Assembly (NCBI GenBank): GCA_023205875.1
Contig: CP060760.1
Coordinates: 496,001 to 560,000 of the forward strand
Origin: Chloropicon primus
Taxonomy: Eukaryota; Chlorophyta; Chloropicophyceae; Chloropicales; Chloropicaceae
DNA length: 64,000 bases
Reading direction: 5' to 3'
The notes under the pieces were generated by a model. The model did no database searches and was not told the origin of the DNA. It was given only the letters and a program-made list of their open reading frames with translations. A program made the translations under genes and the position numbers. Positions 1-64,000 of the stretch are shown piece by piece (position 1 is the stretch's first letter; each line of letters starts with the position of its first letter).

Positions 1-230
1 AGTAAACAAAACGTCTCTTGAGGAACCATTGTCGTGACCCCTTTTCGTTGGTAGGAAAGAAAATGTCTCTTGAGGAAACGTTGTCGTACACTCCTCAGTG
101 ACCCCTTTCGTTCTTAGGAAAGAAAACGTCTCTTGAGGAACCCTTGTCGTGACCCCTTTTCGTTGGTAGGAAAGAAAACGTCTCTTGAGGAAACGTTGTT
201 TTCTTATCCTTGAAGCGTCGTAAAATAAAA
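1..230. repeat. Imperfect tandem repeat, 52/63-bp alternating units
   Basis: The motif GTCTCTTGAGGAA begins at 13, 65, 128 and 180. Spacings are 52, 63 and 52, so the array is a 115-bp higher-order unit (13 to 128 and 65 to 180) present about twice and cut by the window edge. Units share a following TTGTCGTGACCCCTTTTCGTT-like stretch. No gene is seen here. A related GTCTCTTGAGG motif recurs near 4110. Confidence 0.75.
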
Positions 231-333
231 TGGGTTTTGTACTCTCGAACGGTTTTGTTTTTGTTTTGTTCGCTGACTCCGACAGACACAGCGGCCCACA
301 GGAGAAGCAAGCGAGAGGGAGCAGAGTCCAGCG

Positions 334-374
<41 letters not shown>

Positions 375-375
375 C
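334..375. repeat. (ACGAAC)n hexanucleotide microsatellite
   Basis: About six copies of CGAACA/ACGAAC lie upstream of the Myb-like gene. The rest of 231-582 holds no recognisable gene. A possible 3' splice site (TCGCAG at 571-576) just before the chosen ATG suggests a 5' UTR intron, which is inference only. Confidence 0.8.
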
Positions 376-582
376 AAGTGCGTGGTACCTCCGGGACCCC
401 CTGACCCGTCAATTGGAAGGAAGCCTTGGCGCCCTCGGACGAAACCTTTACCTTGGGTTACCTTCCGCCCGCTCCTTGGACTTCCTTGGAGAATCTTTTC
501 TCTCTCTACTCTTGAGTTTTGGTTTTGGTTTTTGTCATGCGGTTATCGAGGAGGGGTGGATAGGATTGTGTCGCAGAGAAGG

Positions 583-692
583 ATGAGCATGAGCATGATG
601 AGCCTGACGACGACAACGACGACGACGACGAGGCTTGTGTCTTCACCGTCTCCGACCAAGTCACCGAGACACCAAGTGACCCACCACCACCA

Positions 693-725
<33 letters not shown>

Positions 726-1281
726 AGTGGCAGCGCAGAAGAAGAAGGCGAAGCGCTCGTCCTCGTCGCCGCGGCGCCCGTCCTCGTCGTCGCCGCACTC
801 GTCGCCGAAGAAGGTGGCGAAGAAGAAGAAGAAGAAGATTGGGGAGTGGTCCAAGGAGGAGCACGCCCAATTCCTGGAGGGGGCCAAGGTCTTGGGGGGC
901 GACGACTGGGGGGGGATAGCGGCCAAGTTCGTCAAGTCAAGGTCGGCCAGGCAGGTCAAGTGCCACGCGCTGACGTACGAGAGGACCGAGGAGTGGAACA
1001 TTGACGAGCACTCGAGGTTCCTCAAGGGCGTCAAGGTCGCGGGCAGGGGGGAGTTCACCTACATCGCCAAGCACTTTGTCAAGACGAGGAACGCCAGGGA
1101 GGTGCAGGAGTACGCGGACTCCATCTATACGGAGACGGAGGACAAGGCCGCGGGAAGGAAGCGGAAACGGAAACTCAGCCTGTACTGCTACAGGAAGTAC
1201 GCTGCGCAGGGCGACCAGCCGGACTCGGTGGAGTCTAGCGAGCAGACCGCTCGACCCAACCCGGCGCAGGCCCAGGCCTAG
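583..1281 (+). CDS. Myb/SANT-repeat protein, SHAQKYF-like, with poly-Thr tracts
   Basis: This is a predicted DNA-binding nuclear protein of 232 aa. The ATG at 583 opens MSMSMMS and is the first start giving a sensible N-terminus. Residues 8-16 and 39-48 are threonine runs encoded by an ACG/GAC microsatellite. Residues 53-86 are Ser/Lys-rich and could act as a nuclear localisation signal. Two Myb/SANT-like repeats follow, at about 87-133 (GEWSKEEHAQFLEG, DDWGGIAAKFVKSR) and 137-182 (EEWNIDEHSRFLKG, GRGEFTYIAKHFVKTRNA). The second repeat matches the plant one-repeat Myb pattern G-R-G-x-W-x-x-I-x-x-x-F-V-x-T-R, except that the helix-3 SHAQKYF is replaced by VQEYADSIY. The C-terminal tail is basic. 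The target genes are unknown. Confidence 0.8.
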
Positions 1282-1397
1282 GCTCCCTCACGATGAAAGC
1301 AACTTCAACTGATTTTTTATACAAAAAGCAGGTTTCCAGCAAACCTTATAAGCAAGGAGAGTTATTAACACGAAAAAACAAATACTTACTACTACAT

Positions 1398-3854
1398 TCA
1401 GAGCTCGTCGTGCGGCAAGTTCCCAAGGGCTTCCCGCCCTCCTCCCCGCCCTCCCCCCACGACGCGCAGGGACCCCCTGGGAACTTGCTGCTCGCTGAGG
1501 TGGGCCAAGTCCCGGTACATCTCCGAGACGCCCTCGAACTTGGCGGCCAGGCCGGACAGGGTCTCGTTCCCGGCGACGTAGAGGCCCAAGCGCTGCTGGA
1601 CCAGCCCGAGCCTCCACTTGGGCTGCCAGTCGTCCGGCCCAGAGAGGTGGTCCGCCAGGATATACTCGTCCATCGCTTCCCTCAGCTGGTCCTTGCCCTC
1701 CAGCAGGAGGCCCTTGACGGTGTGGAGCGTGCTGGACCACGGGAACTTCCGCACCTTGTCCTCCACCGTGTCCAGGACCTTGACCGGGACGCTGCCGGAG
1801 CGGGCCTTGGGCGACGAGGACGCGACTTGCTGGGAGTTGATCCCGAGGAACTTGTCGTGGGACGACAGGATCAGCTCCGACGGGAACAGGTTGGGGTGGA
1901 GCATCCGGAGAGACGCGATGCTGTACTCCTGGTTCTTCAGCAGGCTCTGGTGCATGGAGTTTGGCCGAATTCTGTAAAAGAACAGCTCCTCGTGGATGTA
2001 ACACGGGCTGATCCCCCCGTCCAGCAGCTCCTCCGCGAAGATCCAGAACGCCCAGTCCTCGTAGCCGAACAGGGTCTCGATCGGGTAGCCCCGCGGCACA
2101 GCCTGCCACAGAGACTTGTGGAACAAGGCGCTGCAGTGGAACATGTTCGAGTACTTCAAGTCCCTCGCGCTGTACTCTGGGACGTGCCAAGCATACTCCC
2201 AAGCCCCGAAGCCCTTAAGGTCCGAGATCACCAGGTTGCATCTCCTCTCCTTGCCCTTGGCCAGCGCCACGGCCCTCTCCAAAAAATCGTAACCGATGAG
2301 GTCGTCCGAGTCCAGGGGAAAGATCCACTCCCCGCTCGCCGCCTGGATTCCTGCATTCCTGGCGTCGGCAAGACCGCCGTTGGGCTTCTCCACCAGCCTT
2401 ATCCGCCTCTTGAGGCCCCCAAAGTCCCCTCGGTTGTTCGCCAAGATGACCTCCTTGGCGCTGGCCACCGACCGGCCGTCGTCCGTGGACCCGTCGTTCA
2501 CGATAATCACCTCCCAGTCCGTGAACGTCTGGTTCAAGATCGACTGCACCGTCTCCTTGAGGAGGTCCGCCTGGTTATACAAGGGGATCACGATGGACAC
2601 CGTGGGCGGCAGGACCCGCGGCCTGACGTGCTCCATCTCCGTCCTCGCCCTCCAGCACCTGGACGAGGTCTCCACCCAGGCTCTCTCCGACGCATCGCAG
2701 GTGGCGTGAGCCGGGACGACGTCCACCGCAATGGTGCCCGGCGCAGAGGACGCCTTGCCGTCGTGCACCTGGTACTTGAAGGCGGCGCATCGTGGCTCGT
2801 CGACCCCAGGCGCGCCCCCGGAAGCGGTGAACAGGATCCTGCCATCCCCAGCGTGGACCTCCACGGGCACCGAAGTGATCGGCTTCGTAATGCCCTGGTC
2901 ATTCACCTGGTGCAGCACGCCCACGCTCTCGTGGGGCAAGGACGTCACGAAAGCCTTGGGGGGGTCCCGGCCCGAGCTGGCCCCCTCCAGGATCAGGGGC
3001 ACCGTCTCCCCCGCCCTCACGCAAGGTATGGACACCGGGGCCTCCGACTGGATCCACAAAGGCCGCCTCTTCCCCTTCCCCAGCCGAGCGTGGTTCTTGA
3101 AACGCGTCTCGTCGTGGAGAACCTCGCCCCCGGCCTCGTCCATCTTGTAGTACGCCACCAGGCCCTCCTCGTCGCCCTTTGGCTGCCTCACCATCGACCT
3201 CATGATGTCCTCGTCGGAGAGGGACACGTTGTAGATCCGGACCTCGTCGATCTGGCCCGGAAACGGGTCGTACTCCGCCCCCGCGATCGACAGGAAGCCC
3301 GTGTCATCCATCACCGCGTTTGGCAGGCTCGTCTTGGCCCCGGGCAACCCGTCCACGAAAGCTTGGAGGTACTCCCCATCGTACCGACCGACGACGTAGT
3401 GCCACTTGTCCTTGAAAATGATTCTCCCCGCCGCAAAGTCTTTGTTATCCTGGCCGATGCCGAACCTGACCAAGCCCGCCCCGTCACAATACAAGTTCCA
3501 GCCCCAGCTGATCCACTCGTGACTCAGTATCCTGCTATACGACTTGTGCCTCGCCACCTTGATCCACGCGGCGACCGTTATCCTCGTCCTCGGCAAGTTC
3601 TTGAACTCCCTCACCAGGGCAAAGTCATTCCTCCCGTCGAAGCTTAGCCCAGACTTTCCCACACCCGCAGCAAGGAACCCTTCCTCGTCCTTCACCCTCG
3701 ACGTCGTCGTATACCTCTCCCCTGTCCCACCTCTCCCCAGCAGATCCCCATCAAGCACCTTTATGTCGTCGTCTTTTCCCTCACACAAACAACCTCCAAG
3801 CAAGATGACCACCCAAATGGTTAGAGTGATTTCCCTCCGTCCCAAAGCTTTCAT
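1398..3854 (-). CDS. Secreted LamG-like + family-2 glycosyltransferase fusion
   Basis: The protein is 818 aa when started at the ATG at 3854, which opens a classic signal peptide (MKALGRREITLTIWVVILLG). An in-frame extension upstream has no better start. Residues about 65-245 form a concanavalin A/LamG-like jelly roll, with GKSGLSFDGRNDFALV, a WHYVVGRYDG strand and DEVRIYNVSLSDEDI. Residues about 275-385 look like an Ig/cadherin-type segment. Residues 418-640 are a GT-A family-2 glycosyltransferase, with SIVIPLYNQ, VNDGSTDDG (452-460) and the DxD-like DSDD (515-518). The remaining 180 residues are unassigned. The likely role is glycosylation in the secretory pathway or wall, with the LamG part binding glycan. 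The substrate is unknown. Both domain calls are from motifs seen; their fusion is unusual. Confidence 0.85.
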   Translation of the reverse strand: MKALGRREITLTIWVVILLGGCLCEGKDDDIKVLDGDLLGRGGTGERYTTTSRVKDEEGFLAAGVGKSGLSFDGRNDFALVREFKNLPRTRITVAAWIKVARHKSYSRILSHEWISWGWNLYCDGAGLVRFGIGQDNKDFAAGRIIFKDKWHYVVGRYDGEYLQAFVDGLPGAKTSLPNAVMDDTGFLSIAGAEYDPFPGQIDEVRIYNVSLSDEDIMRSMVRQPKGDEEGLVAYYKMDEAGGEVLHDETRFKNHARLGKGKRRPLWIQSEAPVSIPCVRAGETVPLILEGASSGRDPPKAFVTSLPHESVGVLHQVNDQGITKPITSVPVEVHAGDGRILFTASGGAPGVDEPRCAAFKYQVHDGKASSAPGTIAVDVVPAHATCDASERAWVETSSRCWRARTEMEHVRPRVLPPTVSIVIPLYNQADLLKETVQSILNQTFTDWEVIIVNDGSTDDGRSVASAKEVILANNRGDFGGLKRRIRLVEKPNGGLADARNAGIQAASGEWIFPLDSDDLIGYDFLERAVALAKGKERRCNLVISDLKGFGAWEYAWHVPEYSARDLKYSNMFHCSALFHKSLWQAVPRGYPIETLFGYEDWAFWIFAEELLDGGISPCYIHEELFFYRIRPNSMHQSLLKNQEYSIASLRMLHPNLFPSELILSSHDKFLGINSQQVASSSPKARSGSVPVKVLDTVEDKVRKFPWSSTLHTVKGLLLEGKDQLREAMDEYILADHLSGPDDWQPKWRLGLVQQRLGLYVAGNETLSGLAAKFEGVSEMYRDLAHLSEQQVPRGSLRVVGGGRGGGREALGNLPHDEL

Positions 3855-4345
3855 CTTTTGCCCACCCGTTACCTTCTCGGACAACCGTAACGCCTTCTCA
3901 CCCTCCTCCTTCCCGAGACCAAGGCCGCCATCCCCAAGCCAAGTTCTGTTTGCTCTTCTCTCTCTCTCTCTCTCTTCAGAAGAGACGGGCCCAGGGCGGA
4001 GGGGAGGGGCGTTGGGTTGCTTTGTCGAGGAGGACACGGAGAAAGGGAGGGAACGAGAGGGACGCTAACCTCGACAACGAAGTTCCTCGTCTCGTGCTCT
4101 TTCCAACGACCCGTCTCTTGAGGGTTGAGGAAGCGCGCGCTAATCCCTTAAGGATAAGGGATTAGGATTAGGATTAGGATTCGTTGTTGTCATTCGTTTC
4201 GCCAGACCCAACAGGTGAGTGAGGGAGGAGTGTCGGTGGCGACGACCACGAAGCGGTTCCTCGTCTTTTGCTCTTTCCATCGAGCCGCCTCTCGAAAAGA
4301 ATGACACCCAGGGGTGAAGACTGAACGAAAACACATTGTTGTTGG
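3855..4345. other. Head-to-head intergenic region with diverged repeat pair
   Basis: This lies between the 5' ends of the LamG-GT2 gene (minus) and the PAP-like gene (plus), so it likely holds both promoters. It contains a (TC)n run near 3956-3976. It also has two diverged copies of a GTTCCTCGTCT..GCTCTTTCCA..GA..CCG.CTCT motif, at about 4081-4120 and 4254-4295. No TATA box stands out. Confidence 0.5.
4142..4182. repeat. Perfect 9-bp inverted repeat plus (GGATTA)n telomere-like tract
   Basis: AATCCCTTA at 4142-4150 and TAAGGGATT at 4155-4163 form a perfect inverted repeat with a 4-nt AGGA loop. The right arm runs into about four GGATTA units (4158-4182), a variant of TTAGGG-class telomere repeats. 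This could be an interstitial telomere-like tract or a simple microsatellite. Confidence 0.6.
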
Positions 4346-5354
4346 ATGACGGTGAAGATGATGTTGATGGCCGCGAGTTGTCAGCCGCAGGGCGTTCGAA
4401 TCGGACGATCGGGTCAGCCTCCCTCGCGAAGGGGAGGGTCTCGGTTACTCCAGTGCCACAACAAGCATGGACAGCAGCGTCGACAGCAGCTCCCGGACGT
4501 GGGGAGACGTTCGTGGCAGGTTTGTGCCTCGCAGGAGTCCTCGTCGGTGCTCGACAATATGGACGACTTGGCCTTGGTGAAGAAGGTCGCGCTATCCGGG
4601 AGCAAGTTTCAGATGATAAGCGCGAGGGAGATGTTCGAATCTCTGGTGAAGCTCAACCAGATCAAGACCAAGAAGCCGGACGACGTAAGTGTCTCGGACC
4701 TGCTCTCTGCGTCCCCTGGACTCGCCCGACTGACGCGGTTCTCGCTCCTTGCCTGCTTCAGTTGTCTGAAATTCTTGCGGGGGATGATGGGGAAGGCAAG
4801 GGGTCTTTCTGGAAACTCGTGTTCACGGTCAGCAAGAGCAATCTGAACCAAGCGACCTCAAAGGGTTTGGGCAGCGTCAGCGGCAACGGGGGTTCGTTCT
4901 TCCCGGTGACCGCGGTGCAGAACTGGAACAATGCGAACATGAGGATACAGAACGGAATCTTTATCTTGGGCGTCTTCTCGCTGATTTTTTCCGGGGACTT
5001 CGAGCTGGTAGGTGCTTCTTCTCCTCTCCCGGCCGTGCCGGTGCCAGGTCTAACACACGCGCGCGCACACACACACAACTGCTTCCTCTCTCTCTCTCTC
5101 TCTCTCTGTCGCAGGTGAACAAGTCTGGAATTTTGTACTTTGACTTCGACAGACTGGACATCGCTCTCGGACCCATCAAGTTTGGGTTCGACCTCCCACC
5201 CGATGAGAAAAGAGCGGGCAAGAAAAGGCCGTTTTTCGTTTGGGTTCACGCGGACCAGGACATCGCCATCGCCCGTGGCCGGGGAGGAGGCCTCGCCGTT
5301 TGGAAGAGAGTCGACCAAGAGTACAGGGAAGAGGAAGGCGTCTACAGCTCGTGA
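4346..5354 (+). CDS. PAP/fibrillin-like plastid lipid-associated protein (3 exons)
   Basis: Exons are 4346-4684, 4762-5007 and 5115-5354, giving 274 aa. Both introns are phase 0 with clear sites (GTAAGT/TTCAG and GTAGGT/CGCAG). The first about 65 residues are Arg/Ser/Gln-rich, like a plastid transit peptide. The body has SFWKLVFTVS, FFPVTAVQNWN, MRIQNGIFILG and GILYFDFDRLDIALGPIKF, then DQDIAIARGRGGGLAVWKR near the end. This is the order seen in PAP/fibrillin proteins: an early W-x-L-x-[YF]-T strand, a middle strand and a late DxxLRIxRGxxGxxFVxxR-like strand. Fibrillins bind lipids in plastoglobules and thylakoids. The family assignment is by motif pattern and moderately sure; the subfamily is unclear. 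Intron 2 holds CA and TC microsatellites. Confidence 0.65.
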
Positions 5355-5835
5355 GAATCCTAAACAAGAACCAACCAACCTCTTTCTAATCCCATCCACA
5401 AGTCCAATAATCCTATCCTCCCTTCGGTCCACAGAAAGTTCTCCGTTGGGTTCACACACCTCCGAGACCTCCCATCATGGATGGATGGATGGAGATCTTG
5501 AGTGAGAGAGTGAAGATCCAGAACCTCCAGGATCTGTTCCCTCCTCTCCTCTCCTCTCCTCTCCTCTCCTCTCCTCTCATCCCTTCTCCCTCTTCATCGA
5601 TCGTCATGCCAGCCCATCCCATCCTCCTCCTCCTCCTTGGATGGATGGAGAGCTTGAGTGAGAGAGTGAAGATTCAGCACCTGCAGGACCTATTCATCTT
5701 GTTCCCTCCTCTCCTCTCCTCTCCTCTCCTCTCCTCTCCCTCTCCTCATCGATGATCCTCCTTGTGAAGAGGAGCTCATCCTCCTTGTGAAGGGAGCTCA
5801 AGGCAAAAGCAATCGAGGGCGAGCAATTGAGGGCG
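5355..5835. repeat. Duplicated minisatellite block with (CTCCT)n runs
   Basis: Two related blocks sit between the PAP-like gene and argC. Each reads (GGAT)n GGATGGAGA.CTTGAGTGAGAGAG TGAAGAT.CA followed by a (CTCCT)n run. They span about 5475-5577 and 5638-5740, with an offset near 165 bp. A shorter direct repeat (ATCCTCCTTGTGAAG..GGAGCTCA) follows at about 5754-5800. No coding potential is seen. The region probably carries the argC promoter. Confidence 0.7.
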
Positions 5836-7087
5836 ATGAGGACGGCGACGGGCGTGACAGGGGCGAGTTCCTGTCCCTTCGAGGCGACGAGGACGGCGGG
5901 GAGGGCGACACCGCGGGTCACAAGGGTGGCGGCCTCTTCGGACCAAGCCCAGGTGGCGGTTCTGGGCGCGAGCGGCTACACCGGGGCAGAGATCACCCGA
6001 CTCCTCGCATTGCATCCAAGGATAAACGTCCGAGCCATCACGAGCGAAAGGAGTGCGGGACAGCCGTTCAGGAAGACTTTCCCTCACCTCAGGGAGTCCT
6101 TCTTCAAGAGTGACTCGGCGGACTCGGTGATGAACCTGGAGCTCACCAAGGTGGAGGACGTGAACTGGGATCAGGTGGACTCGGTGTTCTGCTGCTTGCC
6201 ACACGGTACGACCCAGGAGATCATAGCGGGCCTTCCGAGGTCAAAGAAGGTCGTGGACCTCTCCGCGGACTTTCGGCTCAAGGATGTTGACGTGTACGCC
6301 AAGGTGAGTGCGGTGCCCTGCGCCACTTCTCTCGTTTCGCCACCGCTAAACCAAAATGATTTGTTTTGTCTCTCTCGTGTAGTGGTATGGTGCGGCCCAC
6401 AAGGCCCCTGACCTGCAGAGGGAGGCCGTGTACGGCTTGACGGAGTTCAAGAGGAAGGAGGTCGGGTCAGCGAGCCTTGTTGCCAACCCTGGCTGCTACC
6501 CCACGAGCATTCAGCTGCCCTTGGTGCCCCTCCTGGAGAAGGGACTCATCACGGCGGAGGACTTGATCATCGACGCGAAGAGCGGCGTCAGCGGGGCGGG
6601 GCGGGGGGCAAAGCAGAGCAACCTTTACGTGGAGATAGCGGAGGGAATGAACTCGTACGGGATCACGTCCCACAGGCACGTGCCGGAGGTCGAGCAGCAG
6701 CTCGAGGAAGTCGCGGGCGGGCCGGTGAGAGTCAGCTTCACCCCCCACCTGATGCCTTTCTCGAGGGGGATGCAGAGCACCATCTACGTAAAGATGGCGG
6801 ACGGAGTCTCCGTGGAGGACCTCCGAGCCAGGCTCGAGGAGAGGTTCGAGGACGAGGCGTTCGTCCACGTCCTGCCCGCGGGGGAGATCCCGCACACGCG
6901 CTTTGTCCGAGGCAGCAACCACTGCGTTCTCGGCGTTTACGAGGACAGGCTCGAAGGGAGGGCCATCATCGTCAGCGTCATCGACAACTTGGTCAAGGGG
7001 GCGTCGGGACAAGCGATGCAGAACATGAACCTCATGCTCGGGCTCCCGGAGGACACGGGCCTCATGCAGATACCCATGTTCCCTTGA
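5836..7087 (+). CDS. argC: N-acetyl-gamma-glutamyl-phosphate reductase, plastid (2 exons)
   Basis: This enzyme carries out the NADPH-dependent reduction of N-acetylglutamyl phosphate to the semialdehyde, the third step of ornithine and arginine synthesis. Exons are 5836-6303 and 6383-7087, giving 390 aa. The 79-nt intron has GTGAGT and GTGTAG ends. The ATG at 5836 is the first in frame. Residues 1-35 are rich in Arg, Thr, Ala and Ser and lack acids except one, as in a plastid transit peptide. The Rossmann motif VAVLGASGYTG lies at 41-50. The catalytic cysteine is C194 in NPGCYPTS, and KSGVSGAGRG and SHRHVPEVEQ are also present. Length fits the family plus transit peptide. An AATAAA-like element lies near 7206 in the 3' flank, and the next gene is convergent. 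Confidence 0.93.
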
Positions 7088-7261
7088 GGCGGGTGGGGAG
7101 AGAGGCGGGGAGAAGGAGAGTGTGGGATGACGCGAGCGCGGCGGACGACGTGCGGTGCTCCCAAGAAAAAACCAAAAAAAACATGCATACGTGCTTACTA
7201 CAGCGAAATAAAAGCTTACTAGACGTTGGCGCTTCTCAGTGACGACGACGAAAAACAAAAC

Positions 7262-7786
7262 TCAGGCGTTCTTCGCCTTCTTCCTCGCCCCCTGCAGCTC
7301 CGCGACCTGAGCCAAGCAGACCTGCTTCACGGCGTGGCACTTTTGCTTCAGCTCAAGGTTCTCGTTCAGCGCGGCCATGTGCCGCATGAGGAGTATCTCG
7401 AAGCCCCTGTTGAGGTGGGAGTAGAAGCCCGGGAGGTCCTTGGCGTCCTCCGGCCCCACACGTCGCGGGGCACCCCAAGACTTGTCTCTCGAGATCAACT
7501 CCACCACGTCCTCCAGGGGGACCGCGGTCGATTGGTCGCTGGCCTGCGTCACCGTGGCGCCCCTTTCCTCCCGCTTGCCCTTGTGCGCCCCCGTCGCCTT
7601 GAGTGATGTCAAAAACGTCATAACGCTCACGGACCTCTCCAATCCAGTCTGCATGTCCTCCCTGTCCAAGGCAAACCCGCTCTTCTCCTTGGCCGGAGAC
7701 GAACCCGAACCCTCGGCGACACCGCACGTACCGTGGTCCTCGTCGTGGCAAGGAGATGGACAACCCTTATGCCGGGACACCGTCAT
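7262..7786 (-). CDS. Hypothetical protein with C-terminal helix and basic tail
   Basis: An open frame of 174 aa from the ATG at 7786 (MTVSRHKGCP). The first 40 residues are Cys/His/Gly-rich (CPSPCHDEDHGTCG). The middle is polar. The last 60 residues (FYSHLNRGFEILLMRHMAALNE and onward) are predicted helical and end in ARKKAKNA. I recognise no family. The frame could extend upstream, but no other ATG is seen. It is convergent with argC, with 174 bp between stops. Codon bias is like the neighbours, which favours a real gene, but there is no motif support. Confidence 0.45.
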   Translation of the reverse strand: MTVSRHKGCPSPCHDEDHGTCGVAEGSGSSPAKEKSGFALDREDMQTGLERSVSVMTFLTSLKATGAHKGKREERGATVTQASDQSTAVPLEDVVELISRDKSWGAPRRVGPEDAKDLPGFYSHLNRGFEILLMRHMAALNENLELKQKCHAVKQVCLAQVAELQGARKKAKNA

Positions 7787-8722
7787 GGTGCGAGCGATGG
7801 GGCGAGCGCAAGTCAAGTCAACCACCCAACCTCGGACGACGACCGTACTAGGGAATCCGTCTCCACCCCAACGGATCAGAATGGGGCATGGCAAAAAAGG
7901 AGGAGCAATTGATTAGTTTGCCCCATACATCAAACATCAAAAACGTGTTGACCGAACCGAACCGTTACGAACGTTATCGTTGTGGTTATGAGTTGAGCAA
8001 GAGGAGAGGAGCGAGGTGGCTCGGCCTCAGTCGGGGGCGGGTTTAGGTTTAGGGGTCCTCCCTCTTCCCCGATGCGATGTGGGGAGAACTGGGCGTGGGG
8101 CATCCAAATCCATAATTGTTGTTGTCTGGAGCGGGCTGGGGGCGGACGGGGCACGAAGGAAAGGGTGAGGAGAAGAGGAGGAGAGGAGGAGGGGAGGGGA
8201 CCACGCTCACCCCTGCGCTGGAACGAGGGGGGGTGGGCCCTCCATCCCTCCTTCCATCCCCTCGTTCCCTTCTCTTCCCGGCATCGGCGTTGGCATCGAT
8301 CTCAATCGATCAAATACATTAGGGGTTCTTCTGGCTTTCGAGACCTTTTTGCGCGTTCCCTCGTGGCGTCACCACGACGACACCATCGAGCGGGCCAAGA
8401 TCCGCCTTGCTATTGGGACAAGGAGACTCGTTGCGGTGCAGCTGCAGGAGGTCACCTTGACGTTCTCAAGTGGGCTCGAAGCCAGGATCCGCCTTGCCAT
8501 TGGGACCCAGAGTGGTGCGCAACACTGGCGGCGATGGACCCTAACCGTCACCCAGTGGATCGCGGAGAATTAGCGAAGGATCGGACCACCCTAACATGCC
8601 CATGTCATGTCATCCCCCTTCCCTACTCCGATCCCAAATATACATTACTTTTGTTTTGTTTTGTTTTTGTTTCATTTTTGCCATCGCCGTCGCCGCGCTC
8701 TCCCAACACGTCCTCCTTCCCT
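7787..8722. other. Long spacer with purine-rich run; ankyrin relic inside
   Basis: This spacer of over 900 bp separates the hypothetical gene from the OTU gene. A purine-rich run (GGAGAAGAGGAGGAGAGGAG) lies at 8158-8200 and a (GTTTT)n-like run at 8650-8675. The only protein-like signal is the ankyrin fragment described separately. Confidence 0.5.
8389..8573 (+). pseudogene. Relic of a W-rich ankyrin-repeat gene
   Basis: Reading in the frame that starts at 8390 gives DPPCYWDKETRCGAAAGG, HLDVLKWARSQDPPCHWDPE and WCATLAAMD. This is the 30-33-residue ankyrin consensus (xPPCPWDxxTCxxAAxGGHLxVLKWARSQ) repeated in large families of green algal proteins. About one and a half repeats remain. There is no proper start and no flanking repeats, and the second repeat decays after CATLAA, so it looks like a degraded fragment. 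The DNA shows the same repeat structure: ATCCGCCTTGC.ATTGGGAC occurs twice (about 8400 and 8489). Confidence 0.6.
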
Positions 8723-9709
8723 TCACGGTGATGTGGAGATGGGCCTCACGCTGTTGTAGTGCTCGCCCAGGCCGTAGGCGTGCAAGTGGTACGCGAGCCT
8801 CAAGGGGGCCCCCTCCTTGTCCTCCCCGATCTTCACCACCGGCTGGTCCGCAGAGTACACTTCGATGGCAACGTCGAGGGCCTGGCTGATGGCCTGCAGC
8901 TCCAAGTGCCCGCCTTTTCACCCACACAACAAGAACAAGAACAAGAACAGGAACGTCAAGTCAGTCGGTGCAGAACAGGACAACCCCCCTCCTCTCTCTC
9001 TCTCCCTGAGGCCAACCCGACTTCTTCTGCTTCTCCTCTCCCTCCAAGCCCCCCACTTACCCCACTCGGCGGTGGACTCCATTCGCTCGCAGTACTCGTC
9101 CAGTGGGGCTTCCAGGAAAGGCTCAAAGTCCTCCCTGTTGCCCCTGATGTGGTCGGCCGCCACCTTCCTCAAGCCGGAGTGATCGATGGGCTTGTGCTGG
9201 AAACCCAAGGCGCTGGTGCTCTGGAACGAGAGCTGGTCCTCCAGGGAGCGAAACATGCAGTTTCCGTCCGGGGGGATGTCGTGCAGAACGAAGTTCAAGT
9301 CCATCAGCCGCTCCTCGATCATCTTGGTCTCCCTCTCCTCCGGCGTCTCCCCTAGCTCTGCCCTCTCCAGGGCGATCCTGGCCTCCCTCTCCGCCTCCTT
9401 GGCAGCCTTGGCCTCCCTTCGCTTCTGAGCCCGCGTCGGTCCCTTCTTCTCCGCCACCTCTGGCTCCGGCGTCGACGATGGATCCTCCTTCGCCGATTCC
9501 TTTACCTCGCCCTCCGCCTCCCTCTCCTCGAAAGCACGCAGTTCCCCCTCGTGCTTTGCGGCGAGGTCCTGCTCGAGCTTCTTCGCCTCGTCTTTCCGTT
9601 TCTTTCCCATCTTCTTCACCTCCTTCTTCAGGAGCATCACCTCCCGCTTGTGACGCTGCACCATCTGCCCCTTCGTCTCCACCTTGTCCTTCCCTTCATC
9701 GCCGCTCAT
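8723..9709 (-). CDS. OTU-domain cysteine protease, OTUD6-like (2 exons)
   Basis: Predicted deubiquitinase of 279 aa. Exons on the minus strand are 9709-9061 and 8913-8723. The 147-nt intron has a GTAAGT donor and AAAAG acceptor, and joining in phase 1 restores EWGGHLELQA, a conserved OTUD6 block. Residues 1-135 are charged coiled coil (KREVMLLKKEVKKMGKKRKD and onward), typical of OTUD6 N-termini. The catalytic motif is PPDGNCMFRSL with D148 and C151. The catalytic histidine is near residue 268 in GEHYNSV. The start at 9709 is the first ATG in frame. Family members act on ubiquitin chains on translation and stress proteins; the role here is inferred. Confidence 0.88.
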
Positions 9710-9969
9710 CCTGCTCCTCTCCTCTCTCTCCTCTCCTCTCTGCTCTGCTCTCTGCTCTGTCTCTCTCTGCTGTCGATTCAAGCTGGTCGGATCAGAGGAG
9801 AAAGAGAAGGAGAAGAGAGGAGAGGGAGGAGAAGGTGGGTTGGATCCGCATTGGATGGCACCAGCACCTGCACCCTCTCTCCTTCTCTTTCCTTCTCTCT
9901 CTCTCTCTCTCTCTCTCTGCTGGGGGTGGTGGTGAGGCAAGCCGTGGACATCGATTGCGGCCTACATAC

Positions 9970-10012
<43 letters not shown>

Positions 10013-10342
10013 AGGGAGGTGGTGGTTTGGATCCATACCGGAGGGCACCGTCAACTGCTGTGGCCTTGTGCCTTATCTCACAATATATCAAATCGTTTAT
10101 TTCTATCCTAAAACTCTCGACCTTGCTCCAAAAAGGAACAGTGAGCGTACTCTCATCTTCAAAGACGGCCAAAGCGTGGTAACTCACGCTTCGGGTCTTG
10201 GTGCTACCTCCGCTTGCTCCCAAGCTAACCCGGCTTGCCCTCCCAACTCCTGCTCCATCGCGGTGGAAAGCGGCCACTGCGATATGATGCGCAACTGAGG
10301 AGAGGAAAGCCAGTAGGGAGCGGCGCTTCACGCTTCAGAACT
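9710..10342. repeat. Spacer with (CT)n and (AG)n tracts and an imperfect 180-bp repeat
   Basis: No gene is recognised between Cpn10 and OTUD6-like. Features seen are a (CT)n run at about 9894-9920, an (AG)n run at 9973-10006 and a diverged direct repeat. The repeat's GGTGG.TTGGATCC..A..GGA.GGCACC appears near 9835 and again near 10018. Confidence 0.6.
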
Positions 10343-10962
10343 TCAACCCACAAGAAGTCCGAGAAGCTCAGTGTCCCTGTAGAGCGTGAAATCCTTGTCG
10401 TCAACCTTCACTTGGGTGCCGCCATACTCCGGCAACAGCACGTTATCGCCTTCCTGCTCGACCGACACCACGACGAAGAAGAAAGTGAAGCCAACGTCAA
10501 GTGTTAGAGAACGACGAACGCAGAGACGAGACACAGGGCGGCGCGGTGTACCGGAGGAATGCGGTAAGAGGAGGAAACTCACCTTGACGCTCATAGGGAT
10601 GAGGTTCCCGTCAGGGGTCCTTGCACCTGGACCGACGGCAACGACCTTCCCTTCGTTGACCTACGCACACGATAGGCAAAACAAAAGCATGATCGAACGA
10701 ACGAACGAACGAACGAACGAACGACAGAAGCGAACGAGAGAGGCATCAGTACATCGAACCCGAGGCAAGGGGAAGGCCACATCTCGGGGGCTCCTCCCTC
10801 TCCCTCCACTTTCGCTCCACGCGCGTGGAGGTCTGCTGTCCTTACCTTGGACACAGCTGAGTCTGGCAGTATGACTCCGCCCACAGACTTTTGCATGGGA
10901 GCAACGCGCTCCACAAGGACCCTGTCCAACAAAGGAACCAACCGCTTCAAACCTCCGGACAT
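10343..10962 (-). CDS. Chaperonin 10 (GroES/Hsp10) (3 exons)
   Basis: Co-chaperonin cap for Cpn60, 101 aa. Minus-strand exons are 10962-10846, 10660-10583 and 10453-10343, and all junctions are phase 0 with GTAAG/GTGAG donors. The full family pattern is present: LVPLLDRVLVERV, the mobile loop GGVILPDSAVSK, VVAVGPGARTPDG and EGDNVLLPEYGGTQVKVDDK. The length is that of a single-domain mitochondrial Cpn10, not the double plastid Cpn20. There is no clear cleavable transit peptide, as is usual for mitochondrial Hsp10, so a mitochondrial location is likely. Intron 1 contains a (CGAA)n microsatellite. Confidence 0.95.
10692..10722. repeat. (CGAA)n tetranucleotide repeat in Cpn10 intron 1
   Basis: About seven tandem copies of CGAA lie between the Cpn10 exons 1 and 2. 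Confidence 0.85.
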
Positions 10963-10969
10963 GTTGACC

Positions 10970-11005
<36 letters not shown>

Positions 11006-11415
11006 TGCTGTCTCCGACTTCTTCTCCTCTGTCTGCCTCGCTCTCGCTCTTGTTCGTCCTCCGCAGCCGCAATCTTCCTGGACAAAGATCTCGCTGGCAG
11101 CTGGGGCCGGAGTTGCAGGGGAGGGACGATGGTGAGGGAGGGAGGGACAGGTGATGGAGGAGGGGGAGGGGGGAGGGGTTGGATGGGTCTCAGCATTCGA
11201 TTTTCGTCCAAGGATTTGCGCACCTTTCTTGGTTGCAAGGCTTCTTCGGTGGAAGGGGAGGAAGACATTGGAGGGGGGAGAGCGAGGACGGTAACGGTGA
11301 CGGGGCAAAGGTCTTGCGAGTGTAGGCTGCTGTGATCATTATTGGGTAGAAAATTGGGGGGTAAAACTTTACATACATACATACATAATATAATGTGCGT
11401 GGTGGAATACCACCG
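10963..11415. other. Spacer: Cpn10 upstream / ABCG-A downstream
   Basis: Both flanking genes are on the minus strand, so this holds the Cpn10 promoter and the ABCG-A 3' UTR. A (TG)n run occupies about 10974-11003 and a (CATA)n run 11370-11386. No coding signal is seen. Confidence 0.55.
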
Positions 11416-14400
11416 CTACTCCAACGCCTTCTTGTAGAAGAACAGAAAGCAGACCATCCTTTCGACGATGCCGCTGAGGTACAGGAACAGGACCGCCGTC
11501 CGCCAGTTGCTGGTTCTGAACGCATAGATGACGTCCATTTCAACTTTCTCGCCAATAAAGTAACTTGGGTTCGCCGCCTCCTCCTGGAGGGTCAGGGCCT
11601 CCGTGGCCCACCTGTTGTAGGAGGGGAGGATCATCCAGTACAAGAGGGGATTGGAAGCGTCCTGGAGCTCCTTGACTGTGGGTTTCACTCCATTGAGGAC
11701 CGCGCCGAACAGGAAAGTGATCGCAACGGAGAGAACGACCGCCGATCTCGGGTTAGTCACGCACGGCATGATCATCCCCAAACCGCTGCAGGACCACGCC
11801 GTGCCGAACGCGATCAGCAGAAAGTCCGCAAAGGTCTGGTTGTATCCCGTGATATAGAGCACGGGCAGCGTAAACACCACAGATCGGATCAGAAGGTCTA
11901 TCGCCGTGTTGTAGATGTTCAGCGTCGCAAAGATGGCCGTGGTACTGACGCCCTCGCTCACTTCCCTTTGTACCATCGGCAACTCTCTCGATATGAAGAG
12001 GGTGGCCCACAGCGAGGAGAGAACTCCGAGGAACATCATTCCAACCGTGTTCGCTTGAGTCACCCGGTACAGATTCAGAGACATGTTGATTCTGTTCACG
12101 AAAGAGATGGACACCCCGATGACAGCCATCGAGCCGAAGTCAAGAATCTTGAGCTCCAGCGTCCTCATCATTTTCAGCGGCTCGCGCTGGAGCAGGTACA
12201 GGCACTGCTTCGGGAAACCTGCTGTGGACCGGAAGGCAAACTTGCGCTGCCGGCGGGCCGTGAGCATCTGCTTGAGGTGAGAGTTCGCATCAAAGCTGCC
12301 AAGCAGAGACTTCTGGCTGCCAGAAGATCTCATCCTGCTGGCAAGGTTGTTCATCTCGATGGAGCACTCCAATCCCTCCTCGTCAACGCAAACTCCCTCC
12401 TTGTGGGGAAACAGGCCGAGCAGGGCCGTGGAGAACTCGCGAGTCCAGTAGTTCTTCGTCCACCTCATCAGGAAATCCTTGCGCACGATCCTCCCGTCCC
12501 CGTCCACGTCAAAGTGACGGACGATTTGGTTGGCCTCCTCCAGGGTGCACTGCTGACCCATGGACTGGAGGAACTCCAGCATGGTGGTGCTGTCGATGTA
12601 CCCGTCCTGCTGGGCGTCCAGCTGGTCGAATTGCTCCCCGAGGGTCCCGAGCCACCGAGGCGTGGGGACCATGGATTGCGTCCGTTTCACCCTGCTGCTC
12701 TCCTTGCCGCCCTCAAGATCCACGTGCTTGCACGCCTTGACCCCAAGATCAAAGTCCCTGCCCGAAAAGTTCCGGAACGACTGGGACCGGGAACTGATCA
12801 TCGAGTCGTCCTTTGACCTGCCCGTGTCCAGCGCGACGTCCTCAAAGTCCATTCCTTTCGAATCGCAGAACGAGCTCCGCCTGAAGCGATCGTCTGCTCG
12901 CACCTCGTCGTTCCAGAGGGCCACAAGGTCCATCGGAGAGAACCGCTCGTGACCCGGAAGATCGATCAGGCCGGCAATCACGTCGAGCATGAAGTCCGCA
13001 GGGTTCTCGTTCTCGTGGAGCTTGAACCCAATGTCCCGAAAGTAATCCAAGGCGCCGGACGTGGGACCGCTGTACACCACGTAACCCCCCCTCATGAACA
13101 AATGAAGGGCATCAAAGAGCAAAAACGTAGAGTAACGAGGCTGGTGGAGAGAAGCAACAACGGTCACACCAAGATCGCTCATCTTGTTCAAGCTGCTCAT
13201 CACGTCGTTGGCGGCCACGGCATCGAGGCCAGACGTGGGCTCATCAAGGATCAGGAGACTCGGGCAAGCCACGAGCTCGAGGCCGATGCTCACCCTCCTC
13301 GCCTCGCCTCCCGAGATGGACCCCGCGGGGGACAGGGGGTTGCCGACCTTGGCATTCTGGATGTGATTCAGACCCAGAACGGTGATGGTGTCCTGGATGA
13401 TCTCTTTCTTGGTCTGCGCGGAGAGGGAGGGCCCGAGCCTCATCCTGGCGCTGTAAGCGATGTTCTCGTTGACCGTTAGGATCTCGTGCACCACGTTGTC
13501 CTGGGCCACGTACCCAACCCCAAGCTGCACGGCCGTCTCCCTGGCTCTGAGCTTCGTCAAGGATTTGCACATGCTGCCGCCCCCGCAGCACCCGGACCTC
13601 CCCCCGGTGCTGCTCAACAAGTTCACCTTGATGGGGTGATTCTTGAACTCAAACCTGATCTCTCCCCGCGGTTGGGAGTTCACCGAGAACTTGCCCACCA
13701 AGGATTTGAGGAAGGTCGTCTTTCCCGCGCCGCTGGATCCCAGGATCACGTTCAGGGTCGACGCCCGGAACAGCAAATTCACCCCCCTGAGAACCAGCTT
13801 GCTCTTGCCGTGGGACTTGACCTCCACGCTCAAGTTGTCGACCACGATGTCCACCAGCCTGATGTTCTCGGAGAACCCCTTGAGGTTCGAGGCGTAAGAC
13901 ATTTGGTCCGAGCCCAGGCCGAGCTTGACGCCGATGGCCTTGAGGAGCGTGGACTGCTTTTCGGCCTTCCTGGCCCTCCTGAGCACCGACCTCTGAGACA
14001 CTTTGATCCAGATGGCGAGAGCGAGCAGGAGGAGCAGGAAGCACCCGAAGAGCGCCCCCAGCCCGATCACGAGGTAAAGGGAGATGCTCGGCTTGCCGGA
14101 GCCTTCGGGGCAATTGGTCATCATCGGGCACTCCTTTGGCTCCTTGCTCTGGACCTCGCAGTAGTGCCCCTCCGGGCAGGCGACAGCGATCGACGCGGTG
14201 GGGCAGTACCACCCGGCTGGACACAGGCCGAAGGGGCTGGTGGAGGCCGGCGGGCAGTAGTTGCCCTCCAAGGTGATGGCCCCGGCAATTGTGATTCCCT
14301 CGCAACGGAACGGCTGGTGGCTTCCGAGGGGGCAAAAGTACCCCGAGGGGCACACGTACGCCGTGGTCGTGTTGGGGCAATAGTACCCGACGGGACAGAG

Positions 14401-15147
14401 GTTGAGCCTGGTGCTCCCCAGAGCCAGGCCCCCGTCGTGGAGGGTGCCGCTGGGGCACAAGCTCCCCTTCTCGCAAGGCTCGCACCTGCCGAGGGCGCCC
14501 CTCGACGCCAGCGCGAGCTCCAGCGAGGGCATGCACTGGTACCCCGCCTTGCACCTCCCGCTGCACGACTCTGTCGTCATGGACAGGCCCGGCGTGAAGT
14601 CCTCGTCCCCCAAGTCGCTCTCCGCGAAGACTCCCCCGATGAAGGACTGAACGAAGCCCCAATCGGGCTGGGGGTCGAGGCTCACCGCCATCTCCGCCCG
14701 CTGGAAGCTTCCCGTGGGGATGACCACCAGGTCGTCCAGCGTGCAGAACTCCGGATTCCCCTCGGGCTCGACCTCGGCCGACGTGCAGTTGGGCTCCACC
14801 ACCGTGTTGCTCGGGTACCACATCGTCCAACTCGGCTCCCCCAGAACGCTCTCCCCGCTCAAGCGCTCGAACATTGGGTTCGGGAGCTCGGCCCTCCGCC
14901 TCTTCTCCACCTCCCTCGCGAGCTCCTCGCCGCCCATCGCGCTGCAGAAGACAGGCACCGAAATGTTCTTCAACCCGCCGCCCTGCCCCTCACCCTCTCC
15001 CTCCTGCTGGCACAAGGCGTTCAGCACGTCCGTCTCGAGCTTCTCGTCCAGCGCGATCATTGGGACGGCGTCGTCCTGCCCCAAGCACGAGCCCAGGGAG
15101 CACAGCAGGAGCAGCACCGCGGCCACCCACGACCGTAACGGCTCCAT
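11416..15147 (-). CDS. ABCG half-transporter with Cys-rich ectodomain and EF-hands, copy A
   Basis: Predicted ATP-driven exporter of 1243 aa with no intron. The ATG at 15147 opens a signal peptide (MEPLRSWVAAVLLLLCSLGS). Residues about 105-350 are Cys-rich with repeated CPxGYxCP units. A membrane segment follows at 355-380. The ABCG ATPase has Walker A GSSGAGKT (470-477), signature SISGGE (610-615), Walker B LLILDEP (631-637) and ASLHQP. An EF-hand pair lies at about 844-855 (DAQQDGYIDSTT, no acid at position 12) and 880-891 (DVDGDGRIVRKD, canonical). A six-helix ABC2-type membrane domain starts near residue 990. The order resembles plant ABCG24/28-type proteins apart from the EF-hands. It needs dimerisation; the substrate is unknown. 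This copy has its own C-terminal membrane domain sequence. Confidence 0.93.
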   Translation of the reverse strand: MEPLRSWVAAVLLLLCSLGSCLGQDDAVPMIALDEKLETDVLNALCQQEGEGEGQGGGLKNISVPVFCSAMGGEELAREVEKRRRAELPNPMFERLSGESVLGEPSWTMWYPSNTVVEPNCTSAEVEPEGNPEFCTLDDLVVIPTGSFQRAEMAVSLDPQPDWGFVQSFIGGVFAESDLGDEDFTPGLSMTTESCSGRCKAGYQCMPSLELALASRGALGRCEPCEKGSLCPSGTLHDGGLALGSTRLNLCPVGYYCPNTTTAYVCPSGYFCPLGSHQPFRCEGITIAGAITLEGNYCPPASTSPFGLCPAGWYCPTASIAVACPEGHYCEVQSKEPKECPMMTNCPEGSGKPSISLYLVIGLGALFGCFLLLLLALAIWIKVSQRSVLRRARKAEKQSTLLKAIGVKLGLGSDQMSYASNLKGFSENIRLVDIVVDNLSVEVKSHGKSKLVLRGVNLLFRASTLNVILGSSGAGKTTFLKSLVGKFSVNSQPRGEIRFEFKNHPIKVNLLSSTGGRSGCCGGGSMCKSLTKLRARETAVQLGVGYVAQDNVVHEILTVNENIAYSARMRLGPSLSAQTKKEIIQDTITVLGLNHIQNAKVGNPLSPAGSISGGEARRVSIGLELVACPSLLILDEPTSGLDAVAANDVMSSLNKMSDLGVTVVASLHQPRYSTFLLFDALHLFMRGGYVVYSGPTSGALDYFRDIGFKLHENENPADFMLDVIAGLIDLPGHERFSPMDLVALWNDEVRADDRFRRSSFCDSKGMDFEDVALDTGRSKDDSMISSRSQSFRNFSGRDFDLGVKACKHVDLEGGKESSRVKRTQSMVPTPRWLGTLGEQFDQLDAQQDGYIDSTTMLEFLQSMGQQCTLEEANQIVRHFDVDGDGRIVRKDFLMRWTKNYWTREFSTALLGLFPHKEGVCVDEEGLECSIEMNNLASRMRSSGSQKSLLGSFDANSHLKQMLTARRQRKFAFRSTAGFPKQCLYLLQREPLKMMRTLELKILDFGSMAVIGVSISFVNRINMSLNLYRVTQANTVGMMFLGVLSSLWATLFISRELPMVQREVSEGVSTTAIFATLNIYNTAIDLLIRSVVFTLPVLYITGYNQTFADFLLIAFGTAWSCSGLGMIMPCVTNPRSAVVLSVAITFLFGAVLNGVKPTVKELQDASNPLLYWMILPSYNRWATEALTLQEEAANPSYFIGEKVEMDVIYAFRTSNWRTAVLFLYLSGIVERMVCFLFFYKKALE

Positions 15148-15870
15148 CCCCCCCGGCTGCGCCCGTCGCCCTCGTCCGCAATTCACGGGGCCATGTGTCC
15201 GCTTCGTTGAGGAACAAACAAACAAACAAAAACGCGAACGAACCGAGAAGTTCTCCCCTCTTCCTCTCCCCCTCTCTCCCTCTCTCTCTTGGGGACGTCG
15301 CCTAAACCCAGCGCACGCACCCCTGCCTCGAGAGAGAACTCAACCGACCCTTCGGAGGCTAGTAAGGGGCCAAGAGCTCGTGCAAGTTCCCCGAAACGCG
15401 AGAGACGTGCCTATCGAAAGCCCCTCCCGCGTTTTGCGCCGTCGTTCCTCGTCCCTCTTCCGCTCAAACCCTTCTCGTAACGCTCGTAACCGTAACGCCT
15501 CTCTGACGCCAGAACGGAACGAGCAACTTTGTGGTCCGTTCGGTTTTAGCGCGAACTCTTTTTGAAAATTGTAGCTTTTGTGCTAAGGTCTCTCGTCTTG
15601 TGATTGGGGGGGGGAACCGGATGAAAAACAAAGATGAAGAAGATGATGCCTTTTTTGGAGACCAAGACCAAGGGGAAGGGGAAGGAAGGCCCTCTCTTCT
15701 CTCTCTTCTCTCTCTTCTCTCTTCTCTCTCTCTTCTCTCTTGTCGGCAGGACATCCTTTGCTCGACAAAGTAAAGTTTTGTGTATATATAGGATCATAAT
15801 ACATAAGCTATTGCTTGAATTCGTTTGCGCAGCAAGCAACTCTCGTCTTGCCTCTCCCCCCCACACACTC
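15148..15870. repeat. Spacer A-B, duplicated copy of spacer B-C
   Basis: Almost the whole spacer matches 19600-20341, including (CAAA)n, CT-rich runs and a TTCTCTC run. One patch (about 15520-15585 against 19972-20030) differs strongly. It holds the promoter of copy A and the 3' UTR of copy B. Confidence 0.85.
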
Positions 15871-18800
15871 CTACTCCAACGCCTTCTTGTAGAAGAAGAA
15901 GAAGCAAATCAGGCGCAACAGGATGCCGCTGAGGTACAAGAACAGGACCGCCGTCAGCCAGTTGCTCGGGTCGTATCCGAAAGAGTTCAACTCCAACTTC
16001 TCGGCAAAGGAATAGTCCGTGTTCGCCGCCTCCTCCTGGATGGTCAGGGCCTCCGTGGCCCACCTGTTGTAGGAGGGGAGGACCATCCAGTACAAGAGGG
16101 GATTGGAAGCGTCCTGGAGCTCCTTGATGCTCGGCCCCACTCCATTGAGGACCGCGCCGAACAGGAAAGTGATCGCAACGGAGAGAACGACCGCCGATCT
16201 CGGGTTGGTCACGCACGGCATGATCATCCCCAAACCGCTGCAGGACCACGCCGTGCCGAACGCGATCAGCAGAAAGTCCGCAAAGGTCTGGTTGTACCCC
16301 GAGATGTAAAAGAACGGCAGTGTGTAGGCCAGGCACCTCACCAGGATGTCCACCGCCGTGTTGTAGATGTTCAGCGTCGCAAAGATGGCTCCGGCGTGGA
16401 CGCCCTCGCTCACTTCCCTTTGTACCATCGGCAACTCTCTCGATATGAAGAGGGTGGCCCACAGCGAGGAGAGAACTCCCACAAACATCATTCCAACCGT
16501 GTTCGCCTGCTTCACCGCCTCAAGGTTCGAGCCCAGGGCGGTCCGGTTCACGAATGCGTAGGACACCCCGATGACAGCCATCGAGCCGAAGTCAAGAATC
16601 TTGAGCTCCAGCGTCCTCATCATTTTCAGCGGCTCGCGCTGGAGCAGGTACAGGCACTGCTTCGGGAAACCTGCTGTGGACCGGAAGGCAAACTTGCGCT
16701 GCCGGCGGGCCGTGAGCATCTGCTTGAGGTGAGAGCTCGCATCAAAGCTGCCAAGCAGAGACTTCTGGCTGCCAGAAGATCTCATCCTACTAGCAAGGTT
16801 GTTCATCTCGATGGAGCACTCCAATCCCTCCTCGTCAACGCAAACTCCCTCCTTGTGGGGAAACAGGCCGAGCAGGGCCGTGGAGAACTCGCGAGTCCAG
16901 TAGTTCTTCGTCCACCTCATCAGGAAATCCTTGCGCACGATCCTCCCGTCCCCGTCCACGTCAAAGTGACGGACGATTTGGTTGGCCTCCTCCAGGGTGC
17001 ACTGCTGACCCATGGACTGGAGGAACTCCAGCATGGTGGTGCTGTCGATGTACCCGTCCTGCTGGGCGTCCAGCTGGTCGAATTGCTCCCCGAGGGTCCC
17101 GAGCCACCGAGGCGTGGGGACCATGGATTGCGTCCGTTTCACCCTGCTGCTCTCCTTGCCGCCCTCAAGATCCACGTGCTTGCACGCCTTGACCCCAAGA
17201 TCAAAGTCCCTGCCCGAAAAGTTCCGGAACGACTGGGACCGGGAACTGATCATCGAGTCGTCCTTTGACCTGCCCGTGTCCAGCGCGACGTCCTCAAAGT
17301 CCATTCCTTTCGAATCGCAGAACGAGCTCCGCCCGAAGCGATCGTCTGCTCGCACCTCGTCGTTCCAGAGGGCCACAAGGTCCATCGGAGAGAACTCATC
17401 GTGACCCGGAAGATCGATCAGGCCGGCAATCACGTCGAGCATGAAGTCCGCAGGGTTCTCGTTCTCGTGGAGCTTGAACCCAATGTCCCGAAAGTAATCC
17501 AAGGCGCCGGACGTGGGACCGCTGTACACCACGTAACCCCCCCTCATGAACAAATGAAGGGCATCAAAGAGCAAAAACGTAGAGTAACGAGGCTGGTGGA
17601 GAGAAGCAACAACGGTCACACCAAGATCGCTCATCTTGTTCAAGCTGCTCATCACGTCGTTGGCGGCCACGGCATCGAGGCCAGACGTGGGCTCATCAAG
17701 GATCAGGAGACTCGGGCAAGCCACGAGCTCGAGGCCGATGCTCACCCTCCTCGCCTCGCCTCCCGAGATGGACCCCGCGGGGGACAGGGGGTTGCCGACC
17801 TTGGCATTCTGGATGTGATTCAGACCCAGAACGGTGATGGTGTCCTGGATGATCTCTTTCTTGGTCTGCGCGGAGAGGGAGGGCCCGAGCCTCATCCTGG
17901 CGCTGTAAGCGATGTTCTCGTTGACCGTTAGGATCTCGTGCACCACGTTGTCCTGGGCCACGTACCCAACCCCAAGCTGCACGGCCGTCTCCCTGGCTCT
18001 GAGCTTCGTCAAGGATTTGCACATGCTGCCGCCCCCGCAGCACCCGGACCTCCCCCCGGTGCTGCTCAACAAGTTCACCTTGATGGGGTGATTCTTGAAC
18101 TCAAACCTGATCTCTCCCCGCGGTTGGGAGTTCACCGAGAACTTGCCCACCAAGGATTTGAGGAAGGTCGTCTTTCCCGCGCCGCTGGATCCCAGGATCA
18201 CGTTCAGGGTCGACGCCCGGAACAGCAAATTCACCCCCCTGAGAACCAGCTTGCTCTTGCCGTGGGACTTGACCTCCACGCTCAAGTTGTCGACCACGAT
18301 GTCCACCAGCCTGATGTTCTCGGAGAACCCCTTGAGGTTCGAGGCGTAAGACATTTGGTCCGAGCCCAGGCCGAGCTTGACGCCGATGGCCTTGAGGAGC
18401 GTGGACTGCTTTTCGGCCTTCCTGGCCCTCCTGAGCACCGACCTCTGAGACACTTTGATCCAGATGGCGAGAGCGAGCAGGAGGAGCAGGAAGCACCCGA
18501 AGAGCGCCCCCAGCCCGATCACGAGGTAAAGGGAGATGCTCGGCTTGCCGGAGCCTTCGGGGCAATTGGTCATCATCGGGCACTCCTTTGGCTCCTTGCT
18601 CTGGACCTCGCAGTAGTGCCCCTCCGGGCAGGCGACAGCGATCGACGCGGTGGGGCAGTACCACCCGGCTGGACACAGGCCGAAGGGGCTGGTGGAGGCC
18701 GGCGGGCAGTAGTTGCCCTCCAAGGTGATGGCCCCGGCAATTGTGATTCCCTCGCAACGGAACGGCTGGTGGCTTCCGAGGGGGCAAAAGTACCCCGAGG

Positions 18801-19599
18801 GGCACACGTACGCCGTGGTCGTGTTGGGGCAATAGTACCCGACGGGACAGAGGTTGAGCCTGGTGCTCCCCAGAGCCAGGCCCCCGTCGTGGAGGGTGCC
18901 GCTGGGGCACAAGCTCCCCTTCTCGCAAGGCTCGCACCTGCCGAGGGCGCCCCTCGACGCCAGCGCGAGCTCCAGCGAGGGCATGCACTGGTACCCCGCC
19001 TTGCACCTCCCGCTGCACGACTCTGTCGTCATGGACAGGCCCGGCGTGAAGTCCTCGTCCCCCAAGTCGCTCTCCGCGAAGACTCCCCCGATGAAGGACT
19101 GAACGAAGCCCCAATCGGGCTGGGGGTCGAGGCTCACCGCCATCTCCGCCCGCTGGAAGCTTCCCGTGGGGATGACCACCAGGTCGTCCAGCGTGCAGAA
19201 CTCCGGATTCCCCTCGGGCTCGACCTCGGCCGACGTGCAGTTGGGCTCCACCACCGTGTTGCTCGGGTACCACATCGTCCAACTCGGCTCCCCCAGAATG
19301 CTCTTGCCGCTCAAGCGCTCGAACATTGGGTTCGGGAGCTCGGCCCTCCGCCTCTTCTCCACCTCCCTCGCGAGCTCCTCGCCGCCCATCGCGCTGCAGA
19401 AGACAGGCACCGAAATGTTCTTCGACCCGCCGCCCTGCCCCTCACCCTCTCCCTCCTGCTGGCACAAGGCGTTCAGCACGTCCGTCTCGAGCTTCTTGTC
19501 CAGCGCGATCATTGGGACGGCGTCGTCCTGCCCCAAGCACGAGCCCAGGGAGCACAGCAGAAGCAGCACCGCGGCCACCCACGACCGTAACGGCTCCAT
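15871..19599 (-). CDS. ABCG half-transporter with EF-hands, copy B (hybrid)
   Basis: 1242 aa, same architecture as copy A. Signal peptide and ectodomain are nearly identical to copy A (for example MIALDKKLE for MIALDEKLE, and GKSILGEPSW for GESVLGEPSW). The membrane-domain end is nearly identical to copy C, not A: VSYAFVNR, NLEAVKQANT, HAGAIFATL, GPSIKELQ, ILLRLICFFFFYKKALE. The ATPase and EF-hand core is almost the same in all three genes. Private changes include HDEFSP for HERFSP and FGRSSF for FRRSSF. It reads as an intact gene. The N-A plus C-C structure fits birth by unequal crossing-over. The product is probably functional, with membrane-domain specificity like C. Confidence 0.93.
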   Translation of the reverse strand: MEPLRSWVAAVLLLLCSLGSCLGQDDAVPMIALDKKLETDVLNALCQQEGEGEGQGGGSKNISVPVFCSAMGGEELAREVEKRRRAELPNPMFERLSGKSILGEPSWTMWYPSNTVVEPNCTSAEVEPEGNPEFCTLDDLVVIPTGSFQRAEMAVSLDPQPDWGFVQSFIGGVFAESDLGDEDFTPGLSMTTESCSGRCKAGYQCMPSLELALASRGALGRCEPCEKGSLCPSGTLHDGGLALGSTRLNLCPVGYYCPNTTTAYVCPSGYFCPLGSHQPFRCEGITIAGAITLEGNYCPPASTSPFGLCPAGWYCPTASIAVACPEGHYCEVQSKEPKECPMMTNCPEGSGKPSISLYLVIGLGALFGCFLLLLLALAIWIKVSQRSVLRRARKAEKQSTLLKAIGVKLGLGSDQMSYASNLKGFSENIRLVDIVVDNLSVEVKSHGKSKLVLRGVNLLFRASTLNVILGSSGAGKTTFLKSLVGKFSVNSQPRGEIRFEFKNHPIKVNLLSSTGGRSGCCGGGSMCKSLTKLRARETAVQLGVGYVAQDNVVHEILTVNENIAYSARMRLGPSLSAQTKKEIIQDTITVLGLNHIQNAKVGNPLSPAGSISGGEARRVSIGLELVACPSLLILDEPTSGLDAVAANDVMSSLNKMSDLGVTVVASLHQPRYSTFLLFDALHLFMRGGYVVYSGPTSGALDYFRDIGFKLHENENPADFMLDVIAGLIDLPGHDEFSPMDLVALWNDEVRADDRFGRSSFCDSKGMDFEDVALDTGRSKDDSMISSRSQSFRNFSGRDFDLGVKACKHVDLEGGKESSRVKRTQSMVPTPRWLGTLGEQFDQLDAQQDGYIDSTTMLEFLQSMGQQCTLEEANQIVRHFDVDGDGRIVRKDFLMRWTKNYWTREFSTALLGLFPHKEGVCVDEEGLECSIEMNNLASRMRSSGSQKSLLGSFDASSHLKQMLTARRQRKFAFRSTAGFPKQCLYLLQREPLKMMRTLELKILDFGSMAVIGVSYAFVNRTALGSNLEAVKQANTVGMMFVGVLSSLWATLFISRELPMVQREVSEGVHAGAIFATLNIYNTAVDILVRCLAYTLPFFYISGYNQTFADFLLIAFGTAWSCSGLGMIMPCVTNPRSAVVLSVAITFLFGAVLNGVGPSIKELQDASNPLLYWMVLPSYNRWATEALTIQEEAANTDYSFAEKLELNSFGYDPSNWLTAVLFLYLSGILLRLICFFFFYKKALE

Positions 19600-20341
19600 C
19601 CCCCCCGGCTGCGCCCGTCGCCCTCGTCCGCAATTCACGGGGCCATGTGTCCGCTTCGTTGAGGAACAAACAAACAAACAAAAACGCGAACGAACCGAGA
19701 AGTTCTCCCCTCTTCCTCTCCCCCTCTCTCCCTCTCTCTCTTGGGGACGTCGCCTAAACCCAGCGCACGCACCCCTGCCTCGAGAGAGAACTCAACCGAC
19801 CCTTCGGAGGCTAGTAAGGGGCCAAGAGCTCGTGCAAGTTCCCCGAAACGCGAGAGACGTGCCTATCGAAAGCCCCTCCCGCGTTTTGCGCCGTCGTTCC
19901 TCGTCCCTCTTCCGCTCAAACCCTTCTCGTAACGCTCGTAACCGTAACGCCTCTCTGACGCCGGAACGGAACAAGCAAGAACCAGAACCTTCGTTGTCCT
20001 CCCGGTCTTAGCGCGAGACGTGCTGTGCTAAGGTCTCTCGTCTTGTGATTGGGGGGGGGCGAACCGGATGAAAAACAAAGATGAAGAAGATGGATGAAAA
20101 ACAAAGATGAAGAAGATGATGCCTTTTTTGGAGACCAAGACCAAGGGGAAGGGGAAGGAAGGCCCTCTCTTCTCTCTTCTCTCTCTTCTCTCTTCTCTCT
20201 CTCTTCTCTCTTGTCGGCAGGACATCCTTTGCTCGACAAAGTAAAGTTTTGTGTATATATAGGATCATAATACATAAGTTATTGTTTGAATTCGTTTGCG
20301 CAGCAAGCAACTCTCGTCTTGCCTCTCCCCCACACACACTC
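19600..20341. repeat. Spacer B-C, duplicated copy of spacer A-B
   Basis: Near-identical to 15148-15870. It differs by a diverged patch near 19972-20030 and by a 26-bp tandem duplication (GATGAAAAACAAAGATGAAG unit) at about 20067-20120 that is single in the other copy. Confidence 0.85.
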
Positions 20342-23300
20342 CTACTCCAACGCCTTCTTGTAGAAGAAGAAGAAGCAAATCAGGCGCAACAGGATGCCGC
20401 TGAGGTACAAGAACAGGACCGCCGTCAGCCAGTTGCTCGGGTCGTATCCGAAAGAGTTCAACTCCAACTTCTCGGCAAAGGAATAGTCCGTGTTCGCCGC
20501 CTCCTCCTGGATGGTCAGGGCCTCCGTGGCCCACCTGTTGTAGGAGGGGAGGACCATCCAGTACAAGAGGGGATTGGAAGCGTCCTGGAGCTCCTTGATG
20601 CTCGGCCCCACTCCATTGAGGACCGCGCCGAACAGGAAAGTGATCGCAACGGAGAGAACGACCGCCGATCTCGGGTTGGTCACGCACGGCATGATCATCC
20701 CCAAACCGCTGCAGGACCACGCCGTGCCGAACGCGATCAGCAGAAAGTCCGCAAAGGTCTGGTTGTACCCCGAGATGTAAAAGAACGGCAGTGTGTAGGC
20801 CAGGCACCTCACCAGGATGTCCACCGCCGTGTTGTAGATGTTCAGCGTCGCAAAGATGGCTCCGGCGTGGACGCCCTCGCTCACTTCCCTTTGTACCATC
20901 GGCAACTCTCTCGATATGAAGAGGGTGGCCCACAGCGAGGAGAGAACTCCCACAAACATCATTCCAACCGTGTTCGCCTGCTTCACCGCCTCAAGGTTCG
21001 AGCCCAGGACGGACCGGTTCACGAATGCGTAGGACACCCCGATGACAGCCATCGAGCCGAAGTCAAGAATCTTGAGCTCCAGCGTCCTCATCATTTTCAG
21101 CGGCTCGCGCTGGAGCAGGTACAGGCACTGCTTCGGGAAACCTGCTGTGGACCGGAAGGCAAACTTGCGCTGCCGGCGGGCCGTGAGCATCTGCTTGAGG
21201 TGAGAGTTCGCATCAAAGCTGCCAAGCAGAGACTTCTGGCTGCCAGAAGATCTCATCCTGCTGGCAAGGTTGTTCATCTCGATGGAGCACTCCAATCCCT
21301 CCTCGTCAACGCAAACTCCCTCCTTGTGGGGAAACAGGCCGAGCAGGGCCGTGGAGAACTCGCGAGTCCAGTAGTTCTTCGTCCACCTCATCAGGAAATC
21401 CTTGCGCATGATCCTCCCGTCCCCGTCCACGTCAAAGTGACGGACGATTTGGTTGGCCTCCTCCAGGGTGCACTGCTGACCCATGGACTGGAGGAACTCC
21501 AGCATGGTGGTGCTGTCGATGTACCCGTCCTGCTGGGCGTCCAGCTGGTCGAATTGCTCCCCGAGGGTCCCGAGCCACCGAGGCGTGGGGACCACGGATT
21601 GCGTCCGTTTCACCCTGCTGCTCTCCTTGCCGCCCTCAAGATCCACGTGCTCGCACGCCTTGACCCCAAGATCAAAGTCCCTGCCCGAAAAGTTCCGGAA
21701 CGACTGGGACCGGGAACTGATCATCGAGTCGTCCTTTGACCTGCCCGTGTCCAGCGCGACGTCCTCAAAGTCCATTCCTTTCGAATCGCAGAACGAGCTC
21801 CGCCTGAAGCGATCGTCTGCTCGCACCTCGTCGTTCCAGAGGGCCACAAGGTCCATCGGAGAGAACCGCTCGTGACCCGGAAGATCGATCAGGCCGGCAA
21901 TCACGTCGAGCATGAAGTCCGCAGGGTTCTCGTTCTCGTGGAGCTTGAACCCAATGTCCCGAAAGTAATCCAAGGCGCCGGACGTGGGACCGCTGTACAC
22001 CACGTAACCCCCCCTCATGAACAAATGAAGGGCATCAAAGAGCAAAAACGTAGAGTAACGAGGCTGGTGGAGAGAAGCAACAACGGTCACACCAAGATCG
22101 CTCATCTTGTTCAAGCTGCTCATCACGTCGTTGGCGGCCACGGCATCGAGGCCAGACGTGGGCTCATCAAGGATCAGGAGACTCGGGCAAGCCACGAGCT
22201 CGAGGCCGATGCTCACCCTCCTCGCCTCGCCTCCCGAGATGGACCCCGCGGGGGACAGGGGGTTGCCGACCTTGGCATTCTGGATGTGATTCAGACCCAG
22301 AACGGTGATGGTGTCCTGGATGATCTCTTTCTTGGTCTGCGCGGAGAGGGAGGGCCCGAGCCTCATCCTGGCGCTGTAAGCGATGTTCTCGTTGACCGTT
22401 AGGATCTCGTGCACCACGTTGTCCTGGGCCACGTACCCAACCCCAAGCTGCACGGCCGTCTCCCTGGCTCTGAGCTTCGTCAAGGATTTGCACATGCTGC
22501 CGCCCCCGCAGCACCCGGACCTCCCCCCGGTGCTGCTCAACAAGTTCACCTTGATGGGGTGATTCTTGAACTCAAACCTGATCTCTCCCCGCGGTTGGGA
22601 GTTCACCGAGAACTTGCCCACCAAGGATTTGAGGAAGGTCGTCTTTCCCGCGCCGCTGGATCCCAGGATCACGTTCAGGGTCGACGCCCGGAACAGCAAA
22701 TTCACCCCCCTGAGAACCAGCTTGCTCTTGCCGTGGGACTTGACCTCCACGCTCAAGTTGTCGACCACGATGTCCACCAGCCTGATGTTCTCGGAGAACC
22801 CCTTGAGGTTCGAGGCGTAAGACATTTGGTCCGAGCCCAGGCCGAGCTTGACGCCGATGGCCTTGAGGAGCGTGGACTGCTTTTCGGCCTTCCTGGCCCT
22901 CCTGAGCACCGACCTCTGAGACACTTTGATCCAGACGGTGAGGACTAGCAGGAGGAGCAGGAAGCACCCGAAGAGCGCCCCCAGCCCGATCACGAGGTAA
23001 AGGGAGATGCCCTGCTTGGCGGTTCCCACTGGACAGCTCGACAGCATGCCGCACTCCTTTGGCTCCTTGCTCTGGACCTCGCAGTAGTGCCCCTCCGGGC
23101 AGGCGACAGCGATCGACGCGGTGGGGCAGTACCACCCGGCTGGGCAGAAGTTCAGCGGGGTGCTCGAGGCCGGCGGGCAGTAGTTGCCCTCGATCGAGAT
23201 GCCACTCATCGAGATGTTGCTGCAGCTGAACGGCTGGTGGCTTCCGAGGGGGCAAAAGTACCCCGAAGGGCACTCGTACGCCGTGGTCGTGTTGGGGCAA

Positions 23301-24064
23301 AAGTACCCGACGGGACAGAGGTTGAGTCTGGCGCTCCCCAGAGCCAGGCCCCCGTCGTGGAGGGTGCCGCTGGGGCACAAGCTCCCCTTCTCGCAAGGCT
23401 CGCACCTGCCGAGAGTTCCTTGGGACGCCAGCGCGAGCTCCAGCGAGGGCATGCACTGGTACCCCGCCTTGCACCTCCCGCTGCACGACTCTGTCGTCAT
23501 GGACAGGCCCGGCGTGAAGTCCTCGTTCCCCAAGTCGCTCTCCGCGAAGATTCCCCCGATGAAGGACAGGTCTGCGCCGTGGGCGGCACGGGGGTCGTTT
23601 CTCCACTTTCGCTGTCTTTGGAAGCTTCCCGTGGGGATGACCACCAGGTCGTCCAGCGTGCAGAACTCCGGATTCTCCTTGGGCTCCCTCTGCGGGAATC
23701 GGCAGCCCTTCTCCACCACCCAGTTTTTCGGGTACCACTGCTTGCGCGTGTCGTCGGGCAGGGTCACCCTGAGTGTCGCCTCGGAAGTCACCTTTGAATA
23801 GTTCGTATTCTTGCCTCCCATCGCGCTGCAGAACAACGGCACGACTCGTTTCCCGCTCTCGCTTTCGCTCTCCCCAACACCCTCCTCCGCGCACAGCGCG
23901 TTCAGGATGTCCGTCTCGAGCTTCTCGTCCAGCTCCGCGTACGTCACCCTGTCCCCGGGCACGAGCTGCGAGCGCCCCAGGACTGCCAGGGACGAGAGGC
24001 AGGACAGGAGCAGCAGCAGCACAGCCGCCGCCGAGGCGCGGCGTTCGGACACCGTCGTCGCCAT
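20342..24064 (-). CDS. ABCG half-transporter with EF-hands, copy C
   Basis: 1240 aa from the ATG at 24064, which opens another signal peptide (MATTVSERRASAAAVLLLLL). An in-frame extension upstream is low-complexity and not used. The ectodomain differs from A and B in blocks (FPQREPKENPEF; SNISMSGISIEGNYCPP; GTAKQGISLYL), while the Cys spacing is kept. From about 22930 leftward the ATPase, EF-hand and linker DNA is almost identical to A and B. Small private changes are CEHVDL, TQSVVP and DGRIMRKD. The C-terminal membrane domain matches B. It is the first gene of the array in transcription order and is head-to-head with the GPP-GPDH gene. Confidence 0.93.
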   Translation of the reverse strand: MATTVSERRASAAAVLLLLLSCLSSLAVLGRSQLVPGDRVTYAELDEKLETDILNALCAEEGVGESESESGKRVVPLFCSAMGGKNTNYSKVTSEATLRVTLPDDTRKQWYPKNWVVEKGCRFPQREPKENPEFCTLDDLVVIPTGSFQRQRKWRNDPRAAHGADLSFIGGIFAESDLGNEDFTPGLSMTTESCSGRCKAGYQCMPSLELALASQGTLGRCEPCEKGSLCPSGTLHDGGLALGSARLNLCPVGYFCPNTTTAYECPSGYFCPLGSHQPFSCSNISMSGISIEGNYCPPASSTPLNFCPAGWYCPTASIAVACPEGHYCEVQSKEPKECGMLSSCPVGTAKQGISLYLVIGLGALFGCFLLLLLVLTVWIKVSQRSVLRRARKAEKQSTLLKAIGVKLGLGSDQMSYASNLKGFSENIRLVDIVVDNLSVEVKSHGKSKLVLRGVNLLFRASTLNVILGSSGAGKTTFLKSLVGKFSVNSQPRGEIRFEFKNHPIKVNLLSSTGGRSGCCGGGSMCKSLTKLRARETAVQLGVGYVAQDNVVHEILTVNENIAYSARMRLGPSLSAQTKKEIIQDTITVLGLNHIQNAKVGNPLSPAGSISGGEARRVSIGLELVACPSLLILDEPTSGLDAVAANDVMSSLNKMSDLGVTVVASLHQPRYSTFLLFDALHLFMRGGYVVYSGPTSGALDYFRDIGFKLHENENPADFMLDVIAGLIDLPGHERFSPMDLVALWNDEVRADDRFRRSSFCDSKGMDFEDVALDTGRSKDDSMISSRSQSFRNFSGRDFDLGVKACEHVDLEGGKESSRVKRTQSVVPTPRWLGTLGEQFDQLDAQQDGYIDSTTMLEFLQSMGQQCTLEEANQIVRHFDVDGDGRIMRKDFLMRWTKNYWTREFSTALLGLFPHKEGVCVDEEGLECSIEMNNLASRMRSSGSQKSLLGSFDANSHLKQMLTARRQRKFAFRSTAGFPKQCLYLLQREPLKMMRTLELKILDFGSMAVIGVSYAFVNRSVLGSNLEAVKQANTVGMMFVGVLSSLWATLFISRELPMVQREVSEGVHAGAIFATLNIYNTAVDILVRCLAYTLPFFYISGYNQTFADFLLIAFGTAWSCSGLGMIMPCVTNPRSAVVLSVAITFLFGAVLNGVGPSIKELQDASNPLLYWMVLPSYNRWATEALTIQEEAANTDYSFAEKLELNSFGYDPSNWLTAVLFLYLSGILLRLICFFFFYKKALE

Positions 24065-24174
24065 GCCGCGAGTGAGCGGACGACCGAGAGAATGGCTTTG
24101 CTCCCTTCCTTCTTCTCTGGGGCAGCGATCAATGGCGCAGAGAAGAACACGAGTAACGCACGTAACGCACACAC

Positions 24175-24208
<34 letters not shown>

Positions 24209-24659
24209 TTTCAGTTCAGAGCTCTCCGACACCCCCCCGGGAAAGACTTCCTGGCGCGATGCTCGCCATCGCAGGCCTCTTCCCGCCAAACGCCGCGCCC
24301 CACCTTTTCCCTCCCGTCTTGTTGGGAGAAACCAAGAAGGTTGTTCGCGCCCTCGTTTCCCTTCACCAGGTACGGGACGACGAAGAAAAGTAAAAGTAAA
24401 AAAGAAGAAAAAAGAAAAAAAAAGCGCCACTCGAAACGCTCTCCTCTTCCTCTCTTGCCCCTCCGCCTCCGCCTCCGTTGTCGTCTTCTTCTCGTGTGTT
24501 TTTCTCTCGAGACGACGACGACCCCAAGGTGGGGCTCCTCGTTCGTCGATTCGATGGCCATCATTCTTGGTTCGCACGAAGTGTACGAGTCGTATTCGAG
24601 GTGTGAAAAAACGTAACGGCCGAGCTTGCCCCTCTCAGGCATTGAGGAAGGGGAAGGGT
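24065..24659. other. Bidirectional promoter region, ABCG-C / GPP-GPDH
   Basis: 595 bp between two divergent start codons. It has a (GA)n run at 24179-24206 and an A-rich stretch at 24385-24425. Parts are open in frame with both neighbours, but composition is low complexity and no domain is seen. Confidence 0.55.
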
Positions 24660-26588
24660 ATGTTCTGTCGTTTGGTTTGCGGGAGGAAAGGGGATGAGAT
24701 GAGAGTGTTGGGTGTTGGGCACCGTAAGTATCGCCAAAAGGGCCTGGCTGTCGTCGGGGGATCACGCAGATCTACCCGTGGTCGTTGGCGTCGTCGCTGC
24801 GATGCCTCGGCGGGGGATGTTCCTCCACCTCCACCTCCTGCTCCTTCCTCTTCCTCTCGAGCTCGAGTGCTGGACACTTGGAGGAGGGCTCAGGCCGTCT
24901 GCTTCGACGTCGACTGCACGGTGTGCAAGGACGATTCCCTCGACGCGCTGGCGGGGTTCCTGGGGAAGAGTGAGGAGGTCGAGGCATGGACGACGAAGGC
25001 GATGGACGGGTCGACGAGCCTCCTCAAGTCCCTGGAGGAGAGGATGAGGATCCTGGACCCGAGCCCGAGCGACGTGAGGGCGTACCTGGAGACCGCGCCA
25101 GCTCGGGAGAGGCTGTGCGAGGGCGTCGAGGAGCTTGTGGGGGCCCTGCACGAGAGGGGCGTCGCCGTGTACCTGATCTCCGGGGGGTTTAGGGAGATGG
25201 CCATCCCGGTGGCCAGGGCCCTTGGGGTCGAGTCGAAGAACGTGTACGCCAACCGGATGCTGTTCACGTCCGACGACGAGACGGGCCTCCCGACAAAGTT
25301 CGCGGGCTTCGACAGGAGCGAGCCGACCTGCAGGCAGGGCGGCAAGCCGCAGGTGATCAGGGAGCTCCGGAAGATCCACCCCTACGAGACCGTGGTTATG
25401 GTCGGGGACGGGATCACAGACTTGGAGGCCGCCTCCGAGGCGGACGGCGCCGATTGCTTCATAGGCTTCGCCGGCGTGGTGCTGCGGCCGGAGGTCCAGA
25501 AGGGCGCCGACCTCGTTGTCTTTGACTTCGGCACCCTGACCAGGGAGCTGAAGAGGCACAAGGTTTGCTTCTTGGGGTCCGGAGCCTGGGCCTGCGCGGC
25601 TGCCAAGCTGGCCTCGGAGAACACCTCCAGGCTCGACACCTTCGAGACCACGATCGAGATGTGGGTCTACGAGGAGACCTACGAGGGCCGGCCGCTGACG
25701 GAGGCAATCAACGAGACTCACGTGAACCCAAAGTACTTGCCGGGGGTCTCCCTGGGGGGGAACGTCCACGCGGAGCCCGACCTTGAAACTGCCGTCAAGG
25801 GATCCGACCTCGTGGTGTTCTGTGTTCCACACGAATTCGCTCTCGGCCTGTGCAACAAGCTGGAAGGCCTCCTAGACAAGGACGCGGCCGTCATCAGCCT
25901 TACCAAAGGCATGCGAATTCGACCAGAGGGGCCACAGCTAATTAGCGAGATGCTGAGGAAAAAGCTCGGGCGGGACTGCTCGGTGCTGATGGGGGCGAAC
26001 ATCGCATCCGAGATTGGCCAAGGCCAGCTCAGCGAGGCAACCATAGGGTACGCCCGGGCCGACAACGGCAAGATCTTCCGCGATCTGTTCCAGACGCCCT
26101 CCTTCATAGTCACCCTTGTCCCGGATGTGGAAGGGGCGGAGATGGCGGGGACGCTCAAGAACATCGTTGCAGTCGGCGCCGGCTTTTCTGACGGCCTCGG
26201 GTACGGGAGCAACACGAAAGCGGCTATCATCCGGCAAGGCTTGTCCGAGATCAAAGAACTGTCCACCAGAATGTTTCCCTCCGTACGGCCGGAGACTTTC
26301 CTAGAGTCCTGCGGGGTCGCCGATCTCGTGGCGTCTTGTTACGGAGGACGAAACAGGAAAGTGGCCGAAACATTTGCCAAGGAAAGGGGGGAAAGGACGA
26401 TGGAGGAGCTCGCGGACGACCTCCTGGGGGGTCAGCGGCTGCAGGGCGCCCTCACCGCCGAGGAGGTGTACTCCGTGCTCGAGGTCAAGGGTTGGGTTGC
26501 CGATTTCCCTCTCTTCTCCACCGTGCACGGCATCATCGTTGGACAACTCCCGGTGGAATCCATCACAAGCTTCATGGGTTCTGGTTAA
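24660..26588 (+). CDS. Bifunctional glycerol-3-phosphate phosphatase / NAD-dependent G3P dehydrogenase
   Basis: The predicted enzyme converts dihydroxyacetone phosphate to G3P and then to glycerol in one chain of 642 aa. The start is the ATG at 24660; the first 75 residues are Arg/Ser/Pro-rich, like a plastid transit peptide. Residues about 78-295 are a SerB-like HAD phosphatase: FDVDCTVCKDDSLD with nucleophile D83 and general acid D85, LISGG, and VGDGITDLEA (248-257). Residues about 300-642 are GPDH: nucleotide loop GSGAWACAAA (306-315), SLTKGM, GANIASEI, GTLKNIVAVGAG with K500, and GYGSNTKAAI. The fusion is known from Chlamydomonas and Dunaliella, where it supports glycerol production under osmotic stress. 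The HAD half could be mistaken for phosphoserine phosphatase. Confidence 0.92.
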   Translation: MFCRLVCGRKGDEMRVLGVGHRKYRQKGLAVVGGSRRSTRGRWRRRCDASAGDVPPPPPPAPSSSSRARVLDTWRRAQAVCFDVDCTVCKDDSLDALAGFLGKSEEVEAWTTKAMDGSTSLLKSLEERMRILDPSPSDVRAYLETAPARERLCEGVEELVGALHERGVAVYLISGGFREMAIPVARALGVESKNVYANRMLFTSDDETGLPTKFAGFDRSEPTCRQGGKPQVIRELRKIHPYETVVMVGDGITDLEAASEADGADCFIGFAGVVLRPEVQKGADLVVFDFGTLTRELKRHKVCFLGSGAWACAAAKLASENTSRLDTFETTIEMWVYEETYEGRPLTEAINETHVNPKYLPGVSLGGNVHAEPDLETAVKGSDLVVFCVPHEFALGLCNKLEGLLDKDAAVISLTKGMRIRPEGPQLISEMLRKKLGRDCSVLMGANIASEIGQGQLSEATIGYARADNGKIFRDLFQTPSFIVTLVPDVEGAEMAGTLKNIVAVGAGFSDGLGYGSNTKAAIIRQGLSEIKELSTRMFPSVRPETFLESCGVADLVASCYGGRNRKVAETFAKERGERTMEELADDLLGGQRLQGALTAEEVYSVLEVKGWVADFPLFSTVHGIIVGQLPVESITSFMGSG

Positions 26589-26648
26589 GAGGCCGAAAAA
26601 GGGAACCTTTAAAGCATATAAAACCATTTTTTTTACATTACACGTCGT

Positions 26649-27960
26649 TTACTTCTTCTTGGGCATTCGGTATCCGCCCACCACGATCGCGTGGTCTCTC
26701 TCGTAAGGCTCCAAAGTGAGCTGCTCCGATGGCTTGAAGTTCTCCTCTTGGAGCTTCTTGACCTCCCTGGCGAAGACGGCCTCCGCTGGGACGGTGGAGT
26801 CAATGCAGTTCGCCTTAATGGAGATGACAAAGTGACCCTCGTTCTTCAAGAAGTAGTGGGAGTTGATCGCCACGATACGGGCCTGGTCCGGCTGGGCCAC
26901 ATCGGCGAACACGCAGTCCACCATTCCGACGATCATCCTGTACTTGGCTGGGTGCCTGGCGTCCTCGATGATTGGCACGATGTTTGGCCTCTTCTTGGCC
27001 ATGTTCACGAGGTCTCTTCCACTCCTGTGGGAGAACTCAACGGCGTAGACGACTCCCTCTGGGCCGACGATGTCGGACACGTGCGAGACCGTGGTTCCCG
27101 AGGCCGCACCAAGGTAGAGCACCTTCGATCCAGGCTTCATCCAGATGGAGTCCAAGCCTCCCAAGATACCCGCTCCGAGCTTTGACCTGAAGGGGTTCCA
27201 CACCCTGTACTCCACCTTGTCCCCCTCGTTCTCCACGGAAACTCTCTTCTCCCCGTAGACGGACTCTCCTGGGACCATGTTCTTGGTACAGAGAGCATCC
27301 TCCTTTCCTCTCGCGATGTACACACCCTCGTGCCTGTGCTGTGTGACGGCCACCTTGGCTCCACCTCTCATGCCACCTCCCCTTCCTCCCCTTCCTCCGC
27401 CACGTCCACCGCGTCCTCCCCTTCCACCGCCACCACGTCCTCCTCTTCCTCCTCTTCCGCCGCGTGGCGAACCCCTGAATCCTCCTCTCCCTCCTCTCCC
27501 TCTAGGAGAGCCAAACTGGTGAGGGCAATCATAACCGCGATTGATTGACACCAACGACGACGGTCACGACATTGACAACGATGCAGCAGCAGCAGCAGCA
27601 GATGATGATGATGTTGATGATGATGGAGAAGAAAAAAAGTCAGCATGACACACAGGACACGACGACCTCCAAAAGACAGCCACGAGGCCAGGAAGCTCGA
27701 AGAGAAGGGGGAGGACTCGCAATTGGACTCGACCCTTGAATCGAATTGCGAACCTCTCCCTCCTCCCAACACCCCACGCGTGACCACGCCCAAGACGTCA
27801 ACGCATGGAGAGGACTCCACCCGAAACCAAAAAAAGGGGAGACCTCTGTTATGTTTTTTTTTTCTTTTTCTTTTATCCGCGCGCTTACCTTACTGACCCC
27901 TCCCCTTGGAGAGAATCCTCCACGCCCCTGGGGCCTCCCCCCCCTCGGTGTGTACGCCAT
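26649..27960 (-). CDS. Fibrillarin, box C/D snoRNP 2'-O-methyltransferase (2 exons)
   Basis: Nucleolar enzyme that methylates rRNA riboses under box C/D guide RNAs, 312 aa. Exon 1 (27960-27889) encodes [20 protein letters not shown] and four more residues. Exon 2 is 27515-26649. The 373-nt intron is GTAAGC to ACCAG, phase 0, and splits the Gly/Arg-rich domain. The GAR region covers about residues 1-80. The methyltransferase has [20 protein letters not shown] (SAM loop), [23 protein letters not shown] and [12 protein letters not shown]. Without exon 1 no ATG is available upstream of the GAR domain, which supports the splice. The intron contains CAGCAG and GATGAT microsatellites; whether it hosts a snoRNA could not be judged. 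Confidence 0.95.
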
Positions 27961-28553
27961 TCCTCGTGTGCTTTTGGGTGCTCTCTCCTTGTTAAGCTCC
28001 TAACCCTTCCGCCACCGGCAGACGACGATCTCCTCCTGGTTTCGCCTCTTCGCCTCGGCTGCTGAGCGCCGCCAGGGAACCTTTCCATATGGAAATATCG
28101 TCAAAAACATTCCCAAATGGAAATCTCTCCACACCGGATCAAAACCACCCACACACAACACAAGAGGAGAAGAAGGGTGACCTCACGACCGACCGAGAAG
28201 GTGAGGTGGGAGAGAGGGAGAGGCCGGGGAAGGGGTGGAGGGGTTACGATCAGTGGAAGCATTGTTTTGTGATCTTTCGAACGACTACTCGCTTGAAAGG
28301 AATGACCCAGTTTTGAGCATTCGAGAGACTGAAACGTTTGGACTGTTTTAAGCTTCTGAGAGAGAGGAGGTGAGTGGGAGGGAGAGGGAGAGTCTCTCTG
28401 GGTCAGCAGGGAAGGAGTGGAGGGGTTACGACCAGTGGAAGCATTGTTTTGTGATCTTTGGAATGACTACTTGTTTGAAAGGAATGACCCAGTTTTGAGC
28501 ATTCGAGAGACTGAAACGTTTTGTTCTCCCTCCTCGAAGAGAGTGTCTTGAGG
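27961..28553. repeat. 182-bp-offset direct repeat upstream of nicastrin
   Basis: Two copies of a roughly 110-bp sequence start at about 28235 (GTGGAGGGGTTACGATCAGT) and 28417 (GTGGAGGGGTTACGACCAGT). Both run through GGAATGACCCAGTTTTGAGC and end at GAGACTGAAACGTTT. They differ at a few positions. The second copy ends about 30 bp before the nicastrin ATG. The rest of the spacer, which is head-to-head with fibrillarin, shows no gene. Confidence 0.85.
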
Positions 28554-30614
28554 ATGTCGTCGCTCCTCCTCCTGGTGCTCTGCGTCCTTGCGCTTGCTGC
28601 TGATCCGGGCTTCGGGCTCCGGCAGTCGGAATCCGGCTTGCCGACCTCGCCGAACGACCTGCAGAACCGCATCGTGACCGAGTTCACGACCGCTTCGGCG
28701 TGCGTTCTCCTCTTGCACACGAAGGGCCAGTCAGGGTGCTATGGTCGGACGTCGAAAGCGCCCCTGCGCTACTACGCGGACTACGCTGGGAAGGAGGAAC
28801 CTGTGGTGCTCGTCGTGGAGGAGGAAGAAGTCCCCCACTTCCTGGAGAACTTGGTCGAGGAGGGATCCCCTCTCGCCAAAGGGGTGAGGGGGGCCCTGAT
28901 CATCAGGAGGGGGGACGGCCTGGGCAGGCCTTCGAGCTTCTCCCCAGAGGAGCGGTTCCCGGACGGAAACTTCGCGCCTTACGACGACAAGACCTACGCC
29001 TGGAACCCCAACGGGCTTGACCTGCTGAGGACGGGCAAGGCCATGCCGCCGCTGTACGCCCTCTCGGTGGAGGAGTCGGAGGCCTTCAGGGAGATGGTCG
29101 ACTGGAACAAGAACGAGGGGTACAGCTACCCGCAGTACGTGGCGGACTTGACGACGGAGATGCTCGCGGCCGAGGAGGCCAACAGCTTCGAGTGCCTGGA
29201 CAAGAGCACGTGCCTGCCGATCGGGGGGTACACCGTCGCCTCGACCCTTCCGCCGTCGGCGGCAGCATCTTCCCCGGGCCAAGACTGCGTGCTCGTTCTG
29301 GCCCAGGTCGGCAACAGCAACATCTTCCACGGACTTAACAAGGGGGCAGAGGCGTCCATCTCCGGGCTGGTGGCAGCCGCTGCTGCATACGAAGCCGTGG
29401 CGAGGGCAGTCAAATCGTCAGGGGAGGCGCCGAAGAGGAGGCTGGCCTTTGGTTTGATCGGGAGCGAGGGATACGGGTTGGCCGGGTCGAGGAGGCTGGC
29501 GCACAACCTCAAGAACGAATCGTATTCGCTCGGGGGCTGCTCCAGGAAGGACATCTCTTACATTGTCGAGGTCGGCCCGGTGGGTCTGGCGGCGGCAAAG
29601 GACTCGTCCAAGGAGTATTACTTGCACATGACCCCCGAAGCTGAGCAGGACAACGCCACAGTGTTCGACATCTTCAAGACAGCCGCCGCGGGTGTAGAGG
29701 GCGCTGTTGATGTGGAAAAGCCAACGGGGACGCCGGGCATACCCCCGAGCTCTTTGATGTCTTTTCAGAACCCGAATTCCGATGGCAAATCAATCCCAGG
29801 CTTGGTGCTGACCGACTACGACCAAAGAATCTCCAACAGGTACCTTTCCAGTTACATGGACGATGCGACCAACGTGGACATTTCCTCCGTGTATTCCGCC
29901 TCGAATCTGTTGTCGAGGGCGTTGTACATGCTCGCTTCGGACTCTTCCGCGGACTCCATCAAGATTGACGGGGACCTGCTCAACTCGACGGTCCACGCGA
30001 TGTCAGATTGCTTGCTGACCTCAAAGCCAGGGCTGCAGTGCCCTTTGGTCCAGCAGATCGCGGACAGCTCCTTGACACAGGCCTCGTTTTATCCCGGGGT
30101 GGTTTCTTACCAGGTGCAGAACGACCAGAGTCCAAACGACAAGACAGATCTGATGCGATTTTTGTGGGGTTTCTTGGCGACTCGTTCCGAGGGCTTGGAG
30201 GACGTGAAGAAAATTGCGGGCGCCCCGCACTGCGACTTTCCCTCTGGAAAGCGGAAGTGTGAGAGCGAGCAAGAAGTTTGCGTGCGGTGGAAGTCAGCCG
30301 AAAAAGGAGCGAACGGGAGATGCGTTGCTGCGAGTGTTCAGTACATCCCCGCCTGGTCTCACCATCTCGCGTACAAGGTGAACAAGGACGGTTATGGCAA
30401 GTGGGGGGTCGATGGGACCGTCGACACCGTCAGCGACGAGATCTGGACAGAGAGCTACTGGCCCCCCGATTCTCCCAGCGCGCTTGTCTACCTGAGCGAA
30501 GGCTTTCTCTACGAGTGTGTCATGTTCTTCGTTGGACTGGGGCTCACCCTGTCGTGGTTCTGGGCGATGAAGAAGGCGAACACCAAAATCGACAAGGAGA
30601 TGAAGCAGTGGTGA
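28554..30614 (+). CDS. Nicastrin, gamma-secretase subunit
   Basis: Type I membrane glycoprotein that gates substrate entry to the gamma-secretase complex (with presenilin, APH-1 and PEN-2). It is 686 aa and intronless. The ATG at 28554 opens a signal peptide (MSSLLLLVLCVLALA). Diagnostic parts are CLPIGGYTVASTLPP, the peptidase-like fold with GLNKGAEASISGLVAAAAAY and FGLIGSEGYGLAGSRRL, and a C-terminal ESYWPPDS block. A single transmembrane helix follows (ECVMFFVGLGLTLSWFWAM), with a short basic tail. Length matches the family (about 700 aa). The animal DYIGS motif is here YGLAGS, so the match is partial there. Plants and some green algae are known to keep this complex. Confidence 0.85.
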   Translation: MSSLLLLVLCVLALAADPGFGLRQSESGLPTSPNDLQNRIVTEFTTASACVLLLHTKGQSGCYGRTSKAPLRYYADYAGKEEPVVLVVEEEEVPHFLENLVEEGSPLAKGVRGALIIRRGDGLGRPSSFSPEERFPDGNFAPYDDKTYAWNPNGLDLLRTGKAMPPLYALSVEESEAFREMVDWNKNEGYSYPQYVADLTTEMLAAEEANSFECLDKSTCLPIGGYTVASTLPPSAAASSPGQDCVLVLAQVGNSNIFHGLNKGAEASISGLVAAAAAYEAVARAVKSSGEAPKRRLAFGLIGSEGYGLAGSRRLAHNLKNESYSLGGCSRKDISYIVEVGPVGLAAAKDSSKEYYLHMTPEAEQDNATVFDIFKTAAAGVEGAVDVEKPTGTPGIPPSSLMSFQNPNSDGKSIPGLVLTDYDQRISNRYLSSYMDDATNVDISSVYSASNLLSRALYMLASDSSADSIKIDGDLLNSTVHAMSDCLLTSKPGLQCPLVQQIADSSLTQASFYPGVVSYQVQNDQSPNDKTDLMRFLWGFLATRSEGLEDVKKIAGAPHCDFPSGKRKCESEQEVCVRWKSAEKGANGRCVAASVQYIPAWSHHLAYKVNKDGYGKWGVDGTVDTVSDEIWTESYWPPDSPSALVYLSEGFLYECVMFFVGLGLTLSWFWAMKKANTKIDKEMKQW

Positions 30615-30721
30615 TGACGGTGGGTGGTTTTTTTGGTTGTATATGATATAGAATGTATGTATGTTGTACAGGAAGTGAAAACACGTTCGCACACGCCCCG
30701 GCCTGCTCGCTCGCTCTCGCC

Positions 30722-31711
30722 TCAAATTTCCAAGTGGATGTTGACCCTCTTCAGCTGGTCGAACCCGAGCACGAGCGTCTTCCCCGACTTGAAAATCTTG
30801 TTCCACGTCTTGCGCCCGAACGCGTTTTCATTCCTCTTGCTCTTGAAGGGTGCAAGCTCGACTTCGCCTTTGTCGAGGTCTACCCTTCTCGTCGTCATGA
30901 CCACTCTGAGCGTGCTGTGCATGTCGTTCTTGCTCTTCTTCACCTCGACGCCCTCGAGAACGAACGAGTCTTTGGGCATCTCCACGCAGAGGGGCAGCTC
31001 CGAGAACCGGTCGAGGTCACCCGGAATTCGAAGCTCCCTCTCTGCCCCCGGGGAAGAGACCTCGATCTCTATGTCGTCCGAGACGTCTTCGCCGAGGTCC
31101 TCCGCGAGCGCCTCGCCGTACGCCCTGCTGAAGAGCCCAATATCGTCAAGAGTCGGGGAGCCGAACTTGTTGTCCAACTTGTCGATCCGGATGTAAACCT
31201 TGCCTCGAGACGCTTCGAAACCGAAGGAGAAGATGTCCAGCTGCAAGCCGCCGCCCTCTCTTAGTCTCGAAATGGCTCTCTCCGCAGACTCGAACGCTTT
31301 GGTCCCCACGTCGTTCGAGCCCGTCAGCACGGCCCCGGGCTTGTCCAACTCCTTCAGTTTGAAATGGCCTTTCGCTCCTTCCTCCTCCTCAAGCAGCCAG
31401 TCCGCCTCCGCCTCGTCCGATCCTCCCAGCGATGAACAGGCGAAGGTATGCCGCGACAACGCCCGACGCACGTGCGGTGAGGCCGAGGAACTCCCCCAAA
31501 ACCCGTGTTGACCCGAACCAACCGCCTTCCTGGATTTGCTCCACAACACTGCCACCGCCGTTTTCCTGGAACTCCCGAGACGAAAGCGCCGGACGTCTCC
31601 ACCATCACAGCACGAAAACGTACCTACACTCGTCCCGGTTCCACGCTCCCGACCCCTCGTGCACCCCTTGGCCTTGCTGAGCAACATGCGGCTCGTCCTC
31701 GTGGCCCTCAT
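30722..31711 (-). CDS. RimP-like ribosome maturation factor, plastid-targeted
   Basis: 329 aa from the ATG at 31711 (MRATRTSRMLLSKAKGCTRG). The N-terminal about 120 residues are Arg/Ser-rich and low in acids, like a plastid transit peptide. The C-terminal half has the RimP/DUF150 hallmark DDIEIEVSSPGAERELRIPG. It is preceded by FSRAYGEAL and IRIDKLDNKF and followed by a strand-rich domain (FVLEGVEVKK, GEVELAPFKS). In bacteria RimP aids 30S maturation. A plastid 30S role is inferred. Neighbours: it is convergent with nicastrin and head-to-head with the TTLL9-like gene. Confidence 0.75.
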   Translation of the reverse strand: MRATRTSRMLLSKAKGCTRGRERGTGTSVGTFSCCDGGDVRRFRLGSSRKTAVAVLWSKSRKAVGSGQHGFWGSSSASPHVRRALSRHTFACSSLGGSDEAEADWLLEEEEGAKGHFKLKELDKPGAVLTGSNDVGTKAFESAERAISRLREGGGLQLDIFSFGFEASRGKVYIRIDKLDNKFGSPTLDDIGLFSRAYGEALAEDLGEDVSDDIEIEVSSPGAERELRIPGDLDRFSELPLCVEMPKDSFVLEGVEVKKSKNDMHSTLRVVMTTRRVDLDKGEVELAPFKSKRNENAFGRKTWNKIFKSGKTLVLGFDQLKRVNIHLEI

Positions 31712-32291
31712 CCTTCCTGCAACCGAGGCCTCCAAATCTCCAAATCCCAACTCTTCGATGCAAAAATTGGACGAAACCCATAAATTTTGGTACCTCCCGA
31801 AAGCTGGAGAGACGCTCTTTCGTCTTCACCTCCTTTTGCCGTAATCCTCAAGCCGTGGCGTCGTCAATCCTCCCTCCCGTCTTCGTCGACCGAGCCTTCC
31901 TTCGTCCTTCCCCTATTTCATTTTTTGAATTTCATTTTTGAAACTTCTGCAGATGACAGAACTGCCTCAGCGTTGCTGGAGGGGATCCCAATCTTGCGCA
32001 CAAGCTTGCCTGACACCTCCTCCGGGGCGTTGTTCGACACCTTTCCCGGTTCAGAGGACCACCGGGACTCCAAGGTGTCAACTTGGGCGCCAGCCAAGGC
32101 CTCGGAGAACATCTTGGGCGCCAGGGCTGGAAGGCTGGCTTTGCAGAGGGGCACCAGGAGGTTGTCCAGAAGGTTTTCAGGAGGTTTGCTCCTTTCGCTT
32201 GACCTTTCATCACAGCGGGTTCACAGAGGGTTTTGCTGGGCTTGTGGTGGCGTGCGAGCGTGCGTGTGTGCCGGACGAAGCGGTGAAGAAG
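31712..32291. other. Head-to-head spacer, RimP-like / TTLL9-like
   Basis: 580 bp between divergent starts. The TTLL9-like frame stays open upstream to about 31938, but that extension (Cys/Arg/Pro-rich) has no family similarity, so I treat it as 5' UTR or an unproven exon. Confidence 0.45.
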
Positions 32292-33686
32292 ATGGAGAGG
32301 GAGAAGAGGTACCTGGCGTACAAGTCGTACAACCCCTCGAGGGTCATACGTTTTGGCACGACCATGCACAACTGCCTGGCTTTCAACGTGCTGAAGAGCA
32401 GGCAGTGGCAAGAGACGCAGATGGACGATTGGGACATATTTTACGCGGACACCGGTTGGATCCACGAGAACTTGCCGTACTCCGGCTTCGCGAGCGGTGG
32501 CCTTCGGTTAAACGAGTGGCAGAAGGTGAACCACTTCCCGAACCACGTGGAGCTGACGCGCAAGGACTTGATGGTGAAGAACCTCAAGCGCATGAAGAAG
32601 AACTTGGAGAAGGAGGGGCGCCTGGAGGATGCGAAGGAGCTCGATTTCTTCCCACAGACGTACCACATGCCTTCGGAGGCCTCCCTGTTCATCCGGAAGT
32701 TCAAGGAGCTGAGGCAGAACGGAGAGAACCAGACTTGGATCATGAAGCCCATCGGCAGGGCCCAGGGCAAAGGAATCTTCCTGGTCAACAAGCTCAGCCA
32801 GATCGAAGCTTGGCTCAAGGAGAGGGGCAGCCAGAAGGCGGAGAACTGCTGCTACGAGGACTACGTGTGCCAGCGGTACATCTCTGACCCCATGCTGATC
32901 TGTGGCAGGAAGTTCGATCTCAGGATCTACGCCCTGTGCCTGTCTTACGTGCCCCTGAAAGTTTACTTGTACAGGGACGGCTTTGCCCGGTTCTCGAACA
33001 CCAGGTTCAGCATGAACAAGGACGACTTGTCCAACAACTACATTCATTTGACGAATCACTCGATTCAAAAGCAGGACGCGAGCTACAACTCCAAGGTCAC
33101 GGACTTGAAGTGGCCCATAGGAAGCCTGAGGAAGCACATGTCCGCTACGTACGGCCCGGACGTGGCCAACAAGGTCTTCGATGACCTGCAGCAGCTCATC
33201 ATCAACTCCCTCCTTTCGGTGCAGAAGGTCATCATCAACGACAGGCACTGTTTCGAGCTCTACGGGTACGACGTCATGTTCAGCGAGGACCTCAAGCCCT
33301 GGCTGATCGAGGTGAACGCCTCCCCGAGCATGTCTGCCGACACGGACTCGGACAGGAAGCTCAAGATGGGACTCCTCGATGACATGCTCAGCGTCATCGA
33401 CATCGAGCAGAAGTGGTCGTGCTTTGGAAAGACGCCGCCGAGGGTGGGCGGCTTCGACGTGATTTATGACGAGAACGGGCCCACGAAACCCCACAGCAAC
33501 TCGTCGATCCACTCCTTCTTGGGCTGCGCGAACGACAGGGAGAGGCAGCTGATGCAGCTGCAGAAGGAGTGGGAGTCCTGCAACGCAAAGGTGATGTCCG
33601 GAGCCGTGTCTCAAGAGAACCTCGACCATTACGTGAACGTCTCGAAAACCACGAGCAAGAGCTTGCACTCTTCTGCGTTCAGGTGA
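32292..33686 (+). CDS. Tubulin tyrosine ligase-like protein, TTLL9-like
   Basis: Predicted ATP-grasp enzyme that adds glutamate chains to axonemal tubulin, 464 aa. The start is MEREKRYLAY at 32292. Conserved parts, in order, are RVIRFGTTMHNCL, HFPNHVELTRKDLMVKNLKR, DFFPQTYHMPSE, WIMKPIGRAQGKGIFL (ATP loop), CGRKFDLRIYALCLSYVPLK, YRDGFARFSNTRFSMN, YIHLTNHSIQK, FELYGYDVMFSEDLKPWLIE and VNASPS (Mg/ATP site). The C-terminus has RVGGFDVIYDE and HSFLGCANDRERQL, close to vertebrate and Chlamydomonas TTLL9, which glutamylates flagellar B-tubules. A TGTAA motif lies 85 nt past the stop (33771). This is a strong sign that the organism makes cilia. Confidence 0.9.
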   Translation: MEREKRYLAYKSYNPSRVIRFGTTMHNCLAFNVLKSRQWQETQMDDWDIFYADTGWIHENLPYSGFASGGLRLNEWQKVNHFPNHVELTRKDLMVKNLKRMKKNLEKEGRLEDAKELDFFPQTYHMPSEASLFIRKFKELRQNGENQTWIMKPIGRAQGKGIFLVNKLSQIEAWLKERGSQKAENCCYEDYVCQRYISDPMLICGRKFDLRIYALCLSYVPLKVYLYRDGFARFSNTRFSMNKDDLSNNYIHLTNHSIQKQDASYNSKVTDLKWPIGSLRKHMSATYGPDVANKVFDDLQQLIINSLLSVQKVIINDRHCFELYGYDVMFSEDLKPWLIEVNASPSMSADTDSDRKLKMGLLDDMLSVIDIEQKWSCFGKTPPRVGGFDVIYDENGPTKPHSNSSIHSFLGCANDRERQLMQLQKEWESCNAKVMSGAVSQENLDHYVNVSKTTSKSLHSSAFR

Positions 33687-33918
33687 AGAGCCCGGCACGT
33701 ATGAATATACAAAAAAGGAGAAGAAAAAGGAAAAGAGGTGGGGCGACTGGATGACCAAGCCGTGCGACAATGTAAGAAAGTAAGTTTGTCTTCAACGGTT
33801 TGCGTTTTTTTTGTATGTTTGTTTTACAAGTCGTCAGTCGTAGTGAACGAGCTAAAGTTATCATCAGAGAAACAAAAAGTGTGTGGTGCCAGTAGTGCCT
33901 CCACCAAGACCACCTCGG

Positions 33919-34620
33919 TTACTTTCTCAGGCCAATCTTGTGGTAGGTGCTATCGCAGGAGGTGCTGCAAGCGCCCTTGCACTTCCTTCCCACCTGGGGC
34001 TTCTGTCCGCCCTCAGCAACGCGCAGGATGGGGTCCCTCTTCGTCCTGGTCCCCAATGCGAGCTCAGCAGTCTTGCTGAACGCTCCCTTGCTCTCCGTCG
34101 TGTACGACTTGTCCTGGCTCGTGGACTTCCCAGCCGTCTTCGTCATGGTCAGCGAGTTCTCTCTGTTTCCGGTCATAGGCACCGCCCTGTCCAAGGCCTT
34201 GGAACCGGTCCAGATGCACTCGTTCACCTTCTTGGACTCGGGCTGCTTGAATATCTTCGCAGGGTTGTTGTACGCCAGCTCGTTCAGGGTCACGAAGTAA
34301 GAGCTGTGGAGCCCAGGACCGTGCTTGAACAAATTCTCCTGGGACACGGGCTGAACCCACCCCGCCACGTCCTTCCTCTCCGGTATGATGTCCTCCCCCA
34401 ACTTGCCCTCTGAAGTGAACGACGCCTTCATCGTCGTCGAGCTCCCGTACTCGGAAAAAGGTATGTGCTTGCCATACATGCTCTTCCCCCCTTGGGTATC
34501 CTCCTTGGCTTGGAAATCCTCCACCCAATTATCAATGCCCACTCCCAGCCTGTACTGGTTCTTGTGCCCGCTCAAACCGATGCCAGAACCACATCCTCGA
34601 CTCCAGCGTTGGAATTCCAT
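33919..34620 (-). CDS. Uncharacterised protein, possible ciliary microtubule inner protein
   Basis: 233 aa from the ATG at 34620 (MEFQRWSRGCGSG). No enzyme motif is seen. The protein is rich in Lys, Ser, Thr, Gly and Tyr with little predicted helix, like many axonemal inner proteins. It has GHKNQYRLGVGIDNWVEDF followed by FSEYGSSTTMKASF. This spacing of N-x-Y, W-x-E and Y-x-x-T recalls CFAP68-type proteins, but the match is weak. A Cys pair cluster (CKGACSTSC) lies near the C-terminus. It is convergent with the TTLL9-like gene. The gene is likely real by codon use; the function is a guess. A CAAGCAG acceptor-like site just before the ATG hints at an upstream exon. Confidence 0.6.
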   Translation of the reverse strand: MEFQRWSRGCGSGIGLSGHKNQYRLGVGIDNWVEDFQAKEDTQGGKSMYGKHIPFSEYGSSTTMKASFTSEGKLGEDIIPERKDVAGWVQPVSQENLFKHGPGLHSSYFVTLNELAYNNPAKIFKQPESKKVNECIWTGSKALDRAVPMTGNRENSLTMTKTAGKSTSQDKSYTTESKGAFSKTAELALGTRTKRDPILRVAEGGQKPQVGRKCKGACSTSCDSTYHKIGLRK

Positions 34621-35194
34621 CCCTGCTTGTGCCTCTTCAACGTCTTGCCTTGGCCTCTTCCCTTCCTCTGCCTTGCTTCGACCAATCCTACTTCCTCTTC
34701 CTCTTCCCCTAAACAAAAGTTTGGCAAAAGTCAAACTCGCTCGTTAATCATTCCCCGCAATTCGAGCCTGCTCTCGGGAGAGGAGGAAGAGGAGAGAGGA
34801 GAGTTGGAGGGGATCAGGGGGAGGAAAGGGGAAGGCGGCGACGGCGTGGCGAGGTACGGGAAGTGGGAGGGGTACGAAACGAAAGAGCGTCTTTTGGGCT
34901 TTCCGCTCGTACAAAACTCGAAGGGGTTGGGCCTCACGGAGGGAAGCCAGGAGGCGTTGGAAGAGGCGGAGCGCCAGAGGGCGAAGGGAAGAGGGGACAC
35001 ATTGGGTCGGTGGGTTCGAAGCGGTGATGGAAGGGGAGAAGGGGCGCGGACGGGTTCGATTGGTTGGTCACGGAATCGCTTAAGTTTCCACGGGGCAGAA
35101 CCGTCTCGACTTTGTCGTCGTCGTCGTTCGAGAGGAGAGGACAGGAGAGGACAGGAGATCACGACGAAAAAGTTGTTTGGGTTTGCGTGCGGAC
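34621..35194. other. Head-to-head spacer upstream of RRP43
   Basis: 574 bp, purine-rich with many GGGGAAGG-like runs and a GAGAGGACAGGAGAGGACAG tandem at about 35131-35155. Open frames on both strands lack any domain. Confidence 0.45.
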
Positions 35195-36244
35195 ATGCAG
35201 GAAGCGGAGGCCTTTAAGAGGCTGTACCCCGAGGAGTACCTGGATCGATTCCTGGTCAAGGACATCAGGCCGGACGGGCGGGGGCTCAGGAGCACGAGGG
35301 AGATCTCCGTCCACGCCTCCCCGCTTTCCAGTGCTCCAGGCTCTGCAGTCGTGAGGATGGGGAACACGACCGTCATCACCTCGGTGGAACTGGGCTTGTT
35401 CGACTTGGGCGAGGAAAGGTAAGTGGCGGCGGGTGCGAGTGCGTGTGCGGTTTGTGTTTTTTTGTGCGCTCTTTTGTAAGCTTTCCTCTTTCTCCTCCTC
35501 TGACTTTTTGAATTCCTTCTTCCCTTTTGCCGTTTGGGCAGCGTCGCCGGGAGGCTGGAACACGAGCTCGACGTCGGGCCGCTCGGAACCACGCACAACA
35601 ACGGGAGCATCGCGAGGAACCGGCAGCAGACCTCGGCCGTCTCGGGGAGAGTTCGCCAGATCCTGTGCAGGTCGATCGACCTGGGGTCCCTGAAGCTCTC
35701 GGAGCCCGGGGAGGAGGCCTCGCCTGGGGGCGGCAAGGCGTGGGCCCTGCACGTCAAGTCCGTCTGCCTCTCGCTGGACGGCTGCCTCTTCGACGCCACC
35801 CTGGCCTCGGCCGTGGCCGCGCTCGCCACCCTGCGGTTTCCTCGCAGGCTGGAGCAGCTGGGAGAGGACGCCGCCGGGGAGGACGGCGGGCGGCCCGAAG
35901 GGGACGGCGCGCTCCGATTCCTTTGGGTCCCCGCGTGCACCGCCGTGGCCCTCCACAAGGGCCGGCTCCTGGTGGACCCCACGGACTTCGAGGAGTCCCT
36001 GGCGAGCGCGGTGGTCGCCGTGGTCTGGGGGCGGAGGGCGGACTCCCCCGGCGGCGAGGAGCCGGAGGTCCTGGCCCTGGAGCTGGGCTCCGAGGGCCAG
36101 AGGGCCTCGGTGGACGCCCAGCTCGTCCGCAGGTGCCTCGGGGTCTGCGGCGGGAGGGGAACCTCCCAGAGGCTGGCCGCCCTCGCGAGTCTTCTCGTGG
36201 AGGACATCGATGGAGGCGAGGCGGACGGGATGATGGAGGCGTGA
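35195..36244 (+). CDS. Exosome core subunit RRP43 (EXOSC8-like) (2 exons)
   Basis: Non-catalytic RNase PH-like ring subunit of the RNA exosome, 308 aa. Exons are 35195-35418 and 35542-36244; the 123-nt intron has GTAAGT and GGCAG ends and is phase 2. The N-terminus has FKRLYPEEYLDRFLVKDIRP and DGRGLRSTREISV, then GSAVVRMGNTTVITSVELGL. The second exon has VRQILCRSIDL and VCLSLDGCLFDATLASAVAA, a block diagnostic for RRP43 among the RNase PH paralogues. It is slightly longer than human EXOSC8 because of an acidic insert (EDAAGEDGGRPEGDG). The catalytic residues of bacterial RNase PH are absent, as in all eukaryotic ring subunits. Confidence 0.88.
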
Positions 36245-38257
36245 AGAAGAAGAAGAAGAGGGGCAGGGGGAGGCACACACAGAGAGAGAGAGAGACTGTG
36301 GGCTTCGGCTGGCTCGTTTGTATGGGACCACGCATCAATTGTTATTTGTACATTATTCATTGTTGTCTGCTTGCTTGCTTGCTTGTTGTAGTTGGGCAGA
36401 CGTTACTTTCTCTCCGAAGTTTTTTTTTTGCTGGCGGAACAGCTGTCCGTCTCTGGAGGCTCTGGGAGGGTGGAGAAGGGAATGCTGGACGCGGGAAGCG
36501 AGCGAGTGAGAGAGATCAATCACCTTCCTTGACAATGAATTTCATTTCATTTCACCACGAGGCTTGCACCGACCTTGGTCCCGGCCGGAGGGTGGCCATC
36601 GTGTGCACAGCTTTCGGAGACAGACAGTGGAATCCCAGGGGGGGAGATGGGGCACAGGAGGATCTTATCTCTTGACCCCAGAATCTTTGGAGACGGGAGG
36701 CCCCAAAGAAGGCGGTGCAGTCCAAAGGCCCCCCAAAAGGACGTTATTGGGTCTGTCTCCTCCTCCTCCTCCGGGGGTGCGGAGATGGAGACGAGCCCGT
36801 CGAGGATCCTTCGGAGACCGAGGCGAGGATTGAATGGCGAGGATTGAATTCAATCCAAGTCATTCTTCCAGAGACCTTCAATTCAGGAAGCTTTTGTAAG
36901 TTGAACGTCTTTTGTATAAACGTCTTTTATATAAACGTCTTTCGCGGAACCACTTTTTTGTCTTCATCGTGTGTTCTCTACAAGCGGAGCAGAGGAGGAA
37001 AGGCGCGAAAGGGTCGAGCGACGGGTGGCTAGCGAGGAGCGATCAGAGAGGAGGCGCAGGCGAGAGCGATCCACAGGTGCGGAGAGGGAGGGTCAAACGA
37101 TGCCCTCGAGTTCGGAGACGGACGGGAGGACGGGATTCTCTCGCCCTCCGATGCTTTTTCTTCGTTTTCTTCGTTTTCTTCGTTTGCGTCTCCTCGCCTC
37201 CTTGGTTTTTTTTCGCGGGAAACCTCGATCTGACTCTGGGTCCTTCCCCTCTTCTGTTTTGTAGGAAGGCAGCGAGCAACAAGCGAATCTTACGTCGGAC
37301 CTTACGTCAGGAGGAAAAGAAGGTACGAGGCGCCGAACATCTCCCTCGTCGTCAAAACCCGGGGCGAGGAATTGCGTTAATCGAAGCCGAGACGGGTTGG
37401 GCGAGATTCCCTTCCCTCTCTCGCCGTCGAGGCCGAGCCGTCGCCCTCCTCCGCCTTCCGCTAATGCAGCCTCCTCCTCTCGTTCTTCCTTGCTTCCTTC
37501 CTTCTTTGCTTGCTTTTTTTCTCCACTATCTACAATCCATCCCACCCAGTTTAGCCTTTGGTTTTGCCTTGGCTTGGGTTTGGGTTTGGGTTTGGGGGGT
37601 TTTGGTGGGCTGTGCACCGCCCGATCGACTTGCACCTGGTTTGAACAGTGCAGGTACCTCCCCTCTCCAGCCGAAGAGGAGTGCGCGGGTTTGGGTTGGT
37701 GGAATTTTTTTCGGCTCTGCTCTGCTTTGGCGGTTCTGTGTTGCAGATCTTCACAGGCTGTACCCTGTCAGGATTGTGATCCATTCACTTGAGCGAACGC
37801 AGCGAACGAAAGCGAACCATCGAGGAGACAAAAACCAAGACGACGACGACGACAAGGTCGACGACGAAGTTCGACCGAGAACTACACGACCCAAGAGGTG
37901 AGTCGAGTCGACGGCGCTCGGAGAGTCCCTCGCGCGACTCGACGGCGCCCGCACCTCATTCGCCGTCTTGTTCTAACCCCCCTTTCTCTCTCTCTCTCTT
38001 GACCCTTGGCCACGCCAAAAAAATGACCTAGGACTTGGAACATTGCGAGGAAAGGGAGCGTTCAACTCGCTTTCAACGACGACAGCAAAGCTGAAGGTTT
38101 CTAGCCAGGACACGATCGACCCACTAGCCGATAGCGGGTTTCGCATTCCGTGACACGACGTAGTTTCGTACAATCCCCCAGATTTTTTTTCCGCGACTCG
38201 CTTTTGCGCGGGCTGCACCCAGTTTACCAGTACTTGGAAGATCGAGATCAATCAATC
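36245..38257. other. 2-kb region without a recognised gene
   Basis: The longest gene-poor stretch in the window. Open frames up to about 330 codons on + (36912-37901) and 180 on - are low complexity with poly-F or poly-R/K runs, so I do not call them. Repeats seen: three copies of ACGTCTTT with TATAA between (36904-36942), (TTCGTTTTC)n at 37156-37185, (GGTTTG)n near 37575-37595 and a GACGAC run at 37838-37852. Splice-like sites (TTTTGTAG at 37257-37264, GTGCAG at 37648-37653, TTGCAG at 37741-37746, GAGGTGAGT near 37895) would allow a spliced 5' UTR for the aminotransferase gene. That is inference. Confidence 0.5.
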
Positions 38258-39693
38258 ATGGCCACCTTTGAGAAGATGCCAACCAGCAGCATGCCTAACG
38301 CTGGCAAGGACCCACTCTGCCCAAAGTTCAAGAAGTTGAAGGAGGAGGAGAGGGCCTCCAAGGCGAGGCCACTGCTCGGCAGCAAGGAGGCTGGCAAGCG
38401 CGTGGTCGGCAATGGGAAGCGTGTGGCGAACTTCTGCGCCGGTCCAGCTGCCGTGAGCGACCAGGTCATGCTCAACTTGCAGCACGAGTTGCTCTCCTAC
38501 GAGTCCTCTGGAATGGTAAGCTTGCAAGACGAACGAACCCCAACCCCAAAACTCGGCGCCGGGGTTTTTCTTCGTGATCTTTTGGTCCGCAGCTCGCTGA
38601 CTTTCGTGACTCTCCTCTCCCCACCACCACAACTTCCCCTTCCTTCCTCCTTCCGCAGGGCTTGATCGAGCACAGCCACAGAGACGTTGGCGGCCCGGTC
38701 CAGACCTGCATGCAGAACGTGTGCGACTTGCTCCGCGAGGTGCTCGACATCCCGGACAACTACCACGTGCTCCTCATGCAGGGCGGTGCCCACGGCCAGT
38801 TCGCCGCGCTTCCTCTCAACTTGCTTGGGAACAAGAAGAAAGCTGCCTACGTGGACGGGGGCTTCTGGTCCCACAGGTCCGCCGGCGAGGCCAAGAAGTA
38901 CTGCGAGGTCGAGATGATCGAGCCGTTCACCAAGAACAAGGACGGCAAGCTGGTGTACCCGGAGCCCTCCTCCTGGAAGATCGACCCGGAGTGGGCCTAC
39001 ATCCACATCTGCGCCAACGAGACCATCAACGGCTTGGAGTTCATCAAGGACCCCGCCGTCGGCACCGTGGACGTTCCTCTGGTCGGCGACTTCACCTCGA
39101 CCCTCCTGTCCAGGCCAGTCGACGTGAGCAAGTACGGCGTGATCTACGCGAGCGGCGGAAAGAACTTGGGCCCATCCGGACACATCGTGGTGATCGTCAA
39201 CGACGCCCTCCTCGGAAGGGAGCTCCCAATCTGCCCGTCCATCCTGAGCTACTCCAAGGCGGCGAACACCCAGCCGATCCCAAACTTGTGGTACACCCCA
39301 AACGTCTTCGCCTGCAGGGCCTTGAACTTCGTTCTCAACGAGGTCTCCCACAGCGGGGGCATCCAGACCTGCAAGGCGAACACCAACAGGAAGGCGTACA
39401 AGATCTACAAGGAGGTTGACTTGTCCGATGGCTTCTACGTCAACAACGTTGCGGCCGAGTACCGATCCCAGGTCACCATTCCTTTCAACATCTTCGACAA
39501 GAGTGGCAAGTCCAGGCCAGACTTGGAGAAGTTGTTCTGCAAGGAGGCCGAGAAGTGCAACCTCCACCAGCTCGCGGGGCACCACACCTGCGGCGGTTTG
39601 CGCGTCTGCATCTACAACTCGGTTCCAGACTGTGCCGTGGACATTTTCGTTGAATTCATGGAAATGTTCAGAAAGAAGTATGCAAACAAGTGA
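38258..39693 (+). CDS. serC: Phosphoserine aminotransferase (2 exons)
   Basis: PLP enzyme of serine synthesis from 3-phosphoglycerate; it converts 3-phosphohydroxypyruvate and glutamate to phosphoserine and 2-oxoglutarate. Exons are 38258-38515 and 38659-39693 (phase 0, GTAAGC/CGCAG), giving 430 aa. The N-terminal about 55 residues are Lys/Ser-rich and precede VANFCAGPAAVSDQVM, so organelle targeting is possible but not obvious. Other blocks are LLSYESSGM, LLMQGGAHGQFAALPLNLL (phosphate and substrate loop) and ICANETINGLEF. The PLP lysine is in ASGGKNLGPSG (K254). Most family members have AQKN there; here the residue before K is Gly. A TGTAA motif lies 170 nt past the stop. Confidence 0.93.
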
Positions 39694-40136
39694 GCACAAC
39701 TACGCCACGAAAACGCCTGCCACCTGATACACACACGCGCGCACACTGCAAGCACGGACTCAAAACCAAGCGTCGTGGATACGCAAGATGGGTGGCAACA
39801 AAACAAAACAACAACCTTGCTCCTGAGGCACTCGAGAAACTTGAAGAAACTGAAGTGCCCTTTGTAAATTCATATTTGCCCTTAGTGTTCTGGCAAAAGA
39901 AACGATGATAACACACTTATAACATAGTAATATATATCATGTTACCAAACGAAGGACGAAGAAGAAGGAGGCTTGGCTTGGGTGTGATCTCGCACACAAA
40001 GAGCTTGGCTTGGAACGTTCCCCAACGTCATCGTGTTACATGTGATTGCTGTGGGAGGCCATCCAATGGCATGGATGAAAAAAGAAAGGTTTAGATTTTT
40101 CTTGCGGAGGGGGTCTACGAGCCCCTCCGGTTCTGC
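39694..40136. other. Convergent 3' spacer
   Basis: 443 bp between the aminotransferase (plus) and the KH-protein gene (minus). It holds TGTAA at 39863 and an AT-rich stretch (ATAACACACTTATAACATAG) at 39907-39926. No gene is seen. Confidence 0.5.
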
Positions 40137-41321
40137 CTACATGTCCGTCAGAAGCTCACCCGTGTACTGGTTGAGAAAGAACTTCTCCCCCGTGGCAGTT
40201 CTGCATTCTGACCAGAACCGGTTGGCGGCCAACGCAGCAGTCGCGGCGACCTTGAAGCTGGGCTTCATGTTCGGAAACCCTGGCATGTACACGCTCCCCG
40301 GCAGGGCTGCTGCTGCCGGAAGGGGGCTGAAGTACGGCTGGGGGACGAGGCCGGGCACGGGAAGGGGTCCCCCCTGCCCGTACAGGGGCGACGACTGGTC
40401 GAAGAGCCCGGGCGACCCCGAGGCGATCGCCCCATAGTCCCCGAGGTCCGCCAGCGGGGGCGGGGGCGGGGGCGAGAGGGGGGACCCCAAGTAGTGGTGG
40501 TTCGGGTTCCTCCACGCGCGGCGCCCGGGGCGCTTCTCCCTGAAGTCCGGGCTCTCGTTGAGCTTGTTGGCGGTCTCGCACGCTATTTTGTTGACTGTGG
40601 TCTTGTACACGTTCTTCTTGTTCAGCTCGGGGGGGCCGTAGTTGATCACCTCCCTGACCACCTTCTCGGCCTCGTCGATCATGCTGGGGTGCCCGGACAG
40701 CTTCACCCTCCTGGGCTGGCCCTCCGGGAGGTTCTGGTCGATCTGGATGGACACCCCCGTGGTCTGCTCGAGCCTCTTGATGGTGGACCCCCTCTTCCCG
40801 ATGAGCCGGCCCACGAACCTCTGCGGGCAGTCCAGCTCGACGCTCACCTTCTCGTGCGGGGTGGCCGGGTAATCAAAGTTGTACTCGGACGCCTCCTCCT
40901 CCTCCTCGACGTCGCCGCCGTCCAGGTTCAAGCGGAGCTGGCGGGGCTTCCCGGAGAAGTTGGAGCAGCTCGAGTTCGCCCCCGACGTGAGGGCCGAGCC
41001 AGCGGTGCTGGTGCTGGAGCTCACGTCGTGGAGCTTGGCCTCCACGAAGACGTACGGCCCGTGCAGCACGGTGCAGCCGTTCTCGCTGTCGCTCTTGCAC
41101 TCCTGCTGCGAGACGTCCACGCACTTGAGCTCCAGGGCCACGAGGAGGGAGGACTTCTCCTTGACAGGCCCCCCGCTGCTCGCCACCAAGTCCACCACCA
41201 CTGACACCGGCGTCGGTGGTGGGGCCGGCGCGACGCCGCCGTTTAGGTTTTTCCACGACGCGCAGGCCTCGCCCACAGGCCTCCCACTCACCGCGTCCTT
41301 GAAGCTCATCCCACTCGCCAT
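40137..41321 (-). CDS. KH-domain RNA-binding protein with C-terminal WW-like motif
   Basis: 394 aa from the ATG at 41321 (MASGMSFKDAVSG); an in-frame extension upstream has no good start. Residues 1-155 are Ser/Ala-rich with an acidic run (DVEEEEEASEY). One KH domain spans about 158-226, with VSVELDCPQRFVGRLIGKRG containing the GxxG loop GKRG (175-178), then STIKRLEQ, VSIQIDQNL and RRVKLSGHPSMIDEAEKVV. A Pro-rich region follows, including a run of eight prolines. The last 35 residues (FWSECRTATGEKFFLNQYTG) resemble a WW or FF-type motif W-x(9)-G-x-x-[FY]-[FY]-x-N-x-x-T. RNA targets are unknown. The single KH domain is typical of star/quaking or PCBP-like factors. Confidence 0.8.
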   Translation of the reverse strand: MASGMSFKDAVSGRPVGEACASWKNLNGGVAPAPPPTPVSVVVDLVASSGGPVKEKSSLLVALELKCVDVSQQECKSDSENGCTVLHGPYVFVEAKLHDVSSSTSTAGSALTSGANSSCSNFSGKPRQLRLNLDGGDVEEEEEASEYNFDYPATPHEKVSVELDCPQRFVGRLIGKRGSTIKRLEQTTGVSIQIDQNLPEGQPRRVKLSGHPSMIDEAEKVVREVINYGPPELNKKNVYKTTVNKIACETANKLNESPDFREKRPGRRAWRNPNHHYLGSPLSPPPPPPLADLGDYGAIASGSPGLFDQSSPLYGQGGPLPVPGLVPQPYFSPLPAAAALPGSVYMPGFPNMKPSFKVAATAALAANRFWSECRTATGEKFFLNQYTGELLTDM

Positions 41322-42039
41322 CGCGGACGAGGCACCAACCTCCTCGCGGCGAGAAAAAAGACCGTTGTCGTCGTAACCGCCGTAACGCCCGACCGGGGGG
41401 AGGCGGGGCGGAGGTTCAAGGTCAAGAGCCCCAAGCTTTCCTGTCCAAAAAAACAATCGCAACCCGCGACCACGCAAAGAAAGGCACACAAGCACGGCAA
41501 GCACAACAAGCAAGAGGCCAACGACACGGACCCTCCAGGTTGCGCTCTTCTCTCTCTCTCTCTGTCTCGTACGAGGGCAAGCCGCGATGGACTGACCCCT
41601 CAGCCTCAGCAGTGGATTGAGGTCCAGTTCACCACAGCAGAGGGGAGGTGCGTGGAAATATTACGAAATATTACGAAATATTATATATGAAGTTAATTGT
41701 ACAGAACTAAAACTAAGGCAAACTAAGAAATATCTCCTCATTCCTTTGGTCTCCACATTTGTTGACATGCTTGATGGGGACGAGGAGGGGAGAGAGAAAG
41801 AGAGGAGCTTTTGACCCAATCAATCCGAACATGTGCCGAGGAGGGACAATCCCAGCCCTCTCTGTTTGTCTCTCTGTGTCTTGTGTCTTCCCCCAATGTC
41901 TCTCTCCCCCCAACTCTCCCCCTCTCGCGCGCTCCTCCTCCTTGCCTTTCTTTTAGGATTCATTATTAGGATGATTCATGATTTGTTTTTCACCATTGTC
42001 TTCTTCTTCTTGTTCTTCTTCTTCTTGTTGTTGTTGTTC
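41322..42039. other. Spacer with tandem GAAATATTAC and AT-rich core
   Basis: 718 bp downstream of the cyclophilin gene and upstream of the KH-protein gene. A tandem of GAAATATTAC (three units, about 41656-41685) stands out against the GC-rich background. (TC)n at 41549-41562 and TTC/TTG-rich runs near 42000-42035 are also present. No gene is recognised. Confidence 0.5.
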
Positions 42040-42801
42040 TCACTCCGCCAAGACGCCGCAGTCCGCGATGGTGACGGGGACCCCGGGGTCCTCCCCTCCG
42101 TCCCCCCCGTGCCCCTCTTCAGCGACCTTCCGCTCGAGGGCGTCCAGCACCCCCATCGATCCTTCCTCCACCCGGCCGAAGACGACGTGCTTGCCGTCCA
42201 GACCCCGGAGGTTCTCCGCGAGCGTGACGTAGAACTGGGACGTGTTGGAATTCTTCCCGCTGTTCGCCATGGCCACGGTCCCCCTGCCCCCGTGCTTGAG
42301 CTTCAGCCCCGGCTTCTCGTCGTTGAACCTCCCGCCGTAGATGGAGTCCCCCCCGCTCCCGTCGCGCTTGACGACGTCCCCGCCCTGGATCAGCTTCCCC
42401 CGGACGTAGCGGTGGAACGGGGCGCCCTTGTAGTGCAGGGGCTTCCTGCTGGCCTTCCCCAGGCCCCTTTCCCCCGTCGCGAGGCACCTAAAGTTCTCGC
42501 ACGTCTTCGGCACCCTCGAGTCGAACAGCTCGATGACGAGCCTCCCGACCCTCAGGGACCCCGGCTCGTCGAACAACAGCGGCGGGACAGAGGCCCTCCC
42601 GCTCCAGCTCGGGTCGCACCCGAACGACTCCCGCACCAGGTCTCTCATCTCCCCATCGAGGACGTCGGGCTTGGTGCCCGGCGCGATGCCAAGAACGTGG
42701 CCCTTCTTCTCCAGGTACTCCACCGCCAACTCGTACCCCTTCCTCGACCTCTCGTGCTCCTCGGGGCAACCAACGTCGATGTCCAGAAAGCAACGCGCCA
42801 T
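42040..42801 (-). CDS. Cyclophilin-type peptidyl-prolyl isomerase, PPIL6-like, with N-terminal insertion
   Basis: 253 aa from the ATG at 42801. The first strand (ARCFLDIDVG, residues 2-11) is followed by about 70 extra residues before strand 2 resumes at VGRLVIELFDSRVPKTCENF (85-104). The rest is a standard cyclophilin: PFHRYVRGKLIQGGDV with catalytic R131, SIYGGRFNDE, MANSGKNSNTSQFYVTL and LDGKHVVFGRV. The cyclosporin-contact tryptophan (W121 in human CypA) is replaced, since LRGLDGK stands where EWLDGK is expected. The alternative reading HYKGAPFHR and GDSIYGGRF are closer to PPIL6, a cilium-linked cyclophilin, than to CypA. Isomerase activity is likely but unproven. Confidence 0.85.
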   Translation of the reverse strand: MARCFLDIDVGCPEEHERSRKGYELAVEYLEKKGHVLGIAPGTKPDVLDGEMRDLVRESFGCDPSWSGRASVPPLLFDEPGSLRVGRLVIELFDSRVPKTCENFRCLATGERGLGKASRKPLHYKGAPFHRYVRGKLIQGGDVVKRDGSGGDSIYGGRFNDEKPGLKLKHGGRGTVAMANSGKNSNTSQFYVTLAENLRGLDGKHVVFGRVEEGSMGVLDALERKVAEEGHGGDGGEDPGVPVTIADCGVLAE

Positions 42802-43272
42802 CGCCAACACCACCGCGTCCGCCTCTCCCTCCCTCCCTCGCTCGGCTTGGCTTTTTGTGCCAAGATGGGGGTCAAATGCCTCGACCGAGACGTCGATGGA
42901 AAGATCGCGAGACGATCTAGCGCGATTTGTCCCCTCCCGCCCCTCCCCCGCCCCCTCGACGCGGCCAGGGACCGTCGCCTTCCTTGGACCTCACCCACCA
43001 CACGATCCCGATCCGATCCACAGAAAGAGACGAAGAAAGAGAGAGGTTTCAAAAAAAGGAATCCACCAAAGTGGGTGAGGTTTGCTCTTCTTTGGTGACG
43101 TCTGGCGCCTCGCTCGAGGACGAGAGTGTCGGAGGAGGCGACGTAGAACGCTAGAGGGTGTCGCAGGCTTTCGAAAGAGCCCTCGCTCGCTCCCTGGGTT
43201 GCGCGGTAAAGGTTTCGACGAGGCGGGACGAGGGAGAGGAGAGAGAGCGAAGGAGCGGAGAGAGAGAGAGAG
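42802..43272. other. Bidirectional promoter region, cyclophilin / RING gene
   Basis: 471 bp between divergent starts. It is GC-rich with short GA-rich runs near 43236-43270. No gene or clear core promoter is seen. Confidence 0.5.
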
Positions 43273-44244
43273 ATGGATGCGCGGGAAGCGGAGCGCGGGT
43301 CGTCGTGGAACGGGGAGGAGGAGGTGAGGTCCCTGTCGATGAGCGTGGAGGGCAAGCTTGAGTTGGGCTCGGACGAGGAGAGAGCTGCTCCACGCTGCGA
43401 GAAGGTGGTCGCCTCGTCGTGCCAGAGGAGCGACTGGTCCTGCCCGATATGCTTGAACGACGTGCCCTTCGTGGAGACTGCGATTGTGAAGGACTGCAAC
43501 CACCTGTTCTGCTCCACGTGCATATTGAACTGGGTCCTGTTCAAGCAGGAGAGCTCGGGGACGAAGGAGCCTCGGAGCATCTGCCCCACCTGCAGGAACC
43601 CCTTTGACGTCGTCGGGACGTACAGGCGCCTGGACGGCTCCTTGAGCGACACGCTCGTCGAGGAGAGCATCTACTTGCTGCTTCGGGCGGACTGGTTCGA
43701 CTGCGAGAAGTTCGTCAAGTACAGGAAGGGCAAGAAGGCGGCGTGGCAGGACTCCCACGACTCGCAGCAGGACCAAGTGGGACTCTCTATGAGTCCCACG
43801 ACCCGGAAGCTCTACGGGGCGGACGACTACCTGGAGGCAGCCTACGAGGAGGAGGCCTTCGAGGAGGACGACGACTATTACTATGGCCACGACGAGTACT
43901 CGTCCCCCGGCGGGAACAGGAGGAACGGTGGTGGGAACAGCTCCAGCGGGGCAGGTTGCAGCACGAGCAAGCTCGTTATTGGGAACAGGAGGTGGGGTCA
44001 GCAAGGGTACGTGACCTCGGGGCGGATGTACGCGAGGCCCAGCAGCAGCGGGGGCGGCGCGGGCTCGTCGTCCAGCGGCAAGGGCAAAGGAAAGAAGAAA
44101 TTCCAACAAGATGGGGAGGAGGAGGACCCTTACAAACCGAGGTACGAGTCTCCAGGCGCGAAGAAGACGGTTGGACGGAGGGCCAGGAGGGCGATGAAGA
44201 ACAAGGGTGCCGCAAAGAACGCCCTAGATCGGGCTCTGTGCTGA
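43273..44244 (+). CDS. C3HC4 RING-finger protein, probable E3 ubiquitin ligase
   Basis: 323 aa; the ATG at 43273 is the first in frame. The RING spans residues 57-107: C57-P-I-C60, C75-x-H77, C80-S-T-C83 and C104-P-T-C107, a C3HC4 arrangement with a longer gap before the last pair. A mostly polar tail follows. It has an acidic Tyr-rich patch (EEEAFEEDDDYYYGHDEY), Gly/Ser/Asn-rich stretches and a basic C-terminal end (GRRARRAMKNKGAAKNALDR). The layout resembles uncharacterised plant RING proteins of the PHF/TOPORS type, but I cannot name it. A TGTAA motif lies 47 nt after the stop (44291). Confidence 0.85.
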   Translation: MDAREAERGSSWNGEEEVRSLSMSVEGKLELGSDEERAAPRCEKVVASSCQRSDWSCPICLNDVPFVETAIVKDCNHLFCSTCILNWVLFKQESSGTKEPRSICPTCRNPFDVVGTYRRLDGSLSDTLVEESIYLLLRADWFDCEKFVKYRKGKKAAWQDSHDSQQDQVGLSMSPTTRKLYGADDYLEAAYEEEAFEEDDDYYYGHDEYSSPGGNRRNGGGNSSSGAGCSTSKLVIGNRRWGQQGYVTSGRMYARPSSSGGGAGSSSSGKGKGKKKFQQDGEEEDPYKPRYESPGAKKTVGRRARRAMKNKGAAKNALDRALC

Positions 44245-44443
44245 GCCACGGGGCCCGGAGACAGAGAGCAGCAATCTTTCTTTCTTTTTATGTAAATGTC
44301 TGTCTGTATTACAAATGGGATCGTGTTTTCTCTCCTTCGCCCCTCGCACTTTGCGATGCACAGTGCTGCGCTGCCGACAGAGAATATAAAACGTTTTCCT
44401 CAACAAAGCACAAAGGCAGCATGCCTTTGCCCCCCCTCGTTGT

Positions 44444-45374
44444 CTAGATCGGGTTGGCAGCCGCGTCGGAAGGGAAGAAAATATTGGTCTTCCTGTAAAA
44501 GGTGTCCCTGACAACAGGCTTCCTGGCGTAAGTCGGCTTGTTGAACTCCTCTGGAGGGGCGTGGGTCAACATGCTCGTCGTTCTGTACGAACCAAAGTGT
44601 CTCTCGTAACTCAAGTGAGTCTTGTTCTTGGTGTCCCTCGCGATTTTGCTCGCGCCAGTCTTGTTGTTGTCCTCCTTCTCGTAGACCAAGTCATACAAGT
44701 GAGGCTTTGGCGCCGACTCGACCTCGACAATCTCGTCCTCCGAGTCCTCCATCTCATCCAAGGTCATCTTCGCGAGCTTGTCCTCGCCCTTGAGCTGCTC
44801 TCTATACTGCTCCGTCCTGAAAACCATACTGTACTCGTCCCTCCTCTTAAAGTCACCGGAGAGAAATCCCTTTCTCTTCTCCTTCTGCGTCTCCCTGTAC
44901 TTGAGCCTGTCCACGTACTCGTCACCGTCCGAAACCCAGTGGTGCTTCTTGTCAAAGTAAACGTCCGTGGTCTTGCCATGCTTGCTAGGCTGCGTCATCA
45001 TCTGCTTGCCCTTGAAGTTTGCTCTTTGACCTGCCTTCTCTCCATAAGGAAGCGGGTCACTGCACAACACAACCATGTTGGACATTGAACAACGAACAAG
45101 AAGAAGAAGAACAACAACAACAACAAGAAGAAGAAGAACGACAAGGACAAGAACAAGAGACTCATGTGTCAGAATGGGAACCAGGTCGATCAAGCGGCCT
45201 TCAGGAGCACGCCGCTAGAGCTCCGGCATGGCCTCAGAATGAATTGTCGCATTTCCATTGTTTGGAACACGAGAAAACGTACACTTTGGTTCCTACGGTG
45301 ATGTAGCTGGTCCTGTCGAAGACGCCGTGGCATCCGGCCAACAGCGCCCTCTCGGAAGTCATGTTGTTGTTCAT
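44444..45374 (-). CDS. CFAP96-like ciliary protein (2 exons)
   Basis: 235 aa from minus-strand exons 45374-45283 and 45059-44444. The 223-nt intron (GTACGT donor, TGTGCAG acceptor, phase 2) holds GAA/CAA microsatellites. Exon 1 encodes GCHGVFDRTSYITVGTK, which matches the start of vertebrate CFAP96/C4orf47 (GLFSEMEYITVGDK). Exon 2 continues with KGKQMMTQPSKHGKTTDVYF, as in its K-x-KQM-x4-SK-x(n)-YFD block, then GDEYVDRLKYRETQ and KGFLSGDF. The C-terminal half (DEMEDSEDEIVEVE; SYERHFGSYRTTSM) is not alignable from memory. Without exon 1 the protein would start at MSNMVV inside the intron and lack this block. CFAP96 is a basal body/centriole and flagellar protein; the name is tentative. Confidence 0.7.
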
Positions 45375-46495
45375 GGTGAAGTTTCTTCGGGGTCTTGCGT
45401 ACCCTCCCTCTCTTTGGACTCAACCACTCGAAAATGCGGTAGAGGTAATGTGCTCCTGCGTTGTGTGCGAAACACGAAAGCCAATGCGGGGTAAAGCGTG
45501 TCCAAGGCGGCGCCTTTGTCTTCCACCAAGAGCCACAACGCACTTGATCTCTCCTTCCACCCAATCAAGTCACTTCCCCCCCTTCTCTCGCCTCTCGTCT
45601 CTCTCTCTCTCTCTCTCTCTTGCCTGTCCAAGGTAATGCGATGTCCCTTTGCTACACGCCAGGCCTTGACCCAAGTGCCTCACCCTCTGGGGACCCCTGA
45701 GAAGCTCGGCTCCGGTCGTTCTCTTCACGACGTTCGCCATCCGGGTCGGAAAACTTACCCTTCTTGTCGCCAACAAAACAGTGGTACCATTTTACGACAG
45801 TTTTGGAAAACTTTGAGTTTGGGTCCGAAAGGTGATGTCTTGGAACGAAGTAAAAGAATTCTCACAGAAAGATTCGTCCCAAGACCAGTTCACTACAGGA
45901 TCCCCACCAACGGACGGGTCCGTGGTGTAGAAATTCCATCTTGCGAAGGCGAGCTTTGACTTTTAGAATTTCTGGAGCGCTCGAACGAGTGTAAGTCCAA
46001 GGTCCCTCGCCCCCTGTCGCCTCTGATTAAGAAAATACGATGTTTGCACCGAACATGCATCACTGGACGATTTGAACGACTTGAAGGTTCGTTGAGGAAG
46101 GATGGGGAGAAAGGAGAAGCCAAGTGGCGAGGAGGTGAAGCCAAGGTAAGTTCACCGTCGGTTTGGTCAACCGCTTGGGAGGATTGGTTTGTATCTTTCC
46201 ACTTTGGGGAATCCTTGTCTCTTCCTCTTTCCATAGACCCCTCTCTCGAGGAAAGAGGCGACCTGTGGAGGACCTGACAAGGTCTTCTTCTCTCGTGTGG
46301 TGGCTTCTTTGCCCTGGTCAGAAGGTGAAGCCGGTAGGGGTGAAGCCTGACGAAGAGGGGAGGGAGGAGAAGGGAACGTAGTGTTGTGTGTCCTTGGGCG
46401 GAGGGTACGTTACGATCTCCTTGCATTGATTGATTGCCTTCTGGTGCCGCGGAAGGAGGACTAGAGAGGACTAGGACGAGAATAGGGCTGATAGT
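45375..46495. other. 1.1-kb spacer, no gene recognised
   Basis: Lies between the CFAP96-like and CCDC39 starts (head-to-head). Open frames exist on both strands: plus 45498-45959 and minus 45371-45631. A minus-strand stretch MANVVKRTTGAELLRGPQRV (45740 leftward) has a strong donor GGGTAAGT 5' of it (about 45760). None has a recognisable domain. A (CT)n run is at about 45599-45620. It could hide a small spliced gene or just two 5' UTRs. Confidence 0.4.
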
Positions 46496-49315
46496 ATGGC
46501 GGAAGGAGGACCCTCGCTGTCCTCTCTGGGAGAGGCTACAGGGGAGTTCAGCGATGCGATGGCGGAGGAGGAGTCCCAGCCCTCGGAGCTGAGCCTGAAC
46601 ATGACTCCGAGCGGCGCGGATGACTCCCCTGACTTCCTGCCCCCGTTCGCCAACGAGTCGAACAAGAAGCTCGACAGGGAGATCAAGAAGACCGAGAAGC
46701 AGCTGGAGGAGTTCAGCGAGAGCCTGGAGGAGAACGTGGACCGCATCAATGCGATGACGGAGCACTTGAAGAACGTGGAGCAGGAGGTGCTTTACACGCA
46801 GGCGAGGGTGAACAGCAAGAAGCAGGAGAAGGAGACGGAGAACCACCTGCGTCAACTGAGCGACAGGGAGTGCGGGAGACTGAAGGAGGACATCTCAAAG
46901 TCCAAGAGGCATCACAAGGAGCTCGAGGACAAGCTCACGGAGCTCAAGAAGGCCATCTACAACGGCACGGAGAAGATGGACCAGTTCAAGCTGTTGATGA
47001 ACTGGAACCAGGAGGAGCTTGAGCAGTGGGCCTTGGCCGCCAGGCAGAAGGAGGAGGACAACCTTTCCCTGCAGAAGTACATGAGGGCCGACGAGGTCAG
47101 GATTAAGGAGCTCAGCCTGCACGTGCAGAAGATCAGCAACGCGGTGAGCAGGAAGAAGGACGAGCTCGACAGCGAGGTCACCGAGACCCAGGCCGCGCAG
47201 ATTATGCTGGACAAGACCGCAGAGGACTTCCGCCAGCTGCACAACGAGAGGCAGGAGCTGACGAGGCAGTGGGAGGAGGCCATGGAGGCGATGAAGAAGA
47301 GGGACGAGGCCATCCAGAAGACGTCAGAGCTCTTCGCGGACCGCAGGAGGGTCTTGAAGCAGGTTCAGTCCCGACTGGATGCCAGCGCAAGGTTCCTCGA
47401 GAGCGAGATCGTCAACAACCGAGAGCTGAACGTCAGGCTCGCGCTCACAGAGAGGCAAGTCGGAAAGCAAAGAGAGAAGCTTAGGCTTGAGACCACCTCG
47501 GTGACCGAGGCACACGACGAAGTCGAGCTGGTCAAGGCGACTTTGAACAACACTGCCGCCCAGCTTGCCAAGAGGCGCGGAGAGAACAAGGCCCTCAAGG
47601 AAGAATTGGAGAAGAAGGCCCAGCAGGTCGATACCCTCCACATCAAGCTCGATTCGACCAAGGAGCGCCTTGACGACGACCTGGACGAGCTTTCGTCCCT
47701 GAAGGACAAGAGCCAGGCCCTGCTCAAGCGACAGATGCAGGAGGAGTCGAGGCTCCAGGACCTGGAAAGGGAGAAGCATGGACTGAGGGACAAGATTTTC
47801 AAGACGGGCCAGGAGCTGTTTGCGCTGAGGACAACGGAGAGGGACCTCATCGCTGAGATCGCGGGAACCCAGTCCCAGAACAAGAACATGGAAGCGAAGA
47901 TCAACCAGCTCGATGCTCAGATATCCCGCCAGCAGGAGCTCCTCTATACCGCTGACTTCCAGATCCAGCAGCTGGAGAGGAAGGTGGCAAGGGCGTCCGG
48001 TGAGAGGTCGGATGACGAGAAGAGAATCCTCAACCAGAAGATCTCTGGCCTGGAGGAGCAGCTGGAAGGAGTGCAGCACGACCACAGCATGCTTGACAAC
48101 CAGGTGAAGACCGCGAGCGACACCCTCAGGCACGCCACCCGAACCAAGCAGCAGCTCGAGGGCGACTCCAGCGAGCTGAATTCCAAGATTGATGAGCTCA
48201 AGTTGGAGTGCGACACGACCCATCGCGTGGTCAAGACCGCTCTCAAGGCGAAGGAGGACAAGCTCGTGGAGGCTGACGTGCTCCGGCTGGAGGTGAAGAA
48301 GAGGGCCCGGGCGCTTGTGGAGGCGACGAGCGAGGTCTACGGCCTCGAGAACAGAAAGGAGCAGCTTGGGTTGAGCCTGGAAGAGCAGAAGTCAAAAGCG
48401 GAGATCCACAAGGACACCTTGCTCGCCCAGCTCAAGATCATCCAGGAGGATATTCACAGGCTTACCCTGGAGTTGAGCGAGAAGCAGCTTAAGATCACCA
48501 AGTTGAACGCCAAGTACGACGTTTTGGCTGGAAAGATGAAGTCTGCAGACGAGCCAGAGGGCGTGGACAGCGACAAGTCTCAGGCTTACTACGTGATCAA
48601 GGCCGCCCAAGAGAGGGAGGAGCTTCAGAGGGAGGGCGACGCGCTCGACTCGGAGATCAGCAAGGCCGAGAAAGAGGTTGCAGCCTTGCAAGCGACGATG
48701 GCAAAGATCATGGAGAAGAACGTAGCGTACAGGAACTCGTTCAGGAGCGTGGACGAGAGGGAAGTGACGGGCGTCATGGAGACCCTGAAGCAGCAACTCG
48801 ACATTGCGTTCGACAGGATGAAGCTCCTCCAGCAGCAGGAGGAGGACCTCCGAACGGACATCAACCAGATCAACGAGCAGCTTGCGAAGATCAAGAACGA
48901 ATCGGACCAGAAGCTCGCGGCTATCGAGAACAGGTTGACCAAGTCGAGGGAAAAGGAAGCAAAGAGTATGAACGACCAGATCGAGAGGGAGAAGCGAGCA
49001 GCAACGAGGCTCAACAAAATCATGGGAGAGTTCTCGAGCGACAAGCACAGCTTGCTGAAAGAGGAGGTCTCCTTAAGATCCCTTCGAGAGGTGAACAACA
49101 ACGCGTTCAACGAGCTTGAGAACATCGCGGCTATGTTCCCTGCGGCGAATATCTTGGATTTCCTCACGGACGAGGGTTTCCAGATGCCCAAGGGAAGGTC
49201 CTTGCCCGGTTCCAGGAGGCCAAGCGACAGCGGCAGCAGACCTGCAAGCAGGGCTTCCACGCAGCAGCCACCAAGAAGCAGTGCGTCCTTGCAAACGGTT
49301 CAATTCAACCTTTAG
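46496..49315 (+). CDS. CCDC39/FAP59 axonemal 96-nm ruler protein
   Basis: 939 aa, almost exactly the length of human CCDC39 (941 aa), intronless. Start at MAEGGPSLSS. It is coiled coil from about residue 55 to 890. The diagnostic stretch EKMDQFKLLMNWNQEELEQW, then AARQKEEDNLSLQKYMRADE and VRIKELSLHVQKI, is conserved from Chlamydomonas FAP59 to human. With CCDC40/FAP172 it forms the ruler that sets the 96-nm repeat of inner dynein arms and radial spokes on motile axonemes. The C-terminus is Ser/Pro/Arg-rich (SLPGSRRPSDSGSRPASRAS). A TGTAA motif lies 108 nt past the stop. This is the strongest evidence in the window for a motile cilium. Confidence 0.95.
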   Translation: MAEGGPSLSSLGEATGEFSDAMAEEESQPSELSLNMTPSGADDSPDFLPPFANESNKKLDREIKKTEKQLEEFSESLEENVDRINAMTEHLKNVEQEVLYTQARVNSKKQEKETENHLRQLSDRECGRLKEDISKSKRHHKELEDKLTELKKAIYNGTEKMDQFKLLMNWNQEELEQWALAARQKEEDNLSLQKYMRADEVRIKELSLHVQKISNAVSRKKDELDSEVTETQAAQIMLDKTAEDFRQLHNERQELTRQWEEAMEAMKKRDEAIQKTSELFADRRRVLKQVQSRLDASARFLESEIVNNRELNVRLALTERQVGKQREKLRLETTSVTEAHDEVELVKATLNNTAAQLAKRRGENKALKEELEKKAQQVDTLHIKLDSTKERLDDDLDELSSLKDKSQALLKRQMQEESRLQDLEREKHGLRDKIFKTGQELFALRTTERDLIAEIAGTQSQNKNMEAKINQLDAQISRQQELLYTADFQIQQLERKVARASGERSDDEKRILNQKISGLEEQLEGVQHDHSMLDNQVKTASDTLRHATRTKQQLEGDSSELNSKIDELKLECDTTHRVVKTALKAKEDKLVEADVLRLEVKKRARALVEATSEVYGLENRKEQLGLSLEEQKSKAEIHKDTLLAQLKIIQEDIHRLTLELSEKQLKITKLNAKYDVLAGKMKSADEPEGVDSDKSQAYYVIKAAQEREELQREGDALDSEISKAEKEVAALQATMAKIMEKNVAYRNSFRSVDEREVTGVMETLKQQLDIAFDRMKLLQQQEEDLRTDINQINEQLAKIKNESDQKLAAIENRLTKSREKEAKSMNDQIEREKRAATRLNKIMGEFSSDKHSLLKEEVSLRSLREVNNNAFNELENIAAMFPAANILDFLTDEGFQMPKGRSLPGSRRPSDSGSRPASRASTQQPPRSSASLQTVQFNL

Positions 49316-49732
49316 GTGGTTTCGATGGGATTTCGTTAAAGACTGGAGAAGGATGAAGGAGGACGAGGAAGACCTTCTCGTGAAGCGTCTTGCCCATCTT
49401 CCCTCTATTGTATTATCAACCATGTAATTGTACCAGTCCACCCTGCAACGCCTTAAGAAATCCTGACAAGCGGTCGACGAAAAGACCAGTCCATTCCTTT
49501 CCAATCCGAAAGAGGTAGAGGCAATCGCAATGTCAATGGCAATGGCGCCAAGTGCAGCACAGCACCATCCTTGCTCGCACCCTTGTCCTCCAAACTCTCC
49601 TCCCCGGCAGGGATTGTTCAAATGAATCTTGGAAAACTGGTACCAGTCAGTTGAAACCGAAGAGAGAGCGGCCCACCTCCAAGGGGCCAAAGCAAGGACG
49701 ACGAGGGGAACTGCCTCCAAGTGAGGGGGCAC
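49316..49732. other. CCDC39 3' UTR and upstream region of acidic protein
   Basis: 417 bp between two same-strand genes, with TGTAA at 49423 and a repeated TGTCAATGGCAATGG-like element near 49530. No gene is seen. Confidence 0.5.
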
Positions 49733-51446
49733 ATGATGGGATCCAAGGTTCTTCTATCCTTCTTCATCGCAGTGGCCTTGGCCCTGTCTGTCTTTCTCGC
49801 AGGCGTTTGTGCAACGAGAGCAAACCACCTGCACCAGGCAAGGCAGGAGGTGGAGGTGGTGGTACAGACACGCACCACTCGAGCCTTGAGAGAGAAGGGG
49901 GCACTCGGAGGGGCGAAGGGTCAAGTACCGTGGAATAGGAACCTCCTTTACGAGGAGGACTACGAGGAGGACTACGAGGTAAGTCGTGCCACCACAACAC
50001 GGTCGTCAGATACGATAACGATACGAGTACTTGGCACCAAGCAAATAGACTCGATAACCAAGTCTTGGATCCTGCCTTATCACTTGTGATCGATCCTCAG
50101 CAGACAACCACACGATTGCCTTTCCACGCTCGTGAGAGTCTCACACAAACGTACGCGGTCTCTCTCTCTCTCCCTCTCTCTCTGTGTGTGTGTGTGTGTG
50201 TGTGTGCTTCTGTGTAGGGCCAGGACTACGGTGACGGATACAACAACAACGAGGGTGGCTATGGGGATGGTTACGATGATGTCTACGACTACGAAGACGA
50301 TTACGAGCCCTGGGACGAGCAAGGTGAGGATCCAAACGATGGCGGGTCGGTTGGTGGCGAGGAGGACTACGACGACGACGACTATGGTGAAGGTGCCGAC
50401 CTTGGTTTTGATGATGAGGAGGGGGAGGGGGAGGGGGACCAGGGCCAGGACGATTACGAGGAGGACTTTGGCGACTACTACGATGACGGCAACGAGGATA
50501 CCGAGTTCTTTGGCTCTGACAGTGAAGGGGATGGCAACCGGGAGGGGGGGAAGGGAACGAGGGGCGGGGACGGGGACGAAGCAGAAGAGCTTGAAGACGA
50601 GGGCGAGTGGGACGAGGACGATGCATTTGGTTTTGAGAACGGCGACGAATCTTTCACGAGCTTTTGTGTGAGCGCGATCTCCCCGGAGATCAAGGACGAT
50701 GTTTCTGGCGGAGTGTGTGATATCCTAGTCAGTGGACTGGACGATAACATCTCCCAGACCCACCTCAAGGTTGATGGAGTCTACAAACCAGTAAGCTGCA
50801 TGAATGGGTACCTCAAGTACTCCCCTGCCGAAGGAGAGGACGCACGAATGATAGCTTTCGACGTGGACTTCGAGGAGTGGGGCTTTTATAACTCAACTGA
50901 GGTACGATGCCTTTCTGGGCCCCTTCCACACCAGCTCGGCCCTGATTCATCCTCTGACGCGCACTCTTCCCTCTTCGCTTTTGCCTCCTCAAGGTCGCGC
51001 AAGAGAACCTGATTCTGCACGGTTCTTCTTTCCTGGCAAGGGTTCCCCACGAAGTGGAAGCCTGGTATTGCGATCGAAAGGTGTGCGAGACGGACGCCGT
51101 GAACGAGCACTTTTGGACTCCGATCACCACGGCAACCATCAGTTGTATTACGCAAGAGGAGGAGGACCGCAGGGTCGTTATGATGGGGGAGAGGAAGAAC
51201 AAGATTATCTTCCCTGACGAGGAATCACGAAGGAAAGGCGAGATGCAGCATGACCACAGCGAGATGGACGGTCTGAGAGGAGGGGACGACCGCGCGGGTG
51301 GTGGCAGCTCCGGCGTGCTCAACACGTTTACCGTGCTCGCAGGGTTCATCCTCGTCGGCGTTCCCGTGTACATTTACAAGAAGCAATCGAAGATGATGCA
51401 AGCGGGCAAGATCCCAAGGGCCACCAAAGTGCGCTTCGCAAACTAA
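49733..51446 (+). CDS. Acidic Tyr/Asp/Gly-rich type I membrane protein (3 exons)
   Basis: 460 aa from exons 49733-49978, 50218-50901 and 50994-51446, all phase 0 (GTAAGT/GTGTAG and GTACGA/CTCAAG). A signal peptide is present (MMGSKVLLSFFIAVALALSV). Residues about 75-215 are extremely acidic, with DY, EDY and GYGDGY repeats and no cysteine. Residues about 218-365 are a folded-looking ectodomain with paired cysteines (SFCVSAISPEIKDD, GGVCDIL, PVSCMNGYLKY, YCDRKVCETD, TISCITQEE). One transmembrane helix follows (VLNTFTVLAGFILVGVPVYI), then a short basic tail (KKQSKMMQAGKIPRATKVRF). I recognise no family. The acidic Tyr-rich part could bind calcium or be sulfated, as a wall or scale protein. This is a guess. 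Confidence 0.8.
50182..50206. repeat. (TG)n dinucleotide repeat in intron 1
   Basis: A run of TG units follows a (TC)n run just before the exon 2 acceptor of the acidic membrane protein gene. A polypyrimidine tract and acceptor TGTGTAG close the intron. Confidence 0.8.
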
Positions 51447-51570
51447 GCTTTCTGGATTAAAAATTAGATGCGGTGCTCTTGTCCTGCGAGAGCCCGAGTA
51501 TGTACATAAAAAACTACTGGTATTTGCTGGATTATTTTTTTTCACTGTCCTTGGCGAGGGCCACGCGACA

Positions 51571-52398
51571 TCACGTGCTCGGGACGTCCGGAAAGGTGTT
51601 CTGCTCCACGTCCTTTTCCTCTCTCTCTTTCTTTGGTGTGTTCCCTCCAAGTCTTGTGGTCGTCCAGTCCAACGCGCTCGCGATCCCGCTGCCAAGCTTC
51701 TCGATGACCTTGTTCTTCTCCTCGAACTTAGTGATGCTCTGCGTCGTGTTCTTCGCGACAGAAGCGACTCTATCTTTGATCTGGTACTTCTTCTCTATCT
51801 CTTGCACCTTGGTGACGCCAGCCATCGTCGCGTCGTAAGCCTTTCCTGAAATGTTGTACTCGGAGTCAAACTTTCGGACGGCGCTGTAGCCATCCACAGC
51901 GACCTGTCCCGTTGCCCTCGCCGCTTCACCCATTCCGTTGTCCTTCGTCGTTGCCGCATAAGCGATGCCGGCCGCTCCGGCGAGGGCACCTATGGGTCCG
52001 GCGAGCACGAGGCCCACCCCAGCTCCAACTGCTGCAGCCCCAGCCAGAGGCGTGGGCCCTCCTGCCACCTTCACGGCCTCCTGCCCTTTCGCGGCCACAG
52101 CCATGCCGTCCTGCGCAAGCTTCGCCGTCTGAGCATACTGTTGCATCTTCATCTCCTGCACCCTCTGCTGCAAGTACGTCACGCGGCTCTTGTACTGCTG
52201 AACTTTCGACTGCCAGTCCTCCATATCTGCCACACTCCCTGTGCCCAAAGCAATGAGCTTCTCGAGCTGAGCCGTCGCGGAGTTGTACAGTTGTATCGCC
52301 TGATCGAGGTTGCCCTGCGAGTCCTGCTGCACAGCGTTCGTCGCAGTCTTGATGACTTGACTTATCGTCGGAGTCTCTTCCTTCTCTTCGTCTGCCAT
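51571..52398 (-). CDS. MIT-like helical domain + glycine-zipper protein
   Basis: 275 aa from the ATG at 52398 (MADEEKEETPTISQ). Residues about 11-52 resemble an MIT domain (VIKTATNAVQQDSQGNLDQA, then IQLYNSATAQLEKLI), the three-helix ESCRT-III-binding fold. A coiled coil follows at 55-90. Residues 112-147 are a glycine-zipper hydrophobic segment (GAAAVGAGVGLVLAGPIGAL), then amphipathic helices to the end. The order MIT plus Gly-rich helix recalls senescence/spartin-domain proteins, which act at lipid droplets, mitochondria or endosomes. No enzyme motif is seen. The call is from pattern, moderate for MIT and low for spartin. Confidence 0.7.
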   Translation of the reverse strand: MADEEKEETPTISQVIKTATNAVQQDSQGNLDQAIQLYNSATAQLEKLIALGTGSVADMEDWQSKVQQYKSRVTYLQQRVQEMKMQQYAQTAKLAQDGMAVAAKGQEAVKVAGGPTPLAGAAAVGAGVGLVLAGPIGALAGAAGIAYAATTKDNGMGEAARATGQVAVDGYSAVRKFDSEYNISGKAYDATMAGVTKVQEIEKKYQIKDRVASVAKNTTQSITKFEEKNKVIEKLGSGIASALDWTTTRLGGNTPKKEREEKDVEQNTFPDVPST

Positions 52399-52724
52399 TC
52401 TCTTCCTTCTCTCCGTTTCCTTCTCTCCGTTTCCTTCTCTCCGTTTCCTTCTCTCCGTTTCCTTCAAGCGAGAGTTCTTTCGAAAGAGCAAGAGATGAAG
52501 CTTCCGCCTCTTTCCCTTCCTCCTCGCCTAACCCTCCTCCCCGTCGACAACTTCCTCTCAAAACTCTCCGTCTCCCTTCCTCCCTTCCTCTCCTCCCTCT
52601 CTCTCTGTCTCTGTTTCTTCTAGGGCACCTCGCAGCAGCAGATCAAGCGATTGCGTGAAGCGAAAGCGTCAAGGGAAGGCGAGAGAGAAGGAGAGAGGGA
52701 AGGAGAGAGGTTAAGTGGGATAGC
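52399..52724. other. Spacer with 14-bp minisatellite
   Basis: Four perfect copies of CTTCTCTCCGTTTC occupy 52406-52461, directly upstream of the MIT-like gene start. The rest is pyrimidine- or purine-rich with no gene. Confidence 0.8.
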
Positions 52725-53067
52725 TTATCTCGCGATCTTTCCGTGGATACCTTGATTGACTCGTTTGACGTGCGGAGTGGTCGGGAAGTTGCGGATCAAG
52801 CCATTTCTGCAGGGGAGAGAGGGAGGAGAAGGCAGCCCTGTCGTTCCTTTTGAGGTGGACTCGGGAGGGCAGGCGGCACGAGGGCGGAGGAGGGTCTTAC
52901 CTTGAGGGACCATGACGAGATCCTTGGCTTGACCTTTCGATTGACGAGGTTCCTGCGAGGTGGTGGGCAGCAGCGGGGGATCGGAGAGGAGACGGGTGAG
53001 GAGGCCTTGAGGGAGAGCATTGGGTTGAGGACGTCGACGTTGCCCGTGCGAGAGGGGATGAGCCCAT
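52725..53067 (-). CDS. Possible small spliced gene, 82 aa, unknown
   Basis: Minus-strand exons 53067-52901 and 52806-52725, joined by a 94-nt intron with good ends (GTAAGA, CCCTGCAG), give an 82-aa frame. It starts MGSSPLARATSTSSTQCSPS and ends RNGLIRNFPTTPHVKRVNQG plus nine residues. The Ser/Arg-rich, acid-poor first half looks like a mitochondrial or plastid targeting peptide. The basic C-terminus would suit a small organellar ribosomal protein, but I cannot name it. Its ATG is only 33 bp from the SEN2 ATG, head-to-head. An alternative acceptor (CTCGCAG near 52951) allows another structure. Confidence 0.4.
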
Positions 53068-53100
53068 AGGTGGACGCGGGAAAAAGGAGACGAGGGGACG

Positions 53101-53937
53101 ATGAACACGGGAGGGGTGGTGAGGGTGAAGGGGAAGAGGAGGAGGAGGAGGAAGGAGGACTACGATTCCCCTCTCGAGTCCCTCGAGAAACTGATGCGAG
53201 CCATGTCCGTGGACGACGGGGGGAGTTGCGTCGTTGGCCTGATCAGGGGGACATCGGTTTGGATGCGTGTGACAGAATTCACTTCCAACTGCCTTGGGCG
53301 GTGCTGCGTAGGACGGTACATGCCCAGCTTAGACCCGGCGCTGGTGGAGGCGATCGCAAAAGTGAAGCGGCCAGGACAAGCTGGGGAGGAGGGGGCAGCA
53401 GAAAACCCGGGGCAGGGCTCGTGGTACAGGCTGTGCCTCGAGGAGGCATTCTTCTGCGTCCACTGCTTGCACTGCCTGGACCTCCACGATTTCGAGGCCG
53501 TGGGGAGTAAGATCTCCGTCGAGGAGTGCTGGCGTCGGTTCGTGCAACTGCAGCCCAACTTTCTGAAGACTTACATATCTTACCAGCACTTCAGGGGCGA
53601 GGGGTACATCGTGAAGAGTGGGATCTACTATGGCTGCACACAGGTCCTCTACAGGGCCCACCCCACGGTGTCCCACTCCGAGTACTGCACTCTCGCGATT
53701 CTCCAGCGGACCGAGGAGGAGGGCGAGACCAGGGACAAGGAGATCCCATACGAGGATCTCCAGAGCTTGGTTCGGGTTAGCGTCAACGTGAAGAAGAAGC
53801 TCGTGCTCCTCTACATATTTTTGCCGACCCCGGACAAGTGTGGCTGCGACGTGTCTGACGTGAACATTCTGCAGCTCGTGGAGGTCGACGAGTTCGCCGT
53901 GACGAGGTGGCTGCCCGGGAGCGCGCCACACGGCTGA
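53101..53937 (+). CDS. tRNA-splicing endonuclease subunit SEN2
   Basis: Catalytic subunit that cuts the 5' splice site of intron-containing tRNAs, 278 aa, intronless. The ATG at 53101 is used. The N-terminal third is basic (VKGKRRRRRKED). The C-terminal endonuclease fold has FLKTYISYQHFRGEGYIVKS followed by GIYYGCTQVLY. The catalytic triad is expected at Y177 (G-x-x-Y-G), H192 (SHSEYC) and a lysine in NVKKKLVLLY (about 232). The length is shorter than yeast SEN2 (377 aa) but complete in the catalytic domain. The HFRGEGYIVKSGIYYG block separates it from SEN34. Confidence 0.88.
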   Translation: MNTGGVVRVKGKRRRRRKEDYDSPLESLEKLMRAMSVDDGGSCVVGLIRGTSVWMRVTEFTSNCLGRCCVGRYMPSLDPALVEAIAKVKRPGQAGEEGAAENPGQGSWYRLCLEEAFFCVHCLHCLDLHDFEAVGSKISVEECWRRFVQLQPNFLKTYISYQHFRGEGYIVKSGIYYGCTQVLYRAHPTVSHSEYCTLAILQRTEEEGETRDKEIPYEDLQSLVRVSVNVKKKLVLLYIFLPTPDKCGCDVSDVNILQLVEVDEFAVTRWLPGSAPHG

Positions 53938-54154
53938 GGCTGCTGGGGGACAGGCTTGCCTGCCTGCATCTTTTCCTGGAAAAGTAATTATTTAATTCGT
54001 CGCGACTTGTTATTTATGGCCAGAAGCCGAAACGTGCGAAGAGAAACACACACGCACACACACACACACCGATCAAAGTTGGGACTTGCCGTATAGGATT
54101 ACAAACTTTAGTTCTGGATGGAGAAAAAAAAGCATACGCGGAGAAGGAGAAAAC

Positions 54155-55033
54155 TCACTCCGTTTTCTTGGCAGGAGGCTTGAGCTTGGCCAGGACCTTG
54201 TCGTTCACAAACTCCTTTGCTTGCCCCACGACCTCGTCCACCTTGACCTTGGCGATGTTGACGTACATGTCGATGTCCTCCTTGTACATGACGTAGACCT
54301 TTGGACCCCCGAAAGCACCGCAGACCGCGATGTACGCCAGGGTCGAGAGGGCGAACATCGCGCTTATCTTGGCCATGATGTAGAGCGCGAACCCCGCCTT
54401 GATCGAGAGCGCTGGCTCGTGACCCTTTGCGATCCTATAGAAGACCCCGATGGCCTTGTTGGTGTATGTCTTTCCGTGCTCCGAGATGCAAGCGAACGCC
54501 TCGTCAATGGCCTCGGGCTTTGGCTCCGGAAGAGGAAACTCTGGCTTCCCCAAGAGCTGAGCGATGATGCTCCAGACAAACGTTCCCACGACCCCAACGA
54601 GCAACATATTGCAGACGATGTACGTCGCCGAGTACCCGCTGCAGTGGAAGAGGACGTAGGCCACGGTGGCCCCCCCGAAGATGCCTCCGGTCTTCACGGG
54701 ATTCTCCCAGAGCAGCAGCTCCTCCACTGTTGTTCGGTCCGGTTCGGTTTTCGAAGAAGATCGGCGTTTCGTTTGGGCAAACGAAAAAACAAACAAACAG
54801 AAAGAGAGTCAGAACCCGAAGGAACGAACGGGAAGGCCGTCGAGCGCGAGCCTCCGTGAGGAGATCTTCCGGAAAGGCCATCGCCTCAGGTCCCCATCGC
54901 CTGTGCCAACCCCGTCCACGACCCTCTCCTCGCCAAGTAACGCTTCCTCCTTACCTTCTTTCGACACCTTCATGCCCGTGCAGGTCTTCTCCCCCGCTCC
55001 ATTCGTAACGCTCGCCCCGTTCTCTCCAGCCAT
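54155..55033 (-). CDS. Reticulon-domain ER membrane protein (2 exons)
   Basis: 216 aa from minus-strand exons 55033-54955 and 54726-54155; the 228-nt intron has GTAAGG and ACAACAG ends and is phase 1. Exon 1 gives MAGENGASVTNGAGEKTCTG and a few more residues. The reticulon homology domain begins with VEELLLWENPVKTGGIFGGA and has two long hydrophobic hairpins (TVAYVLFHCSGYSATYIVCN; LYIMAKISAMFALSTLAYIA). The C-terminal tail is Lys-rich (DKVLAKLKPPAKKTE) and could act as an ER retention signal. Reticulons bend ER tubules. Without exon 1 no ATG gives a normal N-terminus. Confidence in the family is high; the exon 1 choice is moderate. Confidence 0.85.
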
Positions 55034-55501
55034 CGTGCTCGCGTCCTTGGCTTGCGTGCGTGTGTGTGTGCTTGTGTGTCTCGAGTCGCGCAGTCGTAAA
55101 GCCCGTGCCCTCGTTAGGTTCTCTAAGCAGCAGCTCCTGAAGTTACGTGGTGCAGCGGACAACGCGGTCAGTGGCTCCACGATCCCTCCAATCTTTCCAA
55201 GCGGGGCATCAAAAGAAAGAGAAAACGAAGACGCATCCATCGATCCAAACCTCTACCCACGTTACCCTCGTCTCCACCCCCGAAACAACGCCGCAAACTC
55301 ACCTCGTTCGTTCCGTTCCGTCACCTCGCTCTCTTGTCTGTTGTCTCTCCCTTCCAAAAAATAACCAAAAAAAATAATATCTGTAGCACCATGCATTTTG
55401 TAATATATTATATACGACGTTACTTTTCCATTGTTCGATGCGTTACGTTAATTATCCAATGGAGTTGGAGGAGGCCGAAGAGGGAGGTTTTGGATCGGTG
55501 G
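55034..55501. other. Head-to-head spacer, reticulon / DUF3007-like
   Basis: 468 bp with (TG)n near 55058-55078 and a markedly AT-rich stretch at 55362-55432 (ATAATATCTGTAGCACC and onward) that may be the DUF3007-like gene's core promoter. No gene is seen. Confidence 0.5.
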
Positions 55502-56167
55502 ATGAGGATGAGGATGAGGATGATGGCGTCGAGGTTGTGGTTGTCGTCCTCCTCCCCCATGACGAGGATGAGGACGAGGACGAGGACGAGGTTGTCTTCT
55601 TCGTCTTTGTCTTCTTTGTCTACTTCTTCCTCTTCCTCCTCGGTGGCGGTCGTCGTCGTCGCGAGGGACGGGAGGAACAAGCCGTCGTCGAGGACATCCC
55701 CTCGTCGAGCAGGCGTCATCCCCTCGGCGTCCTTGAGGAGGCCAGTGCCTTCGGTTTCTTCCTCGAGGCCGAGGGCGAGGCTCGTGAAAGCTTTCTCGCG
55801 GACTGAGGAGGACGACGACATCGTGGAGTTCGGGTACTCGAGGAAGGACGTCATCTTCCTGTGCATGGTTCCCTTGGTCGGTGGGTACGCCACGTACTAC
55901 GGCTTGCAGAAGTTCGGGGGGTTGAACCCCATCGAGGCTGGGAACTACGTGCAGGTTATCTTCGTCTTCCTCCTGTGCGTCGCGTGGTGCGGCTCGTACC
56001 TGTTTCGTGTGGGCACGAAGAACATGACGTACACCCAGCAGCTCAAGGACTACGAGGAGGCCGTGATGCAGAAGAGGCTGCAGGAGATGTCCGACAGCGA
56101 GATCAAGGAGATCCTCGACTCGGGGAAGAGCGCAGAGGAGATTTATAGGGAAGATAAAGGCGGTTGA
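55502..56167 (+). CDS. DUF3007-like plastid membrane protein
   Basis: 221 aa from the ATG at 55502 (MRMRMRMMASRLWL); later ATGs at 55508-55523 are possible. The first about 105 residues are Ser/Arg-rich, like a plastid transit peptide, partly encoded by GATGAG and GAGGAC repeats. The mature part has GYSRKDVIFLCMVPLVGGYA, NYVQVIFVFLLCVAWCGSYL (two membrane helices), then RVGTKNMTYTQQLKDYEEAV and MQKRLQEMSDSEI. The NMTY-x-QQLKDYE-x-AVxQKRL block is the hallmark of the cyanobacterial and plastid DUF3007 family, which is linked to thylakoid proteins but has no settled function. Family call is by memory of that block. Confidence 0.7.
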   Translation: MRMRMRMMASRLWLSSSSPMTRMRTRTRTRLSSSSLSSLSTSSSSSSVAVVVVARDGRNKPSSRTSPRRAGVIPSASLRRPVPSVSSSRPRARLVKAFSRTEEDDDIVEFGYSRKDVIFLCMVPLVGGYATYYGLQKFGGLNPIEAGNYVQVIFVFLLCVAWCGSYLFRVGTKNMTYTQQLKDYEEAVMQKRLQEMSDSEIKEILDSGKSAEEIYREDKGG

Positions 56168-56246
56168 CTTTGGCATTATATAACACCCATTTAGCCGGTG
56201 GCTCTGTTGCACTTTTGTTCTTCACCTTCACCCCGGACCGCGCAAC

Positions 56247-59200
56247 CTAGCGCTCCTCGCGGACCACCTCCCGCCCCGGGACCCGTGAGACCTCTGCCAG
56301 AATGTCGTCCAGGACCTTTGCCGCGGCCTCTGGCGCCCCGTCCTCGCGCAGTCTCAGGGCCAGGCTCGAGACGTCGTTGCAGACGGACAGGCCCACGGCC
56401 CACTGCAATTTCGTGGCCATCCGGAGGAAGGACAGCATGGTGTCCAGCGTGGCGACCAGGAGCACCGACGACCTCGCAGCGGCCCTCCCCTCGGTCTGTA
56501 AGAGACCGATGAGCCAGGGAAGGACGTTCCGCTTGTACACGAGCTGGTACGCGAACTTCTCGAACCCCGATGCCTTTTTCAAGAGCAGCAAGATCGCTTT
56601 GACGATCTCGAGGTCGCTGAACGCCGCGGTCGCAAAACCCATCAGCACCTCAAAGGCGAATCGCTTTCTGAACGGGCCAAAGTCCGCCTCGTGCGACAGG
56701 GAAACGTGCAAATATCTCAAGAGCCAAGATTGGTACCTGACGTAATCGGGGGACGAAGTGTGCAGGAGGTCCAGGAAGACGGGAATGTTGCTGGCGTCAA
56801 AGGTTGACTCCCTGCCGAGCAGCTTCTTGGCGGTCGCGTGCATGAAGTTACTCTCGTGGACCAGGCAAAGGACCAGCTCGGAGGCCAGGACAGTCGCCGG
56901 TGCGGGAATTCTCCCGTCCTCCCTCTCCGTCTCCGTTGCCATGGCCCTCGCCTTCTTCAGCAAATCGCCCACCAGCTTGCCCCCCTTGAAGTCCAACGAC
57001 ACGGAGGGCCCGCAGTAAGCCTCAAGGGCCTCGAAAGAAGCCTTGGCCAGGCCAGGAAGGCTGCTGGAAAGACCAGCCAGGGACAGGGACAGGAAGCCCT
57101 TGAATATGGACGCCTCGTAATCAAGCGTGCCCGATTCCACGTGGTGCTTCACAAAGCTGAGCAGGAACCACGGATCGTAAGAGTCGCCGGCGTACGCCGA
57201 GTCCCCGAGAATGTAGTGAATGGTTCTCGCCAAGGTGTCCACGCGTATTTGAGGAAGCTGCACGTTCAGGACGATGGACTTCAGAGCCGTCTCCTGGTCA
57301 CCGCCGCCTTGCAAGGTGCACATGTAGTATCTTCTGAACGCATCCCCCCAGAGGAACTGGTGGTGCCGGAAGGACTCCACCCCACCCCTCCCTTGCTTCG
57401 CCAGAGTCTTCATCAGTTGCAGCAGACTGGAATCTCCCGGGCTGGTGCGGCATCCGTACGCAGATAGCAACATCGAGTGTAGCTGTTGGCACTGCCTCTT
57501 TCCTTCTTCACTTTCGTACAGCGCGAAGAGATTTCCGATGGACAAGAGCTCCTCGAGGGCCCTGAAAAGGTCTTTCCTGCAGCCTTGGGGTGGTTTCTCA
57601 GGGGTACACTCGATCGAAAGACCGCTCGTGAGAATGGAACCCATACAAGTCCTGTTCTCCCCCCTCCTGGGGCTCGAGCCCTCCTGGTCGTCAAAGAGCA
57701 TCGTCTTGAAACGCGAGTGTGAGATGAGTAGATCGACCAGCTCGGTAGTGTACTGGACAAACCAGCCGCTCTTGCTCTCCTCCATCCCTTGAGCAGCCGA
57801 GTCCCTGAAAATCGCATGCATCTTTGTTCCGAATTCCGCAAGGTGGCGGAGCATTCGCCCATCGCCAAAAGCGCTCTTCACAATCACGGGCATAAAGTCA
57901 CGCATGATCGGCGCCACTTTCGCACTCTCTGGGCAAGCCTCCAAAAGGAAGCAAAAGACGTCCAAAACATCGCTCAAGAATCCCAATGACGCGTCGTCCT
58001 TTGACTTGCTCTTTGATCTCGAAACATGCATGATCGCGCGGTGCACACCATGCTGCTCGAAGAAGCCCAGCAAGAAGAGGGCGAAATCGGATTGCTCCTC
58101 TTTGGGCACGATTCGTTTGAGCCCACAAATTGCTGAGAGCATGGGGGGCAGCAAGGCTGTCGCGTTCCTCTCTGCAATCCTAGCCTTGCTTTCTTTGCAC
58201 CTTTTGAGACCCTTCTCGACGTCAAGGAGAAAGAAATCTGATCCCTTCGCGAGGGTTTGGACCAGATTCGCCATTGCCTTTGCCCCAGCAGGGTCAGAAT
58301 CCATGGAGAACAAATGCGATAAAGATCTCTCGAAGCACAAACTCGCAATCTTGCGGTGGTTTCCTTCGATCTTGCTGTTGTCGCTACCAGACACTTGAGC
58401 GCTTGCTGAAATCGTTCTCGAGTACATTTCCAGTGGCCCGCAAAGTTTTGCGAAATGCGGCGTCTCCAGTTCTCGCATGTACCGCTTGAACCCCTTGTCA
58501 CCCTCAATGGCTACCCTCATGGCAGCTGGTCGGTGCGCCAAGATTCTGGTGATGCATTCGAAAGTTTTGCTACCGCCCTTTGTCTCGATCAGTGACTTGA
58601 ACATGAACTCATAGAAGGTCGTGTCTAGCGCGACCACAGGCTGCATCTCGGCGAGCAGACAGAAAAAGGTTGCCGAATGCTCCTTCCGTGACCGAGAGCT
58701 CTGAGCGAGCCCATGAGAAATGCTGCTGATCACGCCTAGCATGAAATCTCTCTGCCACCCTGTGGCGACGCAGTCCTTTCCTGCTTTTGAGCAACCATTC
58801 AGCATTAAATGCAGTATCCGCAGCTGGAATCGAACTTCCCCCTCCCCCTTCTCTTCGTTTTCACTGCGATCGCCGCCGCGGTCAAGAAGGTCGACGAAGA
58901 AAGAAACGCATGCATCATTCGGCTCCTTCATCGACAAGATGTTGACCAGCACTTCAAGCAAAAGATTCGATTGTACTCCCTCCAAAAGAAACCTTTCCCC
59001 TTTCAGGCTCTCAAATGATTCGAGAACAAGTAACGAAACTCTGGCAAGCAGCCTCTCACAATCCTGCGAGGCCTTCAATCCCAGGGGTTTCGAGAACGCT
59101 CCAAGCTTTTGAATGAGACTGATCGCGTGCGTGCTCAAAATGGCCGAACCTTTGTCCTGTTTACGGATTGATGGTCCAAAGCATTCGATGAGTTTGGAAA

Positions 59201-62093
59201 GCGTCGCGAACCATTGAGGGGGCAGCACGCTCCGCGCGGGCACGGGCACTCCATCTAACAGGGTATTTAGTGAAGCGAGGACCGATACCTGGACCATCCA
59301 GTTCTCATTGGTTAATGACTCCGAAGCCATGGTAATGAAGTTGAAGAAGCTGAGCAAGTGCAGAGATTCTCCGTGGCAATGAAGGCAAGTCGCAGAAGCT
59401 GACAATTTCTGTTGCAAAAACCCTTCTTGTTTGCCCCCGGTGCAAAGTTCCAGAACCTGTCCCATGTGACTCTCGAGGCAGGCTGGCGAACCAGGATTAC
59501 CGTCTTTTGCATCTTGTACGAGTTTTGCAATCGCTTCGCGCAGGAAGGTCGTGGAATGCTCGTACAGGCAAATGAGATCTCGTGCCACTGAGGAAACGTA
59601 TTCTGCAATGGCCGCCTTTTCTTCATCGGGTCTCTTCTGAGAGCTCACAAAGGAGCAGCATTGCTGAACCACGAGAAGGATCAGAGGTCCAAACCTTGCG
59701 CCCTCCGTTTTCGAACCGTTTGGCCTATCGGAGGACAGGCTTTGGAGAAAGAAAACGAAGTCTGTCACTTTCCCAACGGCCTGGAACACGGCTCGGCACA
59801 GAAAATCTATGATCAAGGAAGTCTTTGCTGGGTCCTTGCCACTTGCCTTGCAGAGCTTCACGTTTTGCACCCAAATTCCAACCTCCGCTGGGTACGCCTC
59901 GAAGAGGTGGGTATTCAGCAGCAGCTTGATCACCAGATTCTCAGCCGAACGAGAAAGGCTGCTGATCCTTTCATTCGGTGCCCCTGCGTCCAAAAGCATG
60001 TGGAAAAGCATGCTCAAAGTCTTCCAGGAATAAGTCACCTCGCTATCGGTCGCAGCAGCGAGTTGCAGGAAATCAAGCAACTCCACCTTATGCCTCTGGC
60101 TGTAGTTCAGCAGTCCATCCGAAACACATTTCGAAGCGCTCTCGGCCCAACTGAATCCAAACGAGGTGTACATTTCGCCAAGACTCCTTTGGCATCGCAA
60201 AGACTGGAGCAGCACTAGCTCCATGGTGCGAGGTTGGCCGCGGTCCCCGCCCTCAGCTTCCGGGCTCGTGCTTGCCTGTACTTTCCCACCACAATCAGGT
60301 GCTGCTGTTTTTGAGGAGAGGTTATTCTTTTGCTCCTCTTTATGGTACAATTGGTCCCGAAAGTGCACATGGATCGCCACGAGGAACTTCAAGTCGGGCA
60401 ACAGAGTCAGCATCTTAGTCCTTAAAGCGTTGGTCCACGCAGAGTGAGCGGCCTTGGAATCCTGGACCAACGCAAGAAAGCTCGAGCAATTTTCCTGGAG
60501 CACGTGGCACAGCTGCAACAGCTTGTGCACTGCAAGTGTGTTGTCATGCAAAATTCCTGCCTGCAAGCTTTTCATGATCGCATTCTTTTCCACCACGGCT
60601 GACGGCAGAACAATGGCAGACAAGCATGACTCCACGAACGAGTCGAAATCAAAGTCGTCTCCAAGGTCCGAACCAGATCTCAAAACCGTAGATCCAATGA
60701 CTCGGTAGACGCTCCGCAAGCCTGACAAGGCTTGCAACACTAACGACATCCTTGACATCCACACTACGAAGGATTCCGTCGCCACGAAATGAATCACGCT
60801 TCGATGCTGAGACGCGTTTGGCTTCCAGTGCATGAACACAAAAGTTCCCATGAGAGGGTCTCTCACGAGCAAGTCCTTGAACCACCTGGCATGATTCAAG
60901 TTCCTCGAGTACTTCAAGCTTTTGTTCACCACAAAGGCGTAAGCCTTCATGCTGCTAACCATGTTCTCTAGAGACTTGTACTGGCTCGACCGCAAGGTCT
61001 CCTGGAGGCAAGACTGCCCTTCCACCTTTTTCGGATCATCGGCCGACATCATGCACAGCACGAAATCCCGATCGCTCACCGGGAACAGAGTTTGACCTTT
61101 GCCCCTGGCAAACAACTGCAACAGGATCTCCGATATCCCGTGGGCTTCTCCGGGGTGTACATCCATTGCTGCGCAGAGCAGCCGAAGGTGCTGGTGCTGA
61201 AAGAGCTTGTGCCTCTTCATCATGCTGAAGTCTGACCAATGTTTGCCGCCAAAAAGGTGAGTCCTGAGCGCGCCTGCGACCCTTTTCAAGTTTTTTGCAC
61301 CCCCTTCCGTCAGGAATCCGGTGAACAGGGCCCTGAAAAGAACTGGACGGAGGCAGACTAGGTCCCAGACGTCCCCTTGGTCCAACTCGATCACGGTGAC
61401 CATGAAATCCACGTAGGCGTCTCTCGCCGAGGCCACAACATCGCCGTCCTTTCTCTTGCCATCGTCTTGCTCCACCGCATTCCCCAGTTCACCTTCCTTC
61501 TCTACCTCTGACCGCCGCCTTTTCTTGGCTCTCAGCCTGCTCAGCTCCCTCCTGCCCATCGAGTAACCCTTGCACTTGTCAATCATTTTGGCCCAGTCCA
61601 CTCGCTTCATCATCTCCACCGCCGTCCACTCGCCCAGTTTGCACATGCTTTTGAACACTCTCATGACCTCGACTTGCTTCTCGGTGTTCCCAGACTTCAC
61701 CATGAAGAACAAGGTCTTCACGTGGTACCTGAGAACCTGCTTGCAGAGCTTGTCGGCCTTCCACTGCGAAGCATAGTCGCTCGTAGTCGCCGAGGTCTCG
61801 CTCCTGACTCGGTCCGTATCCGCTCCAGAAACCGAAGCAAGGTACTCGGAGAGGCATCTGAGGATCGAGCCTCCACCCTCGGAGTGGTTCACCAGAGCCT
61901 GAGAGCCCAGGCCTTCCTTAAGCAGTTCTATTGTCTTCCCAGGGCTCGCCTTGGACAAGCGCCCTCCCTCCTCCCCTCCCCCCCCAACGCTTTCATTTCG
62001 ATACGTCTCCGCGATGCATTTCAAGTGATAGACGCTCTCTTGAATGCGATGGTTCCGCACGGCATCGAGCGCCAGCTCGACCACCTGTTCCAT
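56247..62093 (-). CDS. URB1/Npa1, nucleolar 60S pre-ribosome assembly factor
   Basis: 1948 aa, intronless, the largest gene here. The ATG at 62093 opens MEQVVELALDAVRNHRIQES. The N-terminal part has the Npa1 block: DVWDLVCLRPVLFRALFTGF, EGGAKNLKRVAGALRTHLFG, FQHQHLRLLCAAMD. The long middle is helical repeat (HEAT-like). The C-terminal region has DASNIPVFLDLLHTSSPDYV, RYQSWLLRYLHVSL and FAYQLVYKRNVLPWLIGLLQ, as in the NopRA1 C-terminal domain. Yeast Urb1 is 1764 aa and human URB1 2271 aa, so length fits. It acts early in 60S assembly with snoRNPs such as those of fibrillarin. It is convergent with the DUF3007-like gene (stops about 80 bp apart). Confidence 0.85.
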   Translation of the reverse strand: MEQVVELALDAVRNHRIQESVYHLKCIAETYRNESVGGGGEEGGRLSKASPGKTIELLKEGLGSQALVNHSEGGGSILRCLSEYLASVSGADTDRVRSETSATTSDYASQWKADKLCKQVLRYHVKTLFFMVKSGNTEKQVEVMRVFKSMCKLGEWTAVEMMKRVDWAKMIDKCKGYSMGRRELSRLRAKKRRRSEVEKEGELGNAVEQDDGKRKDGDVVASARDAYVDFMVTVIELDQGDVWDLVCLRPVLFRALFTGFLTEGGAKNLKRVAGALRTHLFGGKHWSDFSMMKRHKLFQHQHLRLLCAAMDVHPGEAHGISEILLQLFARGKGQTLFPVSDRDFVLCMMSADDPKKVEGQSCLQETLRSSQYKSLENMVSSMKAYAFVVNKSLKYSRNLNHARWFKDLLVRDPLMGTFVFMHWKPNASQHRSVIHFVATESFVVWMSRMSLVLQALSGLRSVYRVIGSTVLRSGSDLGDDFDFDSFVESCLSAIVLPSAVVEKNAIMKSLQAGILHDNTLAVHKLLQLCHVLQENCSSFLALVQDSKAAHSAWTNALRTKMLTLLPDLKFLVAIHVHFRDQLYHKEEQKNNLSSKTAAPDCGGKVQASTSPEAEGGDRGQPRTMELVLLQSLRCQRSLGEMYTSFGFSWAESASKCVSDGLLNYSQRHKVELLDFLQLAAATDSEVTYSWKTLSMLFHMLLDAGAPNERISSLSRSAENLVIKLLLNTHLFEAYPAEVGIWVQNVKLCKASGKDPAKTSLIIDFLCRAVFQAVGKVTDFVFFLQSLSSDRPNGSKTEGARFGPLILLVVQQCCSFVSSQKRPDEEKAAIAEYVSSVARDLICLYEHSTTFLREAIAKLVQDAKDGNPGSPACLESHMGQVLELCTGGKQEGFLQQKLSASATCLHCHGESLHLLSFFNFITMASESLTNENWMVQVSVLASLNTLLDGVPVPARSVLPPQWFATLSKLIECFGPSIRKQDKGSAILSTHAISLIQKLGAFSKPLGLKASQDCERLLARVSLLVLESFESLKGERFLLEGVQSNLLLEVLVNILSMKEPNDACVSFFVDLLDRGGDRSENEEKGEGEVRFQLRILHLMLNGCSKAGKDCVATGWQRDFMLGVISSISHGLAQSSRSRKEHSATFFCLLAEMQPVVALDTTFYEFMFKSLIETKGGSKTFECITRILAHRPAAMRVAIEGDKGFKRYMRELETPHFAKLCGPLEMYSRTISASAQVSGSDNSKIEGNHRKIASLCFERSLSHLFSMDSDPAGAKAMANLVQTLAKGSDFFLLDVEKGLKRCKESKARIAERNATALLPPMLSAICGLKRIVPKEEQSDFALFLLGFFEQHGVHRAIMHVSRSKSKSKDDASLGFLSDVLDVFCFLLEACPESAKVAPIMRDFMPVIVKSAFGDGRMLRHLAEFGTKMHAIFRDSAAQGMEESKSGWFVQYTTELVDLLISHSRFKTMLFDDQEGSSPRRGENRTCMGSILTSGLSIECTPEKPPQGCRKDLFRALEELLSIGNLFALYESEEGKRQCQQLHSMLLSAYGCRTSPGDSSLLQLMKTLAKQGRGGVESFRHHQFLWGDAFRRYYMCTLQGGGDQETALKSIVLNVQLPQIRVDTLARTIHYILGDSAYAGDSYDPWFLLSFVKHHVESGTLDYEASIFKGFLSLSLAGLSSSLPGLAKASFEALEAYCGPSVSLDFKGGKLVGDLLKKARAMATETEREDGRIPAPATVLASELVLCLVHESNFMHATAKKLLGRESTFDASNIPVFLDLLHTSSPDYVRYQSWLLRYLHVSLSHEADFGPFRKRFAFEVLMGFATAAFSDLEIVKAILLLLKKASGFEKFAYQLVYKRNVLPWLIGLLQTEGRAAARSSVLLVATLDTMLSFLRMATKLQWAVGLSVCNDVSSLALRLREDGAPEAAAKVLDDILAEVSRVPGREVVREER

Positions 62094-62579
62094 CGTATCC
62101 TCTCCCTCCCTCTCTACGGTGCTCCTGCTTCGCTTCGGTTCCCTCTTCTCCCTCGACGATTTCGCTCGACTAGGGCGCCAACTCACGCAAATTAAGAGCG
62201 TAAGGGGTCGTTCGAAAGGTAAGAGAAAGCAACTTCACGACGTCACGACCCCGTTACCATTCCTACGCCACTTCTTCGACACCTTCCGCCTCCTCCACGA
62301 CGGGTGTCGGGGCGATCGATGGATCGACGACTGCTGCCAGCAGCCACCGTCTCCTCCAAAACTGCATCTCATCCCACGGACAAGTTCTGTCTTGGATTAC
62401 TGCACCCAGGGTGAGACTTGCTGGAACTTTTTGACGGTGAGGGAGACGAGTGGGTGAGAAGGAGCGAGAATCAGGGGGAACCACTGCGTCTGTATCTTTC
62501 GATCGTGTCCTCTCTCGAGCGATTTGATGACCTGGTGAGGATCTTAGCCTTTGATTAACTTTGACACTACAGCAGGGAG
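62094..62579. other. Head-to-head spacer, URB1 / MLF-family
   Basis: 486 bp between divergent starts. A short frame on + (62044-62457) has no domain. A CTCTCGAGCG/CACTACAGCAG stretch precedes the MLF ATG and may be a 3' splice site. No gene is seen. Confidence 0.45.
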
Positions 62580-63401
62580 ATGTCTTCGACGTCCAACGGA
62601 CGAGGGGGTCAAGTGAGGTTCACGACGTACTCTCACCGAGCGGTGTACGACCCGAACAATCCTAGTGCGTCATGCGAGTACGAGAGCTTCTCGAGGGGTA
62701 TAAGGGAAGGAGAGCCGGGTCCTGCAAGCGGCCAAGGCAGAGGCAAAGTCATCATATCCGAGACGCACAGGACGTATTCAGACTTAGCTGGGTACGAGAG
62801 ACTCGGCCTTGCGAGGACGGTGAGTGGGTCAAGCGAGGGAGGGAGGCTTCCCTGACCTCTTGCCGCCGAAATGCTCTGCAAAACAAACACTAACAAGCCA
62901 TGCTTTGTCGACCTGTCTGCCACGTGCCAGCTTGGAGAACAAGGGCAAAGCGTCACGAGAGAGAGGTTTGCGAGCGGGGAGGAGCGCACCTCCCAGTCCT
63001 TTGCGTCTCTTGATGCCTCGAATGCCTCGGCATTCGATAGAAGCTGGCAGGAGCACGCGGCATCCCGTGGCCTGGATCGGATCCAGTTCCTCAAGGGCTC
63101 CTCGGCGACGAGGGAGCAGATTCAACAGCAGCAGCGTCGAGGGAGGGCCGTGCAGTCGGAAGAGGAGAGGGAGATCGCTCGAAGGGGGCGGGAGATGTTC
63201 AATCAGCACACGGAGCGCATCGTGAGGCAGGCGAGGGAACTGGGAGGAACAGCCAGGACAAGCAGAGCGAGCGCCAGGCAGGGGCAAACTCAAACTGGTT
63301 CTAGAGGTTTACCAGCAGCTAGCAACGCGGGGGGCCAGTCGCAAGATGAAAGACAAGCCAGGGAGTGGGCGAGGCAAGAAGCCCAGCGCTTCTGGAGTTG
63401 A
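62580..63401 (+). CDS. Myeloid leukemia factor (MLF) family protein (2 exons)
   Basis: 236 aa from exons 62580-62819 and 62931-63401 (GTGAGT/TGCCAG, phase 0). The start is MSSTSNGRGGQVRFTTYSHR. MLF-like features are a central RTLGEQGQSVTRERFASGEE (compare RTIGDRAHTVxxS), then SQSFASLDASNASAFDRSWQ (compare FINLDExEAxxFDxxW) across the splice. The C-terminal third is charged and Gln/Arg-rich. MLF proteins in animals bind 14-3-3 and COP9-type partners; in protists they are cytoplasmic and related to stress bodies. The role here is not inferred. A 25-nt T run lies 23 nt past the stop. Confidence 0.7.
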
Positions 63402-63423
63402 CTCTGCTGGTTACGGTTTTTGC

Positions 63424-63448
63424 TTTTTTTTTTTTTTTTTTTTTTTTT
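63424..63448. repeat. Homopolymer run T25
   Basis: Twenty-five T residues between the convergent MLF and TFIIB genes. In the TFIIB 3' end it reads as poly(A) downstream of a TGTAA motif (TTACA at 63447-63451 on +). Confidence 0.9.
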
Positions 63449-63479
63449 ACATGTTGTTGTAGTACAGAAAAGAAGAACT

Positions 63480-64000
63480 TCAGGCTTCCTGCTTGACCGT
63501 GATGGTGTCCCACCAGTCCGGAATGAGTGACTTGGCTTCCTGCTGAATCGTCGTCAGGGCGGACCGTATTGCGGAGGTGGATGCTCCAGTGTGGCTGCTG
63601 ATTGTGTTGATGTGGATGAAAGTATCGTCCTTGGAGATCTGAGTCACGTACATCAGGATGCCTCCAGCAATGGAGATGGGACTCTTCCCGTCCCACAACT
63701 TGGAGTGGCCCTTGTCCGACGCGATCTTGGCCATGTGCTTGGCGAGCCTCGTGCCGGCCTGGCTGATCTCCAAGCTCTTGGAAAACCTATCGATGTAGTC
63801 AGAGGGCTTGACAGTCTCCATCTCATTGTGCCTGATGCCAAGCTTGTTCACAATCACTTTGAAGCACCTCATGATGATCACCATGTGCGTGTCTTTCGAG
63901 ACGGCGGTGATCTCCTTGAAAGTTCTCGGACACTTTTCAATTCTGCAAGCCACGTAGATGCAAGCCGCGCACGCTTCATGGAGCTTCCGTTCCTTCAAGT
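63480..64000 (-). CDS. Transcription factor IIB, C-terminal part (runs off window)
   Basis: About 173 codons of the C-terminal two cyclin folds; the gene continues past 64000. Conserved features are HEACAACIYVACRIEKCPRT and FKEITAVSKDTH in the first fold, and SDYIDRFSKSLEI, IASDKGHSKLWDGKSPISIA and GGILMYVTQ in the second. The C-terminus is DWWDTITVKQEA. TFIIB bridges TBP and RNA polymerase II at promoters. The N-terminal zinc ribbon is outside the window. The GKSPISIAGG helix is the TFIIB signature, separating it from Brf1. Strand and frame are clear. Confidence 0.92.
   Translation of the reverse strand, partial: LKERKLHEACAACIYVACRIEKCPRTFKEITAVSKDTHMVIIMRCFKVIVNKLGIRHNEMETVKPSDYIDRFSKSLEISQAGTRLAKHMAKIASDKGHSKLWDGKSPISIAGGILMYVTQISKDDTFIHINTISSHTGASTSAIRSALTTIQQEAKSLIPDWWDTITVKQEA

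Follow-up and report, generated by a model that had tools for sequence, protein, structure and literature searches.

Three tandem ABCG-type transporter genes of Chloropicon primus share an almost identical cytosolic core between strongly diverged outer parts, and the middle gene of the array is a hybrid of its two neighbours. The account that we favor, at a probability of roughly 0.8, is that a gene duplication was followed by gene conversion of the core, that unequal crossing-over then produced the hybrid, and that the three resulting transporters would run on a shared engine.

Results

The locus and its genes

The window, i.e. the whole 64,000-nucleotide stretch of DNA that was analyzed, is C7:496001-560000, on chromosome 7 of strain RCC138, whose genome comprises 17,584,162 bp in 20 contigs. 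According to the part of the genome report covered (PMC12301720), C. primus is a marine green picoalga, the RCC138 assembly was built from Nanopore reads and then polished with Illumina reads by Pilon, heterozygosity amounts to 0.20 sites/kb, and a second strain, CCMP1205, shows an average nucleotide identity (ANI) of 99.91% with chromosomes reported as collinear. The three genes, all intronless and on the minus strand, are transcribed in the order C, B, A; by Pfam, each encodes one ABC ATPase (nucleotide-binding domain, NBD), an EF-hand pair and one ABC2-type membrane domain (TMD), which is the layout of an ABCG half transporter. Their features, in positions of the window, are as follows.

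11416..15147, minus strand: gene A, ABCG half transporter of 1243 aa, apparently the derived paralogue (ORF; Pfam ABC_tran, EF-hand_7, ABC2_membrane; branch longer than that of C in divergent blocks)
15871..19599, minus strand: gene B, hybrid of 1242 aa, 5' part A-type and 3' part C-type (site patterns 227/233 and 111/113)
20342..24064, minus strand: gene C, ABCG half transporter of 1240 aa, nearest to the type seen in related proteins (related proteins; P0001 2 residues different)
12109..14012, minus strand: core of A, apparently homogenized, with cytosolic linker, NBD, EF-hand pair and TMD start (3 differences from C per 1904 nt)
16561..18464, minus strand: corresponding core of B (7 private differences)
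21032..22935, minus strand: corresponding core of C (site comparison)
16560..16938, minus strand: interval of the A-to-C switch (putative crossover) in B (B equals A at A807, A826 and A888 and is C-like from A1014 on)
15148..15870, minus strand: B-A spacer, 723 nt, apparent duplicate of the C-B spacer (spacer alignment)
19600..20341, minus strand: C-B spacer, 742 nt (spacer alignment)
15511..15618, counterpart 19963-20091, no strand: hypervariable spacer block (spacer alignment)
12475..12618, minus strand: EF-hand pair of A, loops at residues 844-855 and 880-891 (Pfam; loop alignment)
16927..17070, minus strand: EF-hand pair of B (Pfam; loop alignment)
21398..21541, minus strand: EF-hand pair of C (Pfam; loop alignment)

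The ATPase motifs of A are intact (GSSGAGKT at residue 470, SISGGE at 610, ILDEPTSGLD at 633, SLHQP at 666), and we take them to be Walker A, signature, Walker B/D-loop and H-loop, respectively. When C was modeled from residue 381 onward (pLDDT 71.2; model used for helix limits and fold matching only), the top Foldseek matches in the PDB were ABCG2 chains. The ectodomain contains 23-24 Cys among the first 355 residues; its model is poor (mean pLDDT 51.8), and the sole part of it that was used is the well-scored helix C 355-379.

A homogenized core between diverged flanks

The core extends from the inner end of the pre-ATPase helix to the first membrane-domain helix, thereby covering the cytosolic part, and its limits in A agree within a few bases with those of the initial annotation (A 12105-14010, C 21030-22930). 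Over this span A and C differ at only 3 of 1904 nucleotide sites, all of them amino-acid changing. Counting degenerate codons of identical amino acid, silent differences number 0/606 in the core, 29/249 before it and 18/169 after it (Fisher p 1e-19; 47/418 for both outer sides pooled), so that the divergence between A and C is not uniform along the genes, as the initial annotation had held. Likewise, the core has a dS of 0, compared with 0.38 and 0.35 for the parts to either side of it, these unfiltered figures being the fair ones, since "divergent-only" values of 0.80 and 1.20 result when identical runs of at least 36 nt are dropped first. Silent identity within a bounded tract flanked by diverged sequence is the pattern of interlocus gene conversion, and because of this silent identity the results support homogenization of the core of A and C by conversion, in one direction or the other.

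Strong purifying selection on the engine alone would fit the conservation of the ATPase between species, but the silent sites rule out its pure form and leave it barely credible, as the two ATPases of another gene, on C10, differ silently at 36/95 codons for identical residues and the core protein is just 59-75% identical, by segment, to the related protein P0003. GC-biased conversion was considered too and gained no support: GC3 of the core is not raised, at 0.83 vs 0.91 in the ectodomain and 0.79 in the TMD (values for A).

Beyond the core, the identical runs that A and C share are shorter, the longest measuring 103 nt; they point to additional exchanges on a smaller scale and hence to more than one event. 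Run permutation over all codons is significant on both sides (left 0/5000, right P 0.001), as is the clustering of silent sites (5e-5 left, 0.021 right), and the longest silent zero run falls short of significance (P 0.056 left, 0.127 right). The proposal that conversion of the engine is ongoing is borne out as to silent core identity and not as to "ongoing", since one tract of ~1.9 kb could suffice. Two points weigh against the favored account, namely that Illumina polishing could itself have homogenized near-identical cores, and that a central tract between diverged flanks could also arise neutrally.

The hybrid gene and its probable origin

Before the core, the three genes group as AB|C at 227 of 233 variable CDS sites; after it, they group as BC|A at 111 of 113. 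B is therefore not equidistant from its neighbors, and it combines the signal peptide and ectodomain of A with the membrane domain of C, as had been claimed from the sequence alone. The longest runs of shared polymorphic sites are 133 for A-B and 103 for B-C, against permutation maxima of 32 and 13 (10,000 permutations each). In its core B carries A's state at residues 807, 826 and 888, and the switch is placed between A-residues 888 and 1014, within about 380 bp. The two spacers match at 685 of the 704 positions aligned, in keeping with their description as near-identical, except that 71 of the 76 differing columns (gaps included) lie inside one 150-column stretch, the hypervariable block; in a self-comparison of positions 9001-28000, neither the 3' flank of A nor the 5' flank of C matched a spacer at E 1e-5.

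A single-switch hybrid together with duplicated intergenic DNA is the expected product of an unequal crossover, and if A of one chromatid recombines with C of the other chromatid, the outcome is exactly the array C, A5'-C3', A that the initial annotation had predicted. From the observed site patterns and spacers we infer, with good support, that B arose by unequal crossing-over in a C-A pair. Alternatively, B could be a third paralogue of long standing in which conversion replaced one side with A sequence and the other with C sequence, and conversion has clearly been at work in the cluster; this we consider improbable, as both conversions would have to cross the spacers and meet at one switch, whereas an unequal crossover gives gene, spacers and order in one step.

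B differs from both parents at 15 private CDS sites (6+7+2), about 4 per kb or about 0.4%. These changes are clustered (734-735, 98-101, 936-937, 1020-1021) and could be multi-base mutations or polishing errors. That B is a mis-assembled allele is unlikely, its ~4 private differences per kb lying far above the 0.20 heterozygous sites per kb. An artefact of assembly or polishing affecting the whole array, be it collapsed haplotypes or a core homogenized by short reads, would draw on the Illumina/Pilon polishing of RCC138, on a core that exceeds short-read length and on the clustering just mentioned; still, we rate it slightly below even the old-paralogue reading, given that the private substitutions of B and the spacer indels are well above heterozygosity, that the core protein of P0001, presumably from the other strain, is the same as that of C, and that the chromosomes of the two strains are reported as collinear.

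P0001, a C. primus protein that differs from protein C at 2 of 1240 residues, both outside the core, is probably the C orthologue of CCMP1205. Since the distance of B from its parents (about 0.4%) exceeds the difference between strains, B should be older than the split of RCC138 and CCMP1205; the five members of the A/B protein cluster P0002 only hint that B is present in CCMP1205. At residue 1155, G in B and C of RCC138 and R in P0001, P0003 and P0004 hints at a B-C exchange after the strain split, though it may be ordinary polymorphism. Residue 826 is M in A and B and V in C and in five of six outgroups (a gap in the sixth, P0007), and M826 looks derived. If the crossover passed this derived state on from A to B, a few A-C core differences pre-existed that event, and homogenization of the core would have come before the crossover.

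Age, direction and selection

In a tree of the divergent blocks, with the six closest proteins of other sources as outgroups, A and C split jointly from all six (support 100% for the combined blocks, 100% left, 87% right); such a split at 100% support places the duplication within the lineage of C. primus, to the extent of the sampling. The branch of A is about 2.5 times that of C, and the outgroups favor the C state over the A state both in the ectodomain (39 vs 24 of 92 differing sites) and in the TMD (30 vs 13 of 49). As A has evolved faster and the relatives are more C-like, the two do not form a symmetric pair: C looks like the canonical gene and A like a derived one.

The A-C dN/dS ratios never exceed 1, being 0.56 and 0.40 for the sequence flanking the core on either side and 0.50 and 0.27 for blocks picked as divergent. 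With positions labeled by hand from the helices of the C model, A and C differ at 21% of nucleotides outside and at 2% inside (cytosol plus inner helix halves). Within the TMD, the outer parts differ more, but not beyond chance, since 52 of 234 circular shifts reach the contrast. The claim that divergence falls in the ectodomain and the membrane loops therefore stands in part, for the ectodomain and not for the loops, and selection is not demonstrated. A neutral version that overlaps with our main account would see in the core merely the region where tracts stayed alignable, and in the diverged ends failing homology rather than function; it is a real, if minority, possibility, favored by dN/dS below 1 and by TMD blocks that do not track topology significantly, and opposed by the C2 and C4 loci, where homogenization has once more affected the ATPase, which in C2 sits near the gene 5' end and in C4 inside one gene.

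An EF-hand insert

EF loop 2 reads DxDGDGxIxRxD/E, a canonical Ca2+ loop, in 12 of 12 aligned EF-bearing sequences; in A, B and C, loop 1 does not end in an acidic residue. A search with the EF region alone returned eight clusters, all of them ABCG proteins with EF-hands by their listed domains, and the insert also occurs in P0009 and P0010, making 10 of 120 among the protein matches listed; no EF-hand match was found in the paralogue C11:193591. The presence of the insert points to calcium control of an ABCG pump. The insert is apparently new, as titles and abstract beginnings in our literature search showed no fusion of ABCG and EF-hand. ABCG24/ABCG28-like half transporters, the best named plant matches, mostly have 1,000-1,100 residues and are without EF-hand among their listed Pfam domains. 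The ectodomain search returned no named plant ABCG among the 85 proteins listed; from outside the close family, the only ABC proteins in that list were two unnamed ones.

Other ABCG loci of the genome

A genome search listed 38 matches, with 37 of 63 candidates scored, and DNA was read for part of those loci. Among the matches listed, ABCG-type ATPases lie within 10 kb of each other in at least four sets, at C7, C2, C11 and C4, and all four combine silently homogenized ATPase DNA with diverged transmembrane DNA. At C2, with three genes, one of them inverted, the homogenized ATPase lies near the gene 5' end, and silent differences are 11/270, 15/251 and 25/244 in the ATPase and 62/180, 47/148 and 49/133 in the TMD. 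At C11 there are three ATPases; 6 of 686 nt distinguish the first from the third, and the TMDs that follow these two are 36% identical in protein; units 1 and 2 of this locus are 99.8% identical across 2608 nt, as if a crossover from ATPase to ATPase had duplicated ATPase and TMD together. At C4 a single full-size gene contains two ATPases with 0/150 silent differences, vs 60/106 downstream.

Across the part of the loci that was read, 18 ATPase segments found by motif show strong DNA identity within linked sets only. The C10 gene with two ATPases, which we classed as another type because of its weak match and its signature motif, shows no homogenization (36/95, as above), and the ABCG gene C7:492113, which lies 15 kb from A on the opposite strand, has no ATPase DNA match to the array; both are evidence against homogenization as a general rule.

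Discussion

The history that we envisage would begin with the duplication, in the C. primus lineage, of an ABCG half-transporter gene that encoded a Cys-rich ectodomain at the N terminus and, after the ATPase and ahead of the membrane domain, an EF-hand pair. C would have stayed near the ancestral type as A diverged in the ectodomain and parts of the membrane domain, and gene conversion would then have rendered the DNA of the whole cytosolic engine near-identical in the two. This 1.9-kb core may have provided the homology at which misaligned copies crossed over unequally, and the product B would have received upstream DNA and ectodomain from A, and membrane domain and 3' flank from C. ABCG half transporters function as dimers, and on such general grounds a shared engine may let subunits with unlike ectodomains and membrane parts pair and be powered by one common machinery, perhaps under regulation by Ca2+.

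A close precedent is the ABC11-ABC1 pair, whose original study, reportedly that of Lamping et al. (2017), is said to name pleiotropic drug resistance transporters in its title. These are tandem ABC drug pumps of Pichia kudriavzevii (Candida krusei) with recurrent conversion, which come in one-, two- or three-gene arrays; as in C. primus, conversion keeps the tandem pumps alike, and ectopic recombination there shrinks the array to a single chimeric gene or enlarges it to three genes (part of PMC6053246 covered). Unlike that pair, which is 98% identical in DNA, A and C have diverged strongly beyond the core, such that B joins truly different halves, and our case concerns a green alga, half transporters and an EF-hand insert. 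The copepod Tigriopus offers divergence islands in the conversion-homogenized, linked, intronless paralogues GOT1p1 and GOT1p2, with chimeric haplotypes, but these encode aspartate transaminase rather than a transporter, and a three-gene array is not described in the part of the source covered (PMC3728101). Tandem ABCG clusters of Tetrahymena, for which concerted evolution was suggested, are similar too, although "gene conversion" appears 0 times in the text of PMC2984421 and the portion covered shows no domain-restricted pattern; bird ABCG2 paralogues gave no clear conversion in the part of PMC7362505 covered. Our literature search, confined to titles and abstract beginnings and mostly to journals other than subscription ones, yielded no ATPase-restricted homogenization across several ABCG loci of one genome, and the recurrence and domain restriction are apparently new.

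Taken over the genome, we tentatively suggest, at less than even odds, that linked ABCG genes have their ATPase DNA homogenized time and again as ectodomain and membrane parts diverge, and that the shared segment would act as a recombination joint for the making of new pumps, be it a hybrid (C7), an extra ATPase-membrane unit within a locus of several units (C11) or exchanged ATPase halves of a full-size pump (C4). If this is true, the alga would possess a standing route for the domain shuffling of transporters. Genomes of strains from two Chloropicon species, announced in the part of the genome report covered (PMC12301720), make the order of conversion, crossover and divergence directly testable, and the array of C. 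primus provides a readable case of chimeric transporter building in an alga, with a shared engine, exchangeable outer parts and a breakpoint confined to ~380 bp.

ABCG loci on other contigs

ABCG genes of Chloropicon primus RCC138 also lie on three further contigs, C2, C4 and C11, from which the DNA stretches L011-L014 are taken:
C2:1613338-1626349 (L012 and L013), three ABCG half transporters
C4, L014 reverse complement, 2655-7472, full-size ABCG, 1606 aa ORF
C11, L011:1357-7994, ABCG locus

In the full-size gene, a stretch of about 140 codons beginning at Walker A has identical DNA in the two ATPase domains, and in the gene's membrane parts silent changes are saturated. The C2 trio, one member of which is inverted and lies about 6.5 kb distant, exhibits silent homogenisation of the ATPase in mosaic form. 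The C11 locus comprises an N-terminal region, three near-identical ATPases and three membrane domains, of which two are near-identical and the third is different; its reading frame shifts near L011:5390, owing to an intron, an error in sequencing or a genuine break.

Neighbouring genes

Pfam matches identify three neighbouring genes in the window:
8918-9940, minus, OTU-like protease
28521-30614, plus, nicastrin-like protein
56247-62186, minus, large NopRA1-domain protein

In this picoalga, 46496-49315 on the plus strand also gives a strong match in Pfam to CCDC39, which is a protein of cilia.

Spacers and EF-hand pair

Two features of the tandem array itself (genes A, B and C) are:
15511-15618 and 19963-20091, hypervariable block inside the otherwise duplicated spacers
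12475-12618 (A), 16927-17070 (B) and 21398-21541 (C), EF-hand pair that separates the ATPase from the membrane domain

The hypervariable block carries indels of 10, 17 and 28 nt. Among the matches listed, an EF-hand pair so placed occurs in 10 protein clusters, and V/M888, one of the three differences between the A and C cores, falls within the second EF loop.
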